DNA of 64,000 nucleotides from Haloferula helveola (GTDB lineage Bacteria > Verrucomicrobiota > Verrucomicrobiia > Verrucomicrobiales > Akkermansiaceae). The stretch spans positions 62,001 through 126,000 of the forward strand of contig NZ_AP024702.1 in the NCBI RefSeq assembly GCF_037076345.1, read 5' to 3'. Position numbers and translations under genes: made by a program. The notes under the pieces are model-generated. The model was not told where the DNA came from, made no database searches, and was given only the letters and a program-made list of their open reading frames with translations. Of the stretch, positions 1 through 64,000 are shown piece after piece. The stretch's first letter is position 1. Every line of letters begins with the position of its first letter.

Positions 1-2
1 CC

Positions 3-1565
3 CACGATTTCGCCGCCCAAGTCTGGCAGCCCGACGAAAGCTACCAGTGGAAGAACCGGTTCGATCCGTCATCGGTCAAGGTCCCGCTGATCTACGAAGC
101 CCACGTCGGCATGTCGGGCGAAGAACCCCGCATCCACAGCTACCGCGAGTTTGCCAACACCGTGCTGCCGCGTATCGCCAAGGGCGGCTACAACACGGTC
201 CAGCTGATGGCCGTTCAGGAGCACCCCTACTACGGCTCGTTCGGCTACCACGTCTCGAACTTCTTCGCGCCCTCGTCCCGCTTCGGCACTCCGGAAGACC
301 TGAAATACCTCGTCGACACCGCCCACGGCCTCGGGCTGGCGGTGCTGCTCGACATCGTGCACTCTCATTCGGTGAAGAACCTCGCCGAGGGCCTCAATGA
401 CCTCGACGGCTCGGGCAATCTCTACTTCCACGCCGACGGACGCGGCGAACACCCGCAGTGGGACTCGAAGTGCTTCGACTACGGCCGCCCCGAAGTCCGC
501 TGCTTCCTGCTTTCGAACATCCGCTATTGGATCGAGGAATTCCACTTCGACGGCTTCCGCTTCGATGGCGTCACCTCGATGCTCTACTGGCACCGCGGAT
601 CGACCGCCTTCGACCACTACGACAAATACTTCGTCCACGACGTCGACAACGACGCGATCCTCTATCTCCAGCAAGCCACCTCACTGGCCCGCGAACTGCA
701 ACCCGGCTGCCTGCTGATCGCCGAAGACATGTCCGGGATGCCGGGCCTCTGCCGCCCAATCGAGGAAGGCGGCGTGGGATTCACCCACCGGCTGGCGATG
801 GGTGTGCCCGACTACTGGATCAAGCTGCTCAAGCACACCCGTGACGAGGATTGGAACCTCGATGAGATGTGGGGAACCCTGATCAACCGCCGCTACGGGG
901 AGGCCAACATCGCTTACGCCGAAAGCCACGACCAGGCATTGGTCGGCGACAAGACCGTGGCCTTCTGGCTCATGGACAAGGAGATGTACTGGCACATGGG
1001 AGTCGAAGACCCCCATCCCGTCATCGAGCGAGGAATCGCCCTGCACAAGATGATCCGGCTCGTGACCTTCGCTCTAGCCGGCGAAGGCTGGCTGAACTTC
1101 ATGGGCAACGAGTTCGGCCACCCGGAGTGGCTCGACTTCCCACGGGAGGGCAACGACTGGTCCTACCACTACTGCCGCCGGCAATGGTCGCTGGTCGACA
1201 ACCCGGCACTGAAGTACAAGTTCCTCGCCGCCTTCGACCGCAAGATGCTGCAACTCGGCAGGGACTACGGACTGCCGGGCAACGAGGCTGCCGAACTCCT
1301 CAATCTCGACAGCACCAACAAGGTGCTCTGCGTGTCACGCGGCCCTCTGATCTTCGTCTTCAACTGGTCAACCGACCGCTCGGTTCCCGACTACAAGTTC
1401 CACGTAAGTGGCTCGGGAGACTACAGGATCGTCCTCTCAAGCGATGACCCTGAAACCGGCGGCCACGACCGAGTCGACACCTCGTGCATCCACAGCGTCG
1501 ATGCCGACAGCAAACTGAGCGTCTACACTCCGGCTCGCACCGTGATTGTGCTCGCACCGGTCTGA
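3..1565 (+). CDS. glgB: 1,4-alpha-glucan branching enzyme, GH13_8 type (5' truncated)
   Basis: Forms alpha-1,6 branches in glycogen in the cytoplasm. The reading frame is open from base 3, so the N-terminus (CBM48 and start codon) lies outside the window. The visible part covers the catalytic barrel and C-terminal beta domain. Recognisable motifs are EHPYYGSFGYHVSNFF, the nucleophile Asp in GFRFDGVTSM, the acid/base Glu in LLIAEDMSGMPG and the third Asp in YAESHDQALVG. The motif wording is closer to eukaryotic GBE1 (GH13 subfamily 8) than to the common bacterial GlgB (subfamily 9), which fits Verrucomicrobiota and Planctomycetota branching enzymes. The gene is convergent with the ABC permease at 1578-2594, only 12 bp away. 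Function is confident; subfamily is judged by motif wording only. Confidence 0.92.
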   Translation, partial: HDFAAQVWQPDESYQWKNRFDPSSVKVPLIYEAHVGMSGEEPRIHSYREFANTVLPRIAKGGYNTVQLMAVQEHPYYGSFGYHVSNFFAPSSRFGTPEDLKYLVDTAHGLGLAVLLDIVHSHSVKNLAEGLNDLDGSGNLYFHADGRGEHPQWDSKCFDYGRPEVRCFLLSNIRYWIEEFHFDGFRFDGVTSMLYWHRGSTAFDHYDKYFVHDVDNDAILYLQQATSLARELQPGCLLIAEDMSGMPGLCRPIEEGGVGFTHRLAMGVPDYWIKLLKHTRDEDWNLDEMWGTLINRRYGEANIAYAESHDQALVGDKTVAFWLMDKEMYWHMGVEDPHPVIERGIALHKMIRLVTFALAGEGWLNFMGNEFGHPEWLDFPREGNDWSYHYCRRQWSLVDNPALKYKFLAAFDRKMLQLGRDYGLPGNEAAELLNLDSTNKVLCVSRGPLIFVFNWSTDRSVPDYKFHVSGSGDYRIVLSSDDPETGGHDRVDTSCIHSVDADSKLSVYTPARTVIVLAPV

Positions 1566-1577
1566 CCGGCGCTCCAA

Positions 1578-2594
1578 TCAGAAATCCTTCCTGCAGAAGG
1601 AGAACAGCGCGAGCCCGAGAACGACCGCCTCGAAGACCGCCGAGGTGCCGAAAATGTACCACAGCGAGTGCCTTTGCTCGTATTTCTCGGTGACCTGGCG
1701 AGCCATCGGGTCGCCCGACATGCCGGCCAAGAGCATGTCGAAGGTAACTCCGGAGAGAAGCGACGGCCGTTCCTCGAAGCGGATCAGCTTCTTCATGTAG
1801 ATGGTGCATTCGCGGGTCTTCGGAAACGGGGTGCCGATCGCCTTGAACGTCTCGTTCCAACTACGCGCACCCTCGCCCGCACCCTCGTCGGCGTCGGTGA
1901 CCTGCCCCGACTCCAGACTGATCTCGGCCCCCATCTCGGGGAACATGACACCCATCTTGTAGGATACATCCTCGGCCCACCCCATCAGGAGGGACACGCC
2001 CCAGATCCCCAGTCCGCCGAGCAGGGCAAAGGCCGTCGAGCGCGTCCACACCGCCAGGAGCACGGATACGCAGTAGATCAGACTGAAAATGAAGGTCACC
2101 AGCGGCACCGCCCAGAAAACCCCGAGGTTCCATTCGGCAATCCTCAGTCCGAGCGCGAAGAACACCACCAGCGAGAAGATCGCCACCTGGACCGCAACGA
2201 ACCCGAGTGCGAACAGATACTTGAGCAGGAAGATGCCGACCCGGCTGACCGGCTTCGACAGTGTCGTGCCGATCGATCCCTCGGCGAGAAAGTCGGGAAA
2301 AATCGACACGGCCGAAATGAGACCGAGCAAGACCACCACCCAAGCCAGCCAAAAACGCACGATGACGTCGGTGAACAGCAGGATGTAAAAAGCCACCGAC
2401 TCGTTGGTGCCCGCGGCGAAGGCCGGCTCCTCGAACTTCTTCAGGCCGAAGAAAAACGTGATGCCGTTCTCATCGAAACCGATCGAGGCATAGAAAAGCG
2501 CGACCATCAGCGAGATCGCCATCGAGATCCCGAACAACTTTCTCGCCCGTAGCAAGCGGACCGAGTCGGAGAATACAGCCAGCATCACTCTCAT
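1578..2594 (-). CDS. ABC transporter permease (ABC-2 type)
   Basis: Membrane subunit of an export-type ABC system, 338 residues. Hydrophobic segments occur near residues 20-40, 80-105, 130-150, 155-180, 185-205 and at the C-terminus (about 310-330), with a large soluble insert at about 215-305 between the last two. The start codon overlaps the stop of the upstream ATP-binding gene (ATGA), so the two are translationally coupled. ABC-2 permeases with this layout often belong to gliding/Nos-type or drug/polysaccharide exporters. Nothing here identifies the substrate. Confidence 0.85.
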   Translation of the reverse strand: MRVMLAVFSDSVRLLRARKLFGISMAISLMVALFYASIGFDENGITFFFGLKKFEEPAFAAGTNESVAFYILLFTDVIVRFWLAWVVVLLGLISAVSIFPDFLAEGSIGTTLSKPVSRVGIFLLKYLFALGFVAVQVAIFSLVVFFALGLRIAEWNLGVFWAVPLVTFIFSLIYCVSVLLAVWTRSTAFALLGGLGIWGVSLLMGWAEDVSYKMGVMFPEMGAEISLESGQVTDADEGAGEGARSWNETFKAIGTPFPKTRECTIYMKKLIRFEERPSLLSGVTFDMLLAGMSGDPMARQVTEKYEQRHSLWYIFGTSAVFEAVVLGLALFSFCRKDF

Positions 2595-3523
2595 GGCGCC
2601 TGCCTCCCTTCGAACTTCACCGTCTCCATGAAGACCTCCTCGAGCGACGACCTCGACTCCTTCACCTCCCGCACCGGGACATCGGCGGCGCGGAGGGCGT
2701 CGATGACGGACTGAACGCCCCGGGCATCGTCCGCGGCTACGGTTACCCGGTCGCCTGCCACCGTTGCCCCGTCCGCCTCGAAGCGATCCTTCAGGTCGAA
2801 CGGAACCGGCCCGAGGGACCGGACCTCGAAAGTCCGCGCCCGATGGGTCAGCTCGTCGGTCGTGCCGGACTTGACGATCCTACCCGCCGCCATGATCGCG
2901 ACCTCGTCAGCGATCTGCTCCACTTCGCCGAGAAGGTGGCTGTTGACGAACACCGTCCGGCCCTCGTCGCGCATCCGTTCGATCACCTTGCGGATCTCCA
3001 CCCGACCCGGCGGATCGACCCCGTCCGTCGGCTCGTCGAGAAACACGATGGCGGGGTCGTTCACAAGAGCCTGCGCGAGTCCGACCCGCTGGCGCATGCC
3101 CTTCGAGTAGGTCCCGTTCTTGCGGTCCGCCCAGTCGCTCATCCCGACGGTTTCCAGAAGTTCTCCGGTGCGCTGACGCGCGAGCTTGCCGGGGACTTTC
3201 GCCAGCCCAGCCGAGTATTCGACGATCTGGCGGCCGGTCAGGTAATCGGGAAACCGGGCATGCTCGGGCAGATAGCCGACCTTCGCCAAAGTACGTCGGT
3301 GACCGATCCTCTCCCCCAGCAACCGCCCGCGGCACTCGGTGGGCCGCACGATGGTCAGCAGTGACTTGATCAAGGTGCTCTTGCCGGCGCCGTTGGGACC
3401 GAGCAGCCCGAACACGCACCCCTCGCGGACCGAGAGTTCGACACCCTTCAGCGCCTCGAAACGCCCGTAGCGCTTGCGCAGCCGCTTGATCTCGATTGCC
3501 AATCCATCCACGGTGCCTGTCAT
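2591..3523 (-). CDS. ABC transporter ATP-binding protein
   Basis: Cytoplasmic ATPase, 310 residues, that energises the permease encoded immediately downstream. It has Walker A GPNGAGKST (about residues 40-48), an ABC signature in the form YSKGMRQRVGLAQAL, and Walker B IVFLDEPTDGVDP. The C-terminal 90 residues form the extra domain typical of ABC-2 drug/Nod-type ATPases. A purine-rich GGGGAGG lies about 8 bases before the ATG and supports the start. The gene overlaps the permease by 4 bp. The substrate is unknown. Confidence 0.92.
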   Translation of the reverse strand: MTGTVDGLAIEIKRLRKRYGRFEALKGVELSVREGCVFGLLGPNGAGKSTLIKSLLTIVRPTECRGRLLGERIGHRRTLAKVGYLPEHARFPDYLTGRQIVEYSAGLAKVPGKLARQRTGELLETVGMSDWADRKNGTYSKGMRQRVGLAQALVNDPAIVFLDEPTDGVDPPGRVEIRKVIERMRDEGRTVFVNSHLLGEVEQIADEVAIMAAGRIVKSGTTDELTHRARTFEVRSLGPVPFDLKDRFEADGATVAGDRVTVAADDARGVQSVIDALRAADVPVREVKESRSSLEEVFMETVKFEGRQAP

Positions 3524-3638
3524 AGCGAGGCCTCCCCGGGGTCCGAAAGAAAAACCGAGGCGACTTTACGTCTGCCGGATCCCGGCTAAGTTCCCCAGCA
3601 AATCGGAATAGGGGCGAACCCCCGAAACTCCCACTCCC

Positions 3639-4253
3639 ATGAAAGCGCTTGTTTCCCTTCTCACCCTGTTCGTGTTCAGTTCCTGCAACGCCATGTCCGA
3701 AGAAGAAAAGAAGCCCGCAGAGGCCCCCAAGGTTCCCGAAGGAGCCGAAGTCATCACTCTCGGAGCCGGTTGCTTCTGGTGCGTCGAAGCCGTCTATGCC
3801 CAGCTTGACGGTGTCCACGCCGCCGTTTCCGGCTACATGGGTGGGACCGTTGCCAATCCGACCTACGAGCAGGTCTGCAATGGCACTACCGGCCACGCCG
3901 AAGTGGTGCAGGTCGTCTACGATCCGAAGAAGATCTCGACCGAAAAGGTGATCGCCTGGTTCTGGCAGCTACACGATCCGACCACGCTGAACCGTCAGGG
4001 CGCGGACGTCGGCACCCAGTACCGTTCCGCGATTTTCTACCATACGGACGAGCAGAAGAAGATTGCCGAGGCTTCGAAGAAGGCGGCCGCCAGCGACTTT
4101 GAGGACCCGATCGTCACCGAGATCACCAAGGACTCGACCTTCTATCCGGCCGAGAACTACCACCAGGATTTCTATGCCGAGAACAAGTCGAAGAACGGCT
4201 ACTGCCGAATGGTGATCGAGCCGAAGCTGAAGAAGCTCAAGCTGGATCACTGA
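3639..4253 (+). CDS. msrA: Peptide-methionine (S)-S-oxide reductase, lipoprotein form
   Basis: Repairs methionine S-sulfoxide in proteins. The protein has 204 residues. The catalytic motif GCFWCVEAV sits near residues 45-53, and the family blocks GYMGG, GTTGHAEVV, GADVGTQYRSAIF and FYPAENYHQDF follow in order. The N-terminus MKALVSLLTLFVFSSCNA is a lipoprotein signal with an FSSC lipobox, so this copy should act in the periplasm, anchored to a membrane, unlike the usual cytoplasmic MsrA. It stands alone, divergent from the ABC pair, with a 115-bp gap that holds both promoters. Confidence 0.95.
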   Translation: MKALVSLLTLFVFSSCNAMSEEEKKPAEAPKVPEGAEVITLGAGCFWCVEAVYAQLDGVHAAVSGYMGGTVANPTYEQVCNGTTGHAEVVQVVYDPKKISTEKVIAWFWQLHDPTTLNRQGADVGTQYRSAIFYHTDEQKKIAEASKKAAASDFEDPIVTEITKDSTFYPAENYHQDFYAENKSKNGYCRMVIEPKLKKLKLDH

Positions 4254-4311
4254 CGGACCTTTCGGCATTTGCCGTTTGTCATTCCGGACTTGGAACCGCA
4301 GTTTCCGCGGC

Positions 4312-4929
4312 ATGTCCAAATATGCCGGTGAAGAGGTTCTCGTCGTACCCCGCTCCCTGTTCGATGAACTCGGAGCCTTCGAAGGAATCCGGACCGAAGG
4401 TCTCGATGGGGCCATCGCCCGCTTGCTCGATCCGACCAGCCACTTCTTCATGGATCGGGCGGCCGCCGAGGACGATCCGACCCACAAGCAGCTGATTCCC
4501 TACTGCGTGATCCGCTGTGGGACGCGGGTCCTCAATTACACCCGCGGCAAGTCCGGGGGCGAAAGCCGCCTCCACGCGCTGCGCTCGGTCGGCGTCGGCG
4601 GCCACATCAACCCGGTCGACACCGGTGGCGGCAAGACCGGCCCCGACGCCTACCAGGCCGCCGTCGAGCGGGAACTCGAAGAGGAACTGCGCTTCGATGT
4701 CCCGCACACCAACCGGATCATCGCGTTGCTCAATGACGACACCAACCCGGTCGGGCAAGTCCACTTGGGGGTCGTCCACCTGATCGAAATCGAGTCCGAC
4801 GCCATCCACTCCAACGAGGATGCTCTCGCCGACCTGACCTTCACCGAGCTCGAGGAACTCAATGGCCCGATGTTCGACCGACTCGAAACCTGGTCACAGT
4901 TCTGCGTCCGCCACCTGGCGGAAGGCTAA
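4312..4929 (+). CDS. Nudix-domain hydrolase-like protein
   Basis: A 205-residue cytoplasmic protein. A Nudix-box-like stretch GGKTGPDAYQAAVERELEEEL occurs at about residues 102-122, preceded by GVGGHINP. It resembles the bacterial 'phosphoesterase'/Nudix proteins that begin with a beta-rich segment (VLVVPRSLFDELGAFEGI). The ATG at 4312 (MSKYAGEE) is preferred over an in-frame start at 4276, because homology-like sequence begins there and the upstream codons look like leader. The substrate cannot be predicted. It is convergent with the aldo/keto reductase gene, and two hairpins lie between them. Confidence 0.75.
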   Translation: MSKYAGEEVLVVPRSLFDELGAFEGIRTEGLDGAIARLLDPTSHFFMDRAAAEDDPTHKQLIPYCVIRCGTRVLNYTRGKSGGESRLHALRSVGVGGHINPVDTGGGKTGPDAYQAAVERELEEELRFDVPHTNRIIALLNDDTNPVGQVHLGVVHLIEIESDAIHSNEDALADLTFTELEELNGPMFDRLETWSQFCVRHLAEG

Positions 4930-4941
4930 GCCTTTCCGGGG

Positions 4942-4993
4942 CATCGACATTCCTGTCGATGGGCAGAGGTCTTGATCGACAGAAGCGTCGATC
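4942..4993. repeat. Tandem hairpin cassette between convergent genes
   Basis: Two adjacent stem-loops: arms CATCGAC/GTCGATG (4942-4948 and 4955-4961, 6-base loop) and GATCGAC/GTCGATC (4974-4980 and 4987-4993, 6-base loop). All arms share the ATCGAC core, so the arms could also pair across hairpins. The position between two converging genes suits a bidirectional terminator or a REP-like element. There is no T-tract. Confidence 0.5.
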
Positions 4994-5008
4994 CTCCGAA
5001 CAGAACCG

Positions 5009-6124
5009 CTACCACTCCTCCCCGAGCCCGTAGCGTCCGGCAAGCTCAAGCAGGTCCTCGCGCATCGGCCATTCGTCCGGACGCTCGCTGACTTCGTGGC
5101 GCTTGCTGGCACCCTTCAGCATCATGCAGCCGGTGTTGTCACCGATCGCCTTCACCTCCTCGACTTCTTCTGGAGAAAGCCGGACGTCGGGCATCACCGC
5201 GAACTCGCGAATCCGGTCTTCGATCGGACGCGCATCGTCGCCCGCCTCCTGAATGAAGGTCGGCACGACGCACTCGACGGGTTTCTGGCTAAGGTTCCAA
5301 ATTGCGGCGAACTCGACCATGCTCAGGCCGTGACGCTCGGCGATCGGCTTCATCTTTTCGATCTTCTCAAGACCGTGCTCGACCCAACCTTCGGGACGAT
5401 ACGCCCGATGATCGCCCGGCTTGAACTCGTGACCCGGCTTCATGTCGCCGAAGAACAACCCACCGAAGTCGACCACCCGCGTCAGCACCTTGACCCCGTG
5501 CTTTTCACAAGCGGGTAGCGCCAGTCCTACCGGCCATGGTTCGAGCGGATTCAGGATGAGCATCGCCCAGTCGATCAGGTCACCGAAGTTTTCGAGGCAG
5601 TGGATCACATCCAGCGTGAAGCCGTTGGCCGGGCCGGGTGCGATGCCGAGCCGATCGCTCAGACCTTCTTCCTTCAACGCGTTCATGCCTTCCCACACCG
5701 CCGGACTGGTGTAGCCCGCCTCATCGGGATTGTGGAGCATCACGAGATCGAAGTGGTTGGTCCGGCAACGCTCGAGCGACTTCTCACAGGCCATCCGCAG
5801 GTAGGCCTTGTAGCCTTCGGGACCACGCAGTTCCGGGTCGGTGAAGCGCGGATAGCCGCGGTTCCCCTGACGCTGACCTTGGTAGAAATCGTGCCCGAGT
5901 GTCCCAACAAGACAGTAGCTGTCCCGATCGATCCCAACGAGTGCCTCGCCGAGAAGTTCGTCGGCCTTGCCGTTTCCGTACACGTCGGAGGTCACGAAGG
6001 TGCGGAAGCCCGCCTCATAGGCCGTGCGGATGCACTCCATGTAGCGCTCCTCGCTCAGCGTCTCGCCGAAGTGCATGAAGCGTCCCCCGCTCCAGGTGCC
6101 GTAAGCAGTCGTGGTCAGATCCAT
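5009..6124 (-). CDS. Aldo/keto reductase family protein
   Basis: A 371-residue cytoplasmic protein with an AKR-type (beta/alpha)8 layout: GFRTFVTSDVYGNGKADELLGEAL carries the Asp and Tyr of the active-site region (about residues 39-62), and HFDLVMLHNPD resembles the His strand. The segment that normally reads T-K-x-G appears as LVGTLGHDF, so the tetrad Lys may be missing; this needs an alignment. Downstream parts (WNLSQKPVECVVPTFIQEAGDDARPI) match the C-terminal cofactor end of the family. It stands alone between convergent and co-directional neighbours. Oxidoreductase activity and substrate are not established. Confidence 0.75.
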   Translation of the reverse strand: MDLTTTAYGTWSGGRFMHFGETLSEERYMECIRTAYEAGFRTFVTSDVYGNGKADELLGEALVGIDRDSYCLVGTLGHDFYQGQRQGNRGYPRFTDPELRGPEGYKAYLRMACEKSLERCRTNHFDLVMLHNPDEAGYTSPAVWEGMNALKEEGLSDRLGIAPGPANGFTLDVIHCLENFGDLIDWAMLILNPLEPWPVGLALPACEKHGVKVLTRVVDFGGLFFGDMKPGHEFKPGDHRAYRPEGWVEHGLEKIEKMKPIAERHGLSMVEFAAIWNLSQKPVECVVPTFIQEAGDDARPIEDRIREFAVMPDVRLSPEEVEEVKAIGDNTGCMMLKGASKRHEVSERPDEWPMREDLLELAGRYGLGEEW

Positions 6125-6211
6125 GCGGGGGAAATAGTTCGGATGATCGCTGCGGTCAACGGCGTGAGGGAATCCGCGGGAATTCTGAGCGGATTCGGGA
6201 ACTGCCGGCCA

Positions 6212-7225
6212 CTACTCCCTCGGTGCCCAGACCCGGGACCGGATCTCCGAAACGCTCCCCTGCATCCGCGCGCGCGGACCACTGCCGCCGTCGGAGTCGA
6301 CCGTCTGGACTGACTCGTATTCCTCCCGCATCAGGAGAGGATAGAGCAGCGAGGCCCAGATCCGGCCCTGCGTGATGGTGATCTCGGAATCGACCTTACG
6401 ACCGTCGAGACCCGCCTGGTCGTCGAGACTGAGTTCGCCGACCACGGAAAAGACGCCGCAGGGGTGACCTCCCACCGCTTCCTCACCTTCGAAAACGAGC
6501 TCCACGCGACCCACCACGTTGTAGGGATCGAGCACCTTGACCGAACTTCCGGTTAGCACGATGCGATCGCCGGGCTTCCACTTCCGCGAGGACGAGAACC
6601 ACTGCACACGAGGATGGGCACCGGACTCCACCATCATCATCGCCACCTGATCCTTGAGCGCGTCAGCCCAGACCACCTTCTTGAAATTCGCCTCCTGCCC
6701 CATCGAACTCGGCTTCCAGCCATCCGTGGTCAGCAGGAATTCCAGACTCTCGCCCTCCAGTTCGCGTCCCCCCTGCACGTCGGCCGCCGAATTCGGTGTC
6801 GCGTCGGGAGCCTGTTGCAGATGCTCCTTGTCCTTCTCCTCAATGATCCTCCGGCTCGATTTCACCAACGTCATCCGGTAACTGCCGGGCTCCTTCACGA
6901 AGGTGACCTCTGTTTCGATCTTGTGATTGAGAACGCTGATCTCCTTGCCGAGGGCGGAAGTCTCGACCTTCCGGAAATTGTCGAACTTCCGCGTGATGTT
7001 GAGCCGACCATCAATCTGGCTCGGGTAATCCAGGTCCCGTCGGAACGTGACTCCATCGGCCGACCGCTGGACTTGGGAGGCCAACGCCGGATCAACGTCG
7101 CCGCCGGGAGCGGGAGTTGATGAGGCGATCTTTCCACCACCGCCCCCAAACAGCTTTCCGGCCTCGTCACAACCACCCAACAAGAGCAGTGCGGCAAGCA
7201 GCGGAAGGCCTCGGAAAACACTCAT
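6212..7225 (-). CDS. Putative lipoprotein of unknown function
   Basis: A 337-residue protein I do not recognise. The N-terminus MSVFRGLPLLAALLLLGGC is a lipoprotein signal with an LGGC lipobox (Cys at about residue 19), followed by a flexible Gly/Ser/Pro-rich linker. The rest is beta-rich and charged, with no catalytic motif that I can see. The start at 7225 is chosen because it begins directly at the signal peptide; an in-frame start 21 bases upstream is possible. It lies 25 bp downstream of the serine acetyltransferase-side intergenic region but has no obvious functional link. Confidence 0.7.
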   Translation of the reverse strand: MSVFRGLPLLAALLLLGGCDEAGKLFGGGGGKIASSTPAPGGDVDPALASQVQRSADGVTFRRDLDYPSQIDGRLNITRKFDNFRKVETSALGKEISVLNHKIETEVTFVKEPGSYRMTLVKSSRRIIEEKDKEHLQQAPDATPNSAADVQGGRELEGESLEFLLTTDGWKPSSMGQEANFKKVVWADALKDQVAMMMVESGAHPRVQWFSSSRKWKPGDRIVLTGSSVKVLDPYNVVGRVELVFEGEEAVGGHPCGVFSVVGELSLDDQAGLDGRKVDSEITITQGRIWASLLYPLLMREEYESVQTVDSDGGSGPRARMQGSVSEIRSRVWAPRE

Positions 7226-7271
7226 GAATTGCTGGGATTCAAGCACCTAACGGGCGATTTGGCGAGCGCCA

Positions 7272-8147
7272 TCAGGAGCTCCTTTCCTGCGCCCGCCGGC
7301 AGAGCAGGCTCTGGTCCATTTCGAGCGCCGGCGAATCCTCGCCGGCCTCGCCGACAATCTGCGCCGGAACGCCGGCAACCGTGGTATGGGGAGGCACATC
7401 CGCAAGTACAACGCTGCCCGCGCCGACTTTTGCTCCTTCTCCGATCTCGACGCGTCCCAGGATTTTCGCGCCGGCTCCAAGAAGCACGCCGGATCGGACC
7501 ACCGGATGCCGGTTGCCGGTCTGCTTGCCGGTGCCCCCGAGCGTCACCTCGTGCAGAATCGAGACATCGTCTTCCACGATCGCGGTTTCCCCGACGACGA
7601 AGCTGGTCGCGTGGTCGAGCAGGATTCCGCACCCGATCCGGGCTGCCGGATGGATATCCACGCCGAACACCTCACTGGCGAGACTTTGGAAATACAACGC
7701 GAGATCGCGGCGGTCCCTCGACCACAGATGGTGCGAAATGCGATAGGTCGAGATCGCCATGAACCCCTTGAAGAAGAGCAGCGGCTGCAACGGCGTATCG
7801 CAGGCCGGATCCCGTTCGACGATCGCGCAGAGATCACGGGCGATACTCCGGACCAGCGATTCGTCCTCCCGCAAAATGCCCGCCAGCAGCGGATTCAGCT
7901 CCTCCCGGGTCATGTCCTCCCGGGCGAGCTTCCGCGCCAGACGCACTCCAACCGCCGAACCAAGGCACGGCTGATCGAGAATCACCCCTTTCACCAGCAT
8001 CCGCAATCCGTGCTCTTCGTCGTGCACCTTGGCCGCGGCATCCCGGATCCGCTCCCATACCTCCGCGACATCGACCGATGCCGACCGGCAGATACGGACA
8101 TCCTTCGCCCTTTCCCGAGCGTCTTCGCTGTGCTGCTTTGAATCCAT
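7272..8147 (-). CDS. cysE: Serine O-acetyltransferase
   Basis: Makes O-acetyl-L-serine from serine and acetyl-CoA, the first step of cysteine synthesis. The protein has 291 residues. An alpha-helical N-terminal domain (about 30-160) is followed by a left-handed hexapeptide-repeat domain with DHATSFVVGETA, DVSILHEVTLGGTGKQTG and VLLGAGAKILGRVEIGEGAKVGAGSVV; the two His residues in the first two motifs fit the known catalytic and substrate-binding sites. The start MDSKQHSE is chosen because the open frame further upstream reads antisense through the Rrf2 gene. Its ATG shares two bases with the ATG of the divergent regulator. Confidence 0.9.
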   Translation of the reverse strand: MDSKQHSEDARERAKDVRICRSASVDVAEVWERIRDAAAKVHDEEHGLRMLVKGVILDQPCLGSAVGVRLARKLAREDMTREELNPLLAGILREDESLVRSIARDLCAIVERDPACDTPLQPLLFFKGFMAISTYRISHHLWSRDRRDLALYFQSLASEVFGVDIHPAARIGCGILLDHATSFVVGETAIVEDDVSILHEVTLGGTGKQTGNRHPVVRSGVLLGAGAKILGRVEIGEGAKVGAGSVVLADVPPHTTVAGVPAQIVGEAGEDSPALEMDQSLLCRRAQERSS

Positions 8148-8559
8148 GCGTATCTCCCAGAAGCTCGAGTATGCGTGCCGCGCGATGGCGCAGCTCGCCC
8201 GCCGCCATGACGGGCGCACGATTACACGCCTTGAGGAGCTTGCGCAACGGGAAGCCGTGTCCGCCAATTTTCTGGTACAGATACTCAATGACCTCCGGCG
8301 GGGCCAACTGATTGAGAGCCGCCGCGGCAAGGGCGGCGGATATCTGCTCGGCCGACAACCGGATGCGATCTCGCTGCTCGACATCGTCGAGGCGGTCGAA
8401 CCGTCGCTGCTCGCGACATCGACGCAGCCGGAAGGCGATTGCGGAGCGGCTGTGAAGCGCGCGTGGGAGTCCGTGACCACCGCCACTCGCGAACAGCTTG
8501 CCGCCATTCCCCTCAAACAGCTCGCCGAACGCGGAGGCGAGCCGATGTACTACATCTGA
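8146..8559 (+). CDS. Rrf2-family transcriptional regulator (CymR-like)
   Basis: A 137-residue DNA-binding protein. MRISQKLEYACRAMAQLARR is the classic family N-terminus, followed by the winged helix (LAQREAVSANFLVQILNDLRRGQLIESRRGKGGGYLLGR) and the dimerisation helix. The three clustered cysteines that bind the Fe-S cluster in IscR are absent: only one Cys (in EGDCGAA) lies in that region. That favours the CymR-like, cluster-free type, which in Firmicutes controls cysteine metabolism with CysK. Divergence from cysE makes cysteine-responsive control of cysE the best guess. Its start codon overlaps that of cysE. Confidence 0.88.
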   Translation: MRISQKLEYACRAMAQLARRHDGRTITRLEELAQREAVSANFLVQILNDLRRGQLIESRRGKGGGYLLGRQPDAISLLDIVEAVEPSLLATSTQPEGDCGAAVKRAWESVTTATREQLAAIPLKQLAERGGEPMYYI

Positions 8560-8565
8560 AGCCGG

Positions 8566-9408
8566 TCAATCCCGGCTCCTGCCCGGCGTGACTTCCATCA
8601 CCACGTCGACCGTGCCACGTCGCACCTTGACTTGGACCGACACCTCCGGGCGAAGAAGGTAGAAGGCGTTCACCGCGTCTCCGTAGTCGCGAATCCGACG
8701 CCGGTTGATTTCCAACAACACATCGCCGGCCTTCACACCGGCCCTACCTGCCGGCGAATCCGCTACCACCCGGCCAATCTCTGGCGGATCGGCGCCCGGC
8801 TGCAGCGTCAGACCGACCCATCCACGGGTGACGGAGCCGGTGCGGGCGCTCTCCAGCACATGATTCAGAACCTCGGCGGGAATCGCATAGATCGAGTCCT
8901 CGTCCGCAGGCCGGTGAGCGACCGCCGCAACCAAGCCCGAAGCATCGAGAAGAGGAGTGCCCGGCTGAGGAGCCGGACCATCGCCGTGACCGAGACGCAG
9001 CAGGGTAAACGGCAGGAAACGACCCCCGATTTCCTCAACCTGCGCCTCAATTCTCAGGCTGCCAGCCGCACCGGGAAGCTTGAGCACACCGCCCGCGGGA
9101 GCCTGACGGGAAAGATTCCAACCCGTTCCCAGCGGCGCGCTCGAACGGAAAACCACAAGTCGTGAAACCGGATCGACCACGGTTTGCGTGATGGGGCTCG
9201 GGGCTCCCACAAGCTGCACTTGCTTCGGATCTTTCCCGGCCACCGCGAGACCGATCGCTTCATGGCCACCCTGAATCACGAACGCAGCGGCGGATGGCGA
9301 CTCGGAGCCGAAGCGGGTCTGCAACATGTCACCGCCAAGGCAGACGGCGATGCATCCAAAGAAGACGCCCGCGGCGACGGCACGCCGGGTTTTCCCGAGG
9401 GGGGACAT
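8566..9408 (-). CDS. Degenerate HtrA/DegP-like protein with PDZ domain
   Basis: A 280-residue protein with an N-terminal membrane segment or signal (AVAAGVFFGCIAVCLGG). The middle keeps the trypsin-like fold wording, including SIYAIPAEVLNHVLE, which matches the end of an S1C protease domain. The segment where GNSGGPL should stand reads APQPGTPLLD, so the nucleophilic Ser is missing. A PDZ domain follows at about residues 190-275 (GWVGLTLQPG, VADSPAGRAGVKAGDVLLEINRRRI). It is probably a non-catalytic peptide or sensor-binding protein of the envelope. The gene follows the 131-residue membrane protein gene by 15 bp, in the sigma-factor operon. Confidence 0.75.
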   Translation of the reverse strand: MSPLGKTRRAVAAGVFFGCIAVCLGGDMLQTRFGSESPSAAAFVIQGGHEAIGLAVAGKDPKQVQLVGAPSPITQTVVDPVSRLVVFRSSAPLGTGWNLSRQAPAGGVLKLPGAAGSLRIEAQVEEIGGRFLPFTLLRLGHGDGPAPQPGTPLLDASGLVAAVAHRPADEDSIYAIPAEVLNHVLESARTGSVTRGWVGLTLQPGADPPEIGRVVADSPAGRAGVKAGDVLLEINRRRIRDYGDAVNAFYLLRPEVSVQVKVRRGTVDVVMEVTPGRSRD

Positions 9409-9423
9409 CCGAAAGCGCCGCTC

Positions 9424-9819
9424 TTAGAACTCCTGCTCTCCGATCTTCCCTTCGGAAGACGGACGGAGATCAAGCTCGTCGAGCTGGGTCGGAGCCACAT
9501 TCTCGACCGGGGCGACCACACGATGGTCAACGGCTTCCGGAACGATGGACTCCACTTCCTGACCGCGGGGCATCGAAATCACGATGGCGAGCACTGCGGC
9601 GTAGGCTACTCCGGCACCGTAGGCCCACTTCGCCAGACCCGGCTCGGACAGCCAGTCGGTGAAGCGCTGCCACAGGACCGAAACCCGGCTCCCCCGAACC
9701 GCCTCTTCACGGCGGCGTTGGTGGAACTCGCGAAGGAAATCCTCCATGTAACTCTCAGGCGGCCCTTCGTGGCGCTTGAGAGCAAGTAGGTTTCCGATCT
9801 CTTGGTCGCTGATTTTCAC
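9424..9819 (-). CDS. Single-span membrane protein, candidate anti-sigma factor
   Basis: 131 residues. A charged N-terminal cytoplasmic part (about 1-80, rich in Arg and Glu) is followed by one hydrophobic segment (KWAYGAGVAYAAVLAIVISM, about 84-103) and a short periplasmic tail. No family motif is evident. The position 51 bp downstream of an ECF sigma gene and 15 bp upstream of an HtrA-like gene, plus the topology, matches the sigma/anti-sigma/HtrA order of rpoE/algU-type operons. The anti-sigma role is inferred from context only. Confidence 0.6.
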   Translation of the reverse strand: MKISDQEIGNLLALKRHEGPPESYMEDFLREFHQRRREEAVRGSRVSVLWQRFTDWLSEPGLAKWAYGAGVAYAAVLAIVISMPRGQEVESIVPEAVDHRVVAPVENVAPTQLDELDLRPSSEGKIGEQEF

Positions 9820-9870
9820 GGCGGCGAATAGTTAAAGAATCTAAACTTTTAACCAAAATGCAAGGATTTT

Positions 9871-10470
9871 TTAAAATCTCTGTTCCCAGAAGTCTTGCAA
9901 GTAGGTCTGAAGGTGCTGGTGGGCATAATGGAGACGTGATCGGACCGTCCCCACCGAAACCTTCAGGATCTTCGCGATCTCGGCGTGTGGCAGGCCCTGC
10001 ACGTCGAACAGTGTCACCACCGTTCTGTGGGATTCAGACAGGCTCTGCATCGCTTCGTTCAATCTTTTCTGCAGTTCGTGGACATTCGCCTGCCGCTCCG
10101 GGTCGGCATCCCGACCCGTATCCACCAGTGCCGGATCCTGGTGAACCGACGAATCCATCTCGTTCAGACTCAGCCCCGTGCGCCGCTTCCGTTTTTTGAG
10201 GAAGTTGAGGGTCATGTTGACCGCGATCTGGTAAATCCAAGTGTAGAACGTGGACTTTCCCTTGAATTTCGGCAGCGAATGATAGGCCCGGGCAAAGACG
10301 TCCTGCAGGAGGTCGTGGGTATCCTCCTTGTTGGAAGTCATGTTGTAGATCAGGCCGTACAGCTTTTCGCCATACTTCAGGATCAACGCGTCAAACGCAC
10401 GCGTGTCGCCCTCTTGGGCGCGCGTCACGAGATCTTCGTCCGGATCCGGCCTTGGGGTGTCATCCGGCAT
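9871..10470 (-). CDS. RNA polymerase sigma factor, ECF type
   Basis: 199 residues. Region 2 (about 12-85) includes LLQDVFARAYHSLPKFKGKS and FYTWIYQIAVNMTLNFLKKR; region 4 (about 140-190) includes LSESHRTVVTLFDVQGLPHAEIAKILKVSVGTVRSRLHYA, the -35-binding helix-turn-helix. The start MPDDTP at 10470 gives a normal family length; the longer open frame upstream runs into the apt gene on the other strand. It heads an operon with a single-span membrane protein and a degenerate HtrA/PDZ protein, suggesting control by an envelope signal. It diverges from apt, with 118 bp between the starts. Confidence 0.88.
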   Translation of the reverse strand: MPDDTPRPDPDEDLVTRAQEGDTRAFDALILKYGEKLYGLIYNMTSNKEDTHDLLQDVFARAYHSLPKFKGKSTFYTWIYQIAVNMTLNFLKKRKRRTGLSLNEMDSSVHQDPALVDTGRDADPERQANVHELQKRLNEAMQSLSESHRTVVTLFDVQGLPHAEIAKILKVSVGTVRSRLHYAHQHLQTYLQDFWEQRF

Positions 10471-10588
10471 TTTCGGGGGAACAGGGGTGAACGAGCCCAA
10501 GGCTACACGCCCGGCGGCCCCTGTCAGCAGCAAAGCGGTCCAGCGGATCACGCTTGGCCGGGCCCGCCGATTGCTCCAGCCTCCGCCC

Positions 10589-11116
10589 ATGGCTTCCGCC
10601 CAATCGATCCGCTCCGCGATCCGCGACATTCCGAATTTCCCCCAGCCCGGCATCGTCTTTCGCGACATCACGCCGGTGCTCGCGGATCCGGGACTTTTCA
10701 AGGACTCGATCACGCTGCTCTGCGACACCGCCGGCGGCACGGCCATCGACAAAATCGTGGGCATCGACGCCCGGGGGTTCATCTTCGCCGCCGCGGTGGC
10801 CGACCGGCTCGGCGCCGGGTTCGTCCCGGTCCGCAAAAAGGGCAAGCTGCCGTGGAACACCCGGGGACTGTCCTACACGCTGGAATACGGCGAGGCCGAG
10901 GTGGAGATCCACGAGGACGCCGTCAATCCCGGCGAGAAGGTGCTGCTAGTCGACGACCTCCTCGCCACGGGCGGCACCGCCTCCGCCGCGGTCCAGCTGC
11001 TCGACGGCCTCGGCGCCGATCTCGTCGCGGTCTCGTTCCTGATCGAACTCAACGGCCTGTCAGGCCGGGACAAGCTCGGAGACCACCGGATCGAGTCGAT
11101 CGTCCAGTATGAATGA
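10589..11116 (+). CDS. apt: Adenine phosphoribosyltransferase
   Basis: Salvages adenine with PRPP to give AMP. The protein has 175 residues, the normal length. Family blocks are IRDIPNFPQPGIVFRDITPVL at the N-terminus, GIDARGFIFAAAVA, FVPVRKKGKLPW and the PRPP-binding loop VLLVDDLLATGGTA (about residues 115-128). The start MASAQSIR at 10589 is chosen for the standard N-terminus; an in-frame start far upstream would overlap the divergent sigma-factor gene. It probably stands alone, 111 bp upstream of pgi on the same strand. Confidence 0.95.
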   Translation: MASAQSIRSAIRDIPNFPQPGIVFRDITPVLADPGLFKDSITLLCDTAGGTAIDKIVGIDARGFIFAAAVADRLGAGFVPVRKKGKLPWNTRGLSYTLEYGEAEVEIHEDAVNPGEKVLLVDDLLATGGTASAAVQLLDGLGADLVAVSFLIELNGLSGRDKLGDHRIESIVQYE

Positions 11117-11227
11117 GGCCAATTCATCCGCGGCAGCAGTAATCCGGCGGATCACGACACTCCCGCCACTTGCCCATCGCCTCCCGCTCGCCTAAGTCCC
11201 CTCCCCGCCCCCCTCACCATCCCGATC

Positions 11228-12781
11228 ATGTCCTTCGATACCTACTCCGCCTCCGTCATCCGCTATCCCGAACTCGGATTCTCCCTCGACTCGTCGTTGA
11301 TGGACCTCGACGCGTCCTTCCTCGCCGAAATGGAGCCCAAGGTGGCAAAAGCGTTCGACGACATGAAAGCACTGGAATCCGGGGCCATCGCCAATCCGGA
11401 TGAAGGACGGATGGTCGGACACTACTGGCTCCGCCAGCCCTCCCTTGCCCCGAACGACGAACTGCGCGCCCAGATCACCGAGCCACTGACCGCCCTCAAG
11501 GAGTTCGCCGAGCAGGTCCACACCGGACGGGTCGCTCCTCCGGGCGGCGGCCAGTTCCGCAGGATCCTCCTGATCGGCATCGGCGGCTCGGCCCTCGGCC
11601 CGCAGCTGGTCAACGACGCAATCGGCGACCAAGCGAGGCTTCCCATCCTGTTCTTCGACAACACCGACCCCGCCGGAATCGACCGGACGCTCGCATCGAT
11701 CGGCAAGGAAGGCCTCGCGACCACCCTCGTTTTGGTGATCTCGAAATCCGGAGGCACGCCGGAGACCCGCAACGGCATGGTCGAAGCGAAGGCCGCCTAC
11801 GACGCCGCCGGCCTCGACTTCGGCAAACACGCCGTAGCCGTCACCGGCACCGGGTCGAAGCTCGACAAGTTCGCCGACGAGCACGGTTTCATCACCCGCT
11901 TCCCGATGGAGGACTGGGTCGGTGGCCGCACCTCGGTGATGTCGACCGTCGGACTCGTCCCGGCCTCGCTGCAGGGACTGGATATCGACCCGTTCCTCGA
12001 AGGCGCCGCAGCCATGGACGCGGAGACCCGCAAGACCGATGCCTCGACCAACGCGGCGATGCGGCTCGCGCTGTGCTGGTATGCCGCGGGCAACGGCAAA
12101 GGCGAGAAGGACATGGTCGTCCTTCCCTACAAGGACTCTCTGGTACTATTTTCGAAGTACTTGCAGCAACTCGTGATGGAGTCGCTCGGCAAGGAACTCG
12201 ACCTCGACGGCAACAAGGTGAACCAAGGCATCGCAGTTTACGGCAACAAAGGTTCGACCGACCAACACGCATACGTCCAGCAACTCCGGGACGGCGTCCC
12301 GAACTTCTTCGCCACCTTCATCGAAGTCCGCAAGGGCCGCGACGGCGACACCATCGAGGTCGAGCCCGGCAGCACCTCCGCCGACTACCTGCAGGGTTTC
12401 CTCCGCGGCACCCGCAAGGCCCTCTACCAGTCAGGCCGCGGATCGATCACCCTCTCGATCCCCGAGGTCAACCCGTTCCAACTCGGCCTGCTGATCGGCC
12501 TCTTCGAGCGTGCCGTGTCGTTCTACGCGTCACTGGTCAACATCAACGCCTACCACCAGCCGGGTGTCGAAGCCGGCAAGAAGGCGGCTGCCGATTTCCT
12601 GGATGTTCTCAACGGCGTCCGCAGCCGGATCACGGCCGACGCCAAGACCGCCGGCGACATCGCCTACGAGATCGATGCCGATCCCGAAGACGTCTACCAC
12701 TGCCTGAACCACCTCGCCGCCAACGGCGAGGTCCAATCTTCCCTCGGCAAGGAACCGAACGAAGACACCTTCTCCCTCTGA
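11228..12781 (+). CDS. pgi: Glucose-6-phosphate isomerase
   Basis: Interconverts glucose-6-phosphate and fructose-6-phosphate in glycolysis and gluconeogenesis. 517 residues. Sugar-phosphate and catalytic blocks are visible: [60 protein letters not shown] (catalytic Glu) and [16 protein letters not shown] (catalytic His), with the C-terminal Lys in [15 protein letters not shown]. The N-terminus is longer and less conserved than in short archaeal-type forms. It converges with the hydroxy-acid dehydrogenase gene; a two-hairpin cassette lies in the 79-bp gap. Confidence 0.95.
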
Positions 12782-12787
12782 AGGTAG

Positions 12788-12854
12788 GGCGGAGCGCCCC
12801 CGCTCCGCCGCCCCAGGAACTTTCTTCTGATGCAGGACGGCTTCCCAGCCGTCC
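12788..12854. repeat. Tandem hairpin cassette after pgi
   Basis: Hairpin one has 9-bp arms GGCGGAGCG/CGCTCCGCC (12788-12796, 12801-12809) around a CCCC loop. Hairpin two has 8-bp arms GGACGGCT/AGCCGTCC (12835-12842, 12847-12854) around TCCC. They occupy the gap between the converging pgi and hydroxy-acid dehydrogenase genes. This looks like a bidirectional terminator or a GC-rich interspersed repeat. The layout parallels the cassette at 4942-4993 but the sequence differs. Confidence 0.55.
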
Positions 12855-12860
12855 CGCCCG

Positions 12861-14012
12861 TCACTCCTTCAGGAGAAACTTCGGGAAGTCCGCGACCTTC
12901 GCGCAGCCGACCTGCTCCATCACCTGCTGGAGCTGTCGCTTGAGCATGTTGATGGTGTGGTGACCGCCATTGCGGCCCAGCGCTCCGATTCCATACATGA
13001 AGGTGCGCCCCATGAACGCGAACTTGGCTCCGCTGGCCAGCGCCGACGCGACATCGGGCCCGGCCCGCAGACCGCTGTCGATCATCATCGTCGTCCGCTC
13101 CCCGAACTTCTCGGCCAGGGCGGTGAGCGGCTTGATGGTCGACTGACCGGAGTCGAGCTGACGACCGCCGTGGTTCGAGACGATCATTCCGTCGACGCCG
13201 AGTCCGATCGCCTTCTCGGCGTCCTCCTCGTTGACGATGCCCTTGATCACGAGCTTGCCCTTCCATCGCTCGCGGATCGCGCTGATCTTCTTCTCATTGA
13301 GCCGGCCCGAGAAGGTCTTGTTCATGAAGAGACCGAGGTGCTTCATGTTCAGCCCCTTGGGGATGTACGGCTTCATCGTTTTGAATTCCGGAATGCCGGC
13401 TCCGAGCTGGGAGAATGACCACGTCGGATGCGTGCACATCTGGAACACGTTGCGCAGCGACATCTGCGGCGGAATGGAAAGTCCGTTGCGGATCTCCTTC
13501 GGCCGATAGGCGAAGGTCGGCGTATCCGCCAGAATCACGAGCACCGGACACCCGGCAGCAGCAGCGCGCTCCAGGAGCTTGTCGCGAAGGTCATCCTCGG
13601 CCGGGTGGTAGAGCTGGAACCACGCCTTCCCGCCGGTGATCTCGGCGACCTCCTCGATGCTGGCGGTACCCACCGTGCTCAGAACGAACGGAATATTGTG
13701 GGCCGCCGCAGCCTCCGCCAGAAACTCGCAGCACTTCGGCCACATCAGCCCCTGCAGCCCGATCGGGGCGATCCCGAACGGCGCGTCATAGGTCTCTCCG
13801 AACAGCTCGGTCTTGAGGTCCGAACCCGGGTAGTCGTTCAGATAGACCGGCTTCAGCTGGACCTCCCGGATCTCGTCGGTATTCCGCTTCAGATTGACCT
13901 CGGAAAAGCAGCCTCCCTCCAGATAGTCGAAGGCAAAACCGGGCATCCTCCGCTTGGCCTTTGCCCGCAAATGCTCGGTTGAAGGAACTTGGGAATCGAA
14001 AAAATCGGACAT
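12861..14012 (-). CDS. FMN-dependent alpha-hydroxy-acid dehydrogenase (lactate dehydrogenase/oxidase family)
   Basis: Oxidises an L-2-hydroxy acid such as L-lactate with FMN. 383 residues. Diagnostic blocks are FDYLEGGCFSEVNLKRN near the N-terminus, PFGIAPIGLQGLMWP, WFQLYHPAEDD, LVIKGIVNEEDA (FMN Lys), VSNHGGRQLDSGQ (catalytic His and Arg) and MMIDSGLRAGPDVASALASGA with FMGRTFMYGIGALG (FMN phosphate). The start MSDFFDSQ at 14012 is chosen because the open frame upstream would run over the divergent sigma gene. The exact substrate is not readable from sequence. The sigma gene's start lies 140 bp away. Confidence 0.9.
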   Translation of the reverse strand: MSDFFDSQVPSTEHLRAKAKRRMPGFAFDYLEGGCFSEVNLKRNTDEIREVQLKPVYLNDYPGSDLKTELFGETYDAPFGIAPIGLQGLMWPKCCEFLAEAAAAHNIPFVLSTVGTASIEEVAEITGGKAWFQLYHPAEDDLRDKLLERAAAAGCPVLVILADTPTFAYRPKEIRNGLSIPPQMSLRNVFQMCTHPTWSFSQLGAGIPEFKTMKPYIPKGLNMKHLGLFMNKTFSGRLNEKKISAIRERWKGKLVIKGIVNEEDAEKAIGLGVDGMIVSNHGGRQLDSGQSTIKPLTALAEKFGERTTMMIDSGLRAGPDVASALASGAKFAFMGRTFMYGIGALGRNGGHHTINMLKRQLQQVMEQVGCAKVADFPKFLLKE

Positions 14013-14152
14013 TGTCGCGGCATTGATGCTCCGGGCCGCGAGCCGCCGCAAGTCCGCATCGTGGCTTGCGTTCCGGCCGCAACTTCCTTCTCGCCCGCCG
14101 GTTCCAAACGTGGAGCATGAGCGCGATCGCAACGCCCGTCCGGTTTCTCACC

Positions 14153-14755
14153 ATGCCCGATACACCCCCAGCGCCTACCACCGACGACGACAACGCGGTG
14201 GATGTGGCGCTCATGGAGCGTATCGGCAGGGGCGACGAACAGGCGTTCCGTGCCTTGGTCGAGCGCCACCAGAATGCCGTGGTCGGCACCATCGCGAAGA
14301 TGCTCCGCGATCCGATCGAAGCAGAGGACCTTGCCCAGCAGGTCTTCCTGCGGATCTGGAAGCACGCCAAGCGCTGGCGCCCGGAAGCGAAGTTCACGAC
14401 CTACCTGTTCACCATCGCGCGCAACCTCGTTTACAACGAATCGCGCCGTCGTTCGCGACGGAAGGAAATCTCGGTCGATGAGCGTCAGGAGGACCGCGGC
14501 TACGAGCCTGCCGGTGACTCGCGGGCGGAGCCGGATGCGGAGGCCGAGCGCTCCGAGATGCATGAGGAGATCGACACGGTGATCGCTTCCCTGCCGGAGG
14601 CCCAGCGAACGGCTGTCATTCTCTACTCGTACGAATCGCTGGCTTACGAAGAGATCGCCGAAGTACTCGGGACATCCGTCTCGTCCGTGAAGAGCCTGCT
14701 GTTCCGCGCCCGGACCACGCTCAGGGACAAGCTCTCGCACCTGACGGGCTACTGA
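14153..14755 (+). CDS. RNA polymerase sigma factor, ECF type
   Basis: 200 residues when started at MPDTPPAP; another in-frame ATG at 14117 (MSAIATP) is possible. Region 2: ALVERHQNAVVGTIAKMLRDPIEAEDLAQQVFLRIWKHAKRW and KFTTYLFTIARNLVYNESRRR. Region 4: LPEAQRTAVILYSYESLAYEEIAEVLGTSVSSVKSLLFRARTTL. The spacing is typical of ECF sigma factors. No anti-sigma gene follows; the next gene is a tRNA on the opposite strand. The regulon is unknown. Confidence 0.88.
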   Translation: MPDTPPAPTTDDDNAVDVALMERIGRGDEQAFRALVERHQNAVVGTIAKMLRDPIEAEDLAQQVFLRIWKHAKRWRPEAKFTTYLFTIARNLVYNESRRRSRRKEISVDERQEDRGYEPAGDSRAEPDAEAERSEMHEEIDTVIASLPEAQRTAVILYSYESLAYEEIAEVLGTSVSSVKSLLFRARTTLRDKLSHLTGY

Positions 14756-14774
14756 GGCGGCCGAGGAATCAGTT

Positions 14775-14797
14775 TCCGGAACGGAACGCTTTCCGGA
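14775..14797. terminator. Candidate hairpin after sigma gene and tRNA
   Basis: Perfect 7-bp arms TCCGGAA (14775-14781) and TTCCGGA (14791-14797) around a 9-base loop. It sits directly behind the ECF sigma gene on the plus strand and directly behind the tRNA 3' end on the minus strand, so it could end transcription from both sides. There is no T-run, so confidence is low. Confidence 0.35.
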
Positions 14798-14798
14798 G

Positions 14799-14873
14799 TG
14801 GCAGCCCCCCCAGGACTCGAACCTGGAAATACTGAACCAAAATCAGGTGTGTTACCAATTACACTAAGGGGCT
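14799..14873 (-). tRNA. tRNA-Gln (anticodon UUG), CCA encoded
   Basis: On the minus strand a full cloverleaf can be drawn. The acceptor stem is AGCCCCT with GGGGGCT, followed by discriminator G and an encoded CCA. The T-arm is CCAGG-TTCGAGT-CCTGG. The anticodon stem (CTGA/TCAG after one unpaired outer position) closes a 7-base loop TTTTGGT, whose central triplet TTG reads Gln CAA codons. The D-arm has the expected AGTGTAATTGGTAACAC layout. Assigned by eye. Confidence 0.9.
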
Positions 14874-14978
14874 CCGGTGCCTGCGGCGGGGCGAAAGCTA
14901 GGGTCATGCCCTGCGGATGGCAATAGGGAAATTGCCGCCCGGAATCGAAATTTCAGCGGAGTGAAAACACCCGCAAAC

Positions 14979-16250
14979 TCAGGGATTTCCGTAGCAAATC
15001 AAGCTGCGGTCACCCCGGATCAGGAGCTTCCCGTCGAGGACGACCGGCGACGCGATCACGCTCTGGCCGGTCTCAACCTCGACGATATCTTCAAGGCCCT
15101 CGTCCGTCACCTTCGCGGCAAACAGGACACCATCCTCGCGAACGCAATAGAGGACGTTCCCGGCAAGCACCGGTGACGAGTAATAGATCTGCGCACCCTT
15201 CGGCAGTTTCGATTCCCACAGCACGTCGCCGGACTTGGCGTCGAGGCAGGTGATCTGGCCGCGATCCTTGCCACTGTCGGTCAACAGGTAGACCTTGCCG
15301 TCGTGAGCCGCCGGAGAAGCGGCGTCGGTTCCGAGGTCCTTCTTTTTCCAGAGGAAAGCCGAGTCGGTAATGTCTCCCGATCCGCCGAGTTTCACACCGG
15401 CGAGCTGCCCGCCACGCGCGTAGGGCACCACCGCGATCCCGTCGGTCGCGACCGCCGAGGCGATCACCCGCCACATGCCGACCTTCTCCGGGTTGAATCC
15501 ACCACAGGTCCAGAGCAGCGAGCCGTCGTCCGCCGCGTGGCCGGTCAGGTGATCCGCACCCCAGTTCACGATCGTTTCCTTGCCATCGAGATCGAGCACC
15601 AGTGGCGTCGTGTAGGAGTCCCCCGATTCCTTCGCGGTATCGAATTCACGGTCGACCTTCCACGCGACCTCTCCCGACTTCTTGTCGAACGACACCATGT
15701 AGGAATTGCCGTCCGTCTGCATGACCGAAACCACCACCCGGCCGCCGGCGAGCACCGGCGAGGTGCCGACATCCCACCACAGCTTGTCCTCGCCAAAACG
15801 TTCGAAGAGGTTCGTCTTCCACAGCAGCTTGCCCTCGAAGTCGAAGGCCGCCAGCTCGCCCGACTTGAAGTAGGCGAAGACCGACTCTCCATCGGTGACC
15901 GGGGAGGAATTCGCGGAGCTGCCGACGCGCTGGCCACGGCCAGGGCGGATTTTGCCGAGCGAAGTCCGCCACAGCTCCTTCCCCTGCATGTCGAAAGCGA
16001 CCAAACCGTCCTTCCCGTCGATCGGGGCACTGACGAAAATCCGCTCCTTGGCGACGATCGGAGTCGAGCACGCCCGCCCCGGAAGCTCGGCCTTCCAGAG
16101 CACGCCTTTGTCTCCCGCGAACTTCGACGGGGCGCTGTCGATCTCGACCGATCCATTCTGGTTCGGTCCGCGCCACGCGGGCCAATCGGCCGCGATCAGG
16201 CATCCGGCTCCGAGGGCTCCGATAGTGAGGGAAAGACAAAGGTTTCTCAT
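14979..16250 (-). CDS. Secreted PQQ-like beta-propeller repeat protein
   Basis: 423 residues. The N-terminus (MRNLCLSLTIGALGAGCLIAADWPAWRG) is a signal peptide and opens the common WPxWRGPxxNG motif. At least five propeller blades follow, each with a variant of AFDxxGKxLWKT/SPVLAGGRV (for example KELWRTSLG, LLWKTNLFERFG, VAWKVDREF, LLWTCGG, VLWESKLPKG). This is the BamB/PQQ-dehydrogenase fold widespread in Verrucomicrobiota and Planctomycetota. There is no sign of catalytic PQQ ligands. Probably a periplasmic binding or scaffold protein. It diverges from the large LamG gene. Confidence 0.82.
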   Translation of the reverse strand: MRNLCLSLTIGALGAGCLIAADWPAWRGPNQNGSVEIDSAPSKFAGDKGVLWKAELPGRACSTPIVAKERIFVSAPIDGKDGLVAFDMQGKELWRTSLGKIRPGRGQRVGSSANSSPVTDGESVFAYFKSGELAAFDFEGKLLWKTNLFERFGEDKLWWDVGTSPVLAGGRVVVSVMQTDGNSYMVSFDKKSGEVAWKVDREFDTAKESGDSYTTPLVLDLDGKETIVNWGADHLTGHAADDGSLLWTCGGFNPEKVGMWRVIASAVATDGIAVVPYARGGQLAGVKLGGSGDITDSAFLWKKKDLGTDAASPAAHDGKVYLLTDSGKDRGQITCLDAKSGDVLWESKLPKGAQIYYSSPVLAGNVLYCVREDGVLFAAKVTDEGLEDIVEVETGQSVIASPVVLDGKLLIRGDRSLICYGNP

Positions 16251-16470
16251 GCTGCTCCCTTACTCGCCGATTCGCCCTGATCTCTCAAGCCCTGATGGAG
16301 GAACGGGTTCGCCCGCCAAATCCACCTCCTGTCGGAATTCGCCACAAACTATGCGAATTCCTCCTAGAACTCGGGCGCTCCTGCTTCATCGTGGGTTACT
16401 GCCATTTCAAACCCAAATCTTCCCGTCTCCTGCAGCCTGCCCGGGCTGGGGTGCCGGGCCCCTTGCACCC
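16251..16470. promoter_or_regulatory. Divergent intergenic region between propeller and LamG/GSDH genes
   Basis: A 220-bp gap between the divergently read starts at 16250 and 16471, so it must hold both promoters. I see no strong palindrome, no ribosomal-binding consensus before the right-hand ATG, and no copy of the TGGT...ACCA dyad found in the sialic-acid locus. Confidence 0.4.
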
Positions 16471-19400
16471 ATGACTGGATCCACGAAGCCCGGCGCTCGC
16501 CACGTGGCACCGCTATCGATCGCCCTCGGACTGGCGGTATTGCCCGTCCATGCCGCCCTCGTCCACCGCTGGTCGTTCAACGAAGCCCCCGGCGGGGCTC
16601 CGAACAATTACGAAATGATCGACAGCGAGTCGGGTTGGTCCGCTTTTGTGAAGGGACAGGACTCAACCTTCGATGGCACGACGCTGCGCCTGACCGGCAC
16701 GTCGAACGGCAATCACTCGACCAATTTCCTGTCCGGCTACGTCGATCTCCCGAACGGCATCATTTCTTCGAAAACGAACCTGACCGTGGAGGTCTGGGCA
16801 ACGCCGGAGGGGTTCGCAAATTTCGCGCGGATCTTCGACTTCGGACGCGTTGCCGGCTCCGGGTTCGGCAATGGCGAGGACGGTGAAATCATCGACAATC
16901 CAGGCCAGGGCCAGATTCCGGGTACCACCGGTGCGGAGGACACCCTCTACCTGACCTTCTGCCGGGCCGGCAGTCTGAACGAGCAGCGGATGGACGCGTT
17001 CATCGCGACAACCACGGGCGTGATGACCGATACCAATCACGCCACGACGTCAGGCATTCGGCACCACTACGCGATGACCTTCGAAGACGGGGTCGGAAAC
17101 TTCGGCGGGTCGGGTGGCCGTGTCCGGTGGTTCCGCGGCGGAGTCGAGATCGCCTCGGCGGATGTCGATTTCCACCTGAACGAACTGGAAGACGTAAACA
17201 ACTGGCTCGGACGATCCCAGTGGACCGGCGACACCCTCGCCAACGCCTCCTACGACGAGTTCCGTATTTACGACCACGCACTCACGCAATCGGAACTGCT
17301 CGCCAGCATCAACGCCGGCCCGGATTCTCTTTCCACCACACCGGTCTCCGCCCCCGCTCCCGACAACCTGTGGATCTTCGACGACGGGGAGAATTCAGAG
17401 CTCGCGAGCGGCGCCGAGTTTGTCGACACCATCGGCTCCGAAATCGCCACCGTGAGAGGCCAAGGAGCCACCTTGACCCAAACCGAACTGACGCTTCCTG
17501 GAACCACCGACGGCAACCAGCCGGGTTCGACCATCTCCGCCTACCTCGACCTGCCCAACGGAATCGTTTCCGCAACGCCGGGCGTGACCTTCGAAGCCTG
17601 GGTCACCCCCCTGTCTTCGAACAACTGGCAGCGCCTGTTCGACTTCGGCCGCTGCACCGGCAGTTCGGGACTGGGCGCGGAACCGGGAGAGATCATCGAC
17701 GGACCCACCGCACCCGGCGGGACCAGCGGCTACGATAACCTGAGCCTGTCGCTGAACGACGGCGGCAACATGAACTCCCAGCAGCTTGAGGGAGAGTTCA
17801 ACGATGGTGGCCCGATCTACACCTTCTCACCCGCCGTCACCACAGCCGGGACCGAGTATCACTACGTTCTCGTGATCGAGGATGGAATCGGTGAATTCGG
17901 TGCCAGCGGCTGCCGCGCAAGCTGGTACCGCGACGGCATCCTCCAGAATACCGACGACTTCCCGTTCCTGATTCAGGACATCCAGGACGTGAACAACTGG
18001 ATCGGACGTTCGATGTATTCCGGTGACTCGAACTCGAACCTCGCCCTCAACGAACTCCGCATCCATCGACGCGCGCTCGCCCCCGCCGAGACGGTCGCCA
18101 GTTTTCTGGCGGGAGCCGACCCGACTGCGGGACCTCCCGAACCGCCCGCACCCGCACCCGTTCCGGCGCGGCGCTGGGACTTCAACACGCCTGTCGAACC
18201 CGCCCTGCCCGATACCGAGTTCATCGATGCGGCAACCGGCGAGGTCGCGACGGTCCGAGGCAACGGCGCCCAACTCGACGGCAGCCAACTGGTCATCGGC
18301 GCGGGACTCACCAACGGCCAACAAACCGGCGAGAACATCTCCGCCTACCTCGAGTTGCCCGACCACTTTGTCTCCGGCTTCAATGACATGACGGTCGAGC
18401 TCTGGCTCACCCCCCTGTCCTCCAACTGGTGGCAGCGGATCCTCGACTTCGGCAATTGCACCGTGACCCACGGCACCGGCGCGGAACCTGGCGAGATCAT
18501 TGACGGACCGGTCGCCCCCGCGGCCTTCGAAGCCAGCGACAACCTCTTCCTCTCGCTGAACGCCGGCGGCACGCTGGGTGAGCACCGGTTGGCGGCGAAG
18601 CTGAACGCGGGAGGTGAGACCGGATGGAACTCCAACCTCTCGGCATCCACCTCGACCGGTCAGGAATACCACATCGTCATGACGGTCGAGAACGGCGCGG
18701 GTGGGAGCGGGACCACCGGATGCGAAGTGAAGTGGTACCGCGACGGCGTCCTGCAAACCACCATCTCGGTGCCATTCCGCCTCAAGGACATGGAGGACGT
18801 GAACAACTGGATCGGGCGCTCGAACTGGTCGGGCGACTCGAACTCCCACATGGCAATCAACGAGCTCCGCGTTTACGACCGGGCGATCACCCAGAAAGAG
18901 GTCAATACCTCGGAGACGAACGGCCCCGATGCCGTTTTCCCTCCCCCGGTCGCGATCAACGACTCCGCCACCCTCAACTTCGGTCAGAAGGTGCTCGTCG
19001 ACATCCTCGCCAATGACACGGGCGGCCCGCTTGGATCCACCGTTTCGATCCTCTCTCCTCCTGCAGCGGGAACCGTTACGGTTCAGGCCGACGGCAGCAT
19101 CCTTTACGCCCACGATGGCAGCGCGACGGCGACCGACAGCCTGATCTACGAAGTGAGCGGTATCGGCGGCACGTCGGCACCTGCAACGGTCGACTTCACG
19201 ATCACTTCGGAGCTGAAGATCGCCAACCCGTCGCTGGCGATGCCCGACGCACCGCCGCCGACCTCGTGGGAACTGGTCGATGCGCTTCCGGGACTCACTT
19301 TCAACGAACCGCTCTGCATCAGCTTGATCCCGGGCAATGACAAGCGAATGTTCGTTTGCGAACGGATGGCCAAGATCAAGCACGTGCCGGATGTCACCTC

Positions 19401-21822
19401 GGCCAGCCCGACACAGAACACCTTCCTCGACCTGCAGGCGGTGGTCGCCGGCCGCACACCCACTGAGACGATCGAGGATGGCGCCAATGCCGAGCACGGA
19501 TTGCTCGGGCTCGCCTTCCATCCGGACTACGCAACCAATGGCTACTTCTACGTCGCCTACACGGTTCGCATCAACGGCGGCTCCTACTACCAACGCGTCT
19601 CGCGATTCGAAGTGAGCACCGGTGATCCAGATGTCGCCGACCCCGCTTCCGAGTCGGTCCTGATCGAGCAACTCGACGAAGGTTCGAACCACGATGGTGG
19701 CGACCTCCATTTCGGACCCGACGGCTATCTTTACTACGCCGCCGGCGACGAGGAGAACTCAAACCGCGGCCAGCAAAACAGCCAGAAGGTCGACGGGGAT
19801 TTCTTTTGCGGGGTGTTCCGCATCGATGTCGACAAGCTCCCGGGCAACCTCGAGCCGAACCCGCACGCGTCGATTCCGACCGATGGCGGCATCGCGCGAT
19901 TCTCGATCCCGGCCGACAACCCGTTCATCCACACCTCGCTCGGAGGAACGTGGGACGGAGCCTACAACGGCATCGCGGTCGCCGACCTTAACGCGGTCCG
20001 CACCGAGTTCTGGGCCACCGGCCTGCGCCACGTGTGGCGGATGTCATTTGACCCCGCGACCGGCGACCTCTGGGCCGGCGACGTCGGACAGAACACCTAC
20101 GAGGAGATCAACCTCGTCGAGAAGGGCGTGAACTACGGCTGGGCCTACCGCGAGGGCGCCCACGACTTCGGCACCGTGCTCGGTTCACCGCCGCCCGGAT
20201 TCTCCAGCACCGATCCGGTCTACGAATACGTCCACACCGGCATCGCCGGCGGCGACGCCAGCTTCAAGGGCAACTCGGTCGTCGGCGGCTACGTCTATCG
20301 CGGCACCCGTTTCCCCGAGCTCGTGGGACGCTACATCTTCAGCGACTCGGTCTCGGGACACGTCTGGGAAATGGAGACCGGCACCGGCGCGACCACCCGT
20401 CTGACCGGCCTGCCCGGGGCCTACGGCGTGATCTCCTCCCAAGGCCTCGACCCCTACAATCAGGACCTGCTTTTCTGTGCCTACCTGACCGGCAAGATCA
20501 TGCGCCTGACGAAGAGCAGCGACCTTGCCAGCGGATTCCCGCAGACGCTCAGCGAAACCGGCCTCTTCGCCGACCTCAGCGACCTTTCGCCCTCCCCGGG
20601 GCTCGTCCCCTACCTGCCGAACCTCAAGTTCTGGAGCGACCACGCCGACAAGACCCGCTGGTTCGCCATCCCCGACGGCACCAGCAGGATGACCTGGCAG
20701 AAGGAAGGCCCATGGGACTACCCGACCGGCGCGGTCTGGGTGAAGCACTTCGATCTCGCCCTGAGCCGAGATGATCCGGGTACGAACAAGCGGATCGAGA
20801 CGCGCGTGCTCGTGAAGACCGACGACGGAGTCTATGGCGTCAGCTACCGCTGGAACGACGCCGGGACCGAAGCCTATCTCGTGGAAGACGCCGGCACTTC
20901 GTTCGATCTCGCGATCGACGATCACGGCACGCCTCACACCCAGCGCTGGGAAATCCCGGGCCGCACGAGCTGCCTGACCTGTCACGACGACCGCCCGCTG
21001 TCCTTCAACACACGGCAGCTCAACCGGATCGCCGACATCCATGGCATGCTGGGGAACCAGATCGTGACGCTGTCTTCCGCCGGCTACCTCGACAACTCAC
21101 CGGATCCGGTGGACACCCTGCCCTTCCACGTCACGCCGGAGGAAACCCAGTATCCGCTCGAGCAGCGGGTGCGTTCCTACCTCGACGTCAACTGCGCCTA
21201 CTGCCACCAGCTCGGCGGGTCGGTCGCGGGATTCTGGGACGGCCGCGAGAGCCTGACCTTGGAACAAACCGGATTGATCCACGGAACCGCCGTCAACAAT
21301 GGCGGCGACCCGTTCAACAAGTATGTCGTCCCGGGCGACACCTTCCACAGCATCGTGCTCAACCGGGTCGCCGAGACCAATGGCTTCACCCGGATGCCGC
21401 CGCTCGCGACCTCCGAGCACGACGAAGTGGGCATCGACCTCCTGACCCAATGGATCCAGAGCGAGTTGCCAAGCCATGTGCTTTATGACGACTGGGCGAT
21501 CAACTTCCCCGGCATCGGCGGACGCAATGACGACGGCGACGGCGACGGCCGTAGCAACTACGACGAGTTCGTTCTCGGCACGAACCCCCTGTCCGCCTCG
21601 GATGCTCCGGTGGTTCAGGCGGCGGATGGCTCACTGAGTTTCAACCGCAAGGCCTTCCGGATCTACGACATCCGGACCAGTACCAACCTCGTCGATTGGG
21701 AAAGCTGGAACGTTCCGGAGAACACGTCGATCTACGAAACGAGCGACCGGCTTGAGACCATCGCTCTTCCGATCGGCAGCGACCCTGCGCGCTTCTTCCA
21801 GCTCAACGTGGTCGAGCCCTAA
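16471..21822 (+). CDS. Giant secreted protein: 3x LamG, Ig-like, sorbosone-dehydrogenase-like propeller, two heme-binding motifs
   Basis: 1783 residues starting at MTGSTKPGARH, which leads straight into a signal peptide; the frame is open upstream but without a plausible start. Order: three similar LamG/concanavalin-like modules (about 30-280, 297-544, 567-813, each beginning like HRWSFN/WIFDD/RRWDFN and ending in VNNWLGRS/VNNWIGRS), an Ig/cadherin-like segment (about 828-912), a glucose/sorbosone dehydrogenase-like propeller (about 934-1347; ENGANAEHGLLGLAFHP-type wording, HDGGDLHFGPDGYLY, GLRHVWRMSFDP), then heme-binding CLTCH (1501-1505) and CAYCH (1575-1579). A DDDGDGDG calcium-type loop (about 1687) and a C-terminal module ending ARFFQLNVVEP close it. 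Possibly an extracellular sugar oxidoreductase passing electrons to its own hemes; substrate unknown. Confidence 0.8.
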   Translation: MTGSTKPGARHVAPLSIALGLAVLPVHAALVHRWSFNEAPGGAPNNYEMIDSESGWSAFVKGQDSTFDGTTLRLTGTSNGNHSTNFLSGYVDLPNGIISSKTNLTVEVWATPEGFANFARIFDFGRVAGSGFGNGEDGEIIDNPGQGQIPGTTGAEDTLYLTFCRAGSLNEQRMDAFIATTTGVMTDTNHATTSGIRHHYAMTFEDGVGNFGGSGGRVRWFRGGVEIASADVDFHLNELEDVNNWLGRSQWTGDTLANASYDEFRIYDHALTQSELLASINAGPDSLSTTPVSAPAPDNLWIFDDGENSELASGAEFVDTIGSEIATVRGQGATLTQTELTLPGTTDGNQPGSTISAYLDLPNGIVSATPGVTFEAWVTPLSSNNWQRLFDFGRCTGSSGLGAEPGEIIDGPTAPGGTSGYDNLSLSLNDGGNMNSQQLEGEFNDGGPIYTFSPAVTTAGTEYHYVLVIEDGIGEFGASGCRASWYRDGILQNTDDFPFLIQDIQDVNNWIGRSMYSGDSNSNLALNELRIHRRALAPAETVASFLAGADPTAGPPEPPAPAPVPARRWDFNTPVEPALPDTEFIDAATGEVATVRGNGAQLDGSQLVIGAGLTNGQQTGENISAYLELPDHFVSGFNDMTVELWLTPLSSNWWQRILDFGNCTVTHGTGAEPGEIIDGPVAPAAFEASDNLFLSLNAGGTLGEHRLAAKLNAGGETGWNSNLSASTSTGQEYHIVMTVENGAGGSGTTGCEVKWYRDGVLQTTISVPFRLKDMEDVNNWIGRSNWSGDSNSHMAINELRVYDRAITQKEVNTSETNGPDAVFPPPVAINDSATLNFGQKVLVDILANDTGGPLGSTVSILSPPAAGTVTVQADGSILYAHDGSATATDSLIYEVSGIGGTSAPATVDFTITSELKIANPSLAMPDAPPPTSWELVDALPGLTFNEPLCISLIPGNDKRMFVCERMAKIKHVPDVTSASPTQNTFLDLQAVVAGRTPTETIEDGANAEHGLLGLAFHPDYATNGYFYVAYTVRINGGSYYQRVSRFEVSTGDPDVADPASESVLIEQLDEGSNHDGGDLHFGPDGYLYYAAGDEENSNRGQQNSQKVDGDFFCGVFRIDVDKLPGNLEPNPHASIPTDGGIARFSIPADNPFIHTSLGGTWDGAYNGIAVADLNAVRTEFWATGLRHVWRMSFDPATGDLWAGDVGQNTYEEINLVEKGVNYGWAYREGAHDFGTVLGSPPPGFSSTDPVYEYVHTGIAGGDASFKGNSVVGGYVYRGTRFPELVGRYIFSDSVSGHVWEMETGTGATTRLTGLPGAYGVISSQGLDPYNQDLLFCAYLTGKIMRLTKSSDLASGFPQTLSETGLFADLSDLSPSPGLVPYLPNLKFWSDHADKTRWFAIPDGTSRMTWQKEGPWDYPTGAVWVKHFDLALSRDDPGTNKRIETRVLVKTDDGVYGVSYRWNDAGTEAYLVEDAGTSFDLAIDDHGTPHTQRWEIPGRTSCLTCHDDRPLSFNTRQLNRIADIHGMLGNQIVTLSSAGYLDNSPDPVDTLPFHVTPEETQYPLEQRVRSYLDVNCAYCHQLGGSVAGFWDGRESLTLEQTGLIHGTAVNNGGDPFNKYVVPGDTFHSIVLNRVAETNGFTRMPPLATSEHDEVGIDLLTQWIQSELPSHVLYDDWAINFPGIGGRNDDGDGDGRSNYDEFVLGTNPLSASDAPVVQAADGSLSFNRKAFRIYDIRTSTNLVDWESWNVPENTSIYETSDRLETIALPIGSDPARFFQLNVVEP

Positions 21823-21877
21823 GAGTCCGGTCGAGCGGTCTTGCCAGCCACCGCCCCGCCGTCCAGCCTTCGGACCG

Positions 21878-22492
21878 ATGAAGCCCGAAGACGTCGCGGC
21901 GAGCTACGACAGGCTCGCGAGCCACTGGGATGGCGACTTGTTCCATCGCGAGAACGGCATCGCCCAACACCGGCGTGCCTTGGCATTCCTCGACCACCGC
22001 GGGCGGGCCATCGACATCGGCTGCGGCAGCAGCGGACGGATCGTCGACCTGCTGCTGTCCGAGGGCTTCGACACCGAAGCACTCGACATCTCCACCGAAA
22101 TGCTCGCGCTTGCACGGAGGCGACACCCCGATCTCACCTTCCACCATGCCGACATCTGCAAGTGGACGCCGCCGGGCCTCTACGACTTCGTCTCCGCGTG
22201 GGACAGCATCTGGCATGTGCCCATGGACGAACAGGAGCCCGTCCTCCGAAAACTCTTCAACGCCCTGAGTCCCGGAGGCATCTGCATCTTCACCAGCGGC
22301 GGACTCGATGAACCGAGCGACACCGACAACCCGTGCATGGGGGAGCCGATGTACACCGCGGCTCCCGGCATTCCGGCCCTACTCGAAGCCGTCTCGGACT
22401 GCGGCTGTGTGTGCCGGCACCTCGAATACGACCAATTCCCGGAGAAGCACCTGTATCTCATCGTCCAGAAGCAGGCGCATCCATCCGGCTGA
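21878..22492 (+). CDS. Class I SAM-dependent methyltransferase
   Basis: 204 residues. Motif I AIDIGCGSSGRIVDLLL (about residues 44-60), acidic end of strand 2 in TEALDISTEMLALARRRHP, motif II/post II FHHADICKWTPPGLYDFVSAWDSIWHVP and motif III LRKLFNALSPGGICIFTSGG give a complete Rossmann methyltransferase. The start MKPEDVAASYD at 21878 is chosen because homology-like sequence begins there. It lies 55 bp after the giant LamG gene and 36 bp before the sulfatase gene on the same strand. The substrate is unknown. Confidence 0.85.
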   Translation: MKPEDVAASYDRLASHWDGDLFHRENGIAQHRRALAFLDHRGRAIDIGCGSSGRIVDLLLSEGFDTEALDISTEMLALARRRHPDLTFHHADICKWTPPGLYDFVSAWDSIWHVPMDEQEPVLRKLFNALSPGGICIFTSGGLDEPSDTDNPCMGEPMYTAAPGIPALLEAVSDCGCVCRHLEYDQFPEKHLYLIVQKQAHPSG

Positions 22493-22528
22493 CAGCCTTC
22501 CCGGGCTTTCCACGTTCCCTGTCGGCAG

Positions 22529-23980
22529 ATGACCGTCCGATTCGCCCTCATCGCCTGTCTGCTCTCGGCTGCCGCCGCGGAATCGAAGCCACGTCCGAAC
22601 GTCCTGTTCCTGTTCACCGACGACCAGCGCTTCGACACCATCCACGCCCTCGGCAACGAGCGGATCAAGACGCCGAACATCGACCGCCTTGTCGAAAACG
22701 GCCTCAGCTTCACCAACGCCTACATCATGGGCGCGAACTCGATGGCCGTCTGCACCCCATCGCGCGCCTGCCTTTTCAGCGGTCGCACCCTCTGGAATCT
22801 GGAAAGCCAGGGGCCGTGGGATTTCGCGATCCCGGAGCGCTACACGACGATGACGGGGGCCTTCCTGAAGGACGGCTACACCTGTTTCGCCGCCGGCAAG
22901 AACGATCCCGGCTTCGGCAAGAACGACCACTTCTTCCGCTCCTTCAACGCGGGCGACAACCTCTACTACCGCGGCGGCCACCGGGGGCAGAACCAAACGC
23001 CGTTGTTCTCGATCGATTGGGACGCCGATCCACCTGCAAAGGAGAAGCAAAAGCCGGACGGCACGTTCAACGCTGACCTGTTTGCCGAGGCCGCAGTCGA
23101 ATTTCTGGAAAAGCGCAACGACGGCGACCCACCCTTCTTCGCCTACGTCTCCTTCATGACGCCTCATGACCCCCTCAACTGCCCGGAGGAATTCATGAAG
23201 CTCTACGCAGGAGAGGACATGAAACTCCCCGCCAATTACCTGCCCGAGCATCCCTTCGACGCGGGCGTCCATGACATCCGCGACGAGAAACTGATGAAGC
23301 GTCCGCTCACCGAGGACGGAGTGCGCGATCGGCTCGCGAAGTACTACGCCCTCGTGACGCACACCGACGCCCAGATCGGGCGAATCCTCGAAGCCCTGGC
23401 GCGGAGCGGCGAAGCGGACAACACCATCGTCGTCTTCAGTTCGGACAATGGCCTCGCTCTCGGAAGCCACGGACTGACCGGCAAGCAGAGCGTTTACGAG
23501 CACTCCGTCCGGGTGCCTTTGGTCATCGCCGGCCCCGGGATCCCGAAAGGCGAGCGGCGTGAGCAACTCTGCTACATCTACGACGTGTATCCGACCCTTT
23601 GCGAAAGGGCGGACGTTGAGATCCCGGACACCGTGCAATTCCGCAGCCTCGACCCCGTCATCGCCGATCCGGAAGCGAGCCATCGGGATCACCTCTACTT
23701 CGGCTTCATGTCATGGCACCGGGCGGTGAGGGATGATCGCCACAAGCTGATCAGCTACAGCGTGAACGGTGAGAGCCACACCCAGCTGTTCGACCTGGAA
23801 ACGGACCCCGGCGAAACCCGCAATCTCGCCGGAGAGAAAAAAGTGCAGCCCGTTCTCAAGCGCATGCGAAAACTTCTCGAAAGCGAGCGGGACCGCCTGA
23901 ACGACGGCAAGGCTGATGCCGAGCACATCAACGAGATGTCCAAGGCGTTCTGGGAAACCTACCGCCAAGCGGCGGAGTAG
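22529..23980 (+). CDS. Secreted sulfatase (type I, formylglycine-dependent)
   Basis: Removes sulfate esters, most likely from sulfated polysaccharides. 483 residues with a signal peptide (MTVRFALIACLLSAAAAES). The metal site PNVLFLFTDDQRFD opens the mature protein, and the maturation motif CTPSR (about residues 75-79) contains the Cys that is converted to formylglycine. Other blocks are YVSFMTPHDPL, VVFSSDNGLALGSHGLTGKQSVYEHSVRVPLVIAGPGIP and LFDLETDPGETRNLA. No maturase gene is present in the window. The substrate cannot be read from sequence. Confidence 0.92.
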   Translation: MTVRFALIACLLSAAAAESKPRPNVLFLFTDDQRFDTIHALGNERIKTPNIDRLVENGLSFTNAYIMGANSMAVCTPSRACLFSGRTLWNLESQGPWDFAIPERYTTMTGAFLKDGYTCFAAGKNDPGFGKNDHFFRSFNAGDNLYYRGGHRGQNQTPLFSIDWDADPPAKEKQKPDGTFNADLFAEAAVEFLEKRNDGDPPFFAYVSFMTPHDPLNCPEEFMKLYAGEDMKLPANYLPEHPFDAGVHDIRDEKLMKRPLTEDGVRDRLAKYYALVTHTDAQIGRILEALARSGEADNTIVVFSSDNGLALGSHGLTGKQSVYEHSVRVPLVIAGPGIPKGERREQLCYIYDVYPTLCERADVEIPDTVQFRSLDPVIADPEASHRDHLYFGFMSWHRAVRDDRHKLISYSVNGESHTQLFDLETDPGETRNLAGEKKVQPVLKRMRKLLESERDRLNDGKADAEHINEMSKAFWETYRQAAE

Positions 23981-24078
23981 CATCCGGCCGCGGAGCAGCA
24001 CCCAGCCCCGGAGCCCCCCTGATCAGCCCATGCAGCCCTCCGGAGTTTCTTAAGCCCCGACGGGGCGCCGGCATCTAG

Positions 24079-24098
24079 CCCCCGGGTTCACCCGGGGG
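24079..24098. terminator. GC-rich perfect hairpin downstream of sulfatase
   Basis: Arms CCCCCGGGT (24079-24087) and ACCCGGGGG (24090-24098) with a two-base loop, followed by TATTT. It can end the sulfatase transcript, though the T-tract is weak. It could equally be the first element of the repeat cassette that continues to 24201. Confidence 0.45.
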
Positions 24099-24120
24099 TA
24101 TTTGACGAATACACAATTGA

Positions 24121-24201
24121 AGCGCCGAAGGAGCGCAGGCGGAGCTGGTCGAGCGTGCACGTCTGCGTGGATTCCAGCTTCGCCTGCGCACCTTCGGCGC
24201 T
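24121..24201. repeat. 26-bp inverted repeat, REP/MITE-like
   Basis: Left arm 24121-24146 begins AGCGCCGAAGG; right arm 24176-24201 is its reverse complement except at two positions, with a 29-base spacer. The imperfect long palindrome in a non-coding gap between convergent genes resembles a miniature interspersed or REP-type element. Copies elsewhere in the genome cannot be checked here. Confidence 0.6.
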
Positions 24202-24315
24202 ACCCGTGAAATCGCGTCCTTCCAATCCGGCGAACCCTCCCCCACACGCAACAATCCCCCGCCGCCGGATCTCGGCGACGGGGGATGCTACTTTGATCGA
24301 ATCAGTCCGACCGAA

Positions 24316-27300
24316 TCATTGGACGTCCAGGCGGGCGAAGAAGCTCACCGCACCTCCCGTCGGGATCGAGGCCGTGATGGTGTCCGGTCCGGCGCCATTC
24401 TCCACAACCGTGAAGGTGACCGCACCGACCATGCCGCTTCCGGCCGGAATGGCCACCGTGGTCCAACCCGACAGGTCACTGCCGTATTGGAGGTTCTGGA
24501 CGGTGTCGCCTTCGGCTTCATCGCTCCGGTTGAAGACCAGGATGAGGTTACCGCCCGACACGGTGCCGGTCGGCAGACCGCCGAGGTCGGAAACCGTCGG
24601 ATCGAGACCGAGGAAGAACTCGAGCACGTTGGCGATACCGTCGCCATCGTTGTCCTCCTCACGACCGGTCAGAGTCATGCCCGGATAGTTGGTGAGCCAA
24701 GCGTCATAGCCGGCGAGTCCACCGGTGCTCAGGCTCAGGACTCCGGTCGCTTCGGTAAACGTCCAGGTGTTGGGACCGTCGGTAAGCGTCCACACATTCG
24801 CCGACTCGCTGAATGCACCGAGGCTGCTGTTCACCGAGAAAGTGAGCGAATACAGGGGAGAACCCACATCCTCCAGCGTCCAGGTATTGCCATCGGTCAG
24901 ATCGGCGTTGCTGAGATCGAGGTAGAAGGTACCGTCGAACTGGGCGTTGCCTGCACCGGTGACCTTGTTGGTTACCGTGTCAGCCATCGGCGCGAAGACC
25001 AACTGTCCCGCTGCACCGAGAACGAGGTTGGATCCGGTATCCACGGTCGTGTTGCCCGTGTAGGTATTGACGCCACCCATCGTGGTCACGCCGGCCCCGG
25101 TCAGGGTCATACCGCCACTGGTGTTGGCTACGATGGTCGGAGTGCCGGTAACTGCGGCGGTATTTCCGATACCACCTCCCGACAAGCTGACGCTGGCGGT
25201 CGTGTAGCCGATCCCCGGATTGGTGATGGTGATTCCGGTCAGGTTTCCGCTGCCATCGAGCACCGCGACCGCCGTCGCACCGACACCGTCACCGGAAATC
25301 GTGACCACCGGCGTATCGATGCACCCGCCACCGCTGAAGCTGAGGCCGGCAGCACTCACGCCACCACCGGTCGGAGCAAGCAGGGACTGACCGACGGTGA
25401 TGTTGTTGCCACCGTTGGAGATCACGCCGCCACCCGAGTGAACGTAGGCTGCGGTGAGGCCCGTGAGGAAGTTGGCGTTCGCCGCGTTCGCCGTGAGGGA
25501 ACCCCCGTTGAAGTTCAGCGTCGCACTGCCACCGCCCTTGTAAACCGCCTTGGTCGTCACGTTGCCGCCGCGCAGGTTGACCACGCCGGCACCTGCGCCT
25601 CCACGCGCCAGTTGCAGGCCGTCGTTCGCCGCGACAATCGTCAGGCTCGCGCTGTCGGAGACCGTGAGCACGCCGGCTCCGTTCTCACCAATCCACATTC
25701 CGAGGTCACCCGTGCTGGTGTGATTGTAAACGGCGCTGCCGCTCAGTGACATCACGCCGACGCTGCCACCGGCGGCACCGAGCGTCACCGGACCCGCTTG
25801 GTTGTATGCGGCGGTTCCGGAAAGATTGACCACGCCCTGCGAAGGACCAAGGCCAACGGCAAGGAAGCCTCCGATGTTCGCGGTGCCGCCCGTTTGGCTG
25901 TAGGCGGCGAAGGCGCCGTTCGCACGGCCGACGGCGAGCTGACGGAACACATCGAGTGATCCCGAATTCAAGTGGACCGCTCCGGCACCGGTGCCGCTGC
26001 GTCCGATGTCGAGCGTCGAGTGGTAAGCCAGGAACGCACCGTTGGCCGCGCTGTTGTAGTTCACGGCCGCTCCGTTGATCTCAAGAACGCCATTCGCTCC
26101 TCCGTCGAAGCCGATGACTGCCTGAGCCCCCACGAGCGTCGAACCGTCGCCGGCCTGCCTCTTGTAGGAACCGTCCTGCAGGATCAGGGATCCGTTCTCG
26201 ACCTGCAGTTGGGCCGTCGTGTCATTGAGCGCGTTGGTCAGAGTCAGCGAGCCGATGCCGCGCTTCACGATTCCGAGCTGGAAGTCGTGCGATCCGTCGT
26301 TGTCCCGGATGTTCAACCCTGAAGTCTCGGCTGTCGCGAGGTTCCAGAAGGTCCACTTCGTTCCCACACCGCCCGAGTTCTCAAGGATACCGGTTCCGAC
26401 CGGAGCACGGCCGAGGAAGTCCTGATTGAGGGCGACGACGCCGCCCTGGACGTCGAGGTCTCCGGCGATATTGCCACCGTTGAGAACCAGCGTGCCGTCG
26501 CCGGTCTTGAGGAAGTCGTAGCCCGCGCCACCGTCGTTCGGCGCACCCATCCCGAAGTTGCTTCCGGCAGGAACGTTAACCGACCGGGTGTCGGTGAGGG
26601 TCACGGCACCGTTGGTCAGGAACAGGTCGTTGGTACCCAGGAACGAAAGGTTCGCGTTGAGGGTGACCGGCTTGTTCGGAGCAAGGAAGACCGGACCACC
26701 GCTGGTGTTGTCGATAACCCCACCGTTGATGATGAAGGCATCGAAGGCGTCATCCGTGGTACCGAGGGCTCCGGCGCTGTTGAGATTGAGCTGGCCGGCT
26801 TCGAGCGTGAAGTCGCCCGCGAAGGTATTGGCACCCGAGAGGGTCAGTGTGCCCGTTCCATCCTTGGTGACCGGACCGGTGCCCTGGATCGGGTTGGCGT
26901 ATTCATCGCTGCCGGTCAGATCGAACACCAGTTCACCGAAGTCCCCGATCATGATCGACGAACTGTCCGCGATCGATCCGGTTCCGGAAATCACGAGGAT
27001 ACCATCCGTGACACTCGTGGCGCCGGTGTAGGCGTTGTCGGTCGTAAGCGTGACCGTCCCGCCGTTGTCGATCGAAACCGAAGCGCTGCCGTTGATACCG
27101 AAGCCGCCGCTGCTGGAGATCGTGTAGTCGTCGTTGAAGTTGCTGAACTGGACCAGTCCGGGCTCGACGTTCTCGGCAAGATTCACGTTGAAGAAGCCCG
27201 CACCGTCTTCAAACAGAACGGACTGGCCTGCGGAGAAGGTCGTGTCTCCGCCGGTGTTCGCCCAGTTGACCGACGCGGTGTCCCAATTGGCGTCGGTCAT

Positions 27301-29418
27301 GCCGGTCCACGAGAGCGGATCGCCGGTGACCACCAGCACGATCTCGAAGCCGTTGTCCTGAATCTCGGCGGTCTGGCCACCTGCGAGAGGCGGAGAAAGG
27401 GTGCCAACCGCGAAGTCGGTCGCGACGGTTCCGCCATAGAATCCGCCGTGGTCGATGATCGGGTATTCCCAACCGCTCGGATCTCCGGTCCAGATACCGG
27501 CGGTGTTGGTCACGTTGACCGTCACCACTCCGTTGGCCGGCGTGGTCGTGATCGCGGTGTTGGCAACGACCACCTGATCCATCGAATCGCCGGCAGCCTG
27601 CAAGGTGAGCTGGGCATCACCTTGGAAGGTCAGGGTTTCAACGACAGGATCCGAAGTCTTCGCGGCAACATTGAACCCGGCACCGTCGGCGATGGTGAGC
27701 CCGCTCGAATCAACGACGCCGCCAGCACCGCCGAGGGCGAGTGTTCCCTCCGAAACCAAGGTCGGCCCGGTGAAGGTGCTGTCGCCAAGCAAGGTCAGGG
27801 TTCCCGATCCGGTCTTGGTCACACCCCCATTCAAGGAAATGCTGTCCTCCAGAAGAGGATTGTGGATCGTCACGTTGAACGCGCCCGTATCAAATGACGC
27901 GCCACCGCTGAGAATGTTCACCGCCCGGGTTCCGGTTCCGGCGAGGTTGATCCAGTTGCCGTCACTCGCAACCGCCTTCAGGATCCCGCCGTCGAAGTTG
28001 ATGACCGCGGAATTCGTGTTGGAATTGGTGAAGATCGCATTGATCTGAAGCAGGCCGCCGTTCTCTAGGTTCAGCGTGTCGCTGCCACCGTTGTTGGCCG
28101 CACCCATGACGAGGTTAGAAGCACTTCCGCTGGCAGGCGGGCTACCGAGAATGGCGCTTCCGGCACCGTTGACGGTCACTTCCCGGTTGCCGGTGTTGTT
28201 GTTGATCCCCATCTGGATATCCGAACCGGCATTCAGATTGATCGTGCCGCCACCGGTGACACTGACGGTCGGGTCGCTGGCGTCGTACTGACCGACAATC
28301 AACCATCGAAGAAGCGTCGAGGCGACGTTCACCACCCCGCCGTCGACGTTGAGCGCGCCTTGGGAGCCCGCAGCGCCGGCGAAGCAGATCCGAAGGTCGT
28401 TCTCGACGTTCAGCGTGCCGCCGGTCTCAACCGTGACCGTTCCGTTGGCTACGTTGGTGTTGTTGCCGGCCCGCGCGATGTCGAGACCGACCGTTCCCGC
28501 ACCATTGATCGGTCCGGTCACGTCCACGGTGCCACCCGTGATATCGAGCGTCGCGGTGCTGCCGTTCTCGGCGACATAGAGTCCGCGGGGGGCATTGAAA
28601 TCACCTGTGCCGCTGACATTCACGTCTCCGACCGCGCCGTTGAACGAGCCGATGACCGCAAATCCCTGAACGGTGGCGGCATTCACGGTTCCGCCGCTGA
28701 GGTTATAGGTTCCGTTACCCGTTCCGTCGCGACCGACCACAAAGTAGGCTCTCGAGGTTGTCACGCCAGCGGTCTGGTTGACTGTTCCCATTCCGCCTTG
28801 GCCAACCCAAAGCTCGGCTTGCGCGGCGGGCTGCCGTTCGCTGCCGTCACCGCCTACGTTGAAGAATCCACCGTCAATGTTCACGACCCCTACGGAACCG
28901 TTCGTGTTGCCGAGCACCGCGTGGTCAAAGCGGGTGGCGGCATTCATCGTGCCATCCGTCAGGGTGAAGGTTCCGCTGCCCCCATCGCGACCGACGATGA
29001 ACCAATATTTGGAGCCGATGAGAGCACCCGCCCCGTTCAGGGTCACCAAGTTGCCGGTGGTTCCGCCATCGGGAGCAACGATATGCTGCCCTGTGATGAG
29101 CGAACCGCCGGTAACGGTCAGCGCAACATTGGAAGTCGTGTTGGCCCCGGTAAAGAGCGCCCCAATCGTGTCCAGAGAACCGCCCGAGAAGGTCGGCTGG
29201 AAGGTCACGCCCGGAACGAGAAGAATGTCACCATTCGGTGCAGGCACACCGTTGTTCCAGTTCGCAGCGTCTGCCCAGTCGGTGCTGGTATCACCATCCC
29301 AGGTCGTCTGGGCCTGGAGTGAAGTGATCGCGGCCACGCTGGCGGCGGCGAAGGTTGCAATGAAGGGACGATCGGCCAGCAAGGCACACGTCCCCAAGCG
29401 GGGTCTCGTAGCATTCAT
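24316..29418 (-). CDS. Giant autotransporter-associated beta-strand repeat protein
   Basis: 1700 residues from MNATRPRLG. A signal peptide (about 1-37, ending SLQA) precedes TTWDGDTSTDWADAANWNNG, a common opening of verrucomicrobial beta-strand repeat proteins. The body is a long Gly/Asn/Thr-rich beta-helix with repeats of the PATR type, for example TKTGSGTLTLLGDSTFTG (about 525-545) and TKDGTGTLTLSGANTFAG (about 845-865). Near the end an EEDNDGDGIANVLEFFLGLDP calcium-type loop and the C-terminal module with DLSGW...SFFARLDVQ follow. No beta-barrel translocator is visible, so export may depend on the C-terminal module. Surface adhesion or substrate binding is a guess. Confidence 0.8.
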   Translation of the reverse strand: MNATRPRLGTCALLADRPFIATFAAASVAAITSLQAQTTWDGDTSTDWADAANWNNGVPAPNGDILLVPGVTFQPTFSGGSLDTIGALFTGANTTSNVALTVTGGSLITGQHIVAPDGGTTGNLVTLNGAGALIGSKYWFIVGRDGGSGTFTLTDGTMNAATRFDHAVLGNTNGSVGVVNIDGGFFNVGGDGSERQPAAQAELWVGQGGMGTVNQTAGVTTSRAYFVVGRDGTGNGTYNLSGGTVNAATVQGFAVIGSFNGAVGDVNVSGTGDFNAPRGLYVAENGSTATLDITGGTVDVTGPINGAGTVGLDIARAGNNTNVANGTVTVETGGTLNVENDLRICFAGAAGSQGALNVDGGVVNVASTLLRWLIVGQYDASDPTVSVTGGGTINLNAGSDIQMGINNNTGNREVTVNGAGSAILGSPPASGSASNLVMGAANNGGSDTLNLENGGLLQINAIFTNSNTNSAVINFDGGILKAVASDGNWINLAGTGTRAVNILSGGASFDTGAFNVTIHNPLLEDSISLNGGVTKTGSGTLTLLGDSTFTGPTLVSEGTLALGGAGGVVDSSGLTIADGAGFNVAAKTSDPVVETLTFQGDAQLTLQAAGDSMDQVVVANTAITTTPANGVVTVNVTNTAGIWTGDPSGWEYPIIDHGGFYGGTVATDFAVGTLSPPLAGGQTAEIQDNGFEIVLVVTGDPLSWTGMTDANWDTASVNWANTGGDTTFSAGQSVLFEDGAGFFNVNLAENVEPGLVQFSNFNDDYTISSSGGFGINGSASVSIDNGGTVTLTTDNAYTGATSVTDGILVISGTGSIADSSSIMIGDFGELVFDLTGSDEYANPIQGTGPVTKDGTGTLTLSGANTFAGDFTLEAGQLNLNSAGALGTTDDAFDAFIINGGVIDNTSGGPVFLAPNKPVTLNANLSFLGTNDLFLTNGAVTLTDTRSVNVPAGSNFGMGAPNDGGAGYDFLKTGDGTLVLNGGNIAGDLDVQGGVVALNQDFLGRAPVGTGILENSGGVGTKWTFWNLATAETSGLNIRDNDGSHDFQLGIVKRGIGSLTLTNALNDTTAQLQVENGSLILQDGSYKRQAGDGSTLVGAQAVIGFDGGANGVLEINGAAVNYNSAANGAFLAYHSTLDIGRSGTGAGAVHLNSGSLDVFRQLAVGRANGAFAAYSQTGGTANIGGFLAVGLGPSQGVVNLSGTAAYNQAGPVTLGAAGGSVGVMSLSGSAVYNHTSTGDLGMWIGENGAGVLTVSDSASLTIVAANDGLQLARGGAGAGVVNLRGGNVTTKAVYKGGGSATLNFNGGSLTANAANANFLTGLTAAYVHSGGGVISNGGNNITVGQSLLAPTGGGVSAAGLSFSGGGCIDTPVVTISGDGVGATAVAVLDGSGNLTGITITNPGIGYTTASVSLSGGGIGNTAAVTGTPTIVANTSGGMTLTGAGVTTMGGVNTYTGNTTVDTGSNLVLGAAGQLVFAPMADTVTNKVTGAGNAQFDGTFYLDLSNADLTDGNTWTLEDVGSPLYSLTFSVNSSLGAFSESANVWTLTDGPNTWTFTEATGVLSLSTGGLAGYDAWLTNYPGMTLTGREEDNDGDGIANVLEFFLGLDPTVSDLGGLPTGTVSGGNLILVFNRSDEAEGDTVQNLQYGSDLSGWTTVAIPAGSGMVGAVTFTVVENGAGPDTITASIPTGGAVSFFARLDVQ

Positions 29419-29962
29419 GGGTTTCTGATGGGTTATGACTGGGGGCTTGTTGCGCGCTCCTGGGTTAAGAGGGCATGAGACAAGCTTGTGATATATAGGT
29501 AGCCCACGATTGCGTGGCGTGCATGTATCATCGCGAAGTAATTGTGTAATTTTACGACAAAACTTGGACTCCAATCCGGACGAACGGTTTGAAGATGCTT
29601 TCGACCAACCTGGGATTCTCCCGACGCGCCACCGGGATCCGAATTTTCCGTGCATTCTGACCACAAGCCCTAAATCCCTTATTTCCAGAGCATTCCATTA
29701 CGTAAACCCACGCATACCAGGTCTCGATCAAGCTTGGCGGAAGATTCCCGGAGCGGCTGTCCGCCATCTTAAGACGCCAGCTTACGACCCGAAGAAAATG
29801 GGTGAATATCACCAGAACCGCTGCATTTTGTCCCATACTTTTGCGACACGCCGAGGGCTGAGATCACTCACCCGCCTCCCCACTTGAACGACGGGCGGAA
29901 TGATTCGGATTCATCATTCCGAACTTTCGGAACGGCGCCCGAATGGTGCCCGGCTCTGCCAG
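29419..29962. promoter_or_regulatory. 544-bp gene-free region upstream of the giant repeat gene
   Basis: Lower GC than its surroundings, especially 29480-29580, where TGATATATAGG and AATTGTGTAATTTTACG stretches occur; these are the best candidates for the promoter of the minus-strand giant repeat gene. A short open frame on the plus strand (29510-29887) has no recognisable features and I do not call it. Two small inverted repeats near 29897-29932 lie behind the polysaccharide lyase gene. Confidence 0.45.
29897..29932. terminator. Double inverted repeat behind the lyase gene
   Basis: GGAATGAT/ATCATTCC (29897-29904, 29913-29920) and TTCCGAA/TTCGGAA (29917-29923, 29926-29932) overlap by four bases, so only one can form at a time. 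They begin 31 bases beyond the stop codon of the minus-strand lyase gene. No T-run follows on either strand. Termination is possible but unproven. Confidence 0.3.
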
Positions 29963-31630
29963 TCAGTTCGCGGTGCCGGCCGGCAGCATGTCGAGACAGT
30001 CGAACGCGTAGCCCGGGCTGAGGAAATCGCGCGCCTGCTGACCGCTGATCGGCCAGATCGTGACCGTGTTGATTCCCTCGACGAAGGCCTCCGCCGGGAC
30101 GTCGAAACGGTAAGTCACGTTGTTGCCCCGGTAAGAGCCGATGGTCATGCCCCGCGACTGCGGTTGGGATGAAGGGCCGGGATTCCGAGCCGACCAGTCA
30201 TTGACGTGAATCTTCGGCCGGCCACCACTGTGGGCAGTCGTAATCCCGATCCGAATGGTGTGCGCCTTCAGCTGATCGGCGCTCAACTTGAAGTGGATCT
30301 CCCTCGACCCGTTGACCTTCGCCCACTGACAGGCGGGGAAGTTCGCGGCCTTGTCCTCCCCCACCGTGAAATTGTCCTCCATCCAATCCTCCATTCTCGG
30401 ATCGGAAGGATGCATCAGCGAGAGCTTCGAGCCGTTGCGGAACTCGAGCGGCGTGCCATCCCAGTCGCCGATCCGCCAGACCGGCTCATCGGTAGACGGA
30501 TCCTCATCGATCCGGATACTCGGAATCACGAGCGTTCCCTTCGCGCTGACCACGATCTCATCGCGATGCACCACGAGTTCGCCCTTGAAGATCACCATCT
30601 CGTACTTGCCCGGCTTCATGCCCTCGCACATCGCCTCACCCTTCCGAACTTCGGCCCAGTACTGCGCGTCGGCATTCGAGAAGGCCACCATGTAGGGGAA
30701 GCGTTCGTCCATCCCATCGATGTCCTCTACGTGCACCGCTCCCCGCTGATCCGATGGCACCATGCCCTTGAGGTTCAGCTTCGAGACAAAATCCATGTCA
30801 GGATACTCCGGCGCGCTTCCGTCGGTGAAACACAGCGCGTAGGGTCCGTAGAGCACACCGGAGCGTCTCGGCTCCGTCTGCAGGTGGCCGGAGTTCATGT
30901 AGTTGTAGACCTCGAGCTCGCTCCCGCTCTGGTTCTGGATGTCGCGGAAGAACGGGCCGCCCGATGAACTTTCGCGGTTTCCATACACGATAAACGCGCC
31001 GATGCCCTCGCCTCCGACTCCGCGGATCGAAAGATCCTTCGCCTGCTGGTTGCCGTAGTACTTGCTACGCGTCGTGCGGTCGGGCATCCGGAAGACATCC
31101 TGCGATTCAACCGCCCCGGTATTCCCCGCAACATCCGACGGCTCCGGGATCCGGCTGAACGGTTCGCGCTTGAGCCGCGCGATCCAGCGAAGCTCCCCGA
31201 CGCGCGGCTGCTTCTCGGCATGGGTCGCCATGTAGATCGTGTTCTCGCCCTTGCGGACGATGTAGTAATGCGTCAGGTCCTCGACCACGCCGTTGGTCGA
31301 GTCGGTCTTGAGCGTGATCACGGCCATGTCGTCCTTCCTGCTCAGCTCGACCATGGTGCCCTTCGACCCAAGACCCGAGGCGATGTGGGACGTCTTCCGT
31401 CCCCGAAGCTCCATCCCCTTCCAGCGGATCGAGTCGATGTCGCCGTTGCTCCGCAGCACCCGGAAGACGAGCCCGGCTCCGGTATCGACCGTGTAGCGCT
31501 CGTTTTCCTCCGTCACCCCGAAATCTCCTGCCGATGCGAAACCCGACATCAGCAACATCCACCCGGCGGTTCCCAAGGCAGTCAGCATCCTTGACCCGCT
31601 CGCAGCTGAAACCCGTCTCATGACCCTCAT
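29963..31630 (-). CDS. Polysaccharide lyase family 4-like (rhamnogalacturonan lyase-type)
   Basis: 555 residues with an N-terminal signal (about 1-35, GTAGWMLLMSGFASAGDFG). The N-terminal part is a beta-sandwich lyase domain: VDTGAGLVFRVLRSNGDIDSIRWKGMEL, THYYIVRKGENTIYMATHA, VESQDVFRMPDRTTRSKYYG. It is followed by a FnIII-like domain (YEMVIFKGELVVHRDEIVVSAKGTL, about 345-375) and a carbohydrate-binding-like C-terminal domain (WRIGDWDGTPLEFRN, NTVTIWPISG). This three-domain order is that of PL4 rhamnogalacturonan lyases, which cut the pectin backbone by beta-elimination. Assigned from motif wording, so substrate remains tentative. It stands alone. Confidence 0.75.
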   Translation of the reverse strand: MRVMRRVSAASGSRMLTALGTAGWMLLMSGFASAGDFGVTEENERYTVDTGAGLVFRVLRSNGDIDSIRWKGMELRGRKTSHIASGLGSKGTMVELSRKDDMAVITLKTDSTNGVVEDLTHYYIVRKGENTIYMATHAEKQPRVGELRWIARLKREPFSRIPEPSDVAGNTGAVESQDVFRMPDRTTRSKYYGNQQAKDLSIRGVGGEGIGAFIVYGNRESSSGGPFFRDIQNQSGSELEVYNYMNSGHLQTEPRRSGVLYGPYALCFTDGSAPEYPDMDFVSKLNLKGMVPSDQRGAVHVEDIDGMDERFPYMVAFSNADAQYWAEVRKGEAMCEGMKPGKYEMVIFKGELVVHRDEIVVSAKGTLVIPSIRIDEDPSTDEPVWRIGDWDGTPLEFRNGSKLSLMHPSDPRMEDWMEDNFTVGEDKAANFPACQWAKVNGSREIHFKLSADQLKAHTIRIGITTAHSGGRPKIHVNDWSARNPGPSSQPQSRGMTIGSYRGNNVTYRFDVPAEAFVEGINTVTIWPISGQQARDFLSPGYAFDCLDMLPAGTAN

Positions 31631-31839
31631 GGGACCGGCACCCTAGGACCCAGCCCGCGGCGAGTCCAAGGCAACAGTGGGACGGCGCGCGACATGCGGC
31701 CTTGGACAACACACGGATTTCACCCGCGAGTCGCGCGGGTTCGAATCTTGGGGTTCCGGAATCCGAGCCTGGCGCTGACGCTCGCCGGTCGAATTTGCAC
31801 GACTGATTTCGGCGGATCCTGCAGTATGACAGGAGACCC

Positions 31840-34800
31840 ATGGAACGACGAGCCGGACCGCCAGCCCGCACCACCGCCCTTGCCTTGCTTGCCCTCGCGG
31901 CGAGCGCTTCGGGAGATGACGCCATCGAGTTCAATCGGGACATCCGACCGATCCTCTCCGAGAAGTGTTTCCACTGCCACGGTCCCGACGAAAAGACGCG
32001 CGAGGCGAAGCTCCGGCTCGACGAGCGCGACAACGCCTACAAGAACGCGATCGTCCCGGGGTCGCTGAAGAAGAGCGAGTTCTGGTATCGGGTCACGACC
32101 GACGACGAGGAGGAAATCATGCCTCCCCCGGAGACCGGCAAGGATCTGACGAAGGAGGAGATCGATCTGCTCAGCCGCTGGATCGAGGGCGGCGCGGAGT
32201 ATCAGGATCACTGGGCCTTCATCCCGCCCGTCCGGCCCCAAGCCGCGGCGGGTTCGGCGGGCATCGATGAGCTGGTCGGCAAGCAGCTCGATGCGAACGC
32301 GCTTTCCCGATCGAAGCCGGCAGAGAAGCACATCCTGCTCCGCCGGCTCTCGCTTGATCTTACCGGCCTCCCCCCGACACCTGAGGAACTCGAGGCCTTT
32401 GTCGCCGACGAGTCTCCTGATGCGGTCGAGCGCGTCGTCGACCGGCTGCTCGCCAGCCCGCACTACGGCGAACACATGGGCCGCTACTGGCTGGATGCCG
32501 TCCGCTACGGCGACACCCACGGTCTGCACCTCGACAACTACCGCGAGTTCTGGCCCTACCGCGACTGGATCGTCCGCGCCTTCAACGAGAACAAACCGTG
32601 GGACGACTTCCTCACCGAACAACTGGCGGGTGACCTGCTCGAGAACCCGACCGTCAGTCAACTTGTGGCCACCGGCTACAACCGCGCGCACGTCACGACC
32701 GCGGAAGGTGGATCGATCAAGGAGGAGGTGCTGGTGCGTAACGTCGCGGACCGTGTGTCGACTTTCGGCACGGTGATGCTTGGCCTGACCACCGGCTGTG
32801 CCGCTTGCCACGACCACAAGTTCGATCCGCTGACCCAGCGCGAATACTACCAGCTCTTCGCCTACTTCAACAGCCTCGATGCCGACCCTATGGACGGCAA
32901 CAAGAAGGACCACGCCCCGGTCATCCGCGTGCCCGGTCCCGATGATGAGGCGAAACTGACCGCCTCGAAGCACGCCCTTGAGCAAGCCCGGAAGGCGCTG
33001 GACGACTCGATCGCCAGTTACGACTACCAAGAACCTAAGACTCCGGATCATGCTGGTCCGGTCGAAGTCACCTGGATCGATGACGCCTTGCCGAAGGACG
33101 CCAACAAACAGGGTGGCTGGAACTGGGTCACGTCCGTCGAAGGGCAGGCGGTGCTGAGCGGAGGCAAGGCACGCTCTCAGTCAGGCGAAGGGACCGTGCA
33201 GCACTACTTCGAAGGAAAGAAGGAGCCCTACATGGTCGGCGAGGACGCCACGTTCTTCGCCCACGTTTTCATCGGCAAGAACGCGCCCGAGCAGATCATG
33301 CTGCAGTTCAACTCCGGCAAATGGGAGCACCGCGCCTATTGGGGAGCGGACAAGATCGATTGGGGAAAGAACGGCACGCCGAGTCGGCTGAAGAAAGGCG
33401 ACCTGCCGAAGTCAGGCGAATGGGTGCGTCTCGAAGTCGACGCGTCGGAGGTCGGGCTGAAGCCTGGAGACAAGATCAACGGAGTGGCGTTCACTCAGTT
33501 CGGAGGCACGGCCTACTGGGACGCGGCCGGCATGCGTTCGATCGGGTCCGGTTACACTTCGTTCAACAAGTGGGTTCACGACGAACGGGCGAAGAAGAAG
33601 TCCGGACTCCCCGCCGATCTGGAGAAGATCCTCCGCAAGGATGGCCCGAAGGTCACGAGCGACGAGAAGGACCGTCTGCTGCGGCACTACATCGCCGATG
33701 TCGACCTGAAGGCTCGTGAAGCCTTGGCGCCTCTTCGGGCAGCAGTCAGCGGTCACGAGCAGGAAATCACCAACATCGAGAAGAACTTCCCCTCCACGTT
33801 GATCTGGAAGGAAAAGGCGCAGCCGCGTCCGTCCCGCGTGCTGGACCGCGGCGAGTATGACCGTCCGACTGGCGACCCGGTTCCAAGGGCGCTGCCATCT
33901 TTCCTACCTCCGCTTCCGGAGACCGCTCCCAACGACCGACTGGGAATCGCGCGCTGGCTGACCTCGAAGGATCACCCGCTGGCCGCGCGCGTGGCGGTTA
34001 ACCGACTCTGGCAGCAACTGTTCGGCATCGGACTGGTCAAAACCGCCGGCGACTTCGGCTCCCAAGGCGAGTGGCCGAGCCACCCCGAGCTCCTCGACTG
34101 GCTCGCGGTCGAGTTCCGGGAGTCCGGCTGGGACGTGAAGCGTCTGATGAAGCTCATCGTGCTTTCGAAGACCTACCAGCAGACATCCGTCGCGTCGCCG
34201 GAGGACTACAAACGGGATCCGGACAACCGGCTGCTCTCGCGAGGCCCGCGCTTCCGGCTCGATGGCGAGGTCCTGCGCGACCAGGCGCTTGCCGTCAGTG
34301 GCCTGCTTGTGCCGAAAGTCGGAGGACCGGGTGTGAAACCGCCGCAGCCCGACGGCCTGTGGAAGGCGGTCGGCTACCAATCATCGAACACCGTGAAGTT
34401 TGTCGCCGACAAGGGCCCGGATAAGGTCCACCGCCGCAGCCTCTACACCTTTTGGAAACGCACGTCTCCCCCGCCCCAGATGATCGACGCGCCATCACGC
34501 GAGGCCTGCGTGGTGCGTCGCGAACGCACCAACACGCCGCTGCACGCGCTGATGTTCATGAATGACCCGCAGTTCGTGGAAGCCGCCCGCTATTTCGCGG
34601 AGCGATTTATCGACCTGTCTGACGACGAGATCGTCGGAGCGCTGTTCGAGCACGCCCTTTCGCGATCGCCATCGGCCGATGAAGCCAGCCTGACCGTTGA
34701 TTCCTTCAAGGAACATCTCGCCCACTACCGGACCAAACCCGATGAGGCGAAGAAGCTGATCTCCATCGGCGACTCGCCATCCGCATCCGACCAGCCCGAA

Positions 34801-34869
34801 CGCCTCGCCGCATGGACGATGGTCGCGAGCATGGTCCTGAACCTCGACGAGTTCGTCACCAAGAACTGA
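31840..34869 (+). CDS. Planctomycete-type cytochrome c / DUF1549 / DUF1553 protein
   Basis: 1009 residues. A signal peptide ([13 protein letters not shown]) is followed by a PSC-type cytochrome domain, [21 protein letters not shown], with heme motif CFHCH at about residues 43-47, then DUF1549 ([18 protein letters not shown]; second heme-type motif CAACH at about 320-324 in [29 protein letters not shown]), a sandwich insert (about 410-600) and DUF1553 ([47 protein letters not shown]). CAGGAGA precedes the ATG by five bases. The partner gene for a DUF1501 protein begins 5 bp after its stop. Such pairs are abundant in Planctomycetota and Verrucomicrobiota and are thought to be periplasmic; activity is unknown. 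Confidence 0.88.
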
Positions 34870-34874
34870 ATCCC

Positions 34875-36329
34875 ATGGATCACCCCGTTTCAGACAGCCT
34901 CGCCTTCCAAACCCGCCGGCACTTTTTCAAGACCAGCGGGCTCGGACTCGGCAGCGCGGCGCTTTCCTCGTTGCTCACCCGCGACGCCATCGCAGCCGGC
35001 GAAATCCCGCCCGCCTTTCGCGCCGTCGCACCGAAGGCCAAGCGCGCCATCTACCTGTTCATGTCCGGCGCGCCGTCGCAGCAGGACCTTTTCGACCACA
35101 AACCGAAGATGGCCGAATGGTTCGACAAGGACCTGCCCGACAGCATCCGCAACGGGCAGCGGATCACCACGATGACATCGGGGCAGAAGCGCTTTCCGAT
35201 CGCGCCGACCAAGTATGCCTTCGAGACCGTCGACAACAACGATGGCGGCGCGACGATCAGCGAGCTTCTCCCTTACACCCGGAAGATGGCGAAGGACCTG
35301 TGCATCATCAAATCGATGCACACCGAGGCGATCAACCACGACCCGGCGATCACCTACATCTGCACCGGCAACCAGCTTCCGGGACGCCCGAGTCTGGGGT
35401 CGTGGCTGAGCTATGGCTTGGGAAGCCTGAACGACAACCTGCCCTCGTTTGTCGTGCTCAACGCGACGTGGTCGGCCAAGCGCGACGCCCAGGCGATCTA
35501 CAGCCGCCTCTGGGGCTCCGGCCCGCTTCCGTCGAAACATCAGGGCGTGCTCCTGCGATCCGCCGGCGACCCGGTCCTGTTCCTCAACAATCCCGACGGC
35601 ATCGATCCGGCCACCCGGCGCCGGATGCTCGACACGCTGAACCAGATCAACGCCAAGAACTTCGAGCACTTTGGCGACCCCGAGATCCAGGCGCGGATCG
35701 CGCAGTATGAAATGGCCTACCGCATGCAGACCTCGGTGCCGGAACTCGCCGACCTATCAAAGGAACCCGAGTCGACCTTCGAAGCCTACGGCCCCGCGTC
35801 AAAGCAACCCGGGACCTTCGCCTACTGCGCGCTGATGGCCCGGCGACTCGCCGAAAAAGGCGTGCGGTTCACGCAGGTCTTCCACCGCGGCTGGGACCAG
35901 CACTTCAACATCTCCCGTGACCTCCCGCTGCAATGCGGCGACGTCGATCAGGCGAGCTACGCGCTCGTTCAGGATCTCAAACAGCGGGGCATGCTCGACG
36001 ACACGCTCGTCATCTGGGGCGGTGAATTCGGCCGCACCATCTACTGCCAGGGCAAGCTGACCAAGGATGACTACGGACGAGATCATCACCCGCGATGCTT
36101 CACCATCTGGATGGCAGGCGGCGGCGTGAAGCCGGGCATCGTTTACGGCGAGACCGACGACTTCAGCTACAACGTCACCGAGAACCCCGTGCACATCCAC
36201 GAACTGAACGCGACGCTACTGCACCTGATGGGCCTCGACCACCAACGCCTCGCGATCAAGCACCAGGGCCTCGACCTGCGCCTGACCGGCGTGGAACCGG
36301 TCAAACCGGTGAAGGACATCCTGCTTTAG
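34875..36329 (+). CDS. DUF1501 protein with Tat signal
   Basis: 484 residues, alkaline-phosphatase/sulfatase-like fold family. The N-terminus [20 protein letters not shown] carries the twin-arginine motif, so it is exported folded to the periplasm. Family blocks are [67 protein letters not shown] and [21 protein letters not shown]. Starting at 34875, it follows the DUF1549/DUF1553 gene by 5 bp, so they are co-transcribed. The pair is conserved in these phyla; the substrate is unknown. Confidence 0.9.
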
Positions 36330-37033
36330 CCCCCCATCACCTCAAACCCCTCGGCGTAGGCCGCACCGACTTCCGCCCCGATCTCGCGGTTGGTCGCGAG
36401 GATGCGTTCGTCGAAACCGATGCCCCTTGATCGCAAATTGCGCTCGTGCTGGGAATGATGGCATCTCAGAAGCTCCGCCTTCCACTCGGCGGCTTCGTCA
36501 TCGAATTCCGTCACCAGATCCAAGCGCATCCCAAAGGTCTTCGGGTCGCGGACGAGTAACGCAAGCGGCTTCTTCTGCTGCTCGCCCCGCCACCGCTCGA
36601 AGCAGCGGAATACCCGGCGGTGGTCGGCATTGCTGTCTCTACCATGCGGCAGTACCACCGCCTCCGGACCCACCCGATCCAGGATCTTCCGGATCGCGGC
36701 ATCGTTCGCTTCATCATCACGGATGTAGCCCGCCTCGTCCTCCGGGAGCCGATGAAACTTTAGACGTTCCAACGGCAGGCCAAAGCGCTCGCAGGACGCC
36801 TTCTGCTCGGACTCGCGGGCTGCCGTCTTTTCTTCCCAACTCTCCGCAAAAACATCCTCAACACCGCTGGCTCCCCCACTGAGAACTTCGAGGAACAGAT
36901 CGCATCCGCGCTCGGCAAGAAGACGCATCGTCACCGCCACGACCTCGAAGTCATCCGGATGCGGCGCGAGGACAAGCCACCGTCGCGGCTCGTCCCACGG
37001 ACCCGGATCGAGACCGAAACGCGCCGGCTTCAT
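36326..37033 (-). CDS. PIG-L family deacetylase
   Basis: 235 residues, cytoplasmic by lack of a signal. Zinc ligands are in [17 protein letters not shown] (His25, Asp28) and in [15 protein letters not shown] (second zinc His). Family members remove N-acetyl groups from GlcNAc-containing substrates. The start at 37033 overlaps the stop of the GH33-GH20 gene by 4 bp (ATGA), so the two are translationally coupled. This suggests it acts on an amino sugar released by the fused sialidase/hexosaminidase, for example GlcNAc, though direct evidence is lacking. Its last codons touch the end of the convergent DUF1501 gene. Confidence 0.85.
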
Positions 37034-40000
37034 GGCTCCACCTTGACCGGTTCGAGCGGCAGGAAGGTGAACATCCACTTCCAGCCGTCGCGCTTCCTCG
37101 GAGCCTTGACCAGGATCCGGTTCCAGCCCTTCTGCAGAGGGACCATCGTCGGCTCCCGATAGGCATAGGCTTCGTCCACGAAAGGCACCTCGTCGGCCCA
37201 CGTTTGCTTCGGCTTGTAGGAAGGGTTCTTCCACTCGGGGGGCGCCAGCGCGTTGCCATTCACCCAGACCATCCCGTCCTCGTGACTCCACTTGCCCTCG
37301 ACCGTCGGACCGCAGCGCCGGTCGGATGTCGATGGCGTGTTGAAACCGATCCAGCACGCAAGATCCATCGCTTCGTCGGACCAGATGCGCGTCTCGGCGT
37401 AAGCCGTTCCCTCCTGCGGATTGCCTTCCAGCACCCCGCCGGTTCCGAAGAAGTGCCGGAAGTGAATCGTCGCACCCACCACTTCGACCGGCTCGAACTG
37501 CGTGCCGCCGAGCTCGACCGACTCGACGCGCTCCATCTTCTCCGGAGGGAAAGACTTGGCCGTATCGCCACCATGCGGGAAAGGTCCGATCACCCGCCAG
37601 CGCAACGGAGTCTGCGCGAGATACGGGAAAGGCCATTGCTCGCCGAGACGAGCACCAAGCGCGACCAAGTCCCGCTCGAAAAGCCGGAAAGCCTCGACGC
37701 GCGGATCACCCGGAGCCGGCAGCCGGGCCCAGAGATCCGGATGGGCCTCGGGCAGCCCACGCCAAAAGCGTTCCGCGCCGGCAACCATCGCCGGCACCAC
37801 CGGGCTCTGACGGTAAACATTTTCTTCGCCCCCGGTGTTGATGTCCGGCCAGTGGCAAAGGATCGAACCCAGCGCCTGGCCGTCGCCTTCCGGCCTCCAG
37901 CACGGCTGCCAGAAGAACGCATGCGGCGGCCCGTCGAGGAAGTCCATGTGGTTCACGTAGTTCACCGCCGAGTCGATGAAGCGCACCCCTGACACTGGGC
38001 GGCCCTTCGCCCACAGCTGGGTGATGCAATTCTTATCCGGCAATGCACCCGGGCGCCATACGACCACATCGAGATCGTGCCCTCTCAAGGTCTCGACCAT
38101 CTTCGGCAGGAAAGCCTTGTTGGTGATACCCACTTCATCGGAGCCGAGATGAAAACGTGGCACCGCGATTCCTTCTTCCCGCAGCGGCTTGATCACCTCG
38201 TCGCAGAACTCGTCGAGAAGATCCGCGCAGATCTCCGTCCCGCGAGGGTCCTGCATGCCGAACCCGAACGCCTTGCCGAAATATTCGCTGTGCCCGGGCA
38301 TGTCGATTTCGGGAAGCACCTCGACACCCAGCGAGTGTGCCTTGCGAAACAGTCCGCGGATTTCCTCGAAGGTGTAGAACCTCCCCGGCTGGCGGGTTTC
38401 CCGATACGAGGACTTCTTGTTGAGTTCGGGATGACGCTTCGACTCGATCCGATACCCCGGGTAATCGGTCAGGTGCCAGTGGAAGACGTTGAGCTTGAGT
38501 CCGGCCATCGTCTCGACGAAGCGCTCGACCGTTTCGATCTCCTGAAAGTTGCGCCCGACGTCGTGCATGAAGCCGCGCACCGGAAACGCCGGCCAGTCGT
38601 GAATCGTGACCAGCGGCACGCTGCCTTCCGCGGCAAGTTGCTCAAGGGTCGCAAGACCACGAAGCACACCCAGATCGCTCGCCCCTTGGATCCGCACGCC
38701 ATCACCGGCGACCGACAACGCATACGCCTCGGGACCTCCCGCGACCGGGCCAATCGAAATCCTCAGGTCAAGATCACCCTCGGGCAGCGCGTCCAACTTC
38801 CGCTTCGCTACGCCTGGATCGCCGACGACCTGCACCCTCCATCCACTCCCCTCGATCGCACCCTCGCCCCACTCGACTTCGCGGGGAAACGGGACCAGCG
38901 GCACCGGAGAATCCCGCCGTGCGCCGCTTCCGGGATCAAATGCGTCAACCGGATCGCCTTCGAGCAACTCCTTCACCGGCAGTCGGAGGAAGTAGATTTC
39001 CGCAGGCCCTTCGTAGAGCACTCCCAAGTGACCCTCACCGACCGGAGCCAGGCAGGAGTAGCCCGAACCACTACGAATGTCGTACAAAGCATGGAACTGC
39101 TCCGGCCAGCTCATCCCCTTGTCGTCGGACACCTTCACGGTCATCGTGTGCCGACCTCGGGTGGTCGCCGGATTTGAGAAGAAGAGCCGCTCGCCGACAC
39201 CGGGCACATCCCACTTCAGCAGGCTCGCCATGCAGACGCTCTCGGGCAGCGCCTTCCGGTCCGTCGGGTGAAACTCCCACGTTTTGCCGAGATCACGCGT
39301 GGTGGCCACGGTCCGGGCGCCACCGCGGTTGTCGCGGCAGTTGATCATCAGCACGCCTTCCTCGACCTCAACCAGTTGGGCTTCGGTGGTGTTGTCCTTC
39401 ACACCGGTGCCGATGTGCCACGTCTCGCCGCGGTCCTTCGACCAGATTAGGGTCGACCATGGCAGACCGTCGCCCGCCCGATACTGTGCCGGAAACACCA
39501 AGGTGCCGTCGGCCATCGTGATTCCGGTCCCCGGACCGTCGAGCAGGAGCCGCCAGTCCGGATTCTTCACCTCTTTGGTGATGTTCCTCGGCTTCGACCA
39601 AGTCTTGCCGTCGTCGTCGCTATGGACCAGCACGAGCTGGCCCGTCTGGGACGGTTCGAGCCCGGGCCCCGAGCCGTTCCATGCCCGGTTGCCGTGACTC
39701 CACAATGCCGCAATCCAGATCCTTCCTGTTTTGCGGTCCACGAAGACGCAGGGATCACCGACGCCGTCACCTCCACCCTTGCCCATGTCGATTCCAACCC
39801 GCATCGGCTCCCAGTTCGCACCTCCATCGGTCGATCGTGAAACGCCCACGTCGATGTTCCCGGGAAGATCGCCGGCGTTATCATAGCGGATGTCATAAAC
39901 CGCGATCAGCGAACCATCGTTGGTCTCCACCATGCCGGGGATCCGGTAGGCTTTCGATCCGTCATCACCACGCTGTCGCAGCGCCACCCCGATTCGCTGG

Positions 40001-40911
40001 GATCCCGGAGCCGAACCCGCGACCACCTCCGTCACCTCCCCCGACGCCTTGATTCGGGCGACCGACGCATCGACACACCCATCGATGTCCGCCTCCTCCT
40101 TGAGGCGCACCGAAACCCAGAACCAGTTGTCGCCCGCCTGAAGCGCCCGTCCTCCGGAGAAGGCCACGGTTTCACCCGTAACCTCGCCACCGAACCGTTC
40201 GCCGAATCCACCGGTCGGGTCCTCCTGCCCGCGCAAAAGCTCCACAGCAGCGACATCCTCCAACCGGCTCGTGCCCTGCAGGCTCACCTCGACCGCCTCA
40301 AGATTCAGCGGCTCCAGGGCGCCCTCGGTCACGATCTTCAATCCGAGCACCGGGTTGATGTTCTTGCCCCTGAGCACCGGAACAACCGGTTGGGAAACGC
40401 TCACCTCCTTGACGCGCATCGGCTTCTCCTCCGTCACGTCGATCAGATCCAGCATCACGCCCGACTTCTCCGGCGCCGTGCACCGGAACCGCAACGTGGC
40501 GGTTCCCGCGGCCAGCGGCACTTCGACCCGTGTGTGGAAACCACCCACCTTCACCACAGCGTCGCCGTTCCAGATTTCGACGAACCGTCCGTCGGTCCCC
40601 GCCGCATCGATCCGGAACTGGAACGGAGCATGTGCCGTCCATCTCTCCGACCAGAACGAAAGCCGTGCGCGCTTCGCGAGTGGAGAGGCGAGCGACAGTT
40701 CCATCGCCTGCTCACCCCCTCCCACCAGACGCAAGGAACGGTTCCCCGCCTTGGCGTGCCCGGAGTGAACCTCAGCCTGACCTTGCGCTGCCGACCAAAT
40801 TCCGACCTCCGATTCGAGACGTTCGAAGCCACCCGCCGGCAGATCCTCGAAGGACTCCGCACCCAATGCCGCCCACGACAGGGACAGCCAGATCCATTTC
40901 ACAAACTTCAT
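37030..40911 (-). CDS. Bifunctional exo-sialidase (GH33) / beta-N-acetylhexosaminidase (GH20) fusion
   Basis: 1293 residues from MKFVKWIWLSLSWAALGAES (signal peptide). Order: jelly-roll binding domain (about 20-150), sialidase N-terminal domain (about 160-300), GH33 six-blade propeller (about 310-665) with the RIP arginine in KAYRIPGMVE (about 320) and Asp boxes STDGGANW, SDDDGKTW, SKDRGETW, TRDLGKTW, SDDKGMSW; then GH20 (about 667-1080) with FMHDVGRNFQEIETV, LNVFHWHLTDYPGYRIESKRHPEL and the catalytic Asp-Glu pair in HLGSDEVG (about 924); then a C-terminal binding-like domain (IGPFPHGGD onward). It can remove sialic acid and then the exposed HexNAc from host glycans, probably outside the cell. 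A dyad operator at 40959-40977 lies 47 bp before the ATG. Confidence 0.9.
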   Translation of the reverse strand: MKFVKWIWLSLSWAALGAESFEDLPAGGFERLESEVGIWSAAQGQAEVHSGHAKAGNRSLRLVGGGEQAMELSLASPLAKRARLSFWSERWTAHAPFQFRIDAAGTDGRFVEIWNGDAVVKVGGFHTRVEVPLAAGTATLRFRCTAPEKSGVMLDLIDVTEEKPMRVKEVSVSQPVVPVLRGKNINPVLGLKIVTEGALEPLNLEAVEVSLQGTSRLEDVAAVELLRGQEDPTGGFGERFGGEVTGETVAFSGGRALQAGDNWFWVSVRLKEEADIDGCVDASVARIKASGEVTEVVAGSAPGSQRIGVALRQRGDDGSKAYRIPGMVETNDGSLIAVYDIRYDNAGDLPGNIDVGVSRSTDGGANWEPMRVGIDMGKGGGDGVGDPCVFVDRKTGRIWIAALWSHGNRAWNGSGPGLEPSQTGQLVLVHSDDDGKTWSKPRNITKEVKNPDWRLLLDGPGTGITMADGTLVFPAQYRAGDGLPWSTLIWSKDRGETWHIGTGVKDNTTEAQLVEVEEGVLMINCRDNRGGARTVATTRDLGKTWEFHPTDRKALPESVCMASLLKWDVPGVGERLFFSNPATTRGRHTMTVKVSDDKGMSWPEQFHALYDIRSGSGYSCLAPVGEGHLGVLYEGPAEIYFLRLPVKELLEGDPVDAFDPGSGARRDSPVPLVPFPREVEWGEGAIEGSGWRVQVVGDPGVAKRKLDALPEGDLDLRISIGPVAGGPEAYALSVAGDGVRIQGASDLGVLRGLATLEQLAAEGSVPLVTIHDWPAFPVRGFMHDVGRNFQEIETVERFVETMAGLKLNVFHWHLTDYPGYRIESKRHPELNKKSSYRETRQPGRFYTFEEIRGLFRKAHSLGVEVLPEIDMPGHSEYFGKAFGFGMQDPRGTEICADLLDEFCDEVIKPLREEGIAVPRFHLGSDEVGITNKAFLPKMVETLRGHDLDVVVWRPGALPDKNCITQLWAKGRPVSGVRFIDSAVNYVNHMDFLDGPPHAFFWQPCWRPEGDGQALGSILCHWPDINTGGEENVYRQSPVVPAMVAGAERFWRGLPEAHPDLWARLPAPGDPRVEAFRLFERDLVALGARLGEQWPFPYLAQTPLRWRVIGPFPHGGDTAKSFPPEKMERVESVELGGTQFEPVEVVGATIHFRHFFGTGGVLEGNPQEGTAYAETRIWSDEAMDLACWIGFNTPSTSDRRCGPTVEGKWSHEDGMVWVNGNALAPPEWKNPSYKPKQTWADEVPFVDEAYAYREPTMVPLQKGWNRILVKAPRKRDGWKWMFTFLPLEPVKVEP

Positions 40912-40958
40912 GCGCCGACTAAACGATCGGGCCTGCCCGCTTCCGTTCATCAACCCAC

Positions 40959-40977
40959 TGGTTTGCTCATCCATCCA
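40959..40977. promoter_or_regulatory. Putative operator 1, in front of the GH33-GH20 gene
   Basis: Dyad TGGTTTG-CTCAT-CCATCCA, 47 bp upstream of the minus-strand ATG at 40911 and overlapping the stop region of the esterase gene. Shares its right half with operator 4. Confidence 0.55.
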
Positions 40978-42145
40978 GTCCGGCAGCCGACCGTCCGAGC
41001 CGCTGGCCGACGGGTTTCTTGTCGGGCGGATGCACATCCGGGCTATCCCAACCGAGATCCTTGGTCTCGATCAACTCCACATGGTCCATCTTCGCAGCGG
41101 CCCGGGACTGGACTCCGCGAAACTCCGGCCACCACTTGCGGCTCGGGTCGTTGCCCCCGATCCGCGGCAACTGGACCATGTGAAAGGGCAATTCCGCTTG
41201 TCCGAGTTGCGCGCGCCAGCCTTCGACCAGATCCGTGATCAGACGTTCGTTCCACGCATCGTCGTGGACCGCCGCATTGGTCTCGCCCTGATACCAGAGC
41301 ACCCCGGTGAAGGGAAAACCGCGCCACCAACGGACACCGCTTTCGTAGAGGAATCCCGGGGTGAAAGGATGCTTCGCGTCCCGGCCCGCGAGATTGAGTT
41401 GGGCCCGCCCCCGTGCCCATGCGCCGATCCTCTCCGACTCGATCCACGACGGTTTCAGTAGTTCCGCATACTCGTTGCGGGCTTCGAGCGTCTCTGTCGG
41501 CAGCCACGCCTCCGCGCCACTTCCGCCCACCGAATTGTCGATCAGCCCGACCGGCACACCGGCGGTGGCATGGATCACCTTTCCCGCCCACCAGCCGACC
41601 GCCGAAAACTCGCGAGCCGAAGCTTCCGTCGCAACCTTCCACTCGCCTTGAAAGCAACGCCCGGGGGTCAGGCGATCCACCTCGGCATCGGTATACGCAC
41701 GACCACCCGTCGGAACCGCGGTCAGGTTGAGCAGACGGATCGTCGGGACCTCCCCTGCCGTCTTCGCTTCCTCCGCGCCGCCCACCGCACGGCCCAGCGG
41801 AAAATCCATGTTCGACTGGCCGGAGCACAGCCATACCTGACCTACGAGGATGTCTTCGAGAGCCACCGATTCGCCCCCGGAGGTGACCTTGAGAACGGCA
41901 GCCGCATCACTGGCCGGAAGCGACGGCATCGTGACCCGCCACTTGCCTTGGTCACCCGCCTTCCCCGAAATCTCGTTCTTTCCCAAAGCCACCGTGACGT
42001 CCGCTCCCGGCTCCGCATCTCCCCAAACCTCGAACGGCCTCTCCATCGGGAGCACCATGTGGGAGCCGAAGGGCCGGCCGAATTCCAAAGCGGAAACGGG
42101 CAAAACTAGGAATGCCGCTAGAAAAAGACCGAGCTTGTGAGGCAT
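40967..42145 (-). CDS. Sialate O-acetylesterase (SASA family)
   Basis: Removes O-acetyl groups from sialic acids so that sialidases and lyases can act. 392 residues from MPHKLGLFLAAFLVLPVSA (signal peptide). SGNH/GDSL-type catalytic wording is complete: nucleophile Ser in LCSGQSNMDFPLG, oxyanion block DNSVGGSGAEAWLP, LWYQGETNA, and the C-terminal Asp-His in WDSPDVHPPDKKPVGQRLG. The start at 42145 is chosen because it begins the signal peptide. It is upstream of the GH33-GH20 gene on the same strand with a 55-bp gap, and divergent from a PEP-CTERM gene with one operator exactly between them. Confidence 0.9.
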   Translation of the reverse strand: MPHKLGLFLAAFLVLPVSALEFGRPFGSHMVLPMERPFEVWGDAEPGADVTVALGKNEISGKAGDQGKWRVTMPSLPASDAAAVLKVTSGGESVALEDILVGQVWLCSGQSNMDFPLGRAVGGAEEAKTAGEVPTIRLLNLTAVPTGGRAYTDAEVDRLTPGRCFQGEWKVATEASAREFSAVGWWAGKVIHATAGVPVGLIDNSVGGSGAEAWLPTETLEARNEYAELLKPSWIESERIGAWARGRAQLNLAGRDAKHPFTPGFLYESGVRWWRGFPFTGVLWYQGETNAAVHDDAWNERLITDLVEGWRAQLGQAELPFHMVQLPRIGGNDPSRKWWPEFRGVQSRAAAKMDHVELIETKDLGWDSPDVHPPDKKPVGQRLGRSAAGLDG

Positions 42146-42192
42146 GGAGCCAATCCACACAGCCTGAAGCGGAACAGCAAGCACCGCCAAAC

Positions 42193-42211
42193 TGGTTGGA
42201 TCAACCGACCA
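42193..42211. promoter_or_regulatory. Putative operator 2, between esterase and PEP-CTERM genes
   Basis: Dyad TGGTTGG-ATCAA-CCGACCA. It lies 47 bp from the ATG at 42145 (minus strand) and 48 bp from the ATG at 42260 (plus strand), so it is centred almost exactly between the two divergent starts. Confidence 0.6.
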
Positions 42212-42259
42212 TCAATGCAAGGATGACCGGCGGCCAGGCTATTTCTCAGATTGCGATTG

Positions 42260-43057
42260 ATGAGGTTTCGTAATCTTCCGGTGCTGGGCTCCATTCTCTT
42301 GGCGACCGCTTCCCCCGTAGCCAAGGGCGCGATCACCGTCACGAAGGATTCCGGAGACTTCGGATACCTCTACGAGATGTCCACCAACCCGTCGGGGCAG
42401 GATCTCGACGGCAACTCCACCGGCGACTGGTTCAACGCGACCGCCAACGGACTGACGATCCCGCAGACGTATTCTGGTGGAGTGGCGGTTTCCAACCAGT
42501 CGGCAGGCACCCCCGAAACTCTCTTCAGGACCGACTACGGCGGAAGCATCACCCGCAACACCCTCGCCAACGCCAACAGTCCGTGGACGGTCGAAGTCAG
42601 CGTGCGCAAGACAGGGGGCACGCAGGGCGCGGACGGCTGGTTCGGCGTCGCGATGCAGAACCCGGGCGCGAGCCAGTCCGTCCGGGTGAACTTCGAGGAT
42701 GACCGGGTCAGCTACCGGACTTCGCCCACCAATACCGACTATCTCCTCGGGATCAATTTCGCCGACGGCGAGTTCCACACGATGCGGATCGCCTACGAGG
42801 GGTCCGACAGCTACTTCGTGTGGATTGACGACACCCTTCTCAATACGGATCTCTCGACGGGCTTCGCGGGAGGCAACGGAAGCTTCAACACGGGCGGCAG
42901 TTGGTTCATGGGTGACTTCTCCGGCGGCATCGCCGGCGACTGGGAAGTCGACTACATCCGCTACGATGCGGGCACCGCAGCCGCGCCGGTTCCGGAGCCC
43001 GGAATTATCCTCTTGGGTGCCATCGGCGTGCTTGCCCTTCTCCGGCGCCGGCGCTGA
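42260..43057 (+). CDS. Secreted LamG-like protein with PEP-CTERM sorting signal
   Basis: 265 residues. A signal peptide (LPVLGSILLATASPVAKGA) precedes a single concanavalin A/LamG-like beta-sandwich (about 25-235; GVAMQNPGASQSVRVNFED, EFHTMRIAYEGSDSYFVWIDDTLLN). The C-terminus VPEPGIILLGAIGVLALLRRRR is a canonical PEP-CTERM tripartite signal: motif, hydrophobic span, Arg cluster. Family knowledge says such proteins are processed by an exosortase, which is not in this window. The ATG at 42260 is preferred over a TTG nine bases upstream. Sharing an operator with the esterase gene suggests induction together with sialic-acid use, perhaps as a surface glycan-binding protein. Confidence 0.85.
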   Translation: MRFRNLPVLGSILLATASPVAKGAITVTKDSGDFGYLYEMSTNPSGQDLDGNSTGDWFNATANGLTIPQTYSGGVAVSNQSAGTPETLFRTDYGGSITRNTLANANSPWTVEVSVRKTGGTQGADGWFGVAMQNPGASQSVRVNFEDDRVSYRTSPTNTDYLLGINFADGEFHTMRIAYEGSDSYFVWIDDTLLNTDLSTGFAGGNGSFNTGGSWFMGDFSGGIAGDWEVDYIRYDAGTAAAPVPEPGIILLGAIGVLALLRRRR

Positions 43058-43065
43058 ACGGCGTC

Positions 43066-43084
43066 CGGTCTGGAAAACCAACCG
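43066..43084. promoter_or_regulatory. Putative operator 3, in front of the giant SASA-sialidase gene
   Basis: Dyad CGGTCTG-GAAAA-CCAACCG, same 7-5-7 spacing as the others. It ends 30 bp before ATG 43115, or 45 bp before an in-frame ATG at 43130, which would match the usual 47-bp spacing and still keep a normal signal peptide. Confidence 0.5.
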
Positions 43085-43114
43085 GCGCCCGTCACTGGCG
43101 GAGACCTGAGAGCG

Positions 43115-46100
43115 ATGCGACTCTTCAACATGCGCTTGCGCCGACCGGCTCCACTCGCCGCCCTCACCCTTGCCGTTTGCCTGACCGTCTGTTCTGCCGT
43201 CCGGGCTGAGCACTATCGCGTCTTCGTTCTCACCGGCCAATCTAACTCCCTCGGCACGACCAACGGGTCGGAAGCCGACGTCACTCCCGGCACCGACCCT
43301 GCCGATTCGCGGCTGCGGTTCTTCTGGCACAACGTTGCCGATGCCTCGACCTCACTGGGTGACTCCGGCGGAATGTTCTCAGATCTTCAGTCGCAGCAAG
43401 GCGGCTACTATCCGGGCAGTAGCACTCACTGGGGACCGGAGATCGGGTTCGGACGCACGCTTGTCCGGGCCGGAGTGGAGAATGTCGCGATCATCAAGGC
43501 GTCCCGCGGCGGCGGCGGAAACACCAACTGGTCGAAGGCCGCGACGGGCCACATGTACTCCCATGTCGTCAGCACGGTCGGCACCGCGACCTCCGCACTG
43601 AGCGGCGAAGGACACACCTTCGAGATCGCCGGCCTGCTCTACCTGCAGGGGGAAAGCGACAACGCCAGCGAGGCGGACGTCGCGGGCACCCGCTTCAAGG
43701 AACTCGTCGACAACCTCCGGACCGACCTTCCGAACGCCGCAAGCATGCGTGCGGTGATCGGCGGCATCGCCGCATCCGGAGGCACCCGGGACACCGTCCG
43801 CGCGCGCCACGAGGCGATCGCGACCGCAACCTCCTACATCGACTTCTTCCCCAATCTGGATCTTCAGGCCGAAGTCACCGACGGCCTGCATTTCAACAAG
43901 GCCGCGAAACTCCGGATCGGCGAGCGTTTCGCCCAGGCATTCCTCGACAACGGCACAGTGGATCGGCGCTACGGGAAACTCACCTTCATCGGCGACTCGA
44001 TCACGCAGGGCGGCAACGGCGACCACCCAAGCTACCGCTATCTGGTCTTCAAGAGGTTGGCGGAAAAGGGCGTGCCGATCGATGCCGCGACCGGCTACCG
44101 GTTCACCGGGTCCGTGACCGGGCCGCAGACGACCCCCACGCTCACCACCCCCGACGTCAACGGCCAGACCTTCGAGAACGTCCACGACGGCCACTACGGC
44201 TGGCGCGCGTCGTGGATCAACGGCCGCATCCGGCTACCCGCCAACCGCCGTTCGAACAACCGGGGCGAGGGAACGCTGCTCAACTGGACCGGCCAGGCAG
44301 CGCCGCAGACTTACGGCATCAGCGGACCCGACCTCACGGTCGCCTACCCCGACCCGACCGCGACGGGAACAGGAAACACCGGCACGACCTACACGCCCGA
44401 CACGGTCTCGATCATGATCGGCATCAATGATCTCGGCGACGACCCGTCATCCGCGGTCCAAGTGATCGCCGACATCGGCACGCTGGTCGACCAGCTCCGG
44501 TCGGCGAATCCGAATGTTCGGATTTTCATCCATCAACTGCTCCACACCAACCAGACCCAGGCCATGCGCGATGGAGTCGATGCGGTGAACGGACAACTCC
44601 AGTCGCTTGCCGACACCAAGAACGCATCCTCGGCGACATCACCCGTGTGGATCATCGACGCGAGCACCGGTTTCGACCCGGTGACCATGACCTACGACAA
44701 CGTCCATCCGAATGCCGCCGGCGAAGTTCATGTGGGCGATCGAATCGCGGCCGCGCTCGGTGTGATCGAAAGCCCGATGCCATCCGCCAGCGCGCTCCCG
44801 CCGCACCTCGAGCGGGACTCGTCGGCTTTTGACACCACCTTCGAGGGGAACGAAATCTGGGACGGAAGCGGCTACGTCAACAACTGGTCGCGGACCGGCA
44901 CCCTGACCGAGTCGCTCCCAACCGCCACCGACCTCCGCATCATCCACCCATCGACCAACGGCCGCTGGATCGAAGGCACCAACGCCGGGTGGTCGGCCGC
45001 CGCCGCGGGATCATGGACTTTCGAAGCGCGACTCAACTTCAACTCGAACGCCAACGGTTTCGCGCTCTGGCTCGGAACCGGGTCGAAGCGGATCATCATC
45101 GAGATCCACGGTGATCGCACCCAGGACAACGGAGGCGAGACCTTCAACGTCGCGCAGAACAACATCGATGGTGCCTTCCACGCATTCCGCGTGATCCACG
45201 ATGCCGATGCGGCGAAGTACCATGTCTTTCACGACAACGTACGCCTTACCCCGCTGGAAGGCGTGGACTACGACCAAACCGCCACGGACAACCGTCTGAT
45301 CCTCGGCGACTACACGAGCGGGACCTTCGGCAACGGCTTCGATACGACCATCGACCATGTCAGTTTTACTCCGGGGACGTGGCTGCCGGCCGGAGTCGAC
45401 ACGGATGGCAATGGTATGCCCGACGCTTGGGAGTATCAGTATTTCTCCAACCTCACCGGCACCGACCCTTACGGCGACCCCGATGACGACGGCTCGGGCA
45501 ACCTCGAGGAGTTCCAGAACGGCACCGACCCGCTGGTCGCGGACACCCTGACCTCGAATCTCCCGGTCTTCCTGATCGCGGGCGCCGGCAATGCACTGGG
45601 CAGCCCATCGACGACGGTTCTGAACTCCACACCCGTCGGATCCCACCCGGCGGAGCAAAGTGGAGGTGTCTGGTTTCACGATGGGTCCGGATGGAGCACC
45701 CTCTCCAACGCCCCGGACGGATCGTTCGGTCCTGAAATCGGCTTCGCCCGGATGCTCTGGGATGCGGGAGCCCGCGAGTTCGGCATCGTGAAATCCGCGG
45801 TCGCCAGTGGCGGCAACACGCTCTGGATCCAGGGCGACCCCGCAGGCACGGCTTACGATGGGCTCGTCTCGGTCGCGACCGCCGCATCGTCTTCGCCGCC
45901 CGGCGACTTTGAGGGCCTCACCTTCCGCTCGCTGATCTACCTGCAGGGCGAAGACAACGACAGCAGCGAGGCAGCGGCCGCCGACGCGCGATTCTCGGAC
46001 CTGCTGGACAATCTGAAGACCGACATCTCCGGCGCTTCGACCCTGACCGGCATCATCGGGGAAATCGCCGGAAGCGGCAGCGATCGTGACACGACCCGCT

Positions 46101-48868
46101 CTCTCCTCGCCTCATTGGCCGCATCCCGAAGCGACATCGGTTTCGCAAGCGCATCGGGAGCGAGCACTCACAACATCGACGGCCTCGAGATTCACTACGA
46201 TGCCGATAGCCTCCTCCTCATCGGCGCGCGTACGGCCGCGGAGGCGTTCGACATGGGAGTGCTGCCGGCACCGCTGCCGGCATGGGCGAATGTTCACGCC
46301 TGGTTCGTCGCCGATCATGGGCGGGAGTTTGCAGGTAATGGAACGGTCGCCCGTCTTGGCAACCTGCGCAACGGTTCCGGCAACCGGGATCTCGCACGCA
46401 CGGTCGGGCTTCCTCCGGCGCCCCGCCCCGTCACCAGCGGTGCAGGCGGACCACGCGAGGCCCTGCGTTTCGACGGAACCAACGACCTTTGGGCAAATTC
46501 CTCGACGGAGTTTGGCACGATCGCGGGTCCACGCAGCGTGGCCATCCTCTGTCGCGTCACGTCCGAAGATGGTGGCTTTCTCTTCGACGGAAGCACAGGA
46601 ACCGGGAAGACACGGGCAAAGGTCGACGCCGGGAACTGGCAAGTCGGCTGCTCGACTTCCGGCATGGCGTGGAACGGCGCGGAGGAAACTTCCGTCGCCC
46701 GCGACACCGGCGTCTGGCAGCAACACGTCTTCACCTACGATTCCGACGGATCGGGCGGCACCGACATCACGCACTGGATCGACGGTGCCCAAGTCGCCAC
46801 CCTGAACGATTCCCAGAGCGCGAATCTCGGCGGCTTCATTCTCGGATCGAACGGCGGCTCCCCTTTCACGCGGAAGTCCACCGACATCGCCGAGGTCGTG
46901 ATCTTCAACACCGCACTCGACGCCGCAGCGATCGCGGAACTCACCACCGATTGGGATACCGGCTGGGGCGAGATTGCCGGCCCTCCGTTCTCCGCCTCGG
47001 TGAGCCAGAACCCGCGCGATGTGGCACGATTCGGCCAACACGACCTGCTGGAGATCGAAATCGGAAACGACCTCGCAGCCTCGACCACGCTAGAGCAAGT
47101 CGAGATTCAGCTGAGCCCCGGCACTCGCGAGTCGGTCACGGATGTATCGCTGGTCGGCGAGGATGGCACCTTGCTCGGCACGATCTCCGAGCCGGCCACC
47201 GACCTCCTGACATTCTCGCCGTCACTCGTCCTCGCGGACGAACTGCAAACCGTCCGCATCGCGGTCACACCAAAACGCTACGCCGCGCTCGGCACCACTC
47301 TCGATGCCTCCGTAATCAATCTCACCTTTTCCGGAAGCAACGCCGGCACGCTGGTTCCGACAAACGCCGACCCCGCCGGAGAACTCACGCTCGCCCTTGT
47401 TCCGCTCTTCTCCGACGTCCGCACCAGCGGTGAAGGTGGAGTGAACACCTACCGGATCCCGGGTATCGTCTGCGACGGCGACGGGGTTCTGCACTCCGTT
47501 TACGATCATCGCTACGCGGGTGGCTCGGATCTGCCGGCCGACGTCGATGTCGGCTACGCCCGCAGCACGGACGGCGGCGCGACCTGGTCAGCTTCACAGG
47601 TGATCCTCGACTATGATTCCAGCGTCCCCGGTTCCGCAGGAAACGGCGTTGGCGACCCGTGCATTCTCTGGGACCCGATCACCGACACCCTGTGGGTTGC
47701 CGCATTGTGGTCGTTCGGAAACAACGGCTACAACGGCTCCGGGCCGGGCACCGATCCGGCCGACACCGGACAATACGTTCTCACCAAATCGACCGATGGA
47801 GGCGCGACCTGGTCGGCGCCGATCAACATCACGGTCCCCGTGAAAGATGACCCGAACTGGCGTCTCATTTTCCAAGGCCCCGGGCACGGCCTCGCCATGC
47901 GCGATGGCACGCTCGTCTTCCCTTCCCAGTACCGCGACGCCTCCGGGACGGTCCGCGTCTGTTCGGTCTTCAGCACCGACCACGGCGCCACCTGGGACTT
48001 CGGCTCGGGCGTGCCAACCAGCTCGCCACAGACCAACGAGAACACCGTCTGCGAACTCGACGACGGACGACTCCTTTTTTCCATGCGCACCCCCGCGGGA
48101 TCGAACGGCCAGCGTGCATGGATCCGCTATCAACCCGGTGGTGCGACGCCCATGCGCGACGGCTCGTGGGAAAGCCTTTTCCGGCTCCCCTCCGTTCCGG
48201 ACCCTGTCTGTCAGGGCAGCGTGATCCAGTGGACCAGCACCCACCGGGGCGACCCGTCCGAATGGGTGCTGTTCGGAAACCCGGGCAGTTCAAGCTCGCG
48301 CATCAACTATACTCTCCGTATTTCCGCCGATGGCGGCGACTCGTGGCCGGTGTCGCGACTGCTCTACGGCGGATCCTCCGCCTACTCGTCGCTTTGCATC
48401 CTTCCCGATCGCTCGATCGGAATCCTGTTCGAGAAGGACAACTACACCCGCATCACCTTCGCCCGTGTCGAGGAAGCGTGGCTGCTGGATCCCGCGACCG
48501 ACAGCGATGGTGACAGCATGCCGGACTCTTGGGAAATCCTCATGGGACTCGACCCGGCGACCGACGACTCGCTACTCGATCCCGATGGCGACGGACAGAC
48601 CAATGCCTTCGAACACGAAGCCGGCACCCACCCCCTCGATGCCTCATCGTTTTTCGCGCTTTCGTCCTACGGAGTGGGCGGGAGTATCGACCTCGAGTGG
48701 CACAGCGTTCCCGGTCGTTCCTATGCCATTGAGGAAAGCACCACGCTCGGCGCATGGCAGGACGTCGCAGGTTTCGAGCGGATTCAAGCGACGTCGAACC
48801 TGACTGCGACGAGCATTCCCCTCACGGGTGATCCAAGACGCTTCGTCAGGGTTCGGGCGCTTCGCTAA
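43115..48868 (+). CDS. Multidomain sialoglycan enzyme: SASA esterase, GDSL, LamG, inactive SASA, LamG, GH33 sialidase
   Basis: 1917 residues (1912 if started at 43130). After a signal peptide: SASA esterase (about 30-285, Ser43 in LTGQSNSLG, His259 in DGLHFNKAA); GDSL/SGNH hydrolase (about 288-550, FIGDSITQGG, IGINDLG, DNVHPNAAG); LamG-like sandwich with a DGNGMPDAWE loop (about 560-810); second SASA-like domain (about 815-1048) in which the Ser position is Gly825 (IAGAGNALG), so it is probably non-catalytic; LamG (about 1055-1285); sialidase N-terminal domain (about 1290-1425); GH33 (about 1428-1790, NTYRIPGIV and Asp boxes STDGGATW, STDGGATW, STDHGATW, SADGGDSW); and a C-terminal DSDGDSMPDSWE module ending in a short FVRVRALR tail. 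It joins de-O-acetylation and sialic acid release in one secreted chain. Assignments are by motif. Confidence 0.85.
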   Translation: MRLFNMRLRRPAPLAALTLAVCLTVCSAVRAEHYRVFVLTGQSNSLGTTNGSEADVTPGTDPADSRLRFFWHNVADASTSLGDSGGMFSDLQSQQGGYYPGSSTHWGPEIGFGRTLVRAGVENVAIIKASRGGGGNTNWSKAATGHMYSHVVSTVGTATSALSGEGHTFEIAGLLYLQGESDNASEADVAGTRFKELVDNLRTDLPNAASMRAVIGGIAASGGTRDTVRARHEAIATATSYIDFFPNLDLQAEVTDGLHFNKAAKLRIGERFAQAFLDNGTVDRRYGKLTFIGDSITQGGNGDHPSYRYLVFKRLAEKGVPIDAATGYRFTGSVTGPQTTPTLTTPDVNGQTFENVHDGHYGWRASWINGRIRLPANRRSNNRGEGTLLNWTGQAAPQTYGISGPDLTVAYPDPTATGTGNTGTTYTPDTVSIMIGINDLGDDPSSAVQVIADIGTLVDQLRSANPNVRIFIHQLLHTNQTQAMRDGVDAVNGQLQSLADTKNASSATSPVWIIDASTGFDPVTMTYDNVHPNAAGEVHVGDRIAAALGVIESPMPSASALPPHLERDSSAFDTTFEGNEIWDGSGYVNNWSRTGTLTESLPTATDLRIIHPSTNGRWIEGTNAGWSAAAAGSWTFEARLNFNSNANGFALWLGTGSKRIIIEIHGDRTQDNGGETFNVAQNNIDGAFHAFRVIHDADAAKYHVFHDNVRLTPLEGVDYDQTATDNRLILGDYTSGTFGNGFDTTIDHVSFTPGTWLPAGVDTDGNGMPDAWEYQYFSNLTGTDPYGDPDDDGSGNLEEFQNGTDPLVADTLTSNLPVFLIAGAGNALGSPSTTVLNSTPVGSHPAEQSGGVWFHDGSGWSTLSNAPDGSFGPEIGFARMLWDAGAREFGIVKSAVASGGNTLWIQGDPAGTAYDGLVSVATAASSSPPGDFEGLTFRSLIYLQGEDNDSSEAAAADARFSDLLDNLKTDISGASTLTGIIGEIAGSGSDRDTTRSLLASLAASRSDIGFASASGASTHNIDGLEIHYDADSLLLIGARTAAEAFDMGVLPAPLPAWANVHAWFVADHGREFAGNGTVARLGNLRNGSGNRDLARTVGLPPAPRPVTSGAGGPREALRFDGTNDLWANSSTEFGTIAGPRSVAILCRVTSEDGGFLFDGSTGTGKTRAKVDAGNWQVGCSTSGMAWNGAEETSVARDTGVWQQHVFTYDSDGSGGTDITHWIDGAQVATLNDSQSANLGGFILGSNGGSPFTRKSTDIAEVVIFNTALDAAAIAELTTDWDTGWGEIAGPPFSASVSQNPRDVARFGQHDLLEIEIGNDLAASTTLEQVEIQLSPGTRESVTDVSLVGEDGTLLGTISEPATDLLTFSPSLVLADELQTVRIAVTPKRYAALGTTLDASVINLTFSGSNAGTLVPTNADPAGELTLALVPLFSDVRTSGEGGVNTYRIPGIVCDGDGVLHSVYDHRYAGGSDLPADVDVGYARSTDGGATWSASQVILDYDSSVPGSAGNGVGDPCILWDPITDTLWVAALWSFGNNGYNGSGPGTDPADTGQYVLTKSTDGGATWSAPINITVPVKDDPNWRLIFQGPGHGLAMRDGTLVFPSQYRDASGTVRVCSVFSTDHGATWDFGSGVPTSSPQTNENTVCELDDGRLLFSMRTPAGSNGQRAWIRYQPGGATPMRDGSWESLFRLPSVPDPVCQGSVIQWTSTHRGDPSEWVLFGNPGSSSSRINYTLRISADGGDSWPVSRLLYGGSSAYSSLCILPDRSIGILFEKDNYTRITFARVEEAWLLDPATDSDGDSMPDSWEILMGLDPATDDSLLDPDGDGQTNAFEHEAGTHPLDASSFFALSSYGVGGSIDLEWHSVPGRSYAIEESTTLGAWQDVAGFERIQATSNLTATSIPLTGDPRRFVRVRALR

Positions 48869-48882
48869 ACCGGTTGCCAAAC

Positions 48883-48901
48883 TGGTTTGCCAACCCATCC
48901 A
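48883..48901. promoter_or_regulatory. Putative operator 4, in front of repeat-protein gene 48954
   Basis: Dyad TGGTTTG-CCAAC-CCATCCA, 52 bp before the ATG at 48954. It lies inside a wider 24-bp near-palindrome (48872-48895), so more than one dimer could bind. Confidence 0.5.
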
Positions 48902-48953
48902 GCTGCTACCGGTTGTGGATTGGAGTGAGCCGGACGATTCTTCGTCCGTAACG

Positions 48954-51812
48954 ATGAAAAAGCTCCTACTACCCACCCTCATCCTACTGGCGGTCCCGGC
49001 CAGCGGGGAAACTCTTGTGACCTATCTTTCGGGTGTCACTCCTACCGCGGGAACCACCGGCGCAGCGGACCCGACCGCGCAGGGCTGGACCTACTTCGGG
49101 GCGACCACAAACAACTTTGTCTACGGGGGAGATTCCACCCTGGGTGGCTGGCGCATCACCGACGGCTCGACCGGAGGAGGAACAACCGCATTCTACCAAG
49201 CTGCCATTCCGGGAAGCGGCGCATCCGCCATGCAGGTCCGTGATTGGACCGCAAGCTGGACGGTCGCCGTCAATGCCGATGCAGCCAGCAAGGCCGGTGG
49301 CGGCGTGGACAACTACTATGCCGCTCCGAACAACGGTCGTCAGGCGAACAACGCAATGTGGATCGAACTGGCCAGCGGCCTCCGGTTCATCCTGCTGCTC
49401 ACGGTGGATGCCAATGACGATATCTTCATCAACGACGGCACCACATCCCACGCAATCACAGTGGCGGGTAGCCAACTGAGCGAAGAACTCGGCACCGGCT
49501 CTCCATTGGCCAACTACATCACCTTTACCCTGACCTACTCCGGCGGTGTCGCGACGCTTACCGACAGCTTGGGTGGCAACAGGGTGGTCGCGACCTCAGG
49601 CACGGGCACACAGGACCGCGTGGTGTGGGGCGCGACCGGCAGCCCTTCCCAAGGATCGACTGTTTGGAACGAAGTCACGCTCGAGGTGGCTGATCCGGTG
49701 ACCCAGGACCTTACATGGACGGGAGCGAACGGCTCGGCGTGGGACATCGACACGACGGTGAACTGGGAGCTTCCCGATACCACTCCTTCGACATTCACCG
49801 ACGATGACAACGTCACGTTCGACGACACCGGCGCCACCGGAGCTGTCGTGGTTTCGGGCAGCGTCAGCCCGAACTCCGTGACCGTGAACAACGATGCGCT
49901 GGCTTACACCCTGAGCGGTGACCCGGTCGGTGGTATCGCCACCCTGACGAAGCAAGGACCAGGCTCCCTGACTCTCGCGTCCAATTGTGGCTATGTTGGC
50001 GGAACCTCGATCGAGGGTGGAACAATCACTGCCGGTGACGGTGCGACCGCGGGCGAAATTGGCGAAGGCCCTGTCACCCTCGCCACAGGAAGCTCCCTCA
50101 CCATCTCCCGCTCCGACGACCTCGACTACAAAGCAACCCAGAAGCTGCGCGACGTTTCCGGTGACGGCGACATCGTTCTCGATGGTGGCGGACTGCTGTG
50201 GATCTACCCGGGCGGAGGTCTCGACTTCAACTCGGCCGACACCTGGGCCGGGTTCTCGGGCGACATCACCATCGTCAACGGCTCCGAACTTCAGTCCATC
50301 CGCAACGGCGCGACCGGTCGCGGCACGGGCTCGCTGATCCTCGGTGACGGCGGCAGCAGCGGTGCGCTTTCCCCGATCGAGGGCAACTGGACGTGGACCA
50401 ATCCGATCGTGGCCGTCGGCTCCGCCAACGCCATCATCAACCGCTCGGCCGGCGCGGACCGCTCGTTGAAACTCCAGGGACCGATCTCCGGTGCGGGCAA
50501 TCTGACCTTCCAGGACGCCACCTCGGCGATGAATGATGCGAACCGCGGGTTCGTCATCACCAACGACGTGACCCTCACCGGAACCCTGACCATCGATGTC
50601 GGCGCACCGGTCCGAATCGGCGGCGTTCCCGGCGAAGTGGACGTGTCGGGCACCGGACTCGATGCCGACAGCTTCGGCTCGCTCGGCACCACGACGGTGG
50701 TCAATGACGGCATCCTCACCTTCTCCCGCACCGACGCCCACACGATCGACTCGGCCATCAGCGGCATCGGAGCTGTTCGGATCGGTATGCCATCCACCGC
50801 CAACCGCGGTGACACCTCGACCCAGGTGGTCACCATCGCCGACAACACGAAGACCTACGACGGCACCACCGACATCGAGAGCGGAACGCTGCTGGTCAAC
50901 GGCACGCTCCCGAACTCGTTCGTGGACGTGAATCCGGAAGGCACACTCGGCGGCACCGGCACGGTGTCCCTCTCCACACTCGTCTACGGCAATCTCGCTC
51001 CCGGCGCTTCGGTCGGCACGCTGGCCTTCGGTGACGAGGTGATCTTCGTCGCCGACTCCAGCTACACATGGGAGATCAGCGACTTCACCGGGTCGGCCGG
51101 CGCGGGCTACGACACCTTCACGGCAGCCTCGATCGACTTCGAGGGCACCGACACCAACCCGAACACGATCGTGATCTCCCCTCTGTCGGTCGTGAACTTC
51201 AGCGAGGCTCCCGCCACCTTCACGATCGCCACGTCGGCCGCACCGATCACGGTGTTCGACCCGGCAGGCATCGCGATCGACGACAGCGCGTTCGCCAGCG
51301 CCACCGGCAGTGCCGGATCGTGGGCGGCCCAGCTCAGCGGTGACTCGCTTTCGGTGGAGCTGGTCTACACGCCCGGATCGCCCGACAACTACGCGAACTG
51401 GATCGACGGCTTCTTCCCCGGAGAGGCCGACCCCCTGATCATCGGCTTCGATGCCGACCCGGATGGCGACGGCATCGGCAACGGCGTTGAGAACTTCCTC
51501 GGCACCGCGCCGGACGAGTTCAACGCCGGCCTGACGGTGACCGGATCGACGGCCAACAGCCTGACCGCGACCCACACCCAGACCAACGACCCCGCCAGCG
51601 ATGTCACCGGTGGCTACGAGTGGTCCTCCGACCTGCAGAGCTGGAACGGATCCGGCGACACCGACAGCAATGGCGTCACGGTCACCATCGCAACGGTCGT
51701 CACCGACGACCAAGCCGCACCGCTCAACGACACCGTTGAGGTGACGGCCACCATTTCCGGTGGACCGACCACGCGCCTCTTCCTGCGCGCGACGGCCACG
51801 CAAACCCCTTGA
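48954..51812 (+). CDS. Autotransporter-associated beta-strand repeat protein (sialic-acid locus copy 1)
   Basis: 952 residues with a signal peptide (MKKLLLPTLILLAVPASGET). The first 250 residues form a LamG-like sandwich. Then WTGANGSAWDIDTTVNWE opens a repeat beta-helix with a TKQGPGSLTLASNCGYVGG (about 322) PATR block, ISRSDDLDYKATQKLRDVSGDGDI, NGSELQSIRNG, TFSRTDAHTIDSAISG. The end has a DADPDGDGIGNGVENFLGTAP calcium-type loop and a C-terminal module. It is clearly paralogous to the protein at 56638-59556 over the last 600 residues. No barrel domain is seen. Presumed surface protein; its operator ties it to the sialic-acid genes. The ATG at 48954 starts the signal peptide. Confidence 0.8.
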   Translation: MKKLLLPTLILLAVPASGETLVTYLSGVTPTAGTTGAADPTAQGWTYFGATTNNFVYGGDSTLGGWRITDGSTGGGTTAFYQAAIPGSGASAMQVRDWTASWTVAVNADAASKAGGGVDNYYAAPNNGRQANNAMWIELASGLRFILLLTVDANDDIFINDGTTSHAITVAGSQLSEELGTGSPLANYITFTLTYSGGVATLTDSLGGNRVVATSGTGTQDRVVWGATGSPSQGSTVWNEVTLEVADPVTQDLTWTGANGSAWDIDTTVNWELPDTTPSTFTDDDNVTFDDTGATGAVVVSGSVSPNSVTVNNDALAYTLSGDPVGGIATLTKQGPGSLTLASNCGYVGGTSIEGGTITAGDGATAGEIGEGPVTLATGSSLTISRSDDLDYKATQKLRDVSGDGDIVLDGGGLLWIYPGGGLDFNSADTWAGFSGDITIVNGSELQSIRNGATGRGTGSLILGDGGSSGALSPIEGNWTWTNPIVAVGSANAIINRSAGADRSLKLQGPISGAGNLTFQDATSAMNDANRGFVITNDVTLTGTLTIDVGAPVRIGGVPGEVDVSGTGLDADSFGSLGTTTVVNDGILTFSRTDAHTIDSAISGIGAVRIGMPSTANRGDTSTQVVTIADNTKTYDGTTDIESGTLLVNGTLPNSFVDVNPEGTLGGTGTVSLSTLVYGNLAPGASVGTLAFGDEVIFVADSSYTWEISDFTGSAGAGYDTFTAASIDFEGTDTNPNTIVISPLSVVNFSEAPATFTIATSAAPITVFDPAGIAIDDSAFASATGSAGSWAAQLSGDSLSVELVYTPGSPDNYANWIDGFFPGEADPLIIGFDADPDGDGIGNGVENFLGTAPDEFNAGLTVTGSTANSLTATHTQTNDPASDVTGGYEWSSDLQSWNGSGDTDSNGVTVTIATVVTDDQAAPLNDTVEVTATISGGPTTRLFLRATATQTP

Positions 51813-51838
51813 TCGGCTAGTCACCGATAAGGCAGTGG

Positions 51839-51875
51839 ACCCGGTGGAGTTTCGACTCCATCGGGTTTTCCTTTT
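51839..51875 (+). terminator. Intrinsic terminator after repeat-protein gene 48954
   Basis: A 12-bp stem (ACCCGGTGGAGT with ACTCCATCGGGT, one G-T wobble) around a TTCG tetraloop, followed by TTTTCCTTTT. It begins 27 bp after the stop codon at 51812 and abuts the end of the convergent regulator gene. Among the best-formed terminators in the window. Confidence 0.88.
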
Positions 51876-52960
51876 CAGGGAGGAGGCACGACCGAAGCCC
51901 CCTTCACGACTTCGGGCATCAGCCACGGGTCGCCTCCGGGTGCGACATTGCCCGCGACGATCTGCTCGAGTCGACGAACGACCTGCTTGGCGACCGATGC
52001 CGGATCCGAACGGTAGCCGGTGATCTCCGGCACCAGATGCTCGAGGAAAGGTTCACGGGCGAGCGAGACGAGACTGAGATCCTCCGGCACCCGCAGTCCG
52101 ACCCGAGCCGCACAACTGAGCAAGGTCGCCGCCTGCCGCGGCCGGTTGGTGACCATGGCCGTCGGCCGCACCTTCAACCCCATCGCGCGACGGAACACCT
52201 TCTCGACGCCCGCGGTGGTTCCGTCTTCGACAAACTCGACCACTTCGAATCCGTCGTCGGTCAACTCACGCAATCCCCGCAACGCCGCATCCACCCCGCG
52301 CAGCTGGTCCGGCGGGGAAAGAATGCCGACCTTCCGGTGACCGAGCCGCCAAAGAATGCCGGCGGCGTGTCGTGCGGTGGCTTTCCAATCGACGTCCAGG
52401 AACGGCAGCGTGATTCCCTCGTGAGGCGTACCCCGCACCAGACACGGGATGCGCTGTTCGGCAAACCATCGCTGCACCGGCAGGCTCGAGCGATGGAGGA
52501 TCCATGCGCTCCGACGCTCGGATGCGATGAAGTCGGCAATGCGTTTCGAAGGTTGCTTCGACTCGAACCAACCGGGTGCGATCACTTCGAAGCTCCCGCC
52601 CTTTTCCGCGAGCGCGCGACGGATGTGGTCGACTTCGAGCAGCATCGGTTGGCTCAGTCGCTCGAGGCGAAACGGCGACAGCATTCCGATTCGCAACCGC
52701 TCCGAACGCCCTGCCTCCTCCGACTTCCGATCGCCTCCGATTTTCCGCCGGCAGCCCGCCGCGGCAGGCTCGATCCATCCGCCGGCCTCCAGTTCCGAAA
52801 GCGTCAGCCGGACCGTGTCGCGTCCGACCTGCAGAAGCTCCGCCAACCTCCGCTCGCCCGGAAGATGCTGCGGCCACTCGCCGGCCTCGATGCGCAGCTG
52901 CATGACCCGCACGCACTCCGCCACCAAACTCCCCCGCTCCGGCATCCAATGCTCCGACAT
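51875..52960 (-). CDS. GntR/LacI-hybrid transcriptional regulator A
   Basis: 361 residues from MSEHWMPERG. N-terminal GntR-type winged helix (about 10-70: LRIEAGEWPQHLPGERRLAELLQVGRDTVRLTLSELEAGGWIEP), then a LacI/PurR-type periplasmic-binding effector domain (about 85-355; LGHRKVGILSP, DLSLVSLAREPF). This is the AraR-like arrangement, usually relieved by binding a sugar. It is a paralogue of the divergent regulator at 53162 across the whole length, including ILHRSSLPVQRWFAEQRIPCLVRG versus VLHKMPESVQRWFQANGLPTVIFG. Its position and the dyad sites point to control of the sialic-acid locus. Ligand not known; Neu5Ac or ManNAc are guesses. Confidence 0.82.
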   Translation of the reverse strand: MSEHWMPERGSLVAECVRVMQLRIEAGEWPQHLPGERRLAELLQVGRDTVRLTLSELEAGGWIEPAAAGCRRKIGGDRKSEEAGRSERLRIGMLSPFRLERLSQPMLLEVDHIRRALAEKGGSFEVIAPGWFESKQPSKRIADFIASERRSAWILHRSSLPVQRWFAEQRIPCLVRGTPHEGITLPFLDVDWKATARHAAGILWRLGHRKVGILSPPDQLRGVDAALRGLRELTDDGFEVVEFVEDGTTAGVEKVFRRAMGLKVRPTAMVTNRPRQAATLLSCAARVGLRVPEDLSLVSLAREPFLEHLVPEITGYRSDPASVAKQVVRRLEQIVAGNVAPGGDPWLMPEVVKGASVVPPP

Positions 52961-52997
52961 GCTTCCGCATATGCCTGATTCCCGCCGCCCACGCAAC

Positions 52998-53016
52998 CGG
53001 TATGATTCACCAACCA
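52998..53016. promoter_or_regulatory. Putative operator 5, regulator A side
   Basis: Dyad CGGTATG-ATTCA-CCAACCA, 37 bp upstream of the minus-strand regulator start. Read on the other strand it begins AACTGGTTGG like operator 2, so autoregulation is likely. Confidence 0.5.
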
Positions 53017-53066
53017 GTTTCCTAGGCCCGGATCTGCCGCACATCGAGGGCCCGCCCCACGGCGGC

Positions 53067-53085
53067 TGGTCTGTTTTCCAGACCA
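53067..53085. promoter_or_regulatory. Putative operator 6, regulator B side
   Basis: Perfect 7-bp dyad TGGTCTG-TTTTC-CAGACCA, the most symmetrical member of the family, 76 bp upstream of the ATG at 53162. Confidence 0.65.
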
Positions 53086-53161
53086 AGAATCCGCCGTCTC
53101 CGCAGCGTCAACGATCTGCCACCGTGTGCCGGATCACGAGACTTCCCATTCCCTTCTCCGG

Positions 53162-54247
53162 ATGCCCGCCCTGCCGCAATCCAAGTTCGCCCAGCTCTCC
53201 GAATTGATCCGCGAACGGATCGAGACCGGTGAGTGGACGGACAAGCTCCCGTCCGAAAGAATCCTCGCCGACGAGTTTCTCGTGAGTCGGACGACTTTGC
53301 GGCGTGCCCTTGAGATCCTGACACGCGACGGCCTGATCGAGGCTCCGTCGGCACGCTGCACCCTGCGCGCGATCCGGAAGTCCAAGGCACGTCGTACCGC
53401 GCCCACCCACCGCGAGGTCTGCTTTCTGACGCCGACACTCCACGTCTCTCCTCTGCTCACCGAGCAGATCGCGACGATGAGAGGCCTGTTCACCCAAGCC
53501 GGGATCAAGGTCGCATCGGAAGAGAGCGCATCGCTGGTCGACCGCCGCGACCCTTCCGCCCACCTGCGCCGCATCGTTGCCCGCCACCCGGACGCGATGT
53601 GGGTCCTGCACAAGATGCCGGAGTCGGTGCAGCGTTGGTTTCAAGCGAATGGCCTGCCCACCGTCATCTTCGGCTCGGCGTTTCCGGAAGTTTCTCTGCC
53701 CAGCGTGGATGTCGACTTCCGTGCCGCCGCCCATCACGCAGCCGGTCTTTGTCTCGCCCGGGGCTGTCGACGCATCGGACTGCTGATTCACCGCACTCCG
53801 CTGGCAGGTGACGAGAAAACGGTCAGCGCCGTTTCCGCCGTGCTCACCCGGCAAGGTTCGCCTGCTCCCAAAGTCATGCGTCACGACTCGAATCGCGCGC
53901 GCCTGATGGATGCTCTCGACCGCGAGTTCCTCGACAACCCGGATGCCTGCGACGCTTTGATCGTGGCCAATCACCACCACCTCCTCACCGTGCAGTCGCA
54001 CCTCTTGCATCGCGGCATCCGGTTGCCGGAGCAGCTCTCCCTCGTCTATCTCAGCAACGACCCGTCGGCCGAGCGACTCTCTCCACTGCCATTGCGCTAC
54101 GAGTCCGGTCCCGCGCTCATCCGGCGCTTGGTGGCGGCGGTAAAAACCCTCGCCGAAGGCGGCAATCCACCCTCCTCCTCCATCATCCCCAAGCTGCTCG
54201 ATGGCCAGACCATGAGAAGGGCAACTGGTCCGGAAAAGGACCAATGA
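53162..54247 (+). CDS. GntR/LacI-hybrid transcriptional regulator B
   Basis: 361 residues from MPALPQSKFAQLSELI; earlier in-frame GTG starts are possible but add no domain. GntR winged helix at about 8-65 (ERIETGEWTDKLPSERILADEFLVSRTTLRRALEILTRDGLIEA), LacI-like effector domain from about 80 (LTPTLHVSPLL, AAAHHAAGLCLARGCRRIGLL, LPEQLSLVYLSNDPS). It has the same length and arrangement as regulator A, which it faces, so the pair arose by duplication and inversion. An operator overlaps its last codons (54226-54243) in front of the next sialidase. Probably sialic-acid responsive; direction of effect unknown. Confidence 0.82.
   Translation: MPALPQSKFAQLSELIRERIETGEWTDKLPSERILADEFLVSRTTLRRALEILTRDGLIEAPSARCTLRAIRKSKARRTAPTHREVCFLTPTLHVSPLLTEQIATMRGLFTQAGIKVASEESASLVDRRDPSAHLRRIVARHPDAMWVLHKMPESVQRWFQANGLPTVIFGSAFPEVSLPSVDVDFRAAAHHAAGLCLARGCRRIGLLIHRTPLAGDEKTVSAVSAVLTRQGSPAPKVMRHDSNRARLMDALDREFLDNPDACDALIVANHHHLLTVQSHLLHRGIRLPEQLSLVYLSNDPSAERLSPLPLRYESGPALIRRLVAAVKTLAEGGNPPSSSIIPKLLDGQTMRRATGPEKDQ
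54226..54243. promoter_or_regulatory. Putative operator 7, in front of sialidase gene 54291
   Basis: Dyad TGGTCC-GGAAAA-GGACCA with perfect 6-bp arms, 18 rather than 19 bases. It lies in the last codons of regulator B and 47 bp before the ATG at 54291. Confidence 0.6.
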
Positions 54248-54290
54248 CTGACAGATCCAAGCTGCCTTTCGCAGGCGTATTTTGCCTCCG

Positions 54291-56537
54291 ATGAATCCAA
54301 AGCTTCAAATCCCGGATCCACGGCACGTCCTCGCCTTGTCCGCCCTCTTTCTCTCCAGCATCGGTCTCGCCGAAGAACCATCGCTGACTGAAACGACCGT
54401 GTTCGCCAACGAGGCCGACGGCTACCCGGTGTTCCGCATCCCGGCCATCGTCCGATCGAATGCGAACACCCTGCTCGCCTTCTGCGAGGGCCGCGCGGGC
54501 TATGGCGACGGTGGCAACATCGATCTCGTTCTCAAACGCTCCACCGACAACGGTGTCACTTGGGGACCGGTCATTCTGGTCCACGAAGAGGGAGGCACCG
54601 CCGGCATCACCATCGGCAATCCGGCACCGGTGGTCGACCGCTCCACAGGCCACATCCATCTGCTGTTCTGCCGGGAGAACGACACCGTGTTCCACACCGT
54701 CTCCACCGACGACGGGCTCACCTGGTCGAGTCGCACCGAAATCACGGACAACGTCAAACAGGAGAGTTGGGGTTGGTATGCGACGGGTCCTGTGCATGGC
54801 GTGCAGCTCGCCCGCGGTGAGCAGGCAGGCCGCCTCGTGATTCCCGCAAACCACCGCATCGGCCCGGATGGCTCGGACTCCGGGGCTTTCGGTTCACAGA
54901 TCCTCTACTCCGACGACCACGGTGCGACTTGGCACATGGACGCGGTGTTCGAGGCCGGCAACGGCGCAGCACCGAACGAAACCACGCTGGTCGAACTGGC
55001 TCCATCCGCCACGGGCGGCTCCCGCGTTTACATCAACTCCCGCGACTACGGCAGCGATCCCGGCAACCGTTCCGAAGCATGGTCCGAGGACGGCGGCACC
55101 AGCTACTCGGGACCTTTCGATGGCAACCCGCACTTTGTCACGCCTGTCTGCCAAGGCGCGCTCCTGCGCTACAGTTCGACCGATGACGGAGACAGCGTGA
55201 GCCGCATCCTCTTCTCCAGTCCGAACGGAGGATCACGTTCGAATGGAGCGATCTGGGTCTCCACCGACGAAGCGGCCACATGGAGCCAGCCGAAGCCGAT
55301 CCATGCCGGAGCCTACGCCTACTCCGACATGGTCCGCACCGCGGACGACCACCTCGGTGTGCTGTTCGAAACGGGCACCAGCTCCGCCGCCTACCAGACG
55401 ATCAACTTCATCCGCGCCAACGAGGCGTGGATCGATACTCCTCCGCCGCCTGCCGAGAATCCCGGATCCGCACTGTGGAATCTCGAGGAAACGGAACCCG
55501 GACAGACCTGCCCGACCACGGATGAGGCGATCCTCGACGTCCACCCTGAAGAGAACGGTCTCCACCTCACCGCCACCACAGCCTTTGCCTCCACAGCCGG
55601 CGCTGCGGACTTCGGAAACGGCCGCGCGCTCTCGTTCCAAAACGACGGCGGATTGCGCCTCACCGATGGCGAAAGCGACAACCGCTTCGACTACGGAGCG
55701 AACGACTCGTTCACCATCGAGGCGGTATGCCGCATTCCGTCCGGTCACACCGCGACCGACGCCATCGTCGCCAAGGACCTCGGGCCGACCTCACCCTCGT
55801 GGTGGCTGCGCCTCGAGAACGGAAAGCTCCGCTTCCTCGTCAGCGACAACGCCACCGAAGCGTTCCTTACTTCGACTGCCAACGTGAACGACGGTGAGTG
55901 GCATCACATCGCCGCCGTCCGTGACGTCTCCGATCCCGCATCGCGCGAACTCCGACTCTACATCAACGGTGCGCCCGCCGGCGAGACTACCGATTCGACG
56001 ACTGGCAGCCTCGCCAACACCCAGACCCTGTGGATCGGCCGCTTCAACGCCTCCGGCCGAGAGCTCACGGGCGACATCGACTTCGTCCGGATCACCCCGG
56101 CTGCCCTCGCCCCGGAGGATTTCTGCGGCAAGAAGACCCAGTTCGACGCCGACGACGACAGCATCCCGGACAGCTTCGAGCGCGAGGAGTCGGGATCGCT
56201 CGCACCGATGGGACCGGGCGACCTCGACCTCGACACCACATCCGACCTGCTCGAGTTCGCTCTGGCAACCGACCCGACCGTTCCGGATGCTCCCGCACTG
56301 ACAGTCGCCCACCTGGGCACCTCGGTGGAGGTCAGCACGCGCCAACGGCTGCTGCCCGACTGGCTCGGATTGCAACTCACCATCTCCGATGACCTTCGTA
56401 CTTGGTCGGATGCCGGGTCATCCGTGAGCCTTGCCGCTCTTGATGACGGCATCTGGGAGCGCACCGACCGCATCGACTTCCCCGCAGGCACGCCCGCACG
56501 GGGATTCTTCCGTTACGAACTGCGCGAGCTTCCCTGA
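54291..56537 (+). CDS. Exo-sialidase (GH33) with LamG domain
   Basis: 748 residues from MNPKLQIPDP; a TTG nine bases upstream is less likely. Signal peptide (VLALSALFLSSIGLAEE), then a GH33 propeller (about 30-385) with the RIP arginine in PVFRIPAIV and Asp boxes STDNGVTW, STDDGLTW, SDDHGATW and STDEAATW; a Glu and a Tyr needed for the nucleophile pair are plausible in NETTLVEL and GAYAYSDMV. A LamG-like sandwich follows (about 395-615; FTIEAVCRIPSGHT, WHHIAAVRDVSD), then a DADDDSIPDSFE loop and the C-terminal module. It lacks the N-terminal adhesin-like domain of the other two sialidases, so it may differ in linkage or target. An operator lies 47 bp upstream. Confidence 0.9.
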   Translation: MNPKLQIPDPRHVLALSALFLSSIGLAEEPSLTETTVFANEADGYPVFRIPAIVRSNANTLLAFCEGRAGYGDGGNIDLVLKRSTDNGVTWGPVILVHEEGGTAGITIGNPAPVVDRSTGHIHLLFCRENDTVFHTVSTDDGLTWSSRTEITDNVKQESWGWYATGPVHGVQLARGEQAGRLVIPANHRIGPDGSDSGAFGSQILYSDDHGATWHMDAVFEAGNGAAPNETTLVELAPSATGGSRVYINSRDYGSDPGNRSEAWSEDGGTSYSGPFDGNPHFVTPVCQGALLRYSSTDDGDSVSRILFSSPNGGSRSNGAIWVSTDEAATWSQPKPIHAGAYAYSDMVRTADDHLGVLFETGTSSAAYQTINFIRANEAWIDTPPPPAENPGSALWNLEETEPGQTCPTTDEAILDVHPEENGLHLTATTAFASTAGAADFGNGRALSFQNDGGLRLTDGESDNRFDYGANDSFTIEAVCRIPSGHTATDAIVAKDLGPTSPSWWLRLENGKLRFLVSDNATEAFLTSTANVNDGEWHHIAAVRDVSDPASRELRLYINGAPAGETTDSTTGSLANTQTLWIGRFNASGRELTGDIDFVRITPAALAPEDFCGKKTQFDADDDSIPDSFEREESGSLAPMGPGDLDLDTTSDLLEFALATDPTVPDAPALTVAHLGTSVEVSTRQRLLPDWLGLQLTISDDLRTWSDAGSSVSLAALDDGIWERTDRIDFPAGTPARGFFRYELRELP

Positions 56538-56556
56538 TCCGCGGCTCCGCGAGACC

Positions 56557-56574
56557 TGGTCTTTTTAAGAACCA
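56557..56574. promoter_or_regulatory. Putative operator 8, in front of repeat-protein gene 56638
   Basis: Dyad TGGTCT-TTTTAA-GAACCA, the short 18-base form like operator 7, 63 bp before the ATG at 56638. Confidence 0.5.
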
Positions 56575-56637
56575 AACGCCGGCACTTCCGGGTGGGCGAA
56601 ACCGCATCGCATCTTCGACGCGGAAAACACCACCACC

Positions 56638-59556
56638 ATGAGAAACATGCCCACCATCAAAACCCTCCGTCACCTGCTACCGATCACGTTTGTGGCGGGA
56701 AATGCGATGGCCACCGCCATCGTCGATGTCGACTTCGCCCACCTCGCCCCGCTCGTCGGTGATCCCGACGGCCTCGATGACGGTGATCGCATCGAGGAAG
56801 TTTCCGGCAACGGCTACCACGGCTTCTGGGGAGCCACGAACAGCAACGTGCCGGTCGTGACCGCGGGCTCCGGCACCGGCATCGACACGTCGGGCGACCG
56901 GGTCGGCAAGGTGTTCCTGCGCGACGGACTCGGGGGAATCCCCGAGGAGTGGGACGGGCCGACCACCTCGGTATCACCCTACTTCTCCTTCGACGGAACC
57001 CAGAGCTACACCTTCGAGGCCGTGGTGAACTGGAACTTCACCGCCCAGGCCGTCAACGGCCTGATGGGACAGGTCGGCGGCAACGAAATATGGATCCGCG
57101 AGTCCGGCGGCTTCCTCAACTACGCCTTCGTCAGCGGCGGCGCCAACGCCAACCTCTTCACCAGCACCATCGACATCTCCGCCGCCAAGGCGGATGGCGA
57201 GTGGCATGTCGTTTCGGTCGTCTACGACGCCACCGCGGGAGAGATTCGTTCATATCTCGACGGGGTCCTCAAGCACACCAACACCGACGCGGACATCGGA
57301 ACGCTCGGCACCATGGTCAGTGCGACCGGTGACTTCTACCTCGGCGCCTACAATGGAACCTCCTCAAGCTACTTCGACGGCCTGCAGGACCGCTACCGCA
57401 TCAGCACGGGCGCCCTCGACCCGGTCAATTTCCTGACGGCACCGGCCGTCGCCGGAGGCAACGCCATCACGTGGACCGGTGGAACCGACGGAAATTGGGA
57501 TGCGACCACTGCGGGAAACTGGAAACTCGACGCCGACGACTCACCGATTCTCTTCACCGATGGCGATGATGTGACCTTCGACGAAGACGGTGCCACCGGC
57601 CTGATCTCGATCACTGGCACGGTCCAACCGGACGGGATCACCGTTTCCGCAAGCAGCGTGGATTACACCCTTTCCGGTGGCACGCTGGGCGGAACCGGGA
57701 CGCTTCTGAAGTCCGGAACCTCAACCCTCACTTTCGCCGGACCTGTGTCCCGCACGGGAAGCACCCAGATCGACGGCGGCATCTTGGTAATCGGTGACGG
57801 TGCCACAGTCGGAGACGCGCCAGCGGGCGTCACCACCATCGCCACGGGCGCATCGCTTGTCGTCTCCCGCTCCGACACCGTCGACTACTCGGGCAGCGCC
57901 CAACTCAAGCAGATCGATGGCGACGGGTCGGTTACCATCGACGGCGGCGGGACGGTGATCGTCAACCCAGGCACGGGCATCGGCTTCGACGAGGCTTCCT
58001 CGTGGAGCGCTCTGAGCGGAGGCGTCACTGTGATCGGAGGCTCCGAACTCCAAACCCTGCGCAACGGACGCACGGCGATGGGCTCCGGCCCGGTCACCCT
58101 CGGCGACGGGAGCTCCAGCGGTGCCCTTTCGCAATACAACGGCAGCTGGACATGGACCAACGACATCGTGCTCGTCGGCACCGACAACGCGATCCGCAAC
58201 CGCTCGTCCGCCGCCTTCGCACGTCAGCTCAAGCTGCAGGGTGTCATCTCCGGCTCAGGCGGCCTCACCTTCGAAGACCCGAACAGCTCCATGACCGACA
58301 ACCAGCTCGGCTACATCCTCACCGGCGAGAACACGGCCGACGGCACCATCACGATCGACAGTGGCGTTCCGGTCCGTGTCGGCGGGGTCCCCGGCGATAC
58401 CAATGTGACGCAGAACGGCCCGGATGCCGCGGGATCGCTCGGCACCGCAGCCATCGTCAACAACGGCTCACTCACCTTCTCGCGCACCGACAGCCACACC
58501 GTGGCCAACACGATCACCGGTGACGGCGAGCTCTTCGTCGGACTCGACAGCGACACTCCCGATCAGGTCGTCGACCTCACCGGATCCGCGACCAACACCG
58601 GCGACACCACGGTTCGTGCCGGCACGCTGCTCATCAACGGCCTGCACGGCAGCCAATCTCCCGGCCCCCTGAGCCTCCTTGAGGTTCTTCCCGGGGCCAC
58701 TGTCGGAGGCGGCGGGCAGACCGCCTCCGACATCAATCTCGAAGGCACACTGGCACCGGGCAACAGCACCGGCACCTTCACCACCACCAACTGGATCTAT
58801 CTCTTCGGGAACTCGACCTATGCTTGGGAACTCACCCAATGGTCGGGCGGCATCCCCGGCACCGACTCCGACCTGCTTGTCGCGGACGAGATCCAGATCG
58901 ACCTCACCGCCACACCGCTGGCACCGGTCACGATCGCGATCCTTCCGGACTCGATCGGCGACTTCACCGAATCGGCCATGACCTTCGTCATCGCCCAGTC
59001 CGGAAATGGCATCACCGGCTTCGACTCCGATCTCTTCGAGATCGATGACAGCGCCTTCGCCACCGCCACAGGCGCGACCGGGACGTGGACGATCCAGCAG
59101 AACGGCAACGACCTTGAGCTCGTCTACGCTCCCGGTGCCGGACTGACCGGATTCGCTCTGTGGATCGACGGATTCTATCCAGGCGAAAGCGACCCGCTGA
59201 TCATCGGCACTGACGCCGACCCGGACAAGGACGGCATCGGCAACGCCCTCGAGATGCTGCTTGGCGGCAATCCCACGGCTCCGAACGACGTGGCCCTTCC
59301 CGATGTCTCCACCACCGCAGGCGACCTCGTTCTGGAGTTCACCCGCGACGACCAGGCAATCGGAGTCCTCGACGTGATCGTCGAAACCAGCACCGACCTG
59401 TCGACGTGGCCGGTCGAGGACCAGATTACGGTCGGCGAAACCTCCGGCCCCGGAGTCACCGTTGTCGACAACGGCAGCACCGATCTCGTCACCGTCACGA
59501 TCCCGAAGGCCGGGGCTTCCGCGAAATTCGCACGTCTCCGTTTGGTGGTTCCCTGA
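56638..59556 (+). CDS. Autotransporter-associated beta-strand repeat protein (sialic-acid locus copy 2)
   Basis: 972 residues with signal peptide (about 1-27, ending MATA). A LamG_3-type domain (about 28-270; YTFEAVVNWNFTAQAVNG, EWHVVSVVYDA) precedes WTGGTDGNWDATTAGNWKLD and a repeat beta-helix: LKSGTSTLTFAGPVSRTGSTQIDGG, VSRSDTVDYSGSAQLKQIDGDGSV, GGSELQTLRNG, FARQLKLQG, TFSRTDSHTVANTITG. These blocks recur in the same order in the copy at 48954. It ends with a DADPDKDGIGNALEMLLGGNP loop and a C-terminal module (FARLRLVVP). The two copies flank the regulator pair and sialidase, suggesting a duplicated block. Surface role inferred. Confidence 0.8.
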   Translation: MRNMPTIKTLRHLLPITFVAGNAMATAIVDVDFAHLAPLVGDPDGLDDGDRIEEVSGNGYHGFWGATNSNVPVVTAGSGTGIDTSGDRVGKVFLRDGLGGIPEEWDGPTTSVSPYFSFDGTQSYTFEAVVNWNFTAQAVNGLMGQVGGNEIWIRESGGFLNYAFVSGGANANLFTSTIDISAAKADGEWHVVSVVYDATAGEIRSYLDGVLKHTNTDADIGTLGTMVSATGDFYLGAYNGTSSSYFDGLQDRYRISTGALDPVNFLTAPAVAGGNAITWTGGTDGNWDATTAGNWKLDADDSPILFTDGDDVTFDEDGATGLISITGTVQPDGITVSASSVDYTLSGGTLGGTGTLLKSGTSTLTFAGPVSRTGSTQIDGGILVIGDGATVGDAPAGVTTIATGASLVVSRSDTVDYSGSAQLKQIDGDGSVTIDGGGTVIVNPGTGIGFDEASSWSALSGGVTVIGGSELQTLRNGRTAMGSGPVTLGDGSSSGALSQYNGSWTWTNDIVLVGTDNAIRNRSSAAFARQLKLQGVISGSGGLTFEDPNSSMTDNQLGYILTGENTADGTITIDSGVPVRVGGVPGDTNVTQNGPDAAGSLGTAAIVNNGSLTFSRTDSHTVANTITGDGELFVGLDSDTPDQVVDLTGSATNTGDTTVRAGTLLINGLHGSQSPGPLSLLEVLPGATVGGGGQTASDINLEGTLAPGNSTGTFTTTNWIYLFGNSTYAWELTQWSGGIPGTDSDLLVADEIQIDLTATPLAPVTIAILPDSIGDFTESAMTFVIAQSGNGITGFDSDLFEIDDSAFATATGATGTWTIQQNGNDLELVYAPGAGLTGFALWIDGFYPGESDPLIIGTDADPDKDGIGNALEMLLGGNPTAPNDVALPDVSTTAGDLVLEFTRDDQAIGVLDVIVETSTDLSTWPVEDQITVGETSGPGVTVVDNGSTDLVTVTIPKAGASAKFARLRLVVP

Positions 59557-59572
59557 CCAGGAATCGGTGAGC

Positions 59573-59599
59573 GGGTGGGCCGAACTGGACGGCTCACCC
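59573..59599 (+). terminator. Candidate hairpin between gene 56638 and the mutarotase-symporter gene
   Basis: Arms GGGTGGGCC (59573-59581) and GGCTCACCC (59591-59599), one wobble, 9-base loop. It begins 16 bp after the stop codon of the repeat protein but lacks a T-tract and overlaps operator 9. Weak support. Confidence 0.35.
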
Positions 59600-59604
59600 G
59601 ACCA
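59586..59604. promoter_or_regulatory. Putative operator 9, in front of the mutarotase-symporter gene
   Basis: Dyad TGGACGG-CTCAC-CCGACCA with 7-5-7 spacing and the same right half as operator 2; one arm position is mismatched. It lies 55 bp before the GTG at 59660. Confidence 0.45.
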
Positions 59605-59659
59605 CTTTCCGAGCAACGCTCTGGGCAGCCCCCCCATCTAGCATTCAGAGTCTTTCGAA

Positions 59660-62194
59660 GTGATCCGAATCCTCACCGCCATCCTCTTGCTCGTGCATCT
59701 TCCAACCGCGCGGGCCAGCCTCGACTGGACCGACCTGCCGGCCCTGCCCGACCCCACGGGCTTCGCCGGAGCCTTCGCCGGCGTGTCCGCTGATGCCCTG
59801 ATCGTTGGAGGCGGAGCGAACTTCCCGGACGCGGCGCCTTGGGATGGCGGCAGCAAGGTTTGGCATGACCGGGTCTTCGTTCTGACAAAAACCGACGGCG
59901 CCTGGACCGAAGCCGGACGCCTCCCCCGCCCGCTGGCCTATGGTGTGTCGGTGACCACCGGCGCCGGCTTGGTTTGTATCGGTGGGTCGGATGCCGACCG
60001 TCACTACGCGGATGTGTTCCGACTGACATGGGGCGGCTCGAAGATCGTAACCGAGACGCTTCCTCCCCTGCCCGTGCCCTTGGCGAATATGGCGGGCGCT
60101 CTTGTCAATGGTGCGGTCCACATCATCGGCGGAACGGATTCGCCTGACGCCACGACAGCCTCGAACCGCCACTTTGCTTTCGCGGGAGACCAGTGGACCG
60201 AACTCGCACCTCTTCCGACCGATGGCCGGATTCTCCCCGTTGCCGCCACGAGGGACGGATCGTTCTTTGTCTTCTCAGGCGCCTCGCTGGCTCCTGACAG
60301 TGACGGCAAGCCGGTCCGCACCTACCTGCGTGACGCTTGGAAATACGATGCATCTGGTAATTGGGTCCAGCTTGCCGACATACCCCGCGCCGCGGTCGCC
60401 GCGCCCTCGCCCGCTCCCGCCATCGGTGCATCCCATCTCGTCGTGATCGGCGGCGACGACGGCTCCCTGGCCGATTTCCAACCGAAGTCCGAACATCCGG
60501 GATTTCTCCACGAGATCCTCGCCTACGACACCATCACCGACACCTGGACTCCGACGGTCGAGTTGCCTTCCGCCGTGCGCCCGCCGGTCACGGCTCCGGT
60601 CACGGAGTGGAACGGCAACTTCGTGATTGCCAGCGGTGAAGTGAGACCTGCGGTCCGTTCGCCCCAGGTCATCGCCCTCAAGCCACAAGCCAACAAGTCC
60701 GCCTTCGGGGCCATCAACTGGTCGATCGTCGGCATCTACCTCGCCGGCATGATCGGCATCGGCGTGTTCTTCATGAAACGGGAGGCGGCAGGTTCGACCG
60801 AAGCCTACTTCCGGGGCGGCCAACGCATTCCCTCGTGGGTCGCCGGCCTCTCGATCTTCGCCACGATGCTCAGCGCGCTGACCTTCATGGGGATTCCCGC
60901 AAGAGCCTACCGCACCGACATCTCGTGGTATCTCGGCCAACTGCCGATCCTGCTCATCGTTCCGCTGGTCGCGGCCTGCTACCTCCCGTTCTTCCGCAAG
61001 CTCGACCTCACTTCGGCCTACGAATACCTCGAGCGACGATTCTCACTCGCGTGCCGGGTGTTCGCCTCGCTGTCCTTCACCGCTTTCCACCTCGGACGGA
61101 TCGCGATCGTCCTCTACCTCCCGGCCCTCGCGCTCGCGGCGGTCTCCGATATCAATGTCACCACCGCCATCATCGTCATCGGCGTGCTGTGCCTGATCTA
61201 CACCGTGATCGGCGGGATCGAGGCGGTCGTCTGGACCGATGCCATCCAGGCCCTCGTGCTGATGGCGGGCGCCCTGCTCTGCTTCGGGCTCGCGGCTTTC
61301 CGTGTCGACGGTGGCCCGGCCGGCTTGTTCGAGATCGCGAGTCAGGATCACAAGCTGTTCGAGAATCTCCGCTGGGATTCGTTCGACATCGCCGACGGCA
61401 CCACGTCGGTCGTGATCCTCTTCATCGCATTCTTCTTCAACTCCTTCGTCCCCTACACCTCCAGCCAGGATGTCGTGCAACGCTACGTCACCACCCCCGA
61501 CCTTCCTGCCGCACGCAAGTCGCTGAAGGTCACGATGTGGATGTCGGTGTTCGGATCGCTTGTCTTCTTCCTGTTGGGCACCGCGATCTACGCCTTCTAC
61601 AAAACCCACCCGGCAAGACTCGATCCGACCCTCACCGCAGGCGACTCGATCCTTCCCTTCTACATCGTCCGCGAGCTTCCGGTGGGCATCTCCGGATTGG
61701 TAATCGCGGCCATTTTCGCCGCCGCGCAATCCACGGTCTCCTCCTCGCTCAACAGCGTGGCAACTGCCTTCGTGAAGGACTTCGACTCCCGCCTGTTCCG
61801 CCCGGGACGTTCGGACCACAGCTACCTCCGCTCCGCCCAAGCCGCGGTGATCATCGCAGGAGTGATCGGTATCGGCATCGCGGTGACCATGGCCCAAGCC
61901 AACATCGAGTCCGCCTTCAAGACCTTCAACTCGATGGTCGGCCTGACCGCCGGCTCGCTTGGCGGACTGTTCGCCCTCGGGGTCTTCACCCGGCGCAGCC
62001 ACGGCACCGGCGCGATCATCGGCGCGGTCACCGGACTCGTGACGGTGCTCATTCTCCATCTCACCGGCGCTCCTGTGACCGGTCTGCTCTACGCCTTCAT
62101 CGGCTTCTCCAGCTGCTTCCTCGTCGGCTGGATCGCCAGCCTCGTGCTTCCCGGCCACGGCGACTCCACGCTTTCCCTTCGAAATCCATCATGA
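59660..62194 (+). CDS. Fused Kelch mutarotase (NanM-like) and sodium/solute symporter for sialic acid
   Basis: 844 residues starting with GTG. A signal peptide (MIRILTAILLLVHLPTARAS) leads into a Kelch six-blade propeller of the cyclically permuted mutarotase type (about 20-345; DRVFVLTKTDGAWTEAGRLPRPLAYG, NGAVHIIGGT, HEILAYDTITDTWTPTVELP). After ALKPQANKSA a solute:sodium symporter begins (about 350-840) with 12 or more membrane segments, TSAYEYLERRFS, FNSFVPYTSSQDVVQRYVTT and the sodium-site-type serines in AAQSTVSSSLNSVATAF. The first symporter helix should start on the periplasmic side in this family, so the propeller would sit outside the inner membrane. The chain can convert alpha-Neu5Ac to beta and import it. 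It overlaps nanA by 4 bp. Confidence 0.88.
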   Translation: MIRILTAILLLVHLPTARASLDWTDLPALPDPTGFAGAFAGVSADALIVGGGANFPDAAPWDGGSKVWHDRVFVLTKTDGAWTEAGRLPRPLAYGVSVTTGAGLVCIGGSDADRHYADVFRLTWGGSKIVTETLPPLPVPLANMAGALVNGAVHIIGGTDSPDATTASNRHFAFAGDQWTELAPLPTDGRILPVAATRDGSFFVFSGASLAPDSDGKPVRTYLRDAWKYDASGNWVQLADIPRAAVAAPSPAPAIGASHLVVIGGDDGSLADFQPKSEHPGFLHEILAYDTITDTWTPTVELPSAVRPPVTAPVTEWNGNFVIASGEVRPAVRSPQVIALKPQANKSAFGAINWSIVGIYLAGMIGIGVFFMKREAAGSTEAYFRGGQRIPSWVAGLSIFATMLSALTFMGIPARAYRTDISWYLGQLPILLIVPLVAACYLPFFRKLDLTSAYEYLERRFSLACRVFASLSFTAFHLGRIAIVLYLPALALAAVSDINVTTAIIVIGVLCLIYTVIGGIEAVVWTDAIQALVLMAGALLCFGLAAFRVDGGPAGLFEIASQDHKLFENLRWDSFDIADGTTSVVILFIAFFFNSFVPYTSSQDVVQRYVTTPDLPAARKSLKVTMWMSVFGSLVFFLLGTAIYAFYKTHPARLDPTLTAGDSILPFYIVRELPVGISGLVIAAIFAAAQSTVSSSLNSVATAFVKDFDSRLFRPGRSDHSYLRSAQAAVIIAGVIGIGIAVTMAQANIESAFKTFNSMVGLTAGSLGGLFALGVFTRRSHGTGAIIGAVTGLVTVLILHLTGAPVTGLLYAFIGFSSCFLVGWIASLVLPGHGDSTLSLRNPS

Positions 62195-63087
62195 AGTTCC
62201 AACTTAACGGCCTCGTCGCCGCCACCCACACCCCTTTCCATCCCGACGGATCGCTCGCTTCGGAAGTCGTGCCGGTCCAGGCCGCGCATCTTGCCGAACA
62301 GGGCATCCGCAGCGTGTTCATCACCGGTTCGACCGGTGAAGCCCACTCGCTGACCCGCGACGAGCGCCTTGCGATGTTCACCGCGTGGGCCAAGGCCGGT
62401 CCCGAGCACGACATCAAGGTCGTCGCGCATGTCGGATCGAACTGCATCGAGGACGCGAAGGCTTTCGCTGCCGCCGCTGCGGATCTCGGACTCGACGCCA
62501 TCTCCGCTCTCGCTCCCAGCTACTACAAACCGGCCAGCATCGAGGATCTCGTGGAATGCTGCGGTGCGATCGCCTCGGCCGCCCCATCCCTTCCCTTCTA
62601 CTACTACGACATCCCGGTGCTTACCGGTGTCCGGTTCCCGATGTCGGACTTCCTCAAATCGGCAACGGGGCAGATCCCCAATCTGGTCGGAATCAAGTTC
62701 ACCAACGACGACCTCGACGAATTTCAGGTCGCCCGTTCGGTCGGTGACTTCGATCTACCCTGGGGCATCGACGAGAAGCTCCTCGACGCGCTCCAGACGG
62801 GTGCGACCGGTGCGGTCGGCTCGTCCTACAACTTCGCGGCCCCGCTTTATCGCGATCTGATCGATGCCTACGAGGCCGGCGACATCGACACCGCACGGAA
62901 GCTTCAGCAGCAGGCGATCGACCTGATCGATACCCTCGCCGCGATCGGCTACCTTGGCGCCGCCAAGGCGGTGATGGGCTGGCAGGGCGTGCCGGTCGGT
63001 CCGGCACGGCTGCCGATTTCGAATCCGACCCCGGCACAGCTCGACGCCCTACGCGAAAAGCTCCATCCTCCGGTTCTGCAATCGTGA
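62191..63087 (+). CDS. nanA: N-acetylneuraminate lyase
   Basis: Splits Neu5Ac into ManNAc and pyruvate in the cytoplasm. 298 residues of the DapA/NanA class. VAATHTPFHPDGSL opens the barrel, the GxxGE substrate site is FITGSTGEAHSLTRDER (about 44-60), the Tyr is in PFYYYDIPVLTG (about 136-147) and the Schiff-base Lys is in NLVGIKFTNDDLDEF (about 160-174). The wording is typical of NanA rather than dihydrodipicolinate synthase, and the setting confirms it. Its ATG overlaps the transporter stop (ATGA) and its stop overlaps the next start (GTGA), so the three genes are translationally coupled. Confidence 0.93.
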   Translation: MKFQLNGLVAATHTPFHPDGSLASEVVPVQAAHLAEQGIRSVFITGSTGEAHSLTRDERLAMFTAWAKAGPEHDIKVVAHVGSNCIEDAKAFAAAAADLGLDAISALAPSYYKPASIEDLVECCGAIASAAPSLPFYYYDIPVLTGVRFPMSDFLKSATGQIPNLVGIKFTNDDLDEFQVARSVGDFDLPWGIDEKLLDALQTGATGAVGSSYNFAAPLYRDLIDAYEAGDIDTARKLQQQAIDLIDTLAAIGYLGAAKAVMGWQGVPVGPARLPISNPTPAQLDALREKLHPPVLQS

Positions 63088-64000
63088 CCGAGGATCTTGG
63101 CGAGTTCTACCTCAGGCAGCTCCGCGACGACTGCCTGCCGTTCTGGTTTCCCCGATCGGTCGATGTGGAACACGGCGGTTTCCTGCACTGCTTTGATCGT
63201 GACGGCTCGCTCGTCGATACCGACAAGTCCGTCTGGGCCCAAGGACGGATGAGCTGGATGCTGCTCGTCCTTTACCTCGAACTGGAACAACGGCCGGAGT
63301 GGCTGGAGTGGGCCGAATCCGGGCTCCGATTCCTCGAAGAAAAGTGCATCGATCCTTCGGACGGCCGCATGTGGTTCCACGTGGCCCGCGACGGCACCCC
63401 GATCCGCAAGCGTCGCTACGCCTACTCCGAGAGCTTCGCGTCGATCGCCTTCGCCGCCCATGCCGCCGCGACCGGCTCCGACCGGTCCGCCTCGAAGGCG
63501 CGGGAACTCTTCGAACGATTCACCGACTGGAATTTCACGCCGGGAAAGATCCCGCCGAAGTTCACCGACGCACGGCCCATGGTCGGGCTCGCTCCTCGGA
63601 TGATCACGCTGGTGACTGCCCAGGAACTCGAACTCCGCCTCGGCAAGTCGGACGCGACGACTGCGTGGATCGACCGCTGCATCGAGGAGATCGAGCGCTA
63701 CTTCGTGAAACCCGACCGGAAAGTCGTGATGGAAGTGGTGGAGCCAGACGGCTCGATCTCGGACCACTTCGACGGCCGGACGCTCAACCCCGGCCACGCC
63801 ATCGAGGGCGCCTGGTTCATTCTCGAGGAAGCGCGGCGACGGAACGATTCACGGCTGACGAAGCTGGGCTGCGACATGCTCGACTGGATGTGGGAGCGGG
63901 GCTGGGATCAGGAGCATGGCGGCATCTACTACTTCCGCGACGTCCACCACCACCCGGTGCAGGAGTACTGGCACCACATGAAATTCTGGTGGCCGCACGA
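63084..64000 (+). CDS. N-acylglucosamine 2-epimerase (AGE/RnBP family), 3' truncated
   Basis: Converts ManNAc to GlcNAc. A GTG start overlaps the nanA stop by 4 bp; the frame is open to the window end, giving 305 codons. It has the alpha/alpha-barrel wording of the family: WFPRSVDVEHGGFLHCFDRDG, WAQGRMSWML, YAYSESFASIAFAA, LNPGHAIEGAWFILEEA (catalytic-type His) and QEYWHHMKFWWPH at the edge. No ManNAc kinase or ManNAc-6-phosphate epimerase is seen, so the pathway looks like the Bacteroides type (lyase plus direct epimerase). Full-length family members have about 390-420 residues, so roughly 90-110 are missing. Confidence 0.9.
   Translation, partial: MTEDLGEFYLRQLRDDCLPFWFPRSVDVEHGGFLHCFDRDGSLVDTDKSVWAQGRMSWMLLVLYLELEQRPEWLEWAESGLRFLEEKCIDPSDGRMWFHVARDGTPIRKRRYAYSESFASIAFAAHAAATGSDRSASKARELFERFTDWNFTPGKIPPKFTDARPMVGLAPRMITLVTAQELELRLGKSDATTAWIDRCIEEIERYFVKPDRKVVMEVVEPDGSISDHFDGRTLNPGHAIEGAWFILEEARRRNDSRLTKLGCDMLDWMWERGWDQEHGGIYYFRDVHHHPVQEYWHHMKFWWPH

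Follow-up and report, generated by a model that had tools for sequence, protein, structure and literature searches.

The question raised by this locus is why one secreted protein should carry two SASA esterase domains, the second without its catalytic serine, together with a GDSL hydrolase and a sialidase, and how such a chain came about. The gene lies in a stretch of 64,000 nucleotides of the Haloferula helveola genome (the window; all positions below refer to it). It encodes a protein whose residues 1-31 form a putative signal peptide (identified by eye), followed by domains in the order SASA1-GDSL-LamG-TSP3-SASA2-LamG-GH33-TSP3. The features of the gene are as follows.

43115..48868, plus strand: the whole gene, an intact open reading frame for a secreted multidomain protein of 1917 aa
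43211..43966, plus strand: SASA1, residues 33-284 (Pfam PF03629, alignment, model)
43967..44764, plus strand: GDSL/SGNH domain, residues 285-550 (Pfam PF13472/PF00657, motif check)
44807..45385, plus strand: LamG-like domain 1, residues 565-757, conserved in the A proteins described below
45392..45544, plus strand: TSP3-like acidic linker, residues 760-810, at the join of the A and B parents
45557..46264, plus strand: SASA2, residues 815-1050, a degenerate esterase (Pfam PF03629, model)
45584..45589, plus strand: Ala824-Gly825, replacing the Block I Gln-Ser pair of SASA2
46193..46195, plus strand: His1027, the catalytic His of SASA2, invariant in dead and live copies
46283..46984, plus strand: LamG-like domain 2, residues 1057-1290, conserved in all B proteins
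46985..47410, plus strand: beta domain before the sialidase, residues 1291-1432
47411..48484, plus strand: GH33 sialidase, residues 1433-1790 (phmmer, alignment, Asp boxes)
48485..48865, plus strand: C-terminal TSP3 repeat and small domain, residues 1791-1917 (weak PF18884 TSP3_bac), with conserved counterparts at the C-termini of B proteins

The first-pass annotation had read this chain as SASA-GDSL-LamG-SASA-LamG-GH33, and Pfam, an AlphaFold2 model and Foldseek bear that order out, with LamG-like domain 1 giving no Pfam match. Searched as a whole, the chain matches SASA in two stretches (2.2e-38), GDSL_2 (1.6e-16) and the BNR_2 sialidase profile (3.1e-22); run singly, SASA1 reaches 1.9e-25 and SASA2 6.7e-12. 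LamG-like domain 1 resembles the LamG/PEP-CTERM protein encoded at 42251-43057, though only weakly (BLAST E 0.002), and LamG-like domain 2 is a concanavalin-like, lectin-like sandwich in the model and in its Foldseek matches. Segments similar to the acidic linker occur near the end of stand-alone A proteins. The beta domain is the fastest-evolving part of the chain.

Three of the domains retain the residues expected of working enzymes. SASA1 carries GQSN at 41-44, with the serine at position 43 as had been noted from the sequence, together with QGES at 178-181, Asp256 and His259; the Block I GQS, Block III QGE and Block V D..H motifs of PF03629 esterases are thus all present, the model matches 2APJ with TMt 0.71, and SASA1 is apparently an active esterase. 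The GDSL domain keeps Ser295, Asn438, Asp528 and His531 within the motifs GDS (293-295), GIND (436-439) and DNVHP (528-532), that is, the SGNH Ser, Asn and His blocks; its fold matches the CE3 acetyl esterase 5B5S (TMt 0.75), the middle of the model being of low confidence. The GH33 domain, which matches Bacteroidota-type sialidases by phmmer (4.6e-64), has Arg1447, Asp1472, Glu1642, Arg1658, Arg1729, Tyr1757 and four Asp boxes; alignment with 6MNJ, 6MYV and 4FJ6 shows that the catalytic residues are kept, which in this family act as the Arg triad, the Tyr/Glu pair and the Asp acid/base. A GDSL hydrolase and a sialidase thus do accompany the SASA domains, as first described, and Pfam agrees.

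SASA2 is clearly a member of the same family. It is 33% identical to SASA1 over 254 columns (E 9e-36), it scores 45.9 bits against PF03629 (cut-off 24.8), and the SASA2-LamG2 model, with a mean pLDDT of 90.1, matches 2APJ (TMt 0.71) and 1ZMB (TMt 0.63). Where an active enzyme has its Block I Gln and Ser, SASA2 reads GAGN at 823-826: the serine has become Gly825, as the first reading had it, and, in addition, the glutamine has become Ala824. The domain retains QGED (QGE at 944-946), Asp1022 and His1027. Across all six genomes with dead copies, His1027, QGE 944-946, GGN 899-901, Asn826 and Trp904 are invariant, and the equivalent of Asp1022 is Asp in most and Glu in genome G156. Compared with live relatives, this SASA2 also lacks a conserved Arg-Gly next to the glycines of Block II; the Arg, at position 896, is gone in 5/6 dead copies, and two loops are missing from the clade. 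Position 894 (45794-45796), also beside Block II, is Ser in 6/6 dead copies and Ala in 11/11 live ones, a clade-specific difference. In SASA enzymes the Gln adjacent to the Block I Ser makes up the oxyanion hole, where the QGE motif holds it, and substitution of these residues abrogates activity (PMC9487903). Since both residues needed for activity are lost, SASA2 should be dead, and the first suggestion of a probably dead esterase is well supported by the losses in SASA2 beside the intact residues of SASA1, GDSL and GH33.

The origin of the chain can be traced among 260 genomes of the window's family, searched together with samples of its order and phylum. Both halves exist in the family as separate genes, parent A (SASA1-GDSL-LamG1-TSP3) and parent B (SASA2-LamG2-beta-GH33-TSP3). 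Genomes G131, G082 and G085 have both, unfused and 3-7 kb apart, with the SASA2 serine present; A and B are one gene in five genomes (the window's, G129, G013, G397 and G410). Other fusions occur as well: A is joined to GH33 without SASA2 in G059, G066 and G345, a diverged GDSL domain precedes a live SASA2 in G039, G071, G120 and G108, and the modules stand in a different order in G390. These comparisons indicate that the long gene arose by joining A to B. A recent tandem duplication within the gene was rejected: identity between the two SASA domains is only 33%, and the nearer relatives of each occur in proteins of their own. Every chain examined that combines SASA with GH33 has exactly one Ser-intact SASA domain, except in G156.

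All five fused proteins show Ser to Gly, loss of the Gln and deletion of the two loops, the Block I sequence being GAGN in the window and G410, GGGN in G129 and G397, and GSGN in G013. The Ser to Gly change is found in none of the 11 live B-type SASA2 domains outside the dead clade, which read GQSN but GESN in G082, and in none of ~20 SASA1 relatives; all SASA1 domains examined read GQSN. As the change is common to six genomes, sequencing error or chance behind Gly825 was ruled out. The sixth genome, G156, belongs to another family and encodes two unfused B-type proteins with a dead SASA2 (GAGN) and their own signal peptide; these copies (L085 and L086) lie on two short contigs, the second being truncated by the contig end. 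An A protein was not found in G156, a genome that is 82% complete.

The dead copies of the five fused proteins and of G156 form one clade (support 100/100, stem 0.66), which argues for a single loss event and rules out six independent ones; the five fused SASA1 domains likewise form one clade (97/96). As the G156 copies are unfused, the loss may have preceded the fusion, or the gene may have been split later, and the idea that fusion made SASA2 redundant so that it died is weakened. On the evidence of these trees there was one loss event, for which fusion alone is not the full explanation. No single clade unites the GH33 domains of the fused chains, which points to domain exchange and a history that is not simple. 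The GH33 domain of the fused G129 protein (L052) groups with that of an unfused G120 protein (L055; 89/89), against the SASA tree, and a GH33 exchange between these loci is possible.

The surroundings of the gene bear on the substrate. Positions 37030-64000 of the window hold a whole sialic-acid catabolic locus, of which the following genes flank the one described here.

37030..41037, minus strand: GH33-GH20 fusion (Pfam)
40967..42190, minus strand: a third SASA protein with GQSN intact (Pfam, translation)
53126..54247, plus strand: GntR regulator with a periplasmic-binding-protein-like domain (Pfam)
54282..56537, plus strand: a second GH33-LamG protein (Pfam)
59660..62194, plus strand: NanM-like kelch mutarotase fused to a sodium:solute symporter (Pfam, NCBIfam)
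62191..63087, plus strand: N-acetylneuraminate lyase-like protein (NanA; NCBIfam best match, below the equivalog cut-off)
63084..64000, plus strand: N-acylglucosamine 2-epimerase (AGE; NCBIfam), partial, running off the window

Three of the five BNR_2 matches in the genome fall in this locus, and the relatives in G013, G131, G056 and G030 are flanked by much of the same gene set. Two long autotransporter-type beta-strand-repeat proteins (48828-51812 and 56638-59556) also lie within the locus, and they have relatives in other genomes that likewise neighbour these genes. The 5.7 Mb genome has 51 SASA-profile matches, some of them pieces of one protein, a large repertoire of putative esterases. 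The locus content speaks for sialic acid as the substrate without proving mucin, a host or an acetyl position, and heavily O-acetylated mucin, the target first proposed, is a presumed one.

We suggest that the protein is probably a secreted O-acetylesterase/sialidase made by fusion of A and B, in which SASA2 lost catalysis once and was kept as a structural spacer. SASA1, and probably also the GDSL domain, would remove O-acetyl groups that block sialidases, GH33 would then release the sialic acid, and the rest of the locus would import and degrade it. As for the history, parent A would have been joined to parent B, in whose esterase the Block I Gln and Ser would have disappeared a single time, along with the two loops; SASA2 would since have been kept folded and non-catalytic, most likely as a spacer that positions the LamG-sialidase half. 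The combination of O-deacetylation and desialylation in one chain, proposed at the outset, is supported by the neighbouring genes and by analogy with SiaBb1 of Bifidobacterium bifidum, in which an SGNH O-acetylesterase and a GH33 domain share a chain and the esterase activity is reported to aid the release of sialic acid from mucin (PMC10298468, PMC7232152, PMC10017367).

Selection on SASA2 is informative here. By the Nei-Gojobori method, dN/dS is 0.12-0.27 in 5/6 pairs of dead SASA2, about twice the 0.08-0.12 of live SASA2 pairs; the most divergent dead pair reaches 0.43. Within the fused proteins the LamG domains give ~0.1-0.5 and GH33 0.07-0.13, rising to 0.29 for the most divergent pair. 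All of these values are rough, since several pairs have a dS close to saturation. The dead SASA2 is under the constraint of a non-catalytic module and is not decaying.

Purifying selection would also be expected if SASA2 were a binding module that retains sialosides, plain or O-acetylated, for the adjacent sialidase, much as the first-pass annotation had proposed in calling the dead copy a sialic-acid binder. The residues invariant in the six genomes are compatible with this, and an SGNH fold turned binder has a precedent in the RNA-binding OSK family (PMC9487903). However, the Block II Arg and two loops kept in live copies are lost, the kept residues may be structural, and two LamG-like domains are already present in the chain. 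We therefore consider a binding role unlikely; while the dead esterase and the coupling of deacetylation to desialylation held up in the first reading, sialic-acid binding found no positive support, though His1027, GGN and QGE stay. A more specific version, rather unlikely in our view, is that SASA2 is a new type of CBM derived from a sialate O-acetylesterase: after a single loss of catalysis within this verrucomicrobial order, it would now bind O-acetylated sialosides and present them to the esterase and sialidase of the same chain.

SASA2 could instead be a relaxed, non-functional leftover on its way to being lost. Its twofold faster evolution relative to live SASA2, the long stem of the dead clade and the three A-GH33 fusions that do without SASA2 would fit such a course, but the reading frame is open in all copies, the fold is predicted with high confidence, dN/dS is well below 1 and dead SASA2 is present in two families, which leaves this explanation quite improbable. 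That SASA2 is still an esterase with a relocated nucleophile is highly improbable: the candidate, Ser894, shared by all dead copies and no live one, lies in the strand leading to Block II (by the secondary structure of the model), and the His is kept in all dead copies and the Asp in most, but the oxyanion Gln is lost as well, and a single shared substitution in one clade may mean nothing.

The structural spacer thus remains our preferred reading of SASA2, and the chain as a whole can be set beside known systems. Compared by description, it resembles SiaBb1 in joining an esterase and a GH33 sialidase in one extracellular chain, but only one SGNH domain is described for SiaBb1, whereas the protein studied here, from the Verrucomicrobiota, has a second, dead SASA domain besides the first, as well as GDSL, a pair of LamG-like domains and TSP3 linkers. 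With the SASA family PF03629/CE6 (E. coli NanS 3PT5, At4g34215 2APJ and CAC0529 1ZMB) both SASA domains have the fold and Blocks III and V in common; SASA1 has all the motifs, while SASA2 is without the Block I Gln and Ser. Bacteroidota-type sialidases (4BBW, 4FJ6 and Sialidase26 6MYV) can be aligned with the whole of the GH33 domain, catalytic residues included, but those chains are without esterase domains. The GDSL domain belongs to the broad SGNH type that also includes the Phocaeicola vulgatus sialate O-acetylesterase (7PZG, 6NJC), but is closer to 5B5S. A literature search that took in few subscription papers turned up no description of this architecture in Verrucomicrobiota. The domains themselves and the coupling of esterase to sialidase are known; a double-SASA chain with one pseudo-esterase and a traceable origin appears to be new within that literature.

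The family offers a natural series, from separate parents with live esterases, through several esterase/sialidase fusions, to one lineage in which catalysis was lost and the fold kept. This makes it a testable case of the birth of a pseudoenzyme domain within a glycan-degrading chain. It also suggests a dedicated handling of O-acetylated sialic acids in little-studied Verrucomicrobiota.

Follow-up and report, generated by a model that had tools for sequence, protein, structure and literature searches.

The fused gene and its neighbourhood

The window, a 64,000-nucleotide stretch of Haloferula helveola DNA, contained at 59660..62194 on the plus strand a single open frame of 844 codons with a GTG start and no internal stops, in which a predicted mutarotase domain was followed by a predicted sodium/solute symporter (SSS). 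The parts of this gene and the genes around it were as follows.

51875..53086, minus strand: second regulator of the same make as the next one, facing away from it (Pfam; divergent from 53126-54247)
53126..54247, plus strand: regulator with a GntR-type DNA-binding domain and a LacI-type periplasmic-binding-protein-like domain (Pfam)
54282..56537, plus strand: sialidase-like secreted protein, BNR_2 plus laminin G (PF13088, PF13385), 3.1 kb upstream of the fusion
56638..59556, plus strand: 972-aa protein between the sialidase and the fusion (no Pfam match; weak autotransporter-repeat match)
59660..59716, plus strand: signal peptide, residues 1-19, cleavage after ARA (AxA) (translation inspected by eye)
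59717..60685, plus strand: circularly permuted NanM-type Kelch propeller with six blades, residues 20-342 (PF24996/TIGR03548 in permuted order, NanM alignment, AlphaFold model, structure matches)
60638..60640, plus strand: E327, counterpart of NanM E209 (permuted alignment)
60656..60658, plus strand: R333, counterpart of NanM R215 (permuted alignment)
60686..60709, plus strand: linker of 8 residues, 343-350 (between the last strand and the first helix of the model)
60710..62191, plus strand: SiaT-type sodium/solute symporter, residues 351-844 (PF00474, TIGR00813, SiaT 5nv9 match, fold match, Na+ and substrate residues)
62191..63087, plus strand: NanA-like lyase (PF00701, 179.7 bits; PRK04147, 173 bits, below the cut-off of 281)
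63084..63998, plus strand: AGE-family N-acylglucosamine 2-epimerase, cut by the window end (PF07221, 110.6 bits; NF052547, 252 bits, below cut-off)

The fusion sits in a nan operon: the start of the lyase gene overlapped the stop of the fusion (ATGA), and the start of the AGE epimerase gene overlapped the stop of the lyase gene. In E. coli, YhcH is reported to provide NanA with open-form Neu5Ac (excerpt of PMC8141875); a profile search for this anomerase (DUF386, PF04074) found none in the window's genome. One mutarotase was found there in the genome search.

The first-pass annotation had described a Kelch mutarotase and a complete SSS symporter in one frame with one signal peptide. This architecture and its coordinates were correct, both the Pfam NANM and SSF profiles being above their cut-offs, and the signal peptide could be read by eye at residues 1-19 of the translation. 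A frameshift or assembly error at 60650-60780, which the annotation had named as a finding that would refute it, was ruled out by a full-length relative in another genome (locus L134) with the same architecture and 77% identity across the whole protein, and by the length between R333 and the first helix, which was 26-27 in 55 of the 57 fused proteins that retain both anchor residues (see below).

Properties of the two halves

The N-terminal part of the fusion matched PF24996 (NANM) with 119.8 bits (cut-off 45) in two stretches in permuted order: residues 19-129 aligned to positions 225-348, the last third of the profile. The score against TIGR03548 ('cyclically-permuted mutarotase') was 145.1 bits (130.7 bits in the genome search), below the cut-off of 243.2, and the window propeller is not assigned to this NCBI subfamily, though its strand order is permuted. 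After rearrangement of E. coli NanM to the permuted order, the window propeller was identical to it at 87 of 303 aligned positions (29%), propeller pieces of fewer than 250 residues being left out of this alignment. E209 and R215 of NanM (mature numbering), which we take to be the catalytic residues, fell on E327 and R333, at the extreme end of the propeller directly ahead of the membrane part. Among 60 SSS-fused proteins, the Glu was kept in 55 and the Arg in 57; these rows, used for the residue and spacing counts of the SSS fusions, omit three incomplete fused proteins (L141, L149, and L158).

In the AlphaFold model of the fusion (30 sequences; mean pLDDT 87.1, pTM 0.85), the last blade consisted of strand A (313-317), strand B (320-329, with a bulge), strand C (332-342), and, as strand D, the N-terminal strand 21-26, which closes the blade. 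E327 and R333 were located on either side of the B-C turn. The NanM structure (2uvk) was absent among the matches listed in structure searches with this model.

In the other half, PF00474 (SSF) matched residues 383-792 with 165.3 bits (cut-off 22.8), and TIGR00813 (sss) scored 238.1 bits (cut-off 184). The closest solved relative was SiaT from Proteus mirabilis (5nv9; 390 bits, 40% identity), and the predicted fold agreed closely with 5nva: VIA Z of 47.1 with an rmsd of 2.0 over 472 residues, and a Foldseek TM of 0.94 by target length. The Neu5Ac-binding residues Ser60, Thr63, Gln82, and Arg135 of SiaT were kept as S405, T408, Q427, and R480, together with the Na2 site (S691/T692; Ser and Thr where SiaT has Ser and Ser) and the Na3 site (D527, S694, and S695).

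Thr58 and Phe78 of SiaT were replaced by M403 and Trp, respectively. SiaT is reported to bind the beta-anomer of Neu5Ac, the anomeric hydroxyl of which is contacted by Thr58; the same source describes Thr58 as the least conserved substrate residue and T58A SiaT as still transporting (excerpt of PMC5931594). Since the T58A protein transports, Thr58 was not taken as defining for SiaT membership, whereas its replacement by Met means that strict beta selectivity of the window symporter cannot be assumed; judged from its residues, the substrate or anomer preference of this carrier may differ from that of SiaT. Thr was found at this position in 3/60 fused proteins, and the loss of Thr58 was dropped as a mark of fusion because all five unfused relatives fetched (L233-L237) also have another residue there (Thr in 0/5). 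Gln82 was kept in just 9/60 fused rows (7/30 plus 2/30), the window protein being one of them, and, owing to this rarity, the substrate of the fused family in general may not be that of SiaT.

These results pointed to a predicted NanM-type mutarotase domain joined to a predicted SiaT-type Na+/sialic acid carrier. We consider it probable that the whole protein is a membrane-anchored mutarotase/Na+ symporter whose substrate is sialic acid or a closely related nonulosonic acid, although the 29% identity with NanM, the missed cut-offs of TIGR03548 and of the NanA model (lyase), and the Met in place of Thr58 may speak against it. A fusion whose substrate is KDN, a similar nonulosonic acid, or some other acidic sugar instead of Neu5Ac would explain the Met and Trp and the low score of the lyase, and NanM and NanA are reported to act on KDN also (excerpt of PMC8141875); however, this is unlikely with the carboxylate-binding Arg, Ser60, Thr63, and Gln82 all kept, and with a sialidase and an AGE epimerase in the cluster.

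Junction, recurrence, and a second carrier fold

According to excerpts of PMC5931594 and PMC7918813, the N-terminus of SiaT and other SSS proteins is periplasmic, and the propeller would therefore be periplasmic also, approximately 8 residues from the first helix. The claim of the first-pass annotation that the first symporter helix starts from the periplasm thus agreed with the published topology. In the AlphaFold model, the first transmembrane helix starts at residue 351, and the chain exits the propeller at the far end of strand C. Since strand C ends on the face of the blade opposite to the B-C turn, the strand order alone suggests that active site and membrane junction lie on opposite sides of the propeller. 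A second model, for a Dyadobacter fusion (43% identical; pLDDT 86.6, pTM 0.83), had the same element order at the junction, the two models being built from the same 30 proteins and hence not independent of each other.

Counted from R333 to Y360, a conserved residue of the first helix, the spacing was 27 in 41 rows and 26 in another 14, out of 57 fused rows that retain these two residues, and the remaining two rows (22 and 40) both lacked the catalytic Glu: the spacing was 26-27 in 55/55 rows keeping both catalytic residues, and held down to propeller identities of ~22%. As a yardstick, 68 conserved pairs within the propeller that are 22-32 residues apart were compared: at the median, 70% of rows had the modal spacing or were one residue off it, and a constancy of 96% was reached by 3/68 of these pairs and by 230/256 pairs in the symporter. 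Because approximately 8 of the 27 junction residues are linker and the rest are strand and helix, this constancy hints at a fixed pose but does not prove it, and inheritance from a single fusion event could also account for it.

It had also been proposed that the fusion would channel the beta-anomer into the transporter; this part was not upheld, and with Met in place of Thr58 a strict beta preference of the carrier cannot be assumed. A propeller docked over the symporter vestibule, delivering its product directly into the pore, would suit the short linker and constant spacing, which favour a fixed pose near the periplasmic mouth; on the other hand, the strand order of the model would put the active site and the chain exit on opposite faces, and E. 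coli manages with soluble NanM and a separate carrier (excerpt of PMC10017367), such that direct channelling appears improbable. The first-pass annotation was sound on the architecture and the periplasmic side, and had overlooked the circular permutation of the propeller.

Propeller matches (E <= 1e-8) were found in 81/387 genomes of the window's phylum, and the stretches around them (loci L039-L131) contained 117 frames with a propeller, 30 of them also with an SSS domain; one match (L097 in genome G044) is missing from the 117. Among the best 80 of 558 confirmed relatives in the genome collection, 32 were SSS-fused, 47 separate, and one a sulfatase-like fusion. The SSS-fused loci among these 80 spanned Verrucomicrobiota, Planctomycetota, Bacteroidota, and Sumerlaeota, and sources of such fusions included Luteolibacter, Dyadobacter, Larkinella, Chitinophaga, Longitalea, Planctomycetota, and Sumerlaeota. 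A NanA-, AGE-, or sialidase-like gene was nearby in 22/32 fused loci and 28/48 others (stretches around the best 80). No separate SSS gene adjoined the mutarotase gene at any of these 80 loci, best of the 558, and an MFS gene adjoined it in 16/48 loci that were not SSS-fused and 0/32 that were.

Among the nearest relatives of the symporter within the phylum (50 rows scoring at least 300 bits), 48 were in frames of at least 650 codons (counted by eye), suggesting that an N-terminal extension is the rule, which stop-to-stop frames may overstate. Some of these extensions were divergent propellers, and others had no Pfam match. SiaT-like symporters with extensions of ~130-320 residues and no Pfam match were L216, L217, L218, L220, L223, and L224. 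An unfused SiaT-like symporter, 46% identical to that of the window, was located directly before a NanA-like gene (L233:2621-4270), in a genome (G372) with separate mutarotases. In another locus (L142:5653-8382), a permuted mutarotase was followed by ~490 C-terminal residues, sulfatase-like as read from the letters; the nearest propeller to it in the propeller tree was the SSS-fused L151.

In one genus of the window's family (g2), the permuted propeller was fused to an MFS carrier (L127:5405-7990, L068:2751-5297, and L048:5252-7855, among others). The L127 fusion matched PF07690 with 161 bits, and its nearest NCBI model was TIGR00893 (D-galactonate transporter; 154 bits, below cut-off). MFS carriers normally start in the cytoplasm, and a periplasmic propeller therefore needs one more helix: in 12/12 traced fusions, 19 strongly hydrophobic residues (mean hydropathy 2.0 to 3.1) and then a basic loop separated the propeller from MFS helix 1, and all 12 also kept the catalytic Glu and Arg. 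One predicted enzyme is joined to two carrier folds, each with a predicted topology leaving the enzyme outside. Derivation of the MFS fusion from the SSS fusion via a shared first helix was rejected, since MFS fusions scored no higher than unfused MFS proteins against a profile of the SSS junction. The MFS-fused gene in this genus was usually beside a second, separate mutarotase gene; in other g2 species, the second propeller gene adjoined a separate MFS gene. The recurrence of fusion in several groups, and with an unrelated carrier, suggests that anomer conversion and import gain from being joined.

In a tree of 160 propellers (a quick method, with many long branches and approximately half of the phylum's separate enzymes left out at random), the 62 SSS-fused rows needed 15 state changes, at least 11 of which were forced by starred branches, and the MFS-fused rows needed 2. 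In a tree of 86 symporter domains, fused rows were mixed with a few unfused ones, SiaT among these; five unfused symporters had been fetched. Rows were chosen partly for being fused, which biases both trees, and the changes of state may reflect gain or loss of the fusion, from one or several origins. In a fusion from the window's genus (L067:4062-6935), the symporter was 71% identical to that of the window, and the propeller was 37% identical and ~60 residues longer; the two halves were placed differently in the two trees, and this propeller may have been exchanged or be fast-evolving.

The frequent changes of the SSS label in the propeller tree, together with the mutarotase and carrier genes found side by side in 16/48 relatives, would be expected if neighbouring genes had merged by chance with no gain beyond co-expression. 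It is hard to reconcile such a neutral fusion, to which we give little credence, with the same propeller on two unrelated carrier folds (in the MFS case with a helix keeping it periplasmic) or with a spacing of 26-27 down to ~22% propeller identity. Least probable is a propeller that gathers or senses substrate like a binding protein fused to a transporter and is not an enzyme, as the catalytic Glu and Arg are kept in the window and in 55/60 fused rows, even though the pair is missing in some distant SSS fusions (5/60) and related symporters carry other N-terminal domains with no Pfam match.

Proposed function and comparison with known systems

From the gene structure, predicted fold, residues, operon, recurrence, and spacing observed, we infer the following activities, substrate, orientation, and benefit for the anchored mutarotase/symporter. 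The cell's sialidase would release Neu5Ac as the alpha-anomer, which the periplasmic, permuted NanM-type propeller would equilibrate towards the beta-anomer. The fused SiaT-type symporter would then import Neu5Ac with Na+ across the inner membrane, for degradation by NanA and AGE in the cytoplasm. Fusion would hold enzyme and importer together in a 1:1 ratio, at a spacing that hardly varies. The propeller would probably have its back to the membrane, leaving the active site open to the periplasm. With the putative active site away from the membrane junction, the fusion most likely helps by anchoring the enzyme and equilibrating the substrate locally, next to the importer, and a closed channel between active site and pore is unlikely. 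A permuted mutarotase gene of Parabacteroides is reported to rise with Neu5Ac (excerpt of PMC12893687).

A bolder proposal, that PVC bacteria and Bacteroidota convert the anomer and import sialic acid as one mechanical unit of fixed geometry, is doubtful. If true, permutation would have put both chain ends on the face away from the active site, and the propeller would seat on the carrier with its mouth open, making it mountable on SSS proteins directly and on MFS proteins via an added helix; carriers with the enzyme always beside them would need no anomer selection, and would have lost Thr58 for this reason.

For the anchored mutarotase/symporter with local equilibration, the wider question is whether periplasmic mutarotation limits sialic acid uptake, which is unsettled. 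NanM is known to accelerate alpha/beta exchange and may help the transporter (excerpts of PMC10017367 and PMC8141875), and loss of nanM in E. coli is reported to cost at most 20% of growth rate (excerpt of PMC3658417). The SSS fusion, its unfused relatives, and the MFS fusion offer a ready comparison, with the same enzyme split or fused and with two carrier folds, and they provide a clear example of a secondary transporter that has an enzyme as part of its chain. They may also guide annotation, since such fusions are expected to be named for the symporter half only.

The first-pass annotation had known of no biochemical test of this fusion, and neither a description nor a test of a mutarotase-SSS or mutarotase-MFS fusion was found in an open-licence library, a scope outside which the 2008 mutarotase paper falls. 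A YjhT-SSS fusion may reportedly have been remarked on in the literature of Severi et al. 2008 and Thomas 2016. The fusion is not claimed here as unreported, as the founding mutarotase paper may mention it.

Among the known systems, NanM/YjhT (E. coli b4310; 2uvk) is alike in being a six-bladed periplasmic Kelch propeller, with its catalytic Glu and Arg placed in the corresponding hairpin. It differs in being soluble, separate, and not permuted in E. coli, and its ends, judged from the alignment, probably lie in the D-A loop on the active-site face, unlike the chain exit of the fusion. The TIGR03548 family has the permuted propeller order in common with the fusion, and its separate members are without a symporter. 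SiaT from P. mirabilis (5nv9/5nva) matches the whole SSS part, lacks an N-terminal enzyme, and has Thr58 and Phe78 where the fusion has Met and Trp. In CbrA and MxtR, an SSS domain is part of a multi-domain protein, as in the fusion, with the difference that the partner is a cytoplasmic C-terminal kinase and not a periplasmic N-terminal enzyme; the excerpt of the SSS review treating these kinase fusions (PMC7918813) names no mutarotase fusion. Both halves of the window protein are of known kinds, and what appears new is their permanent union at a fixed spacing, with a parallel union to an MFS carrier.
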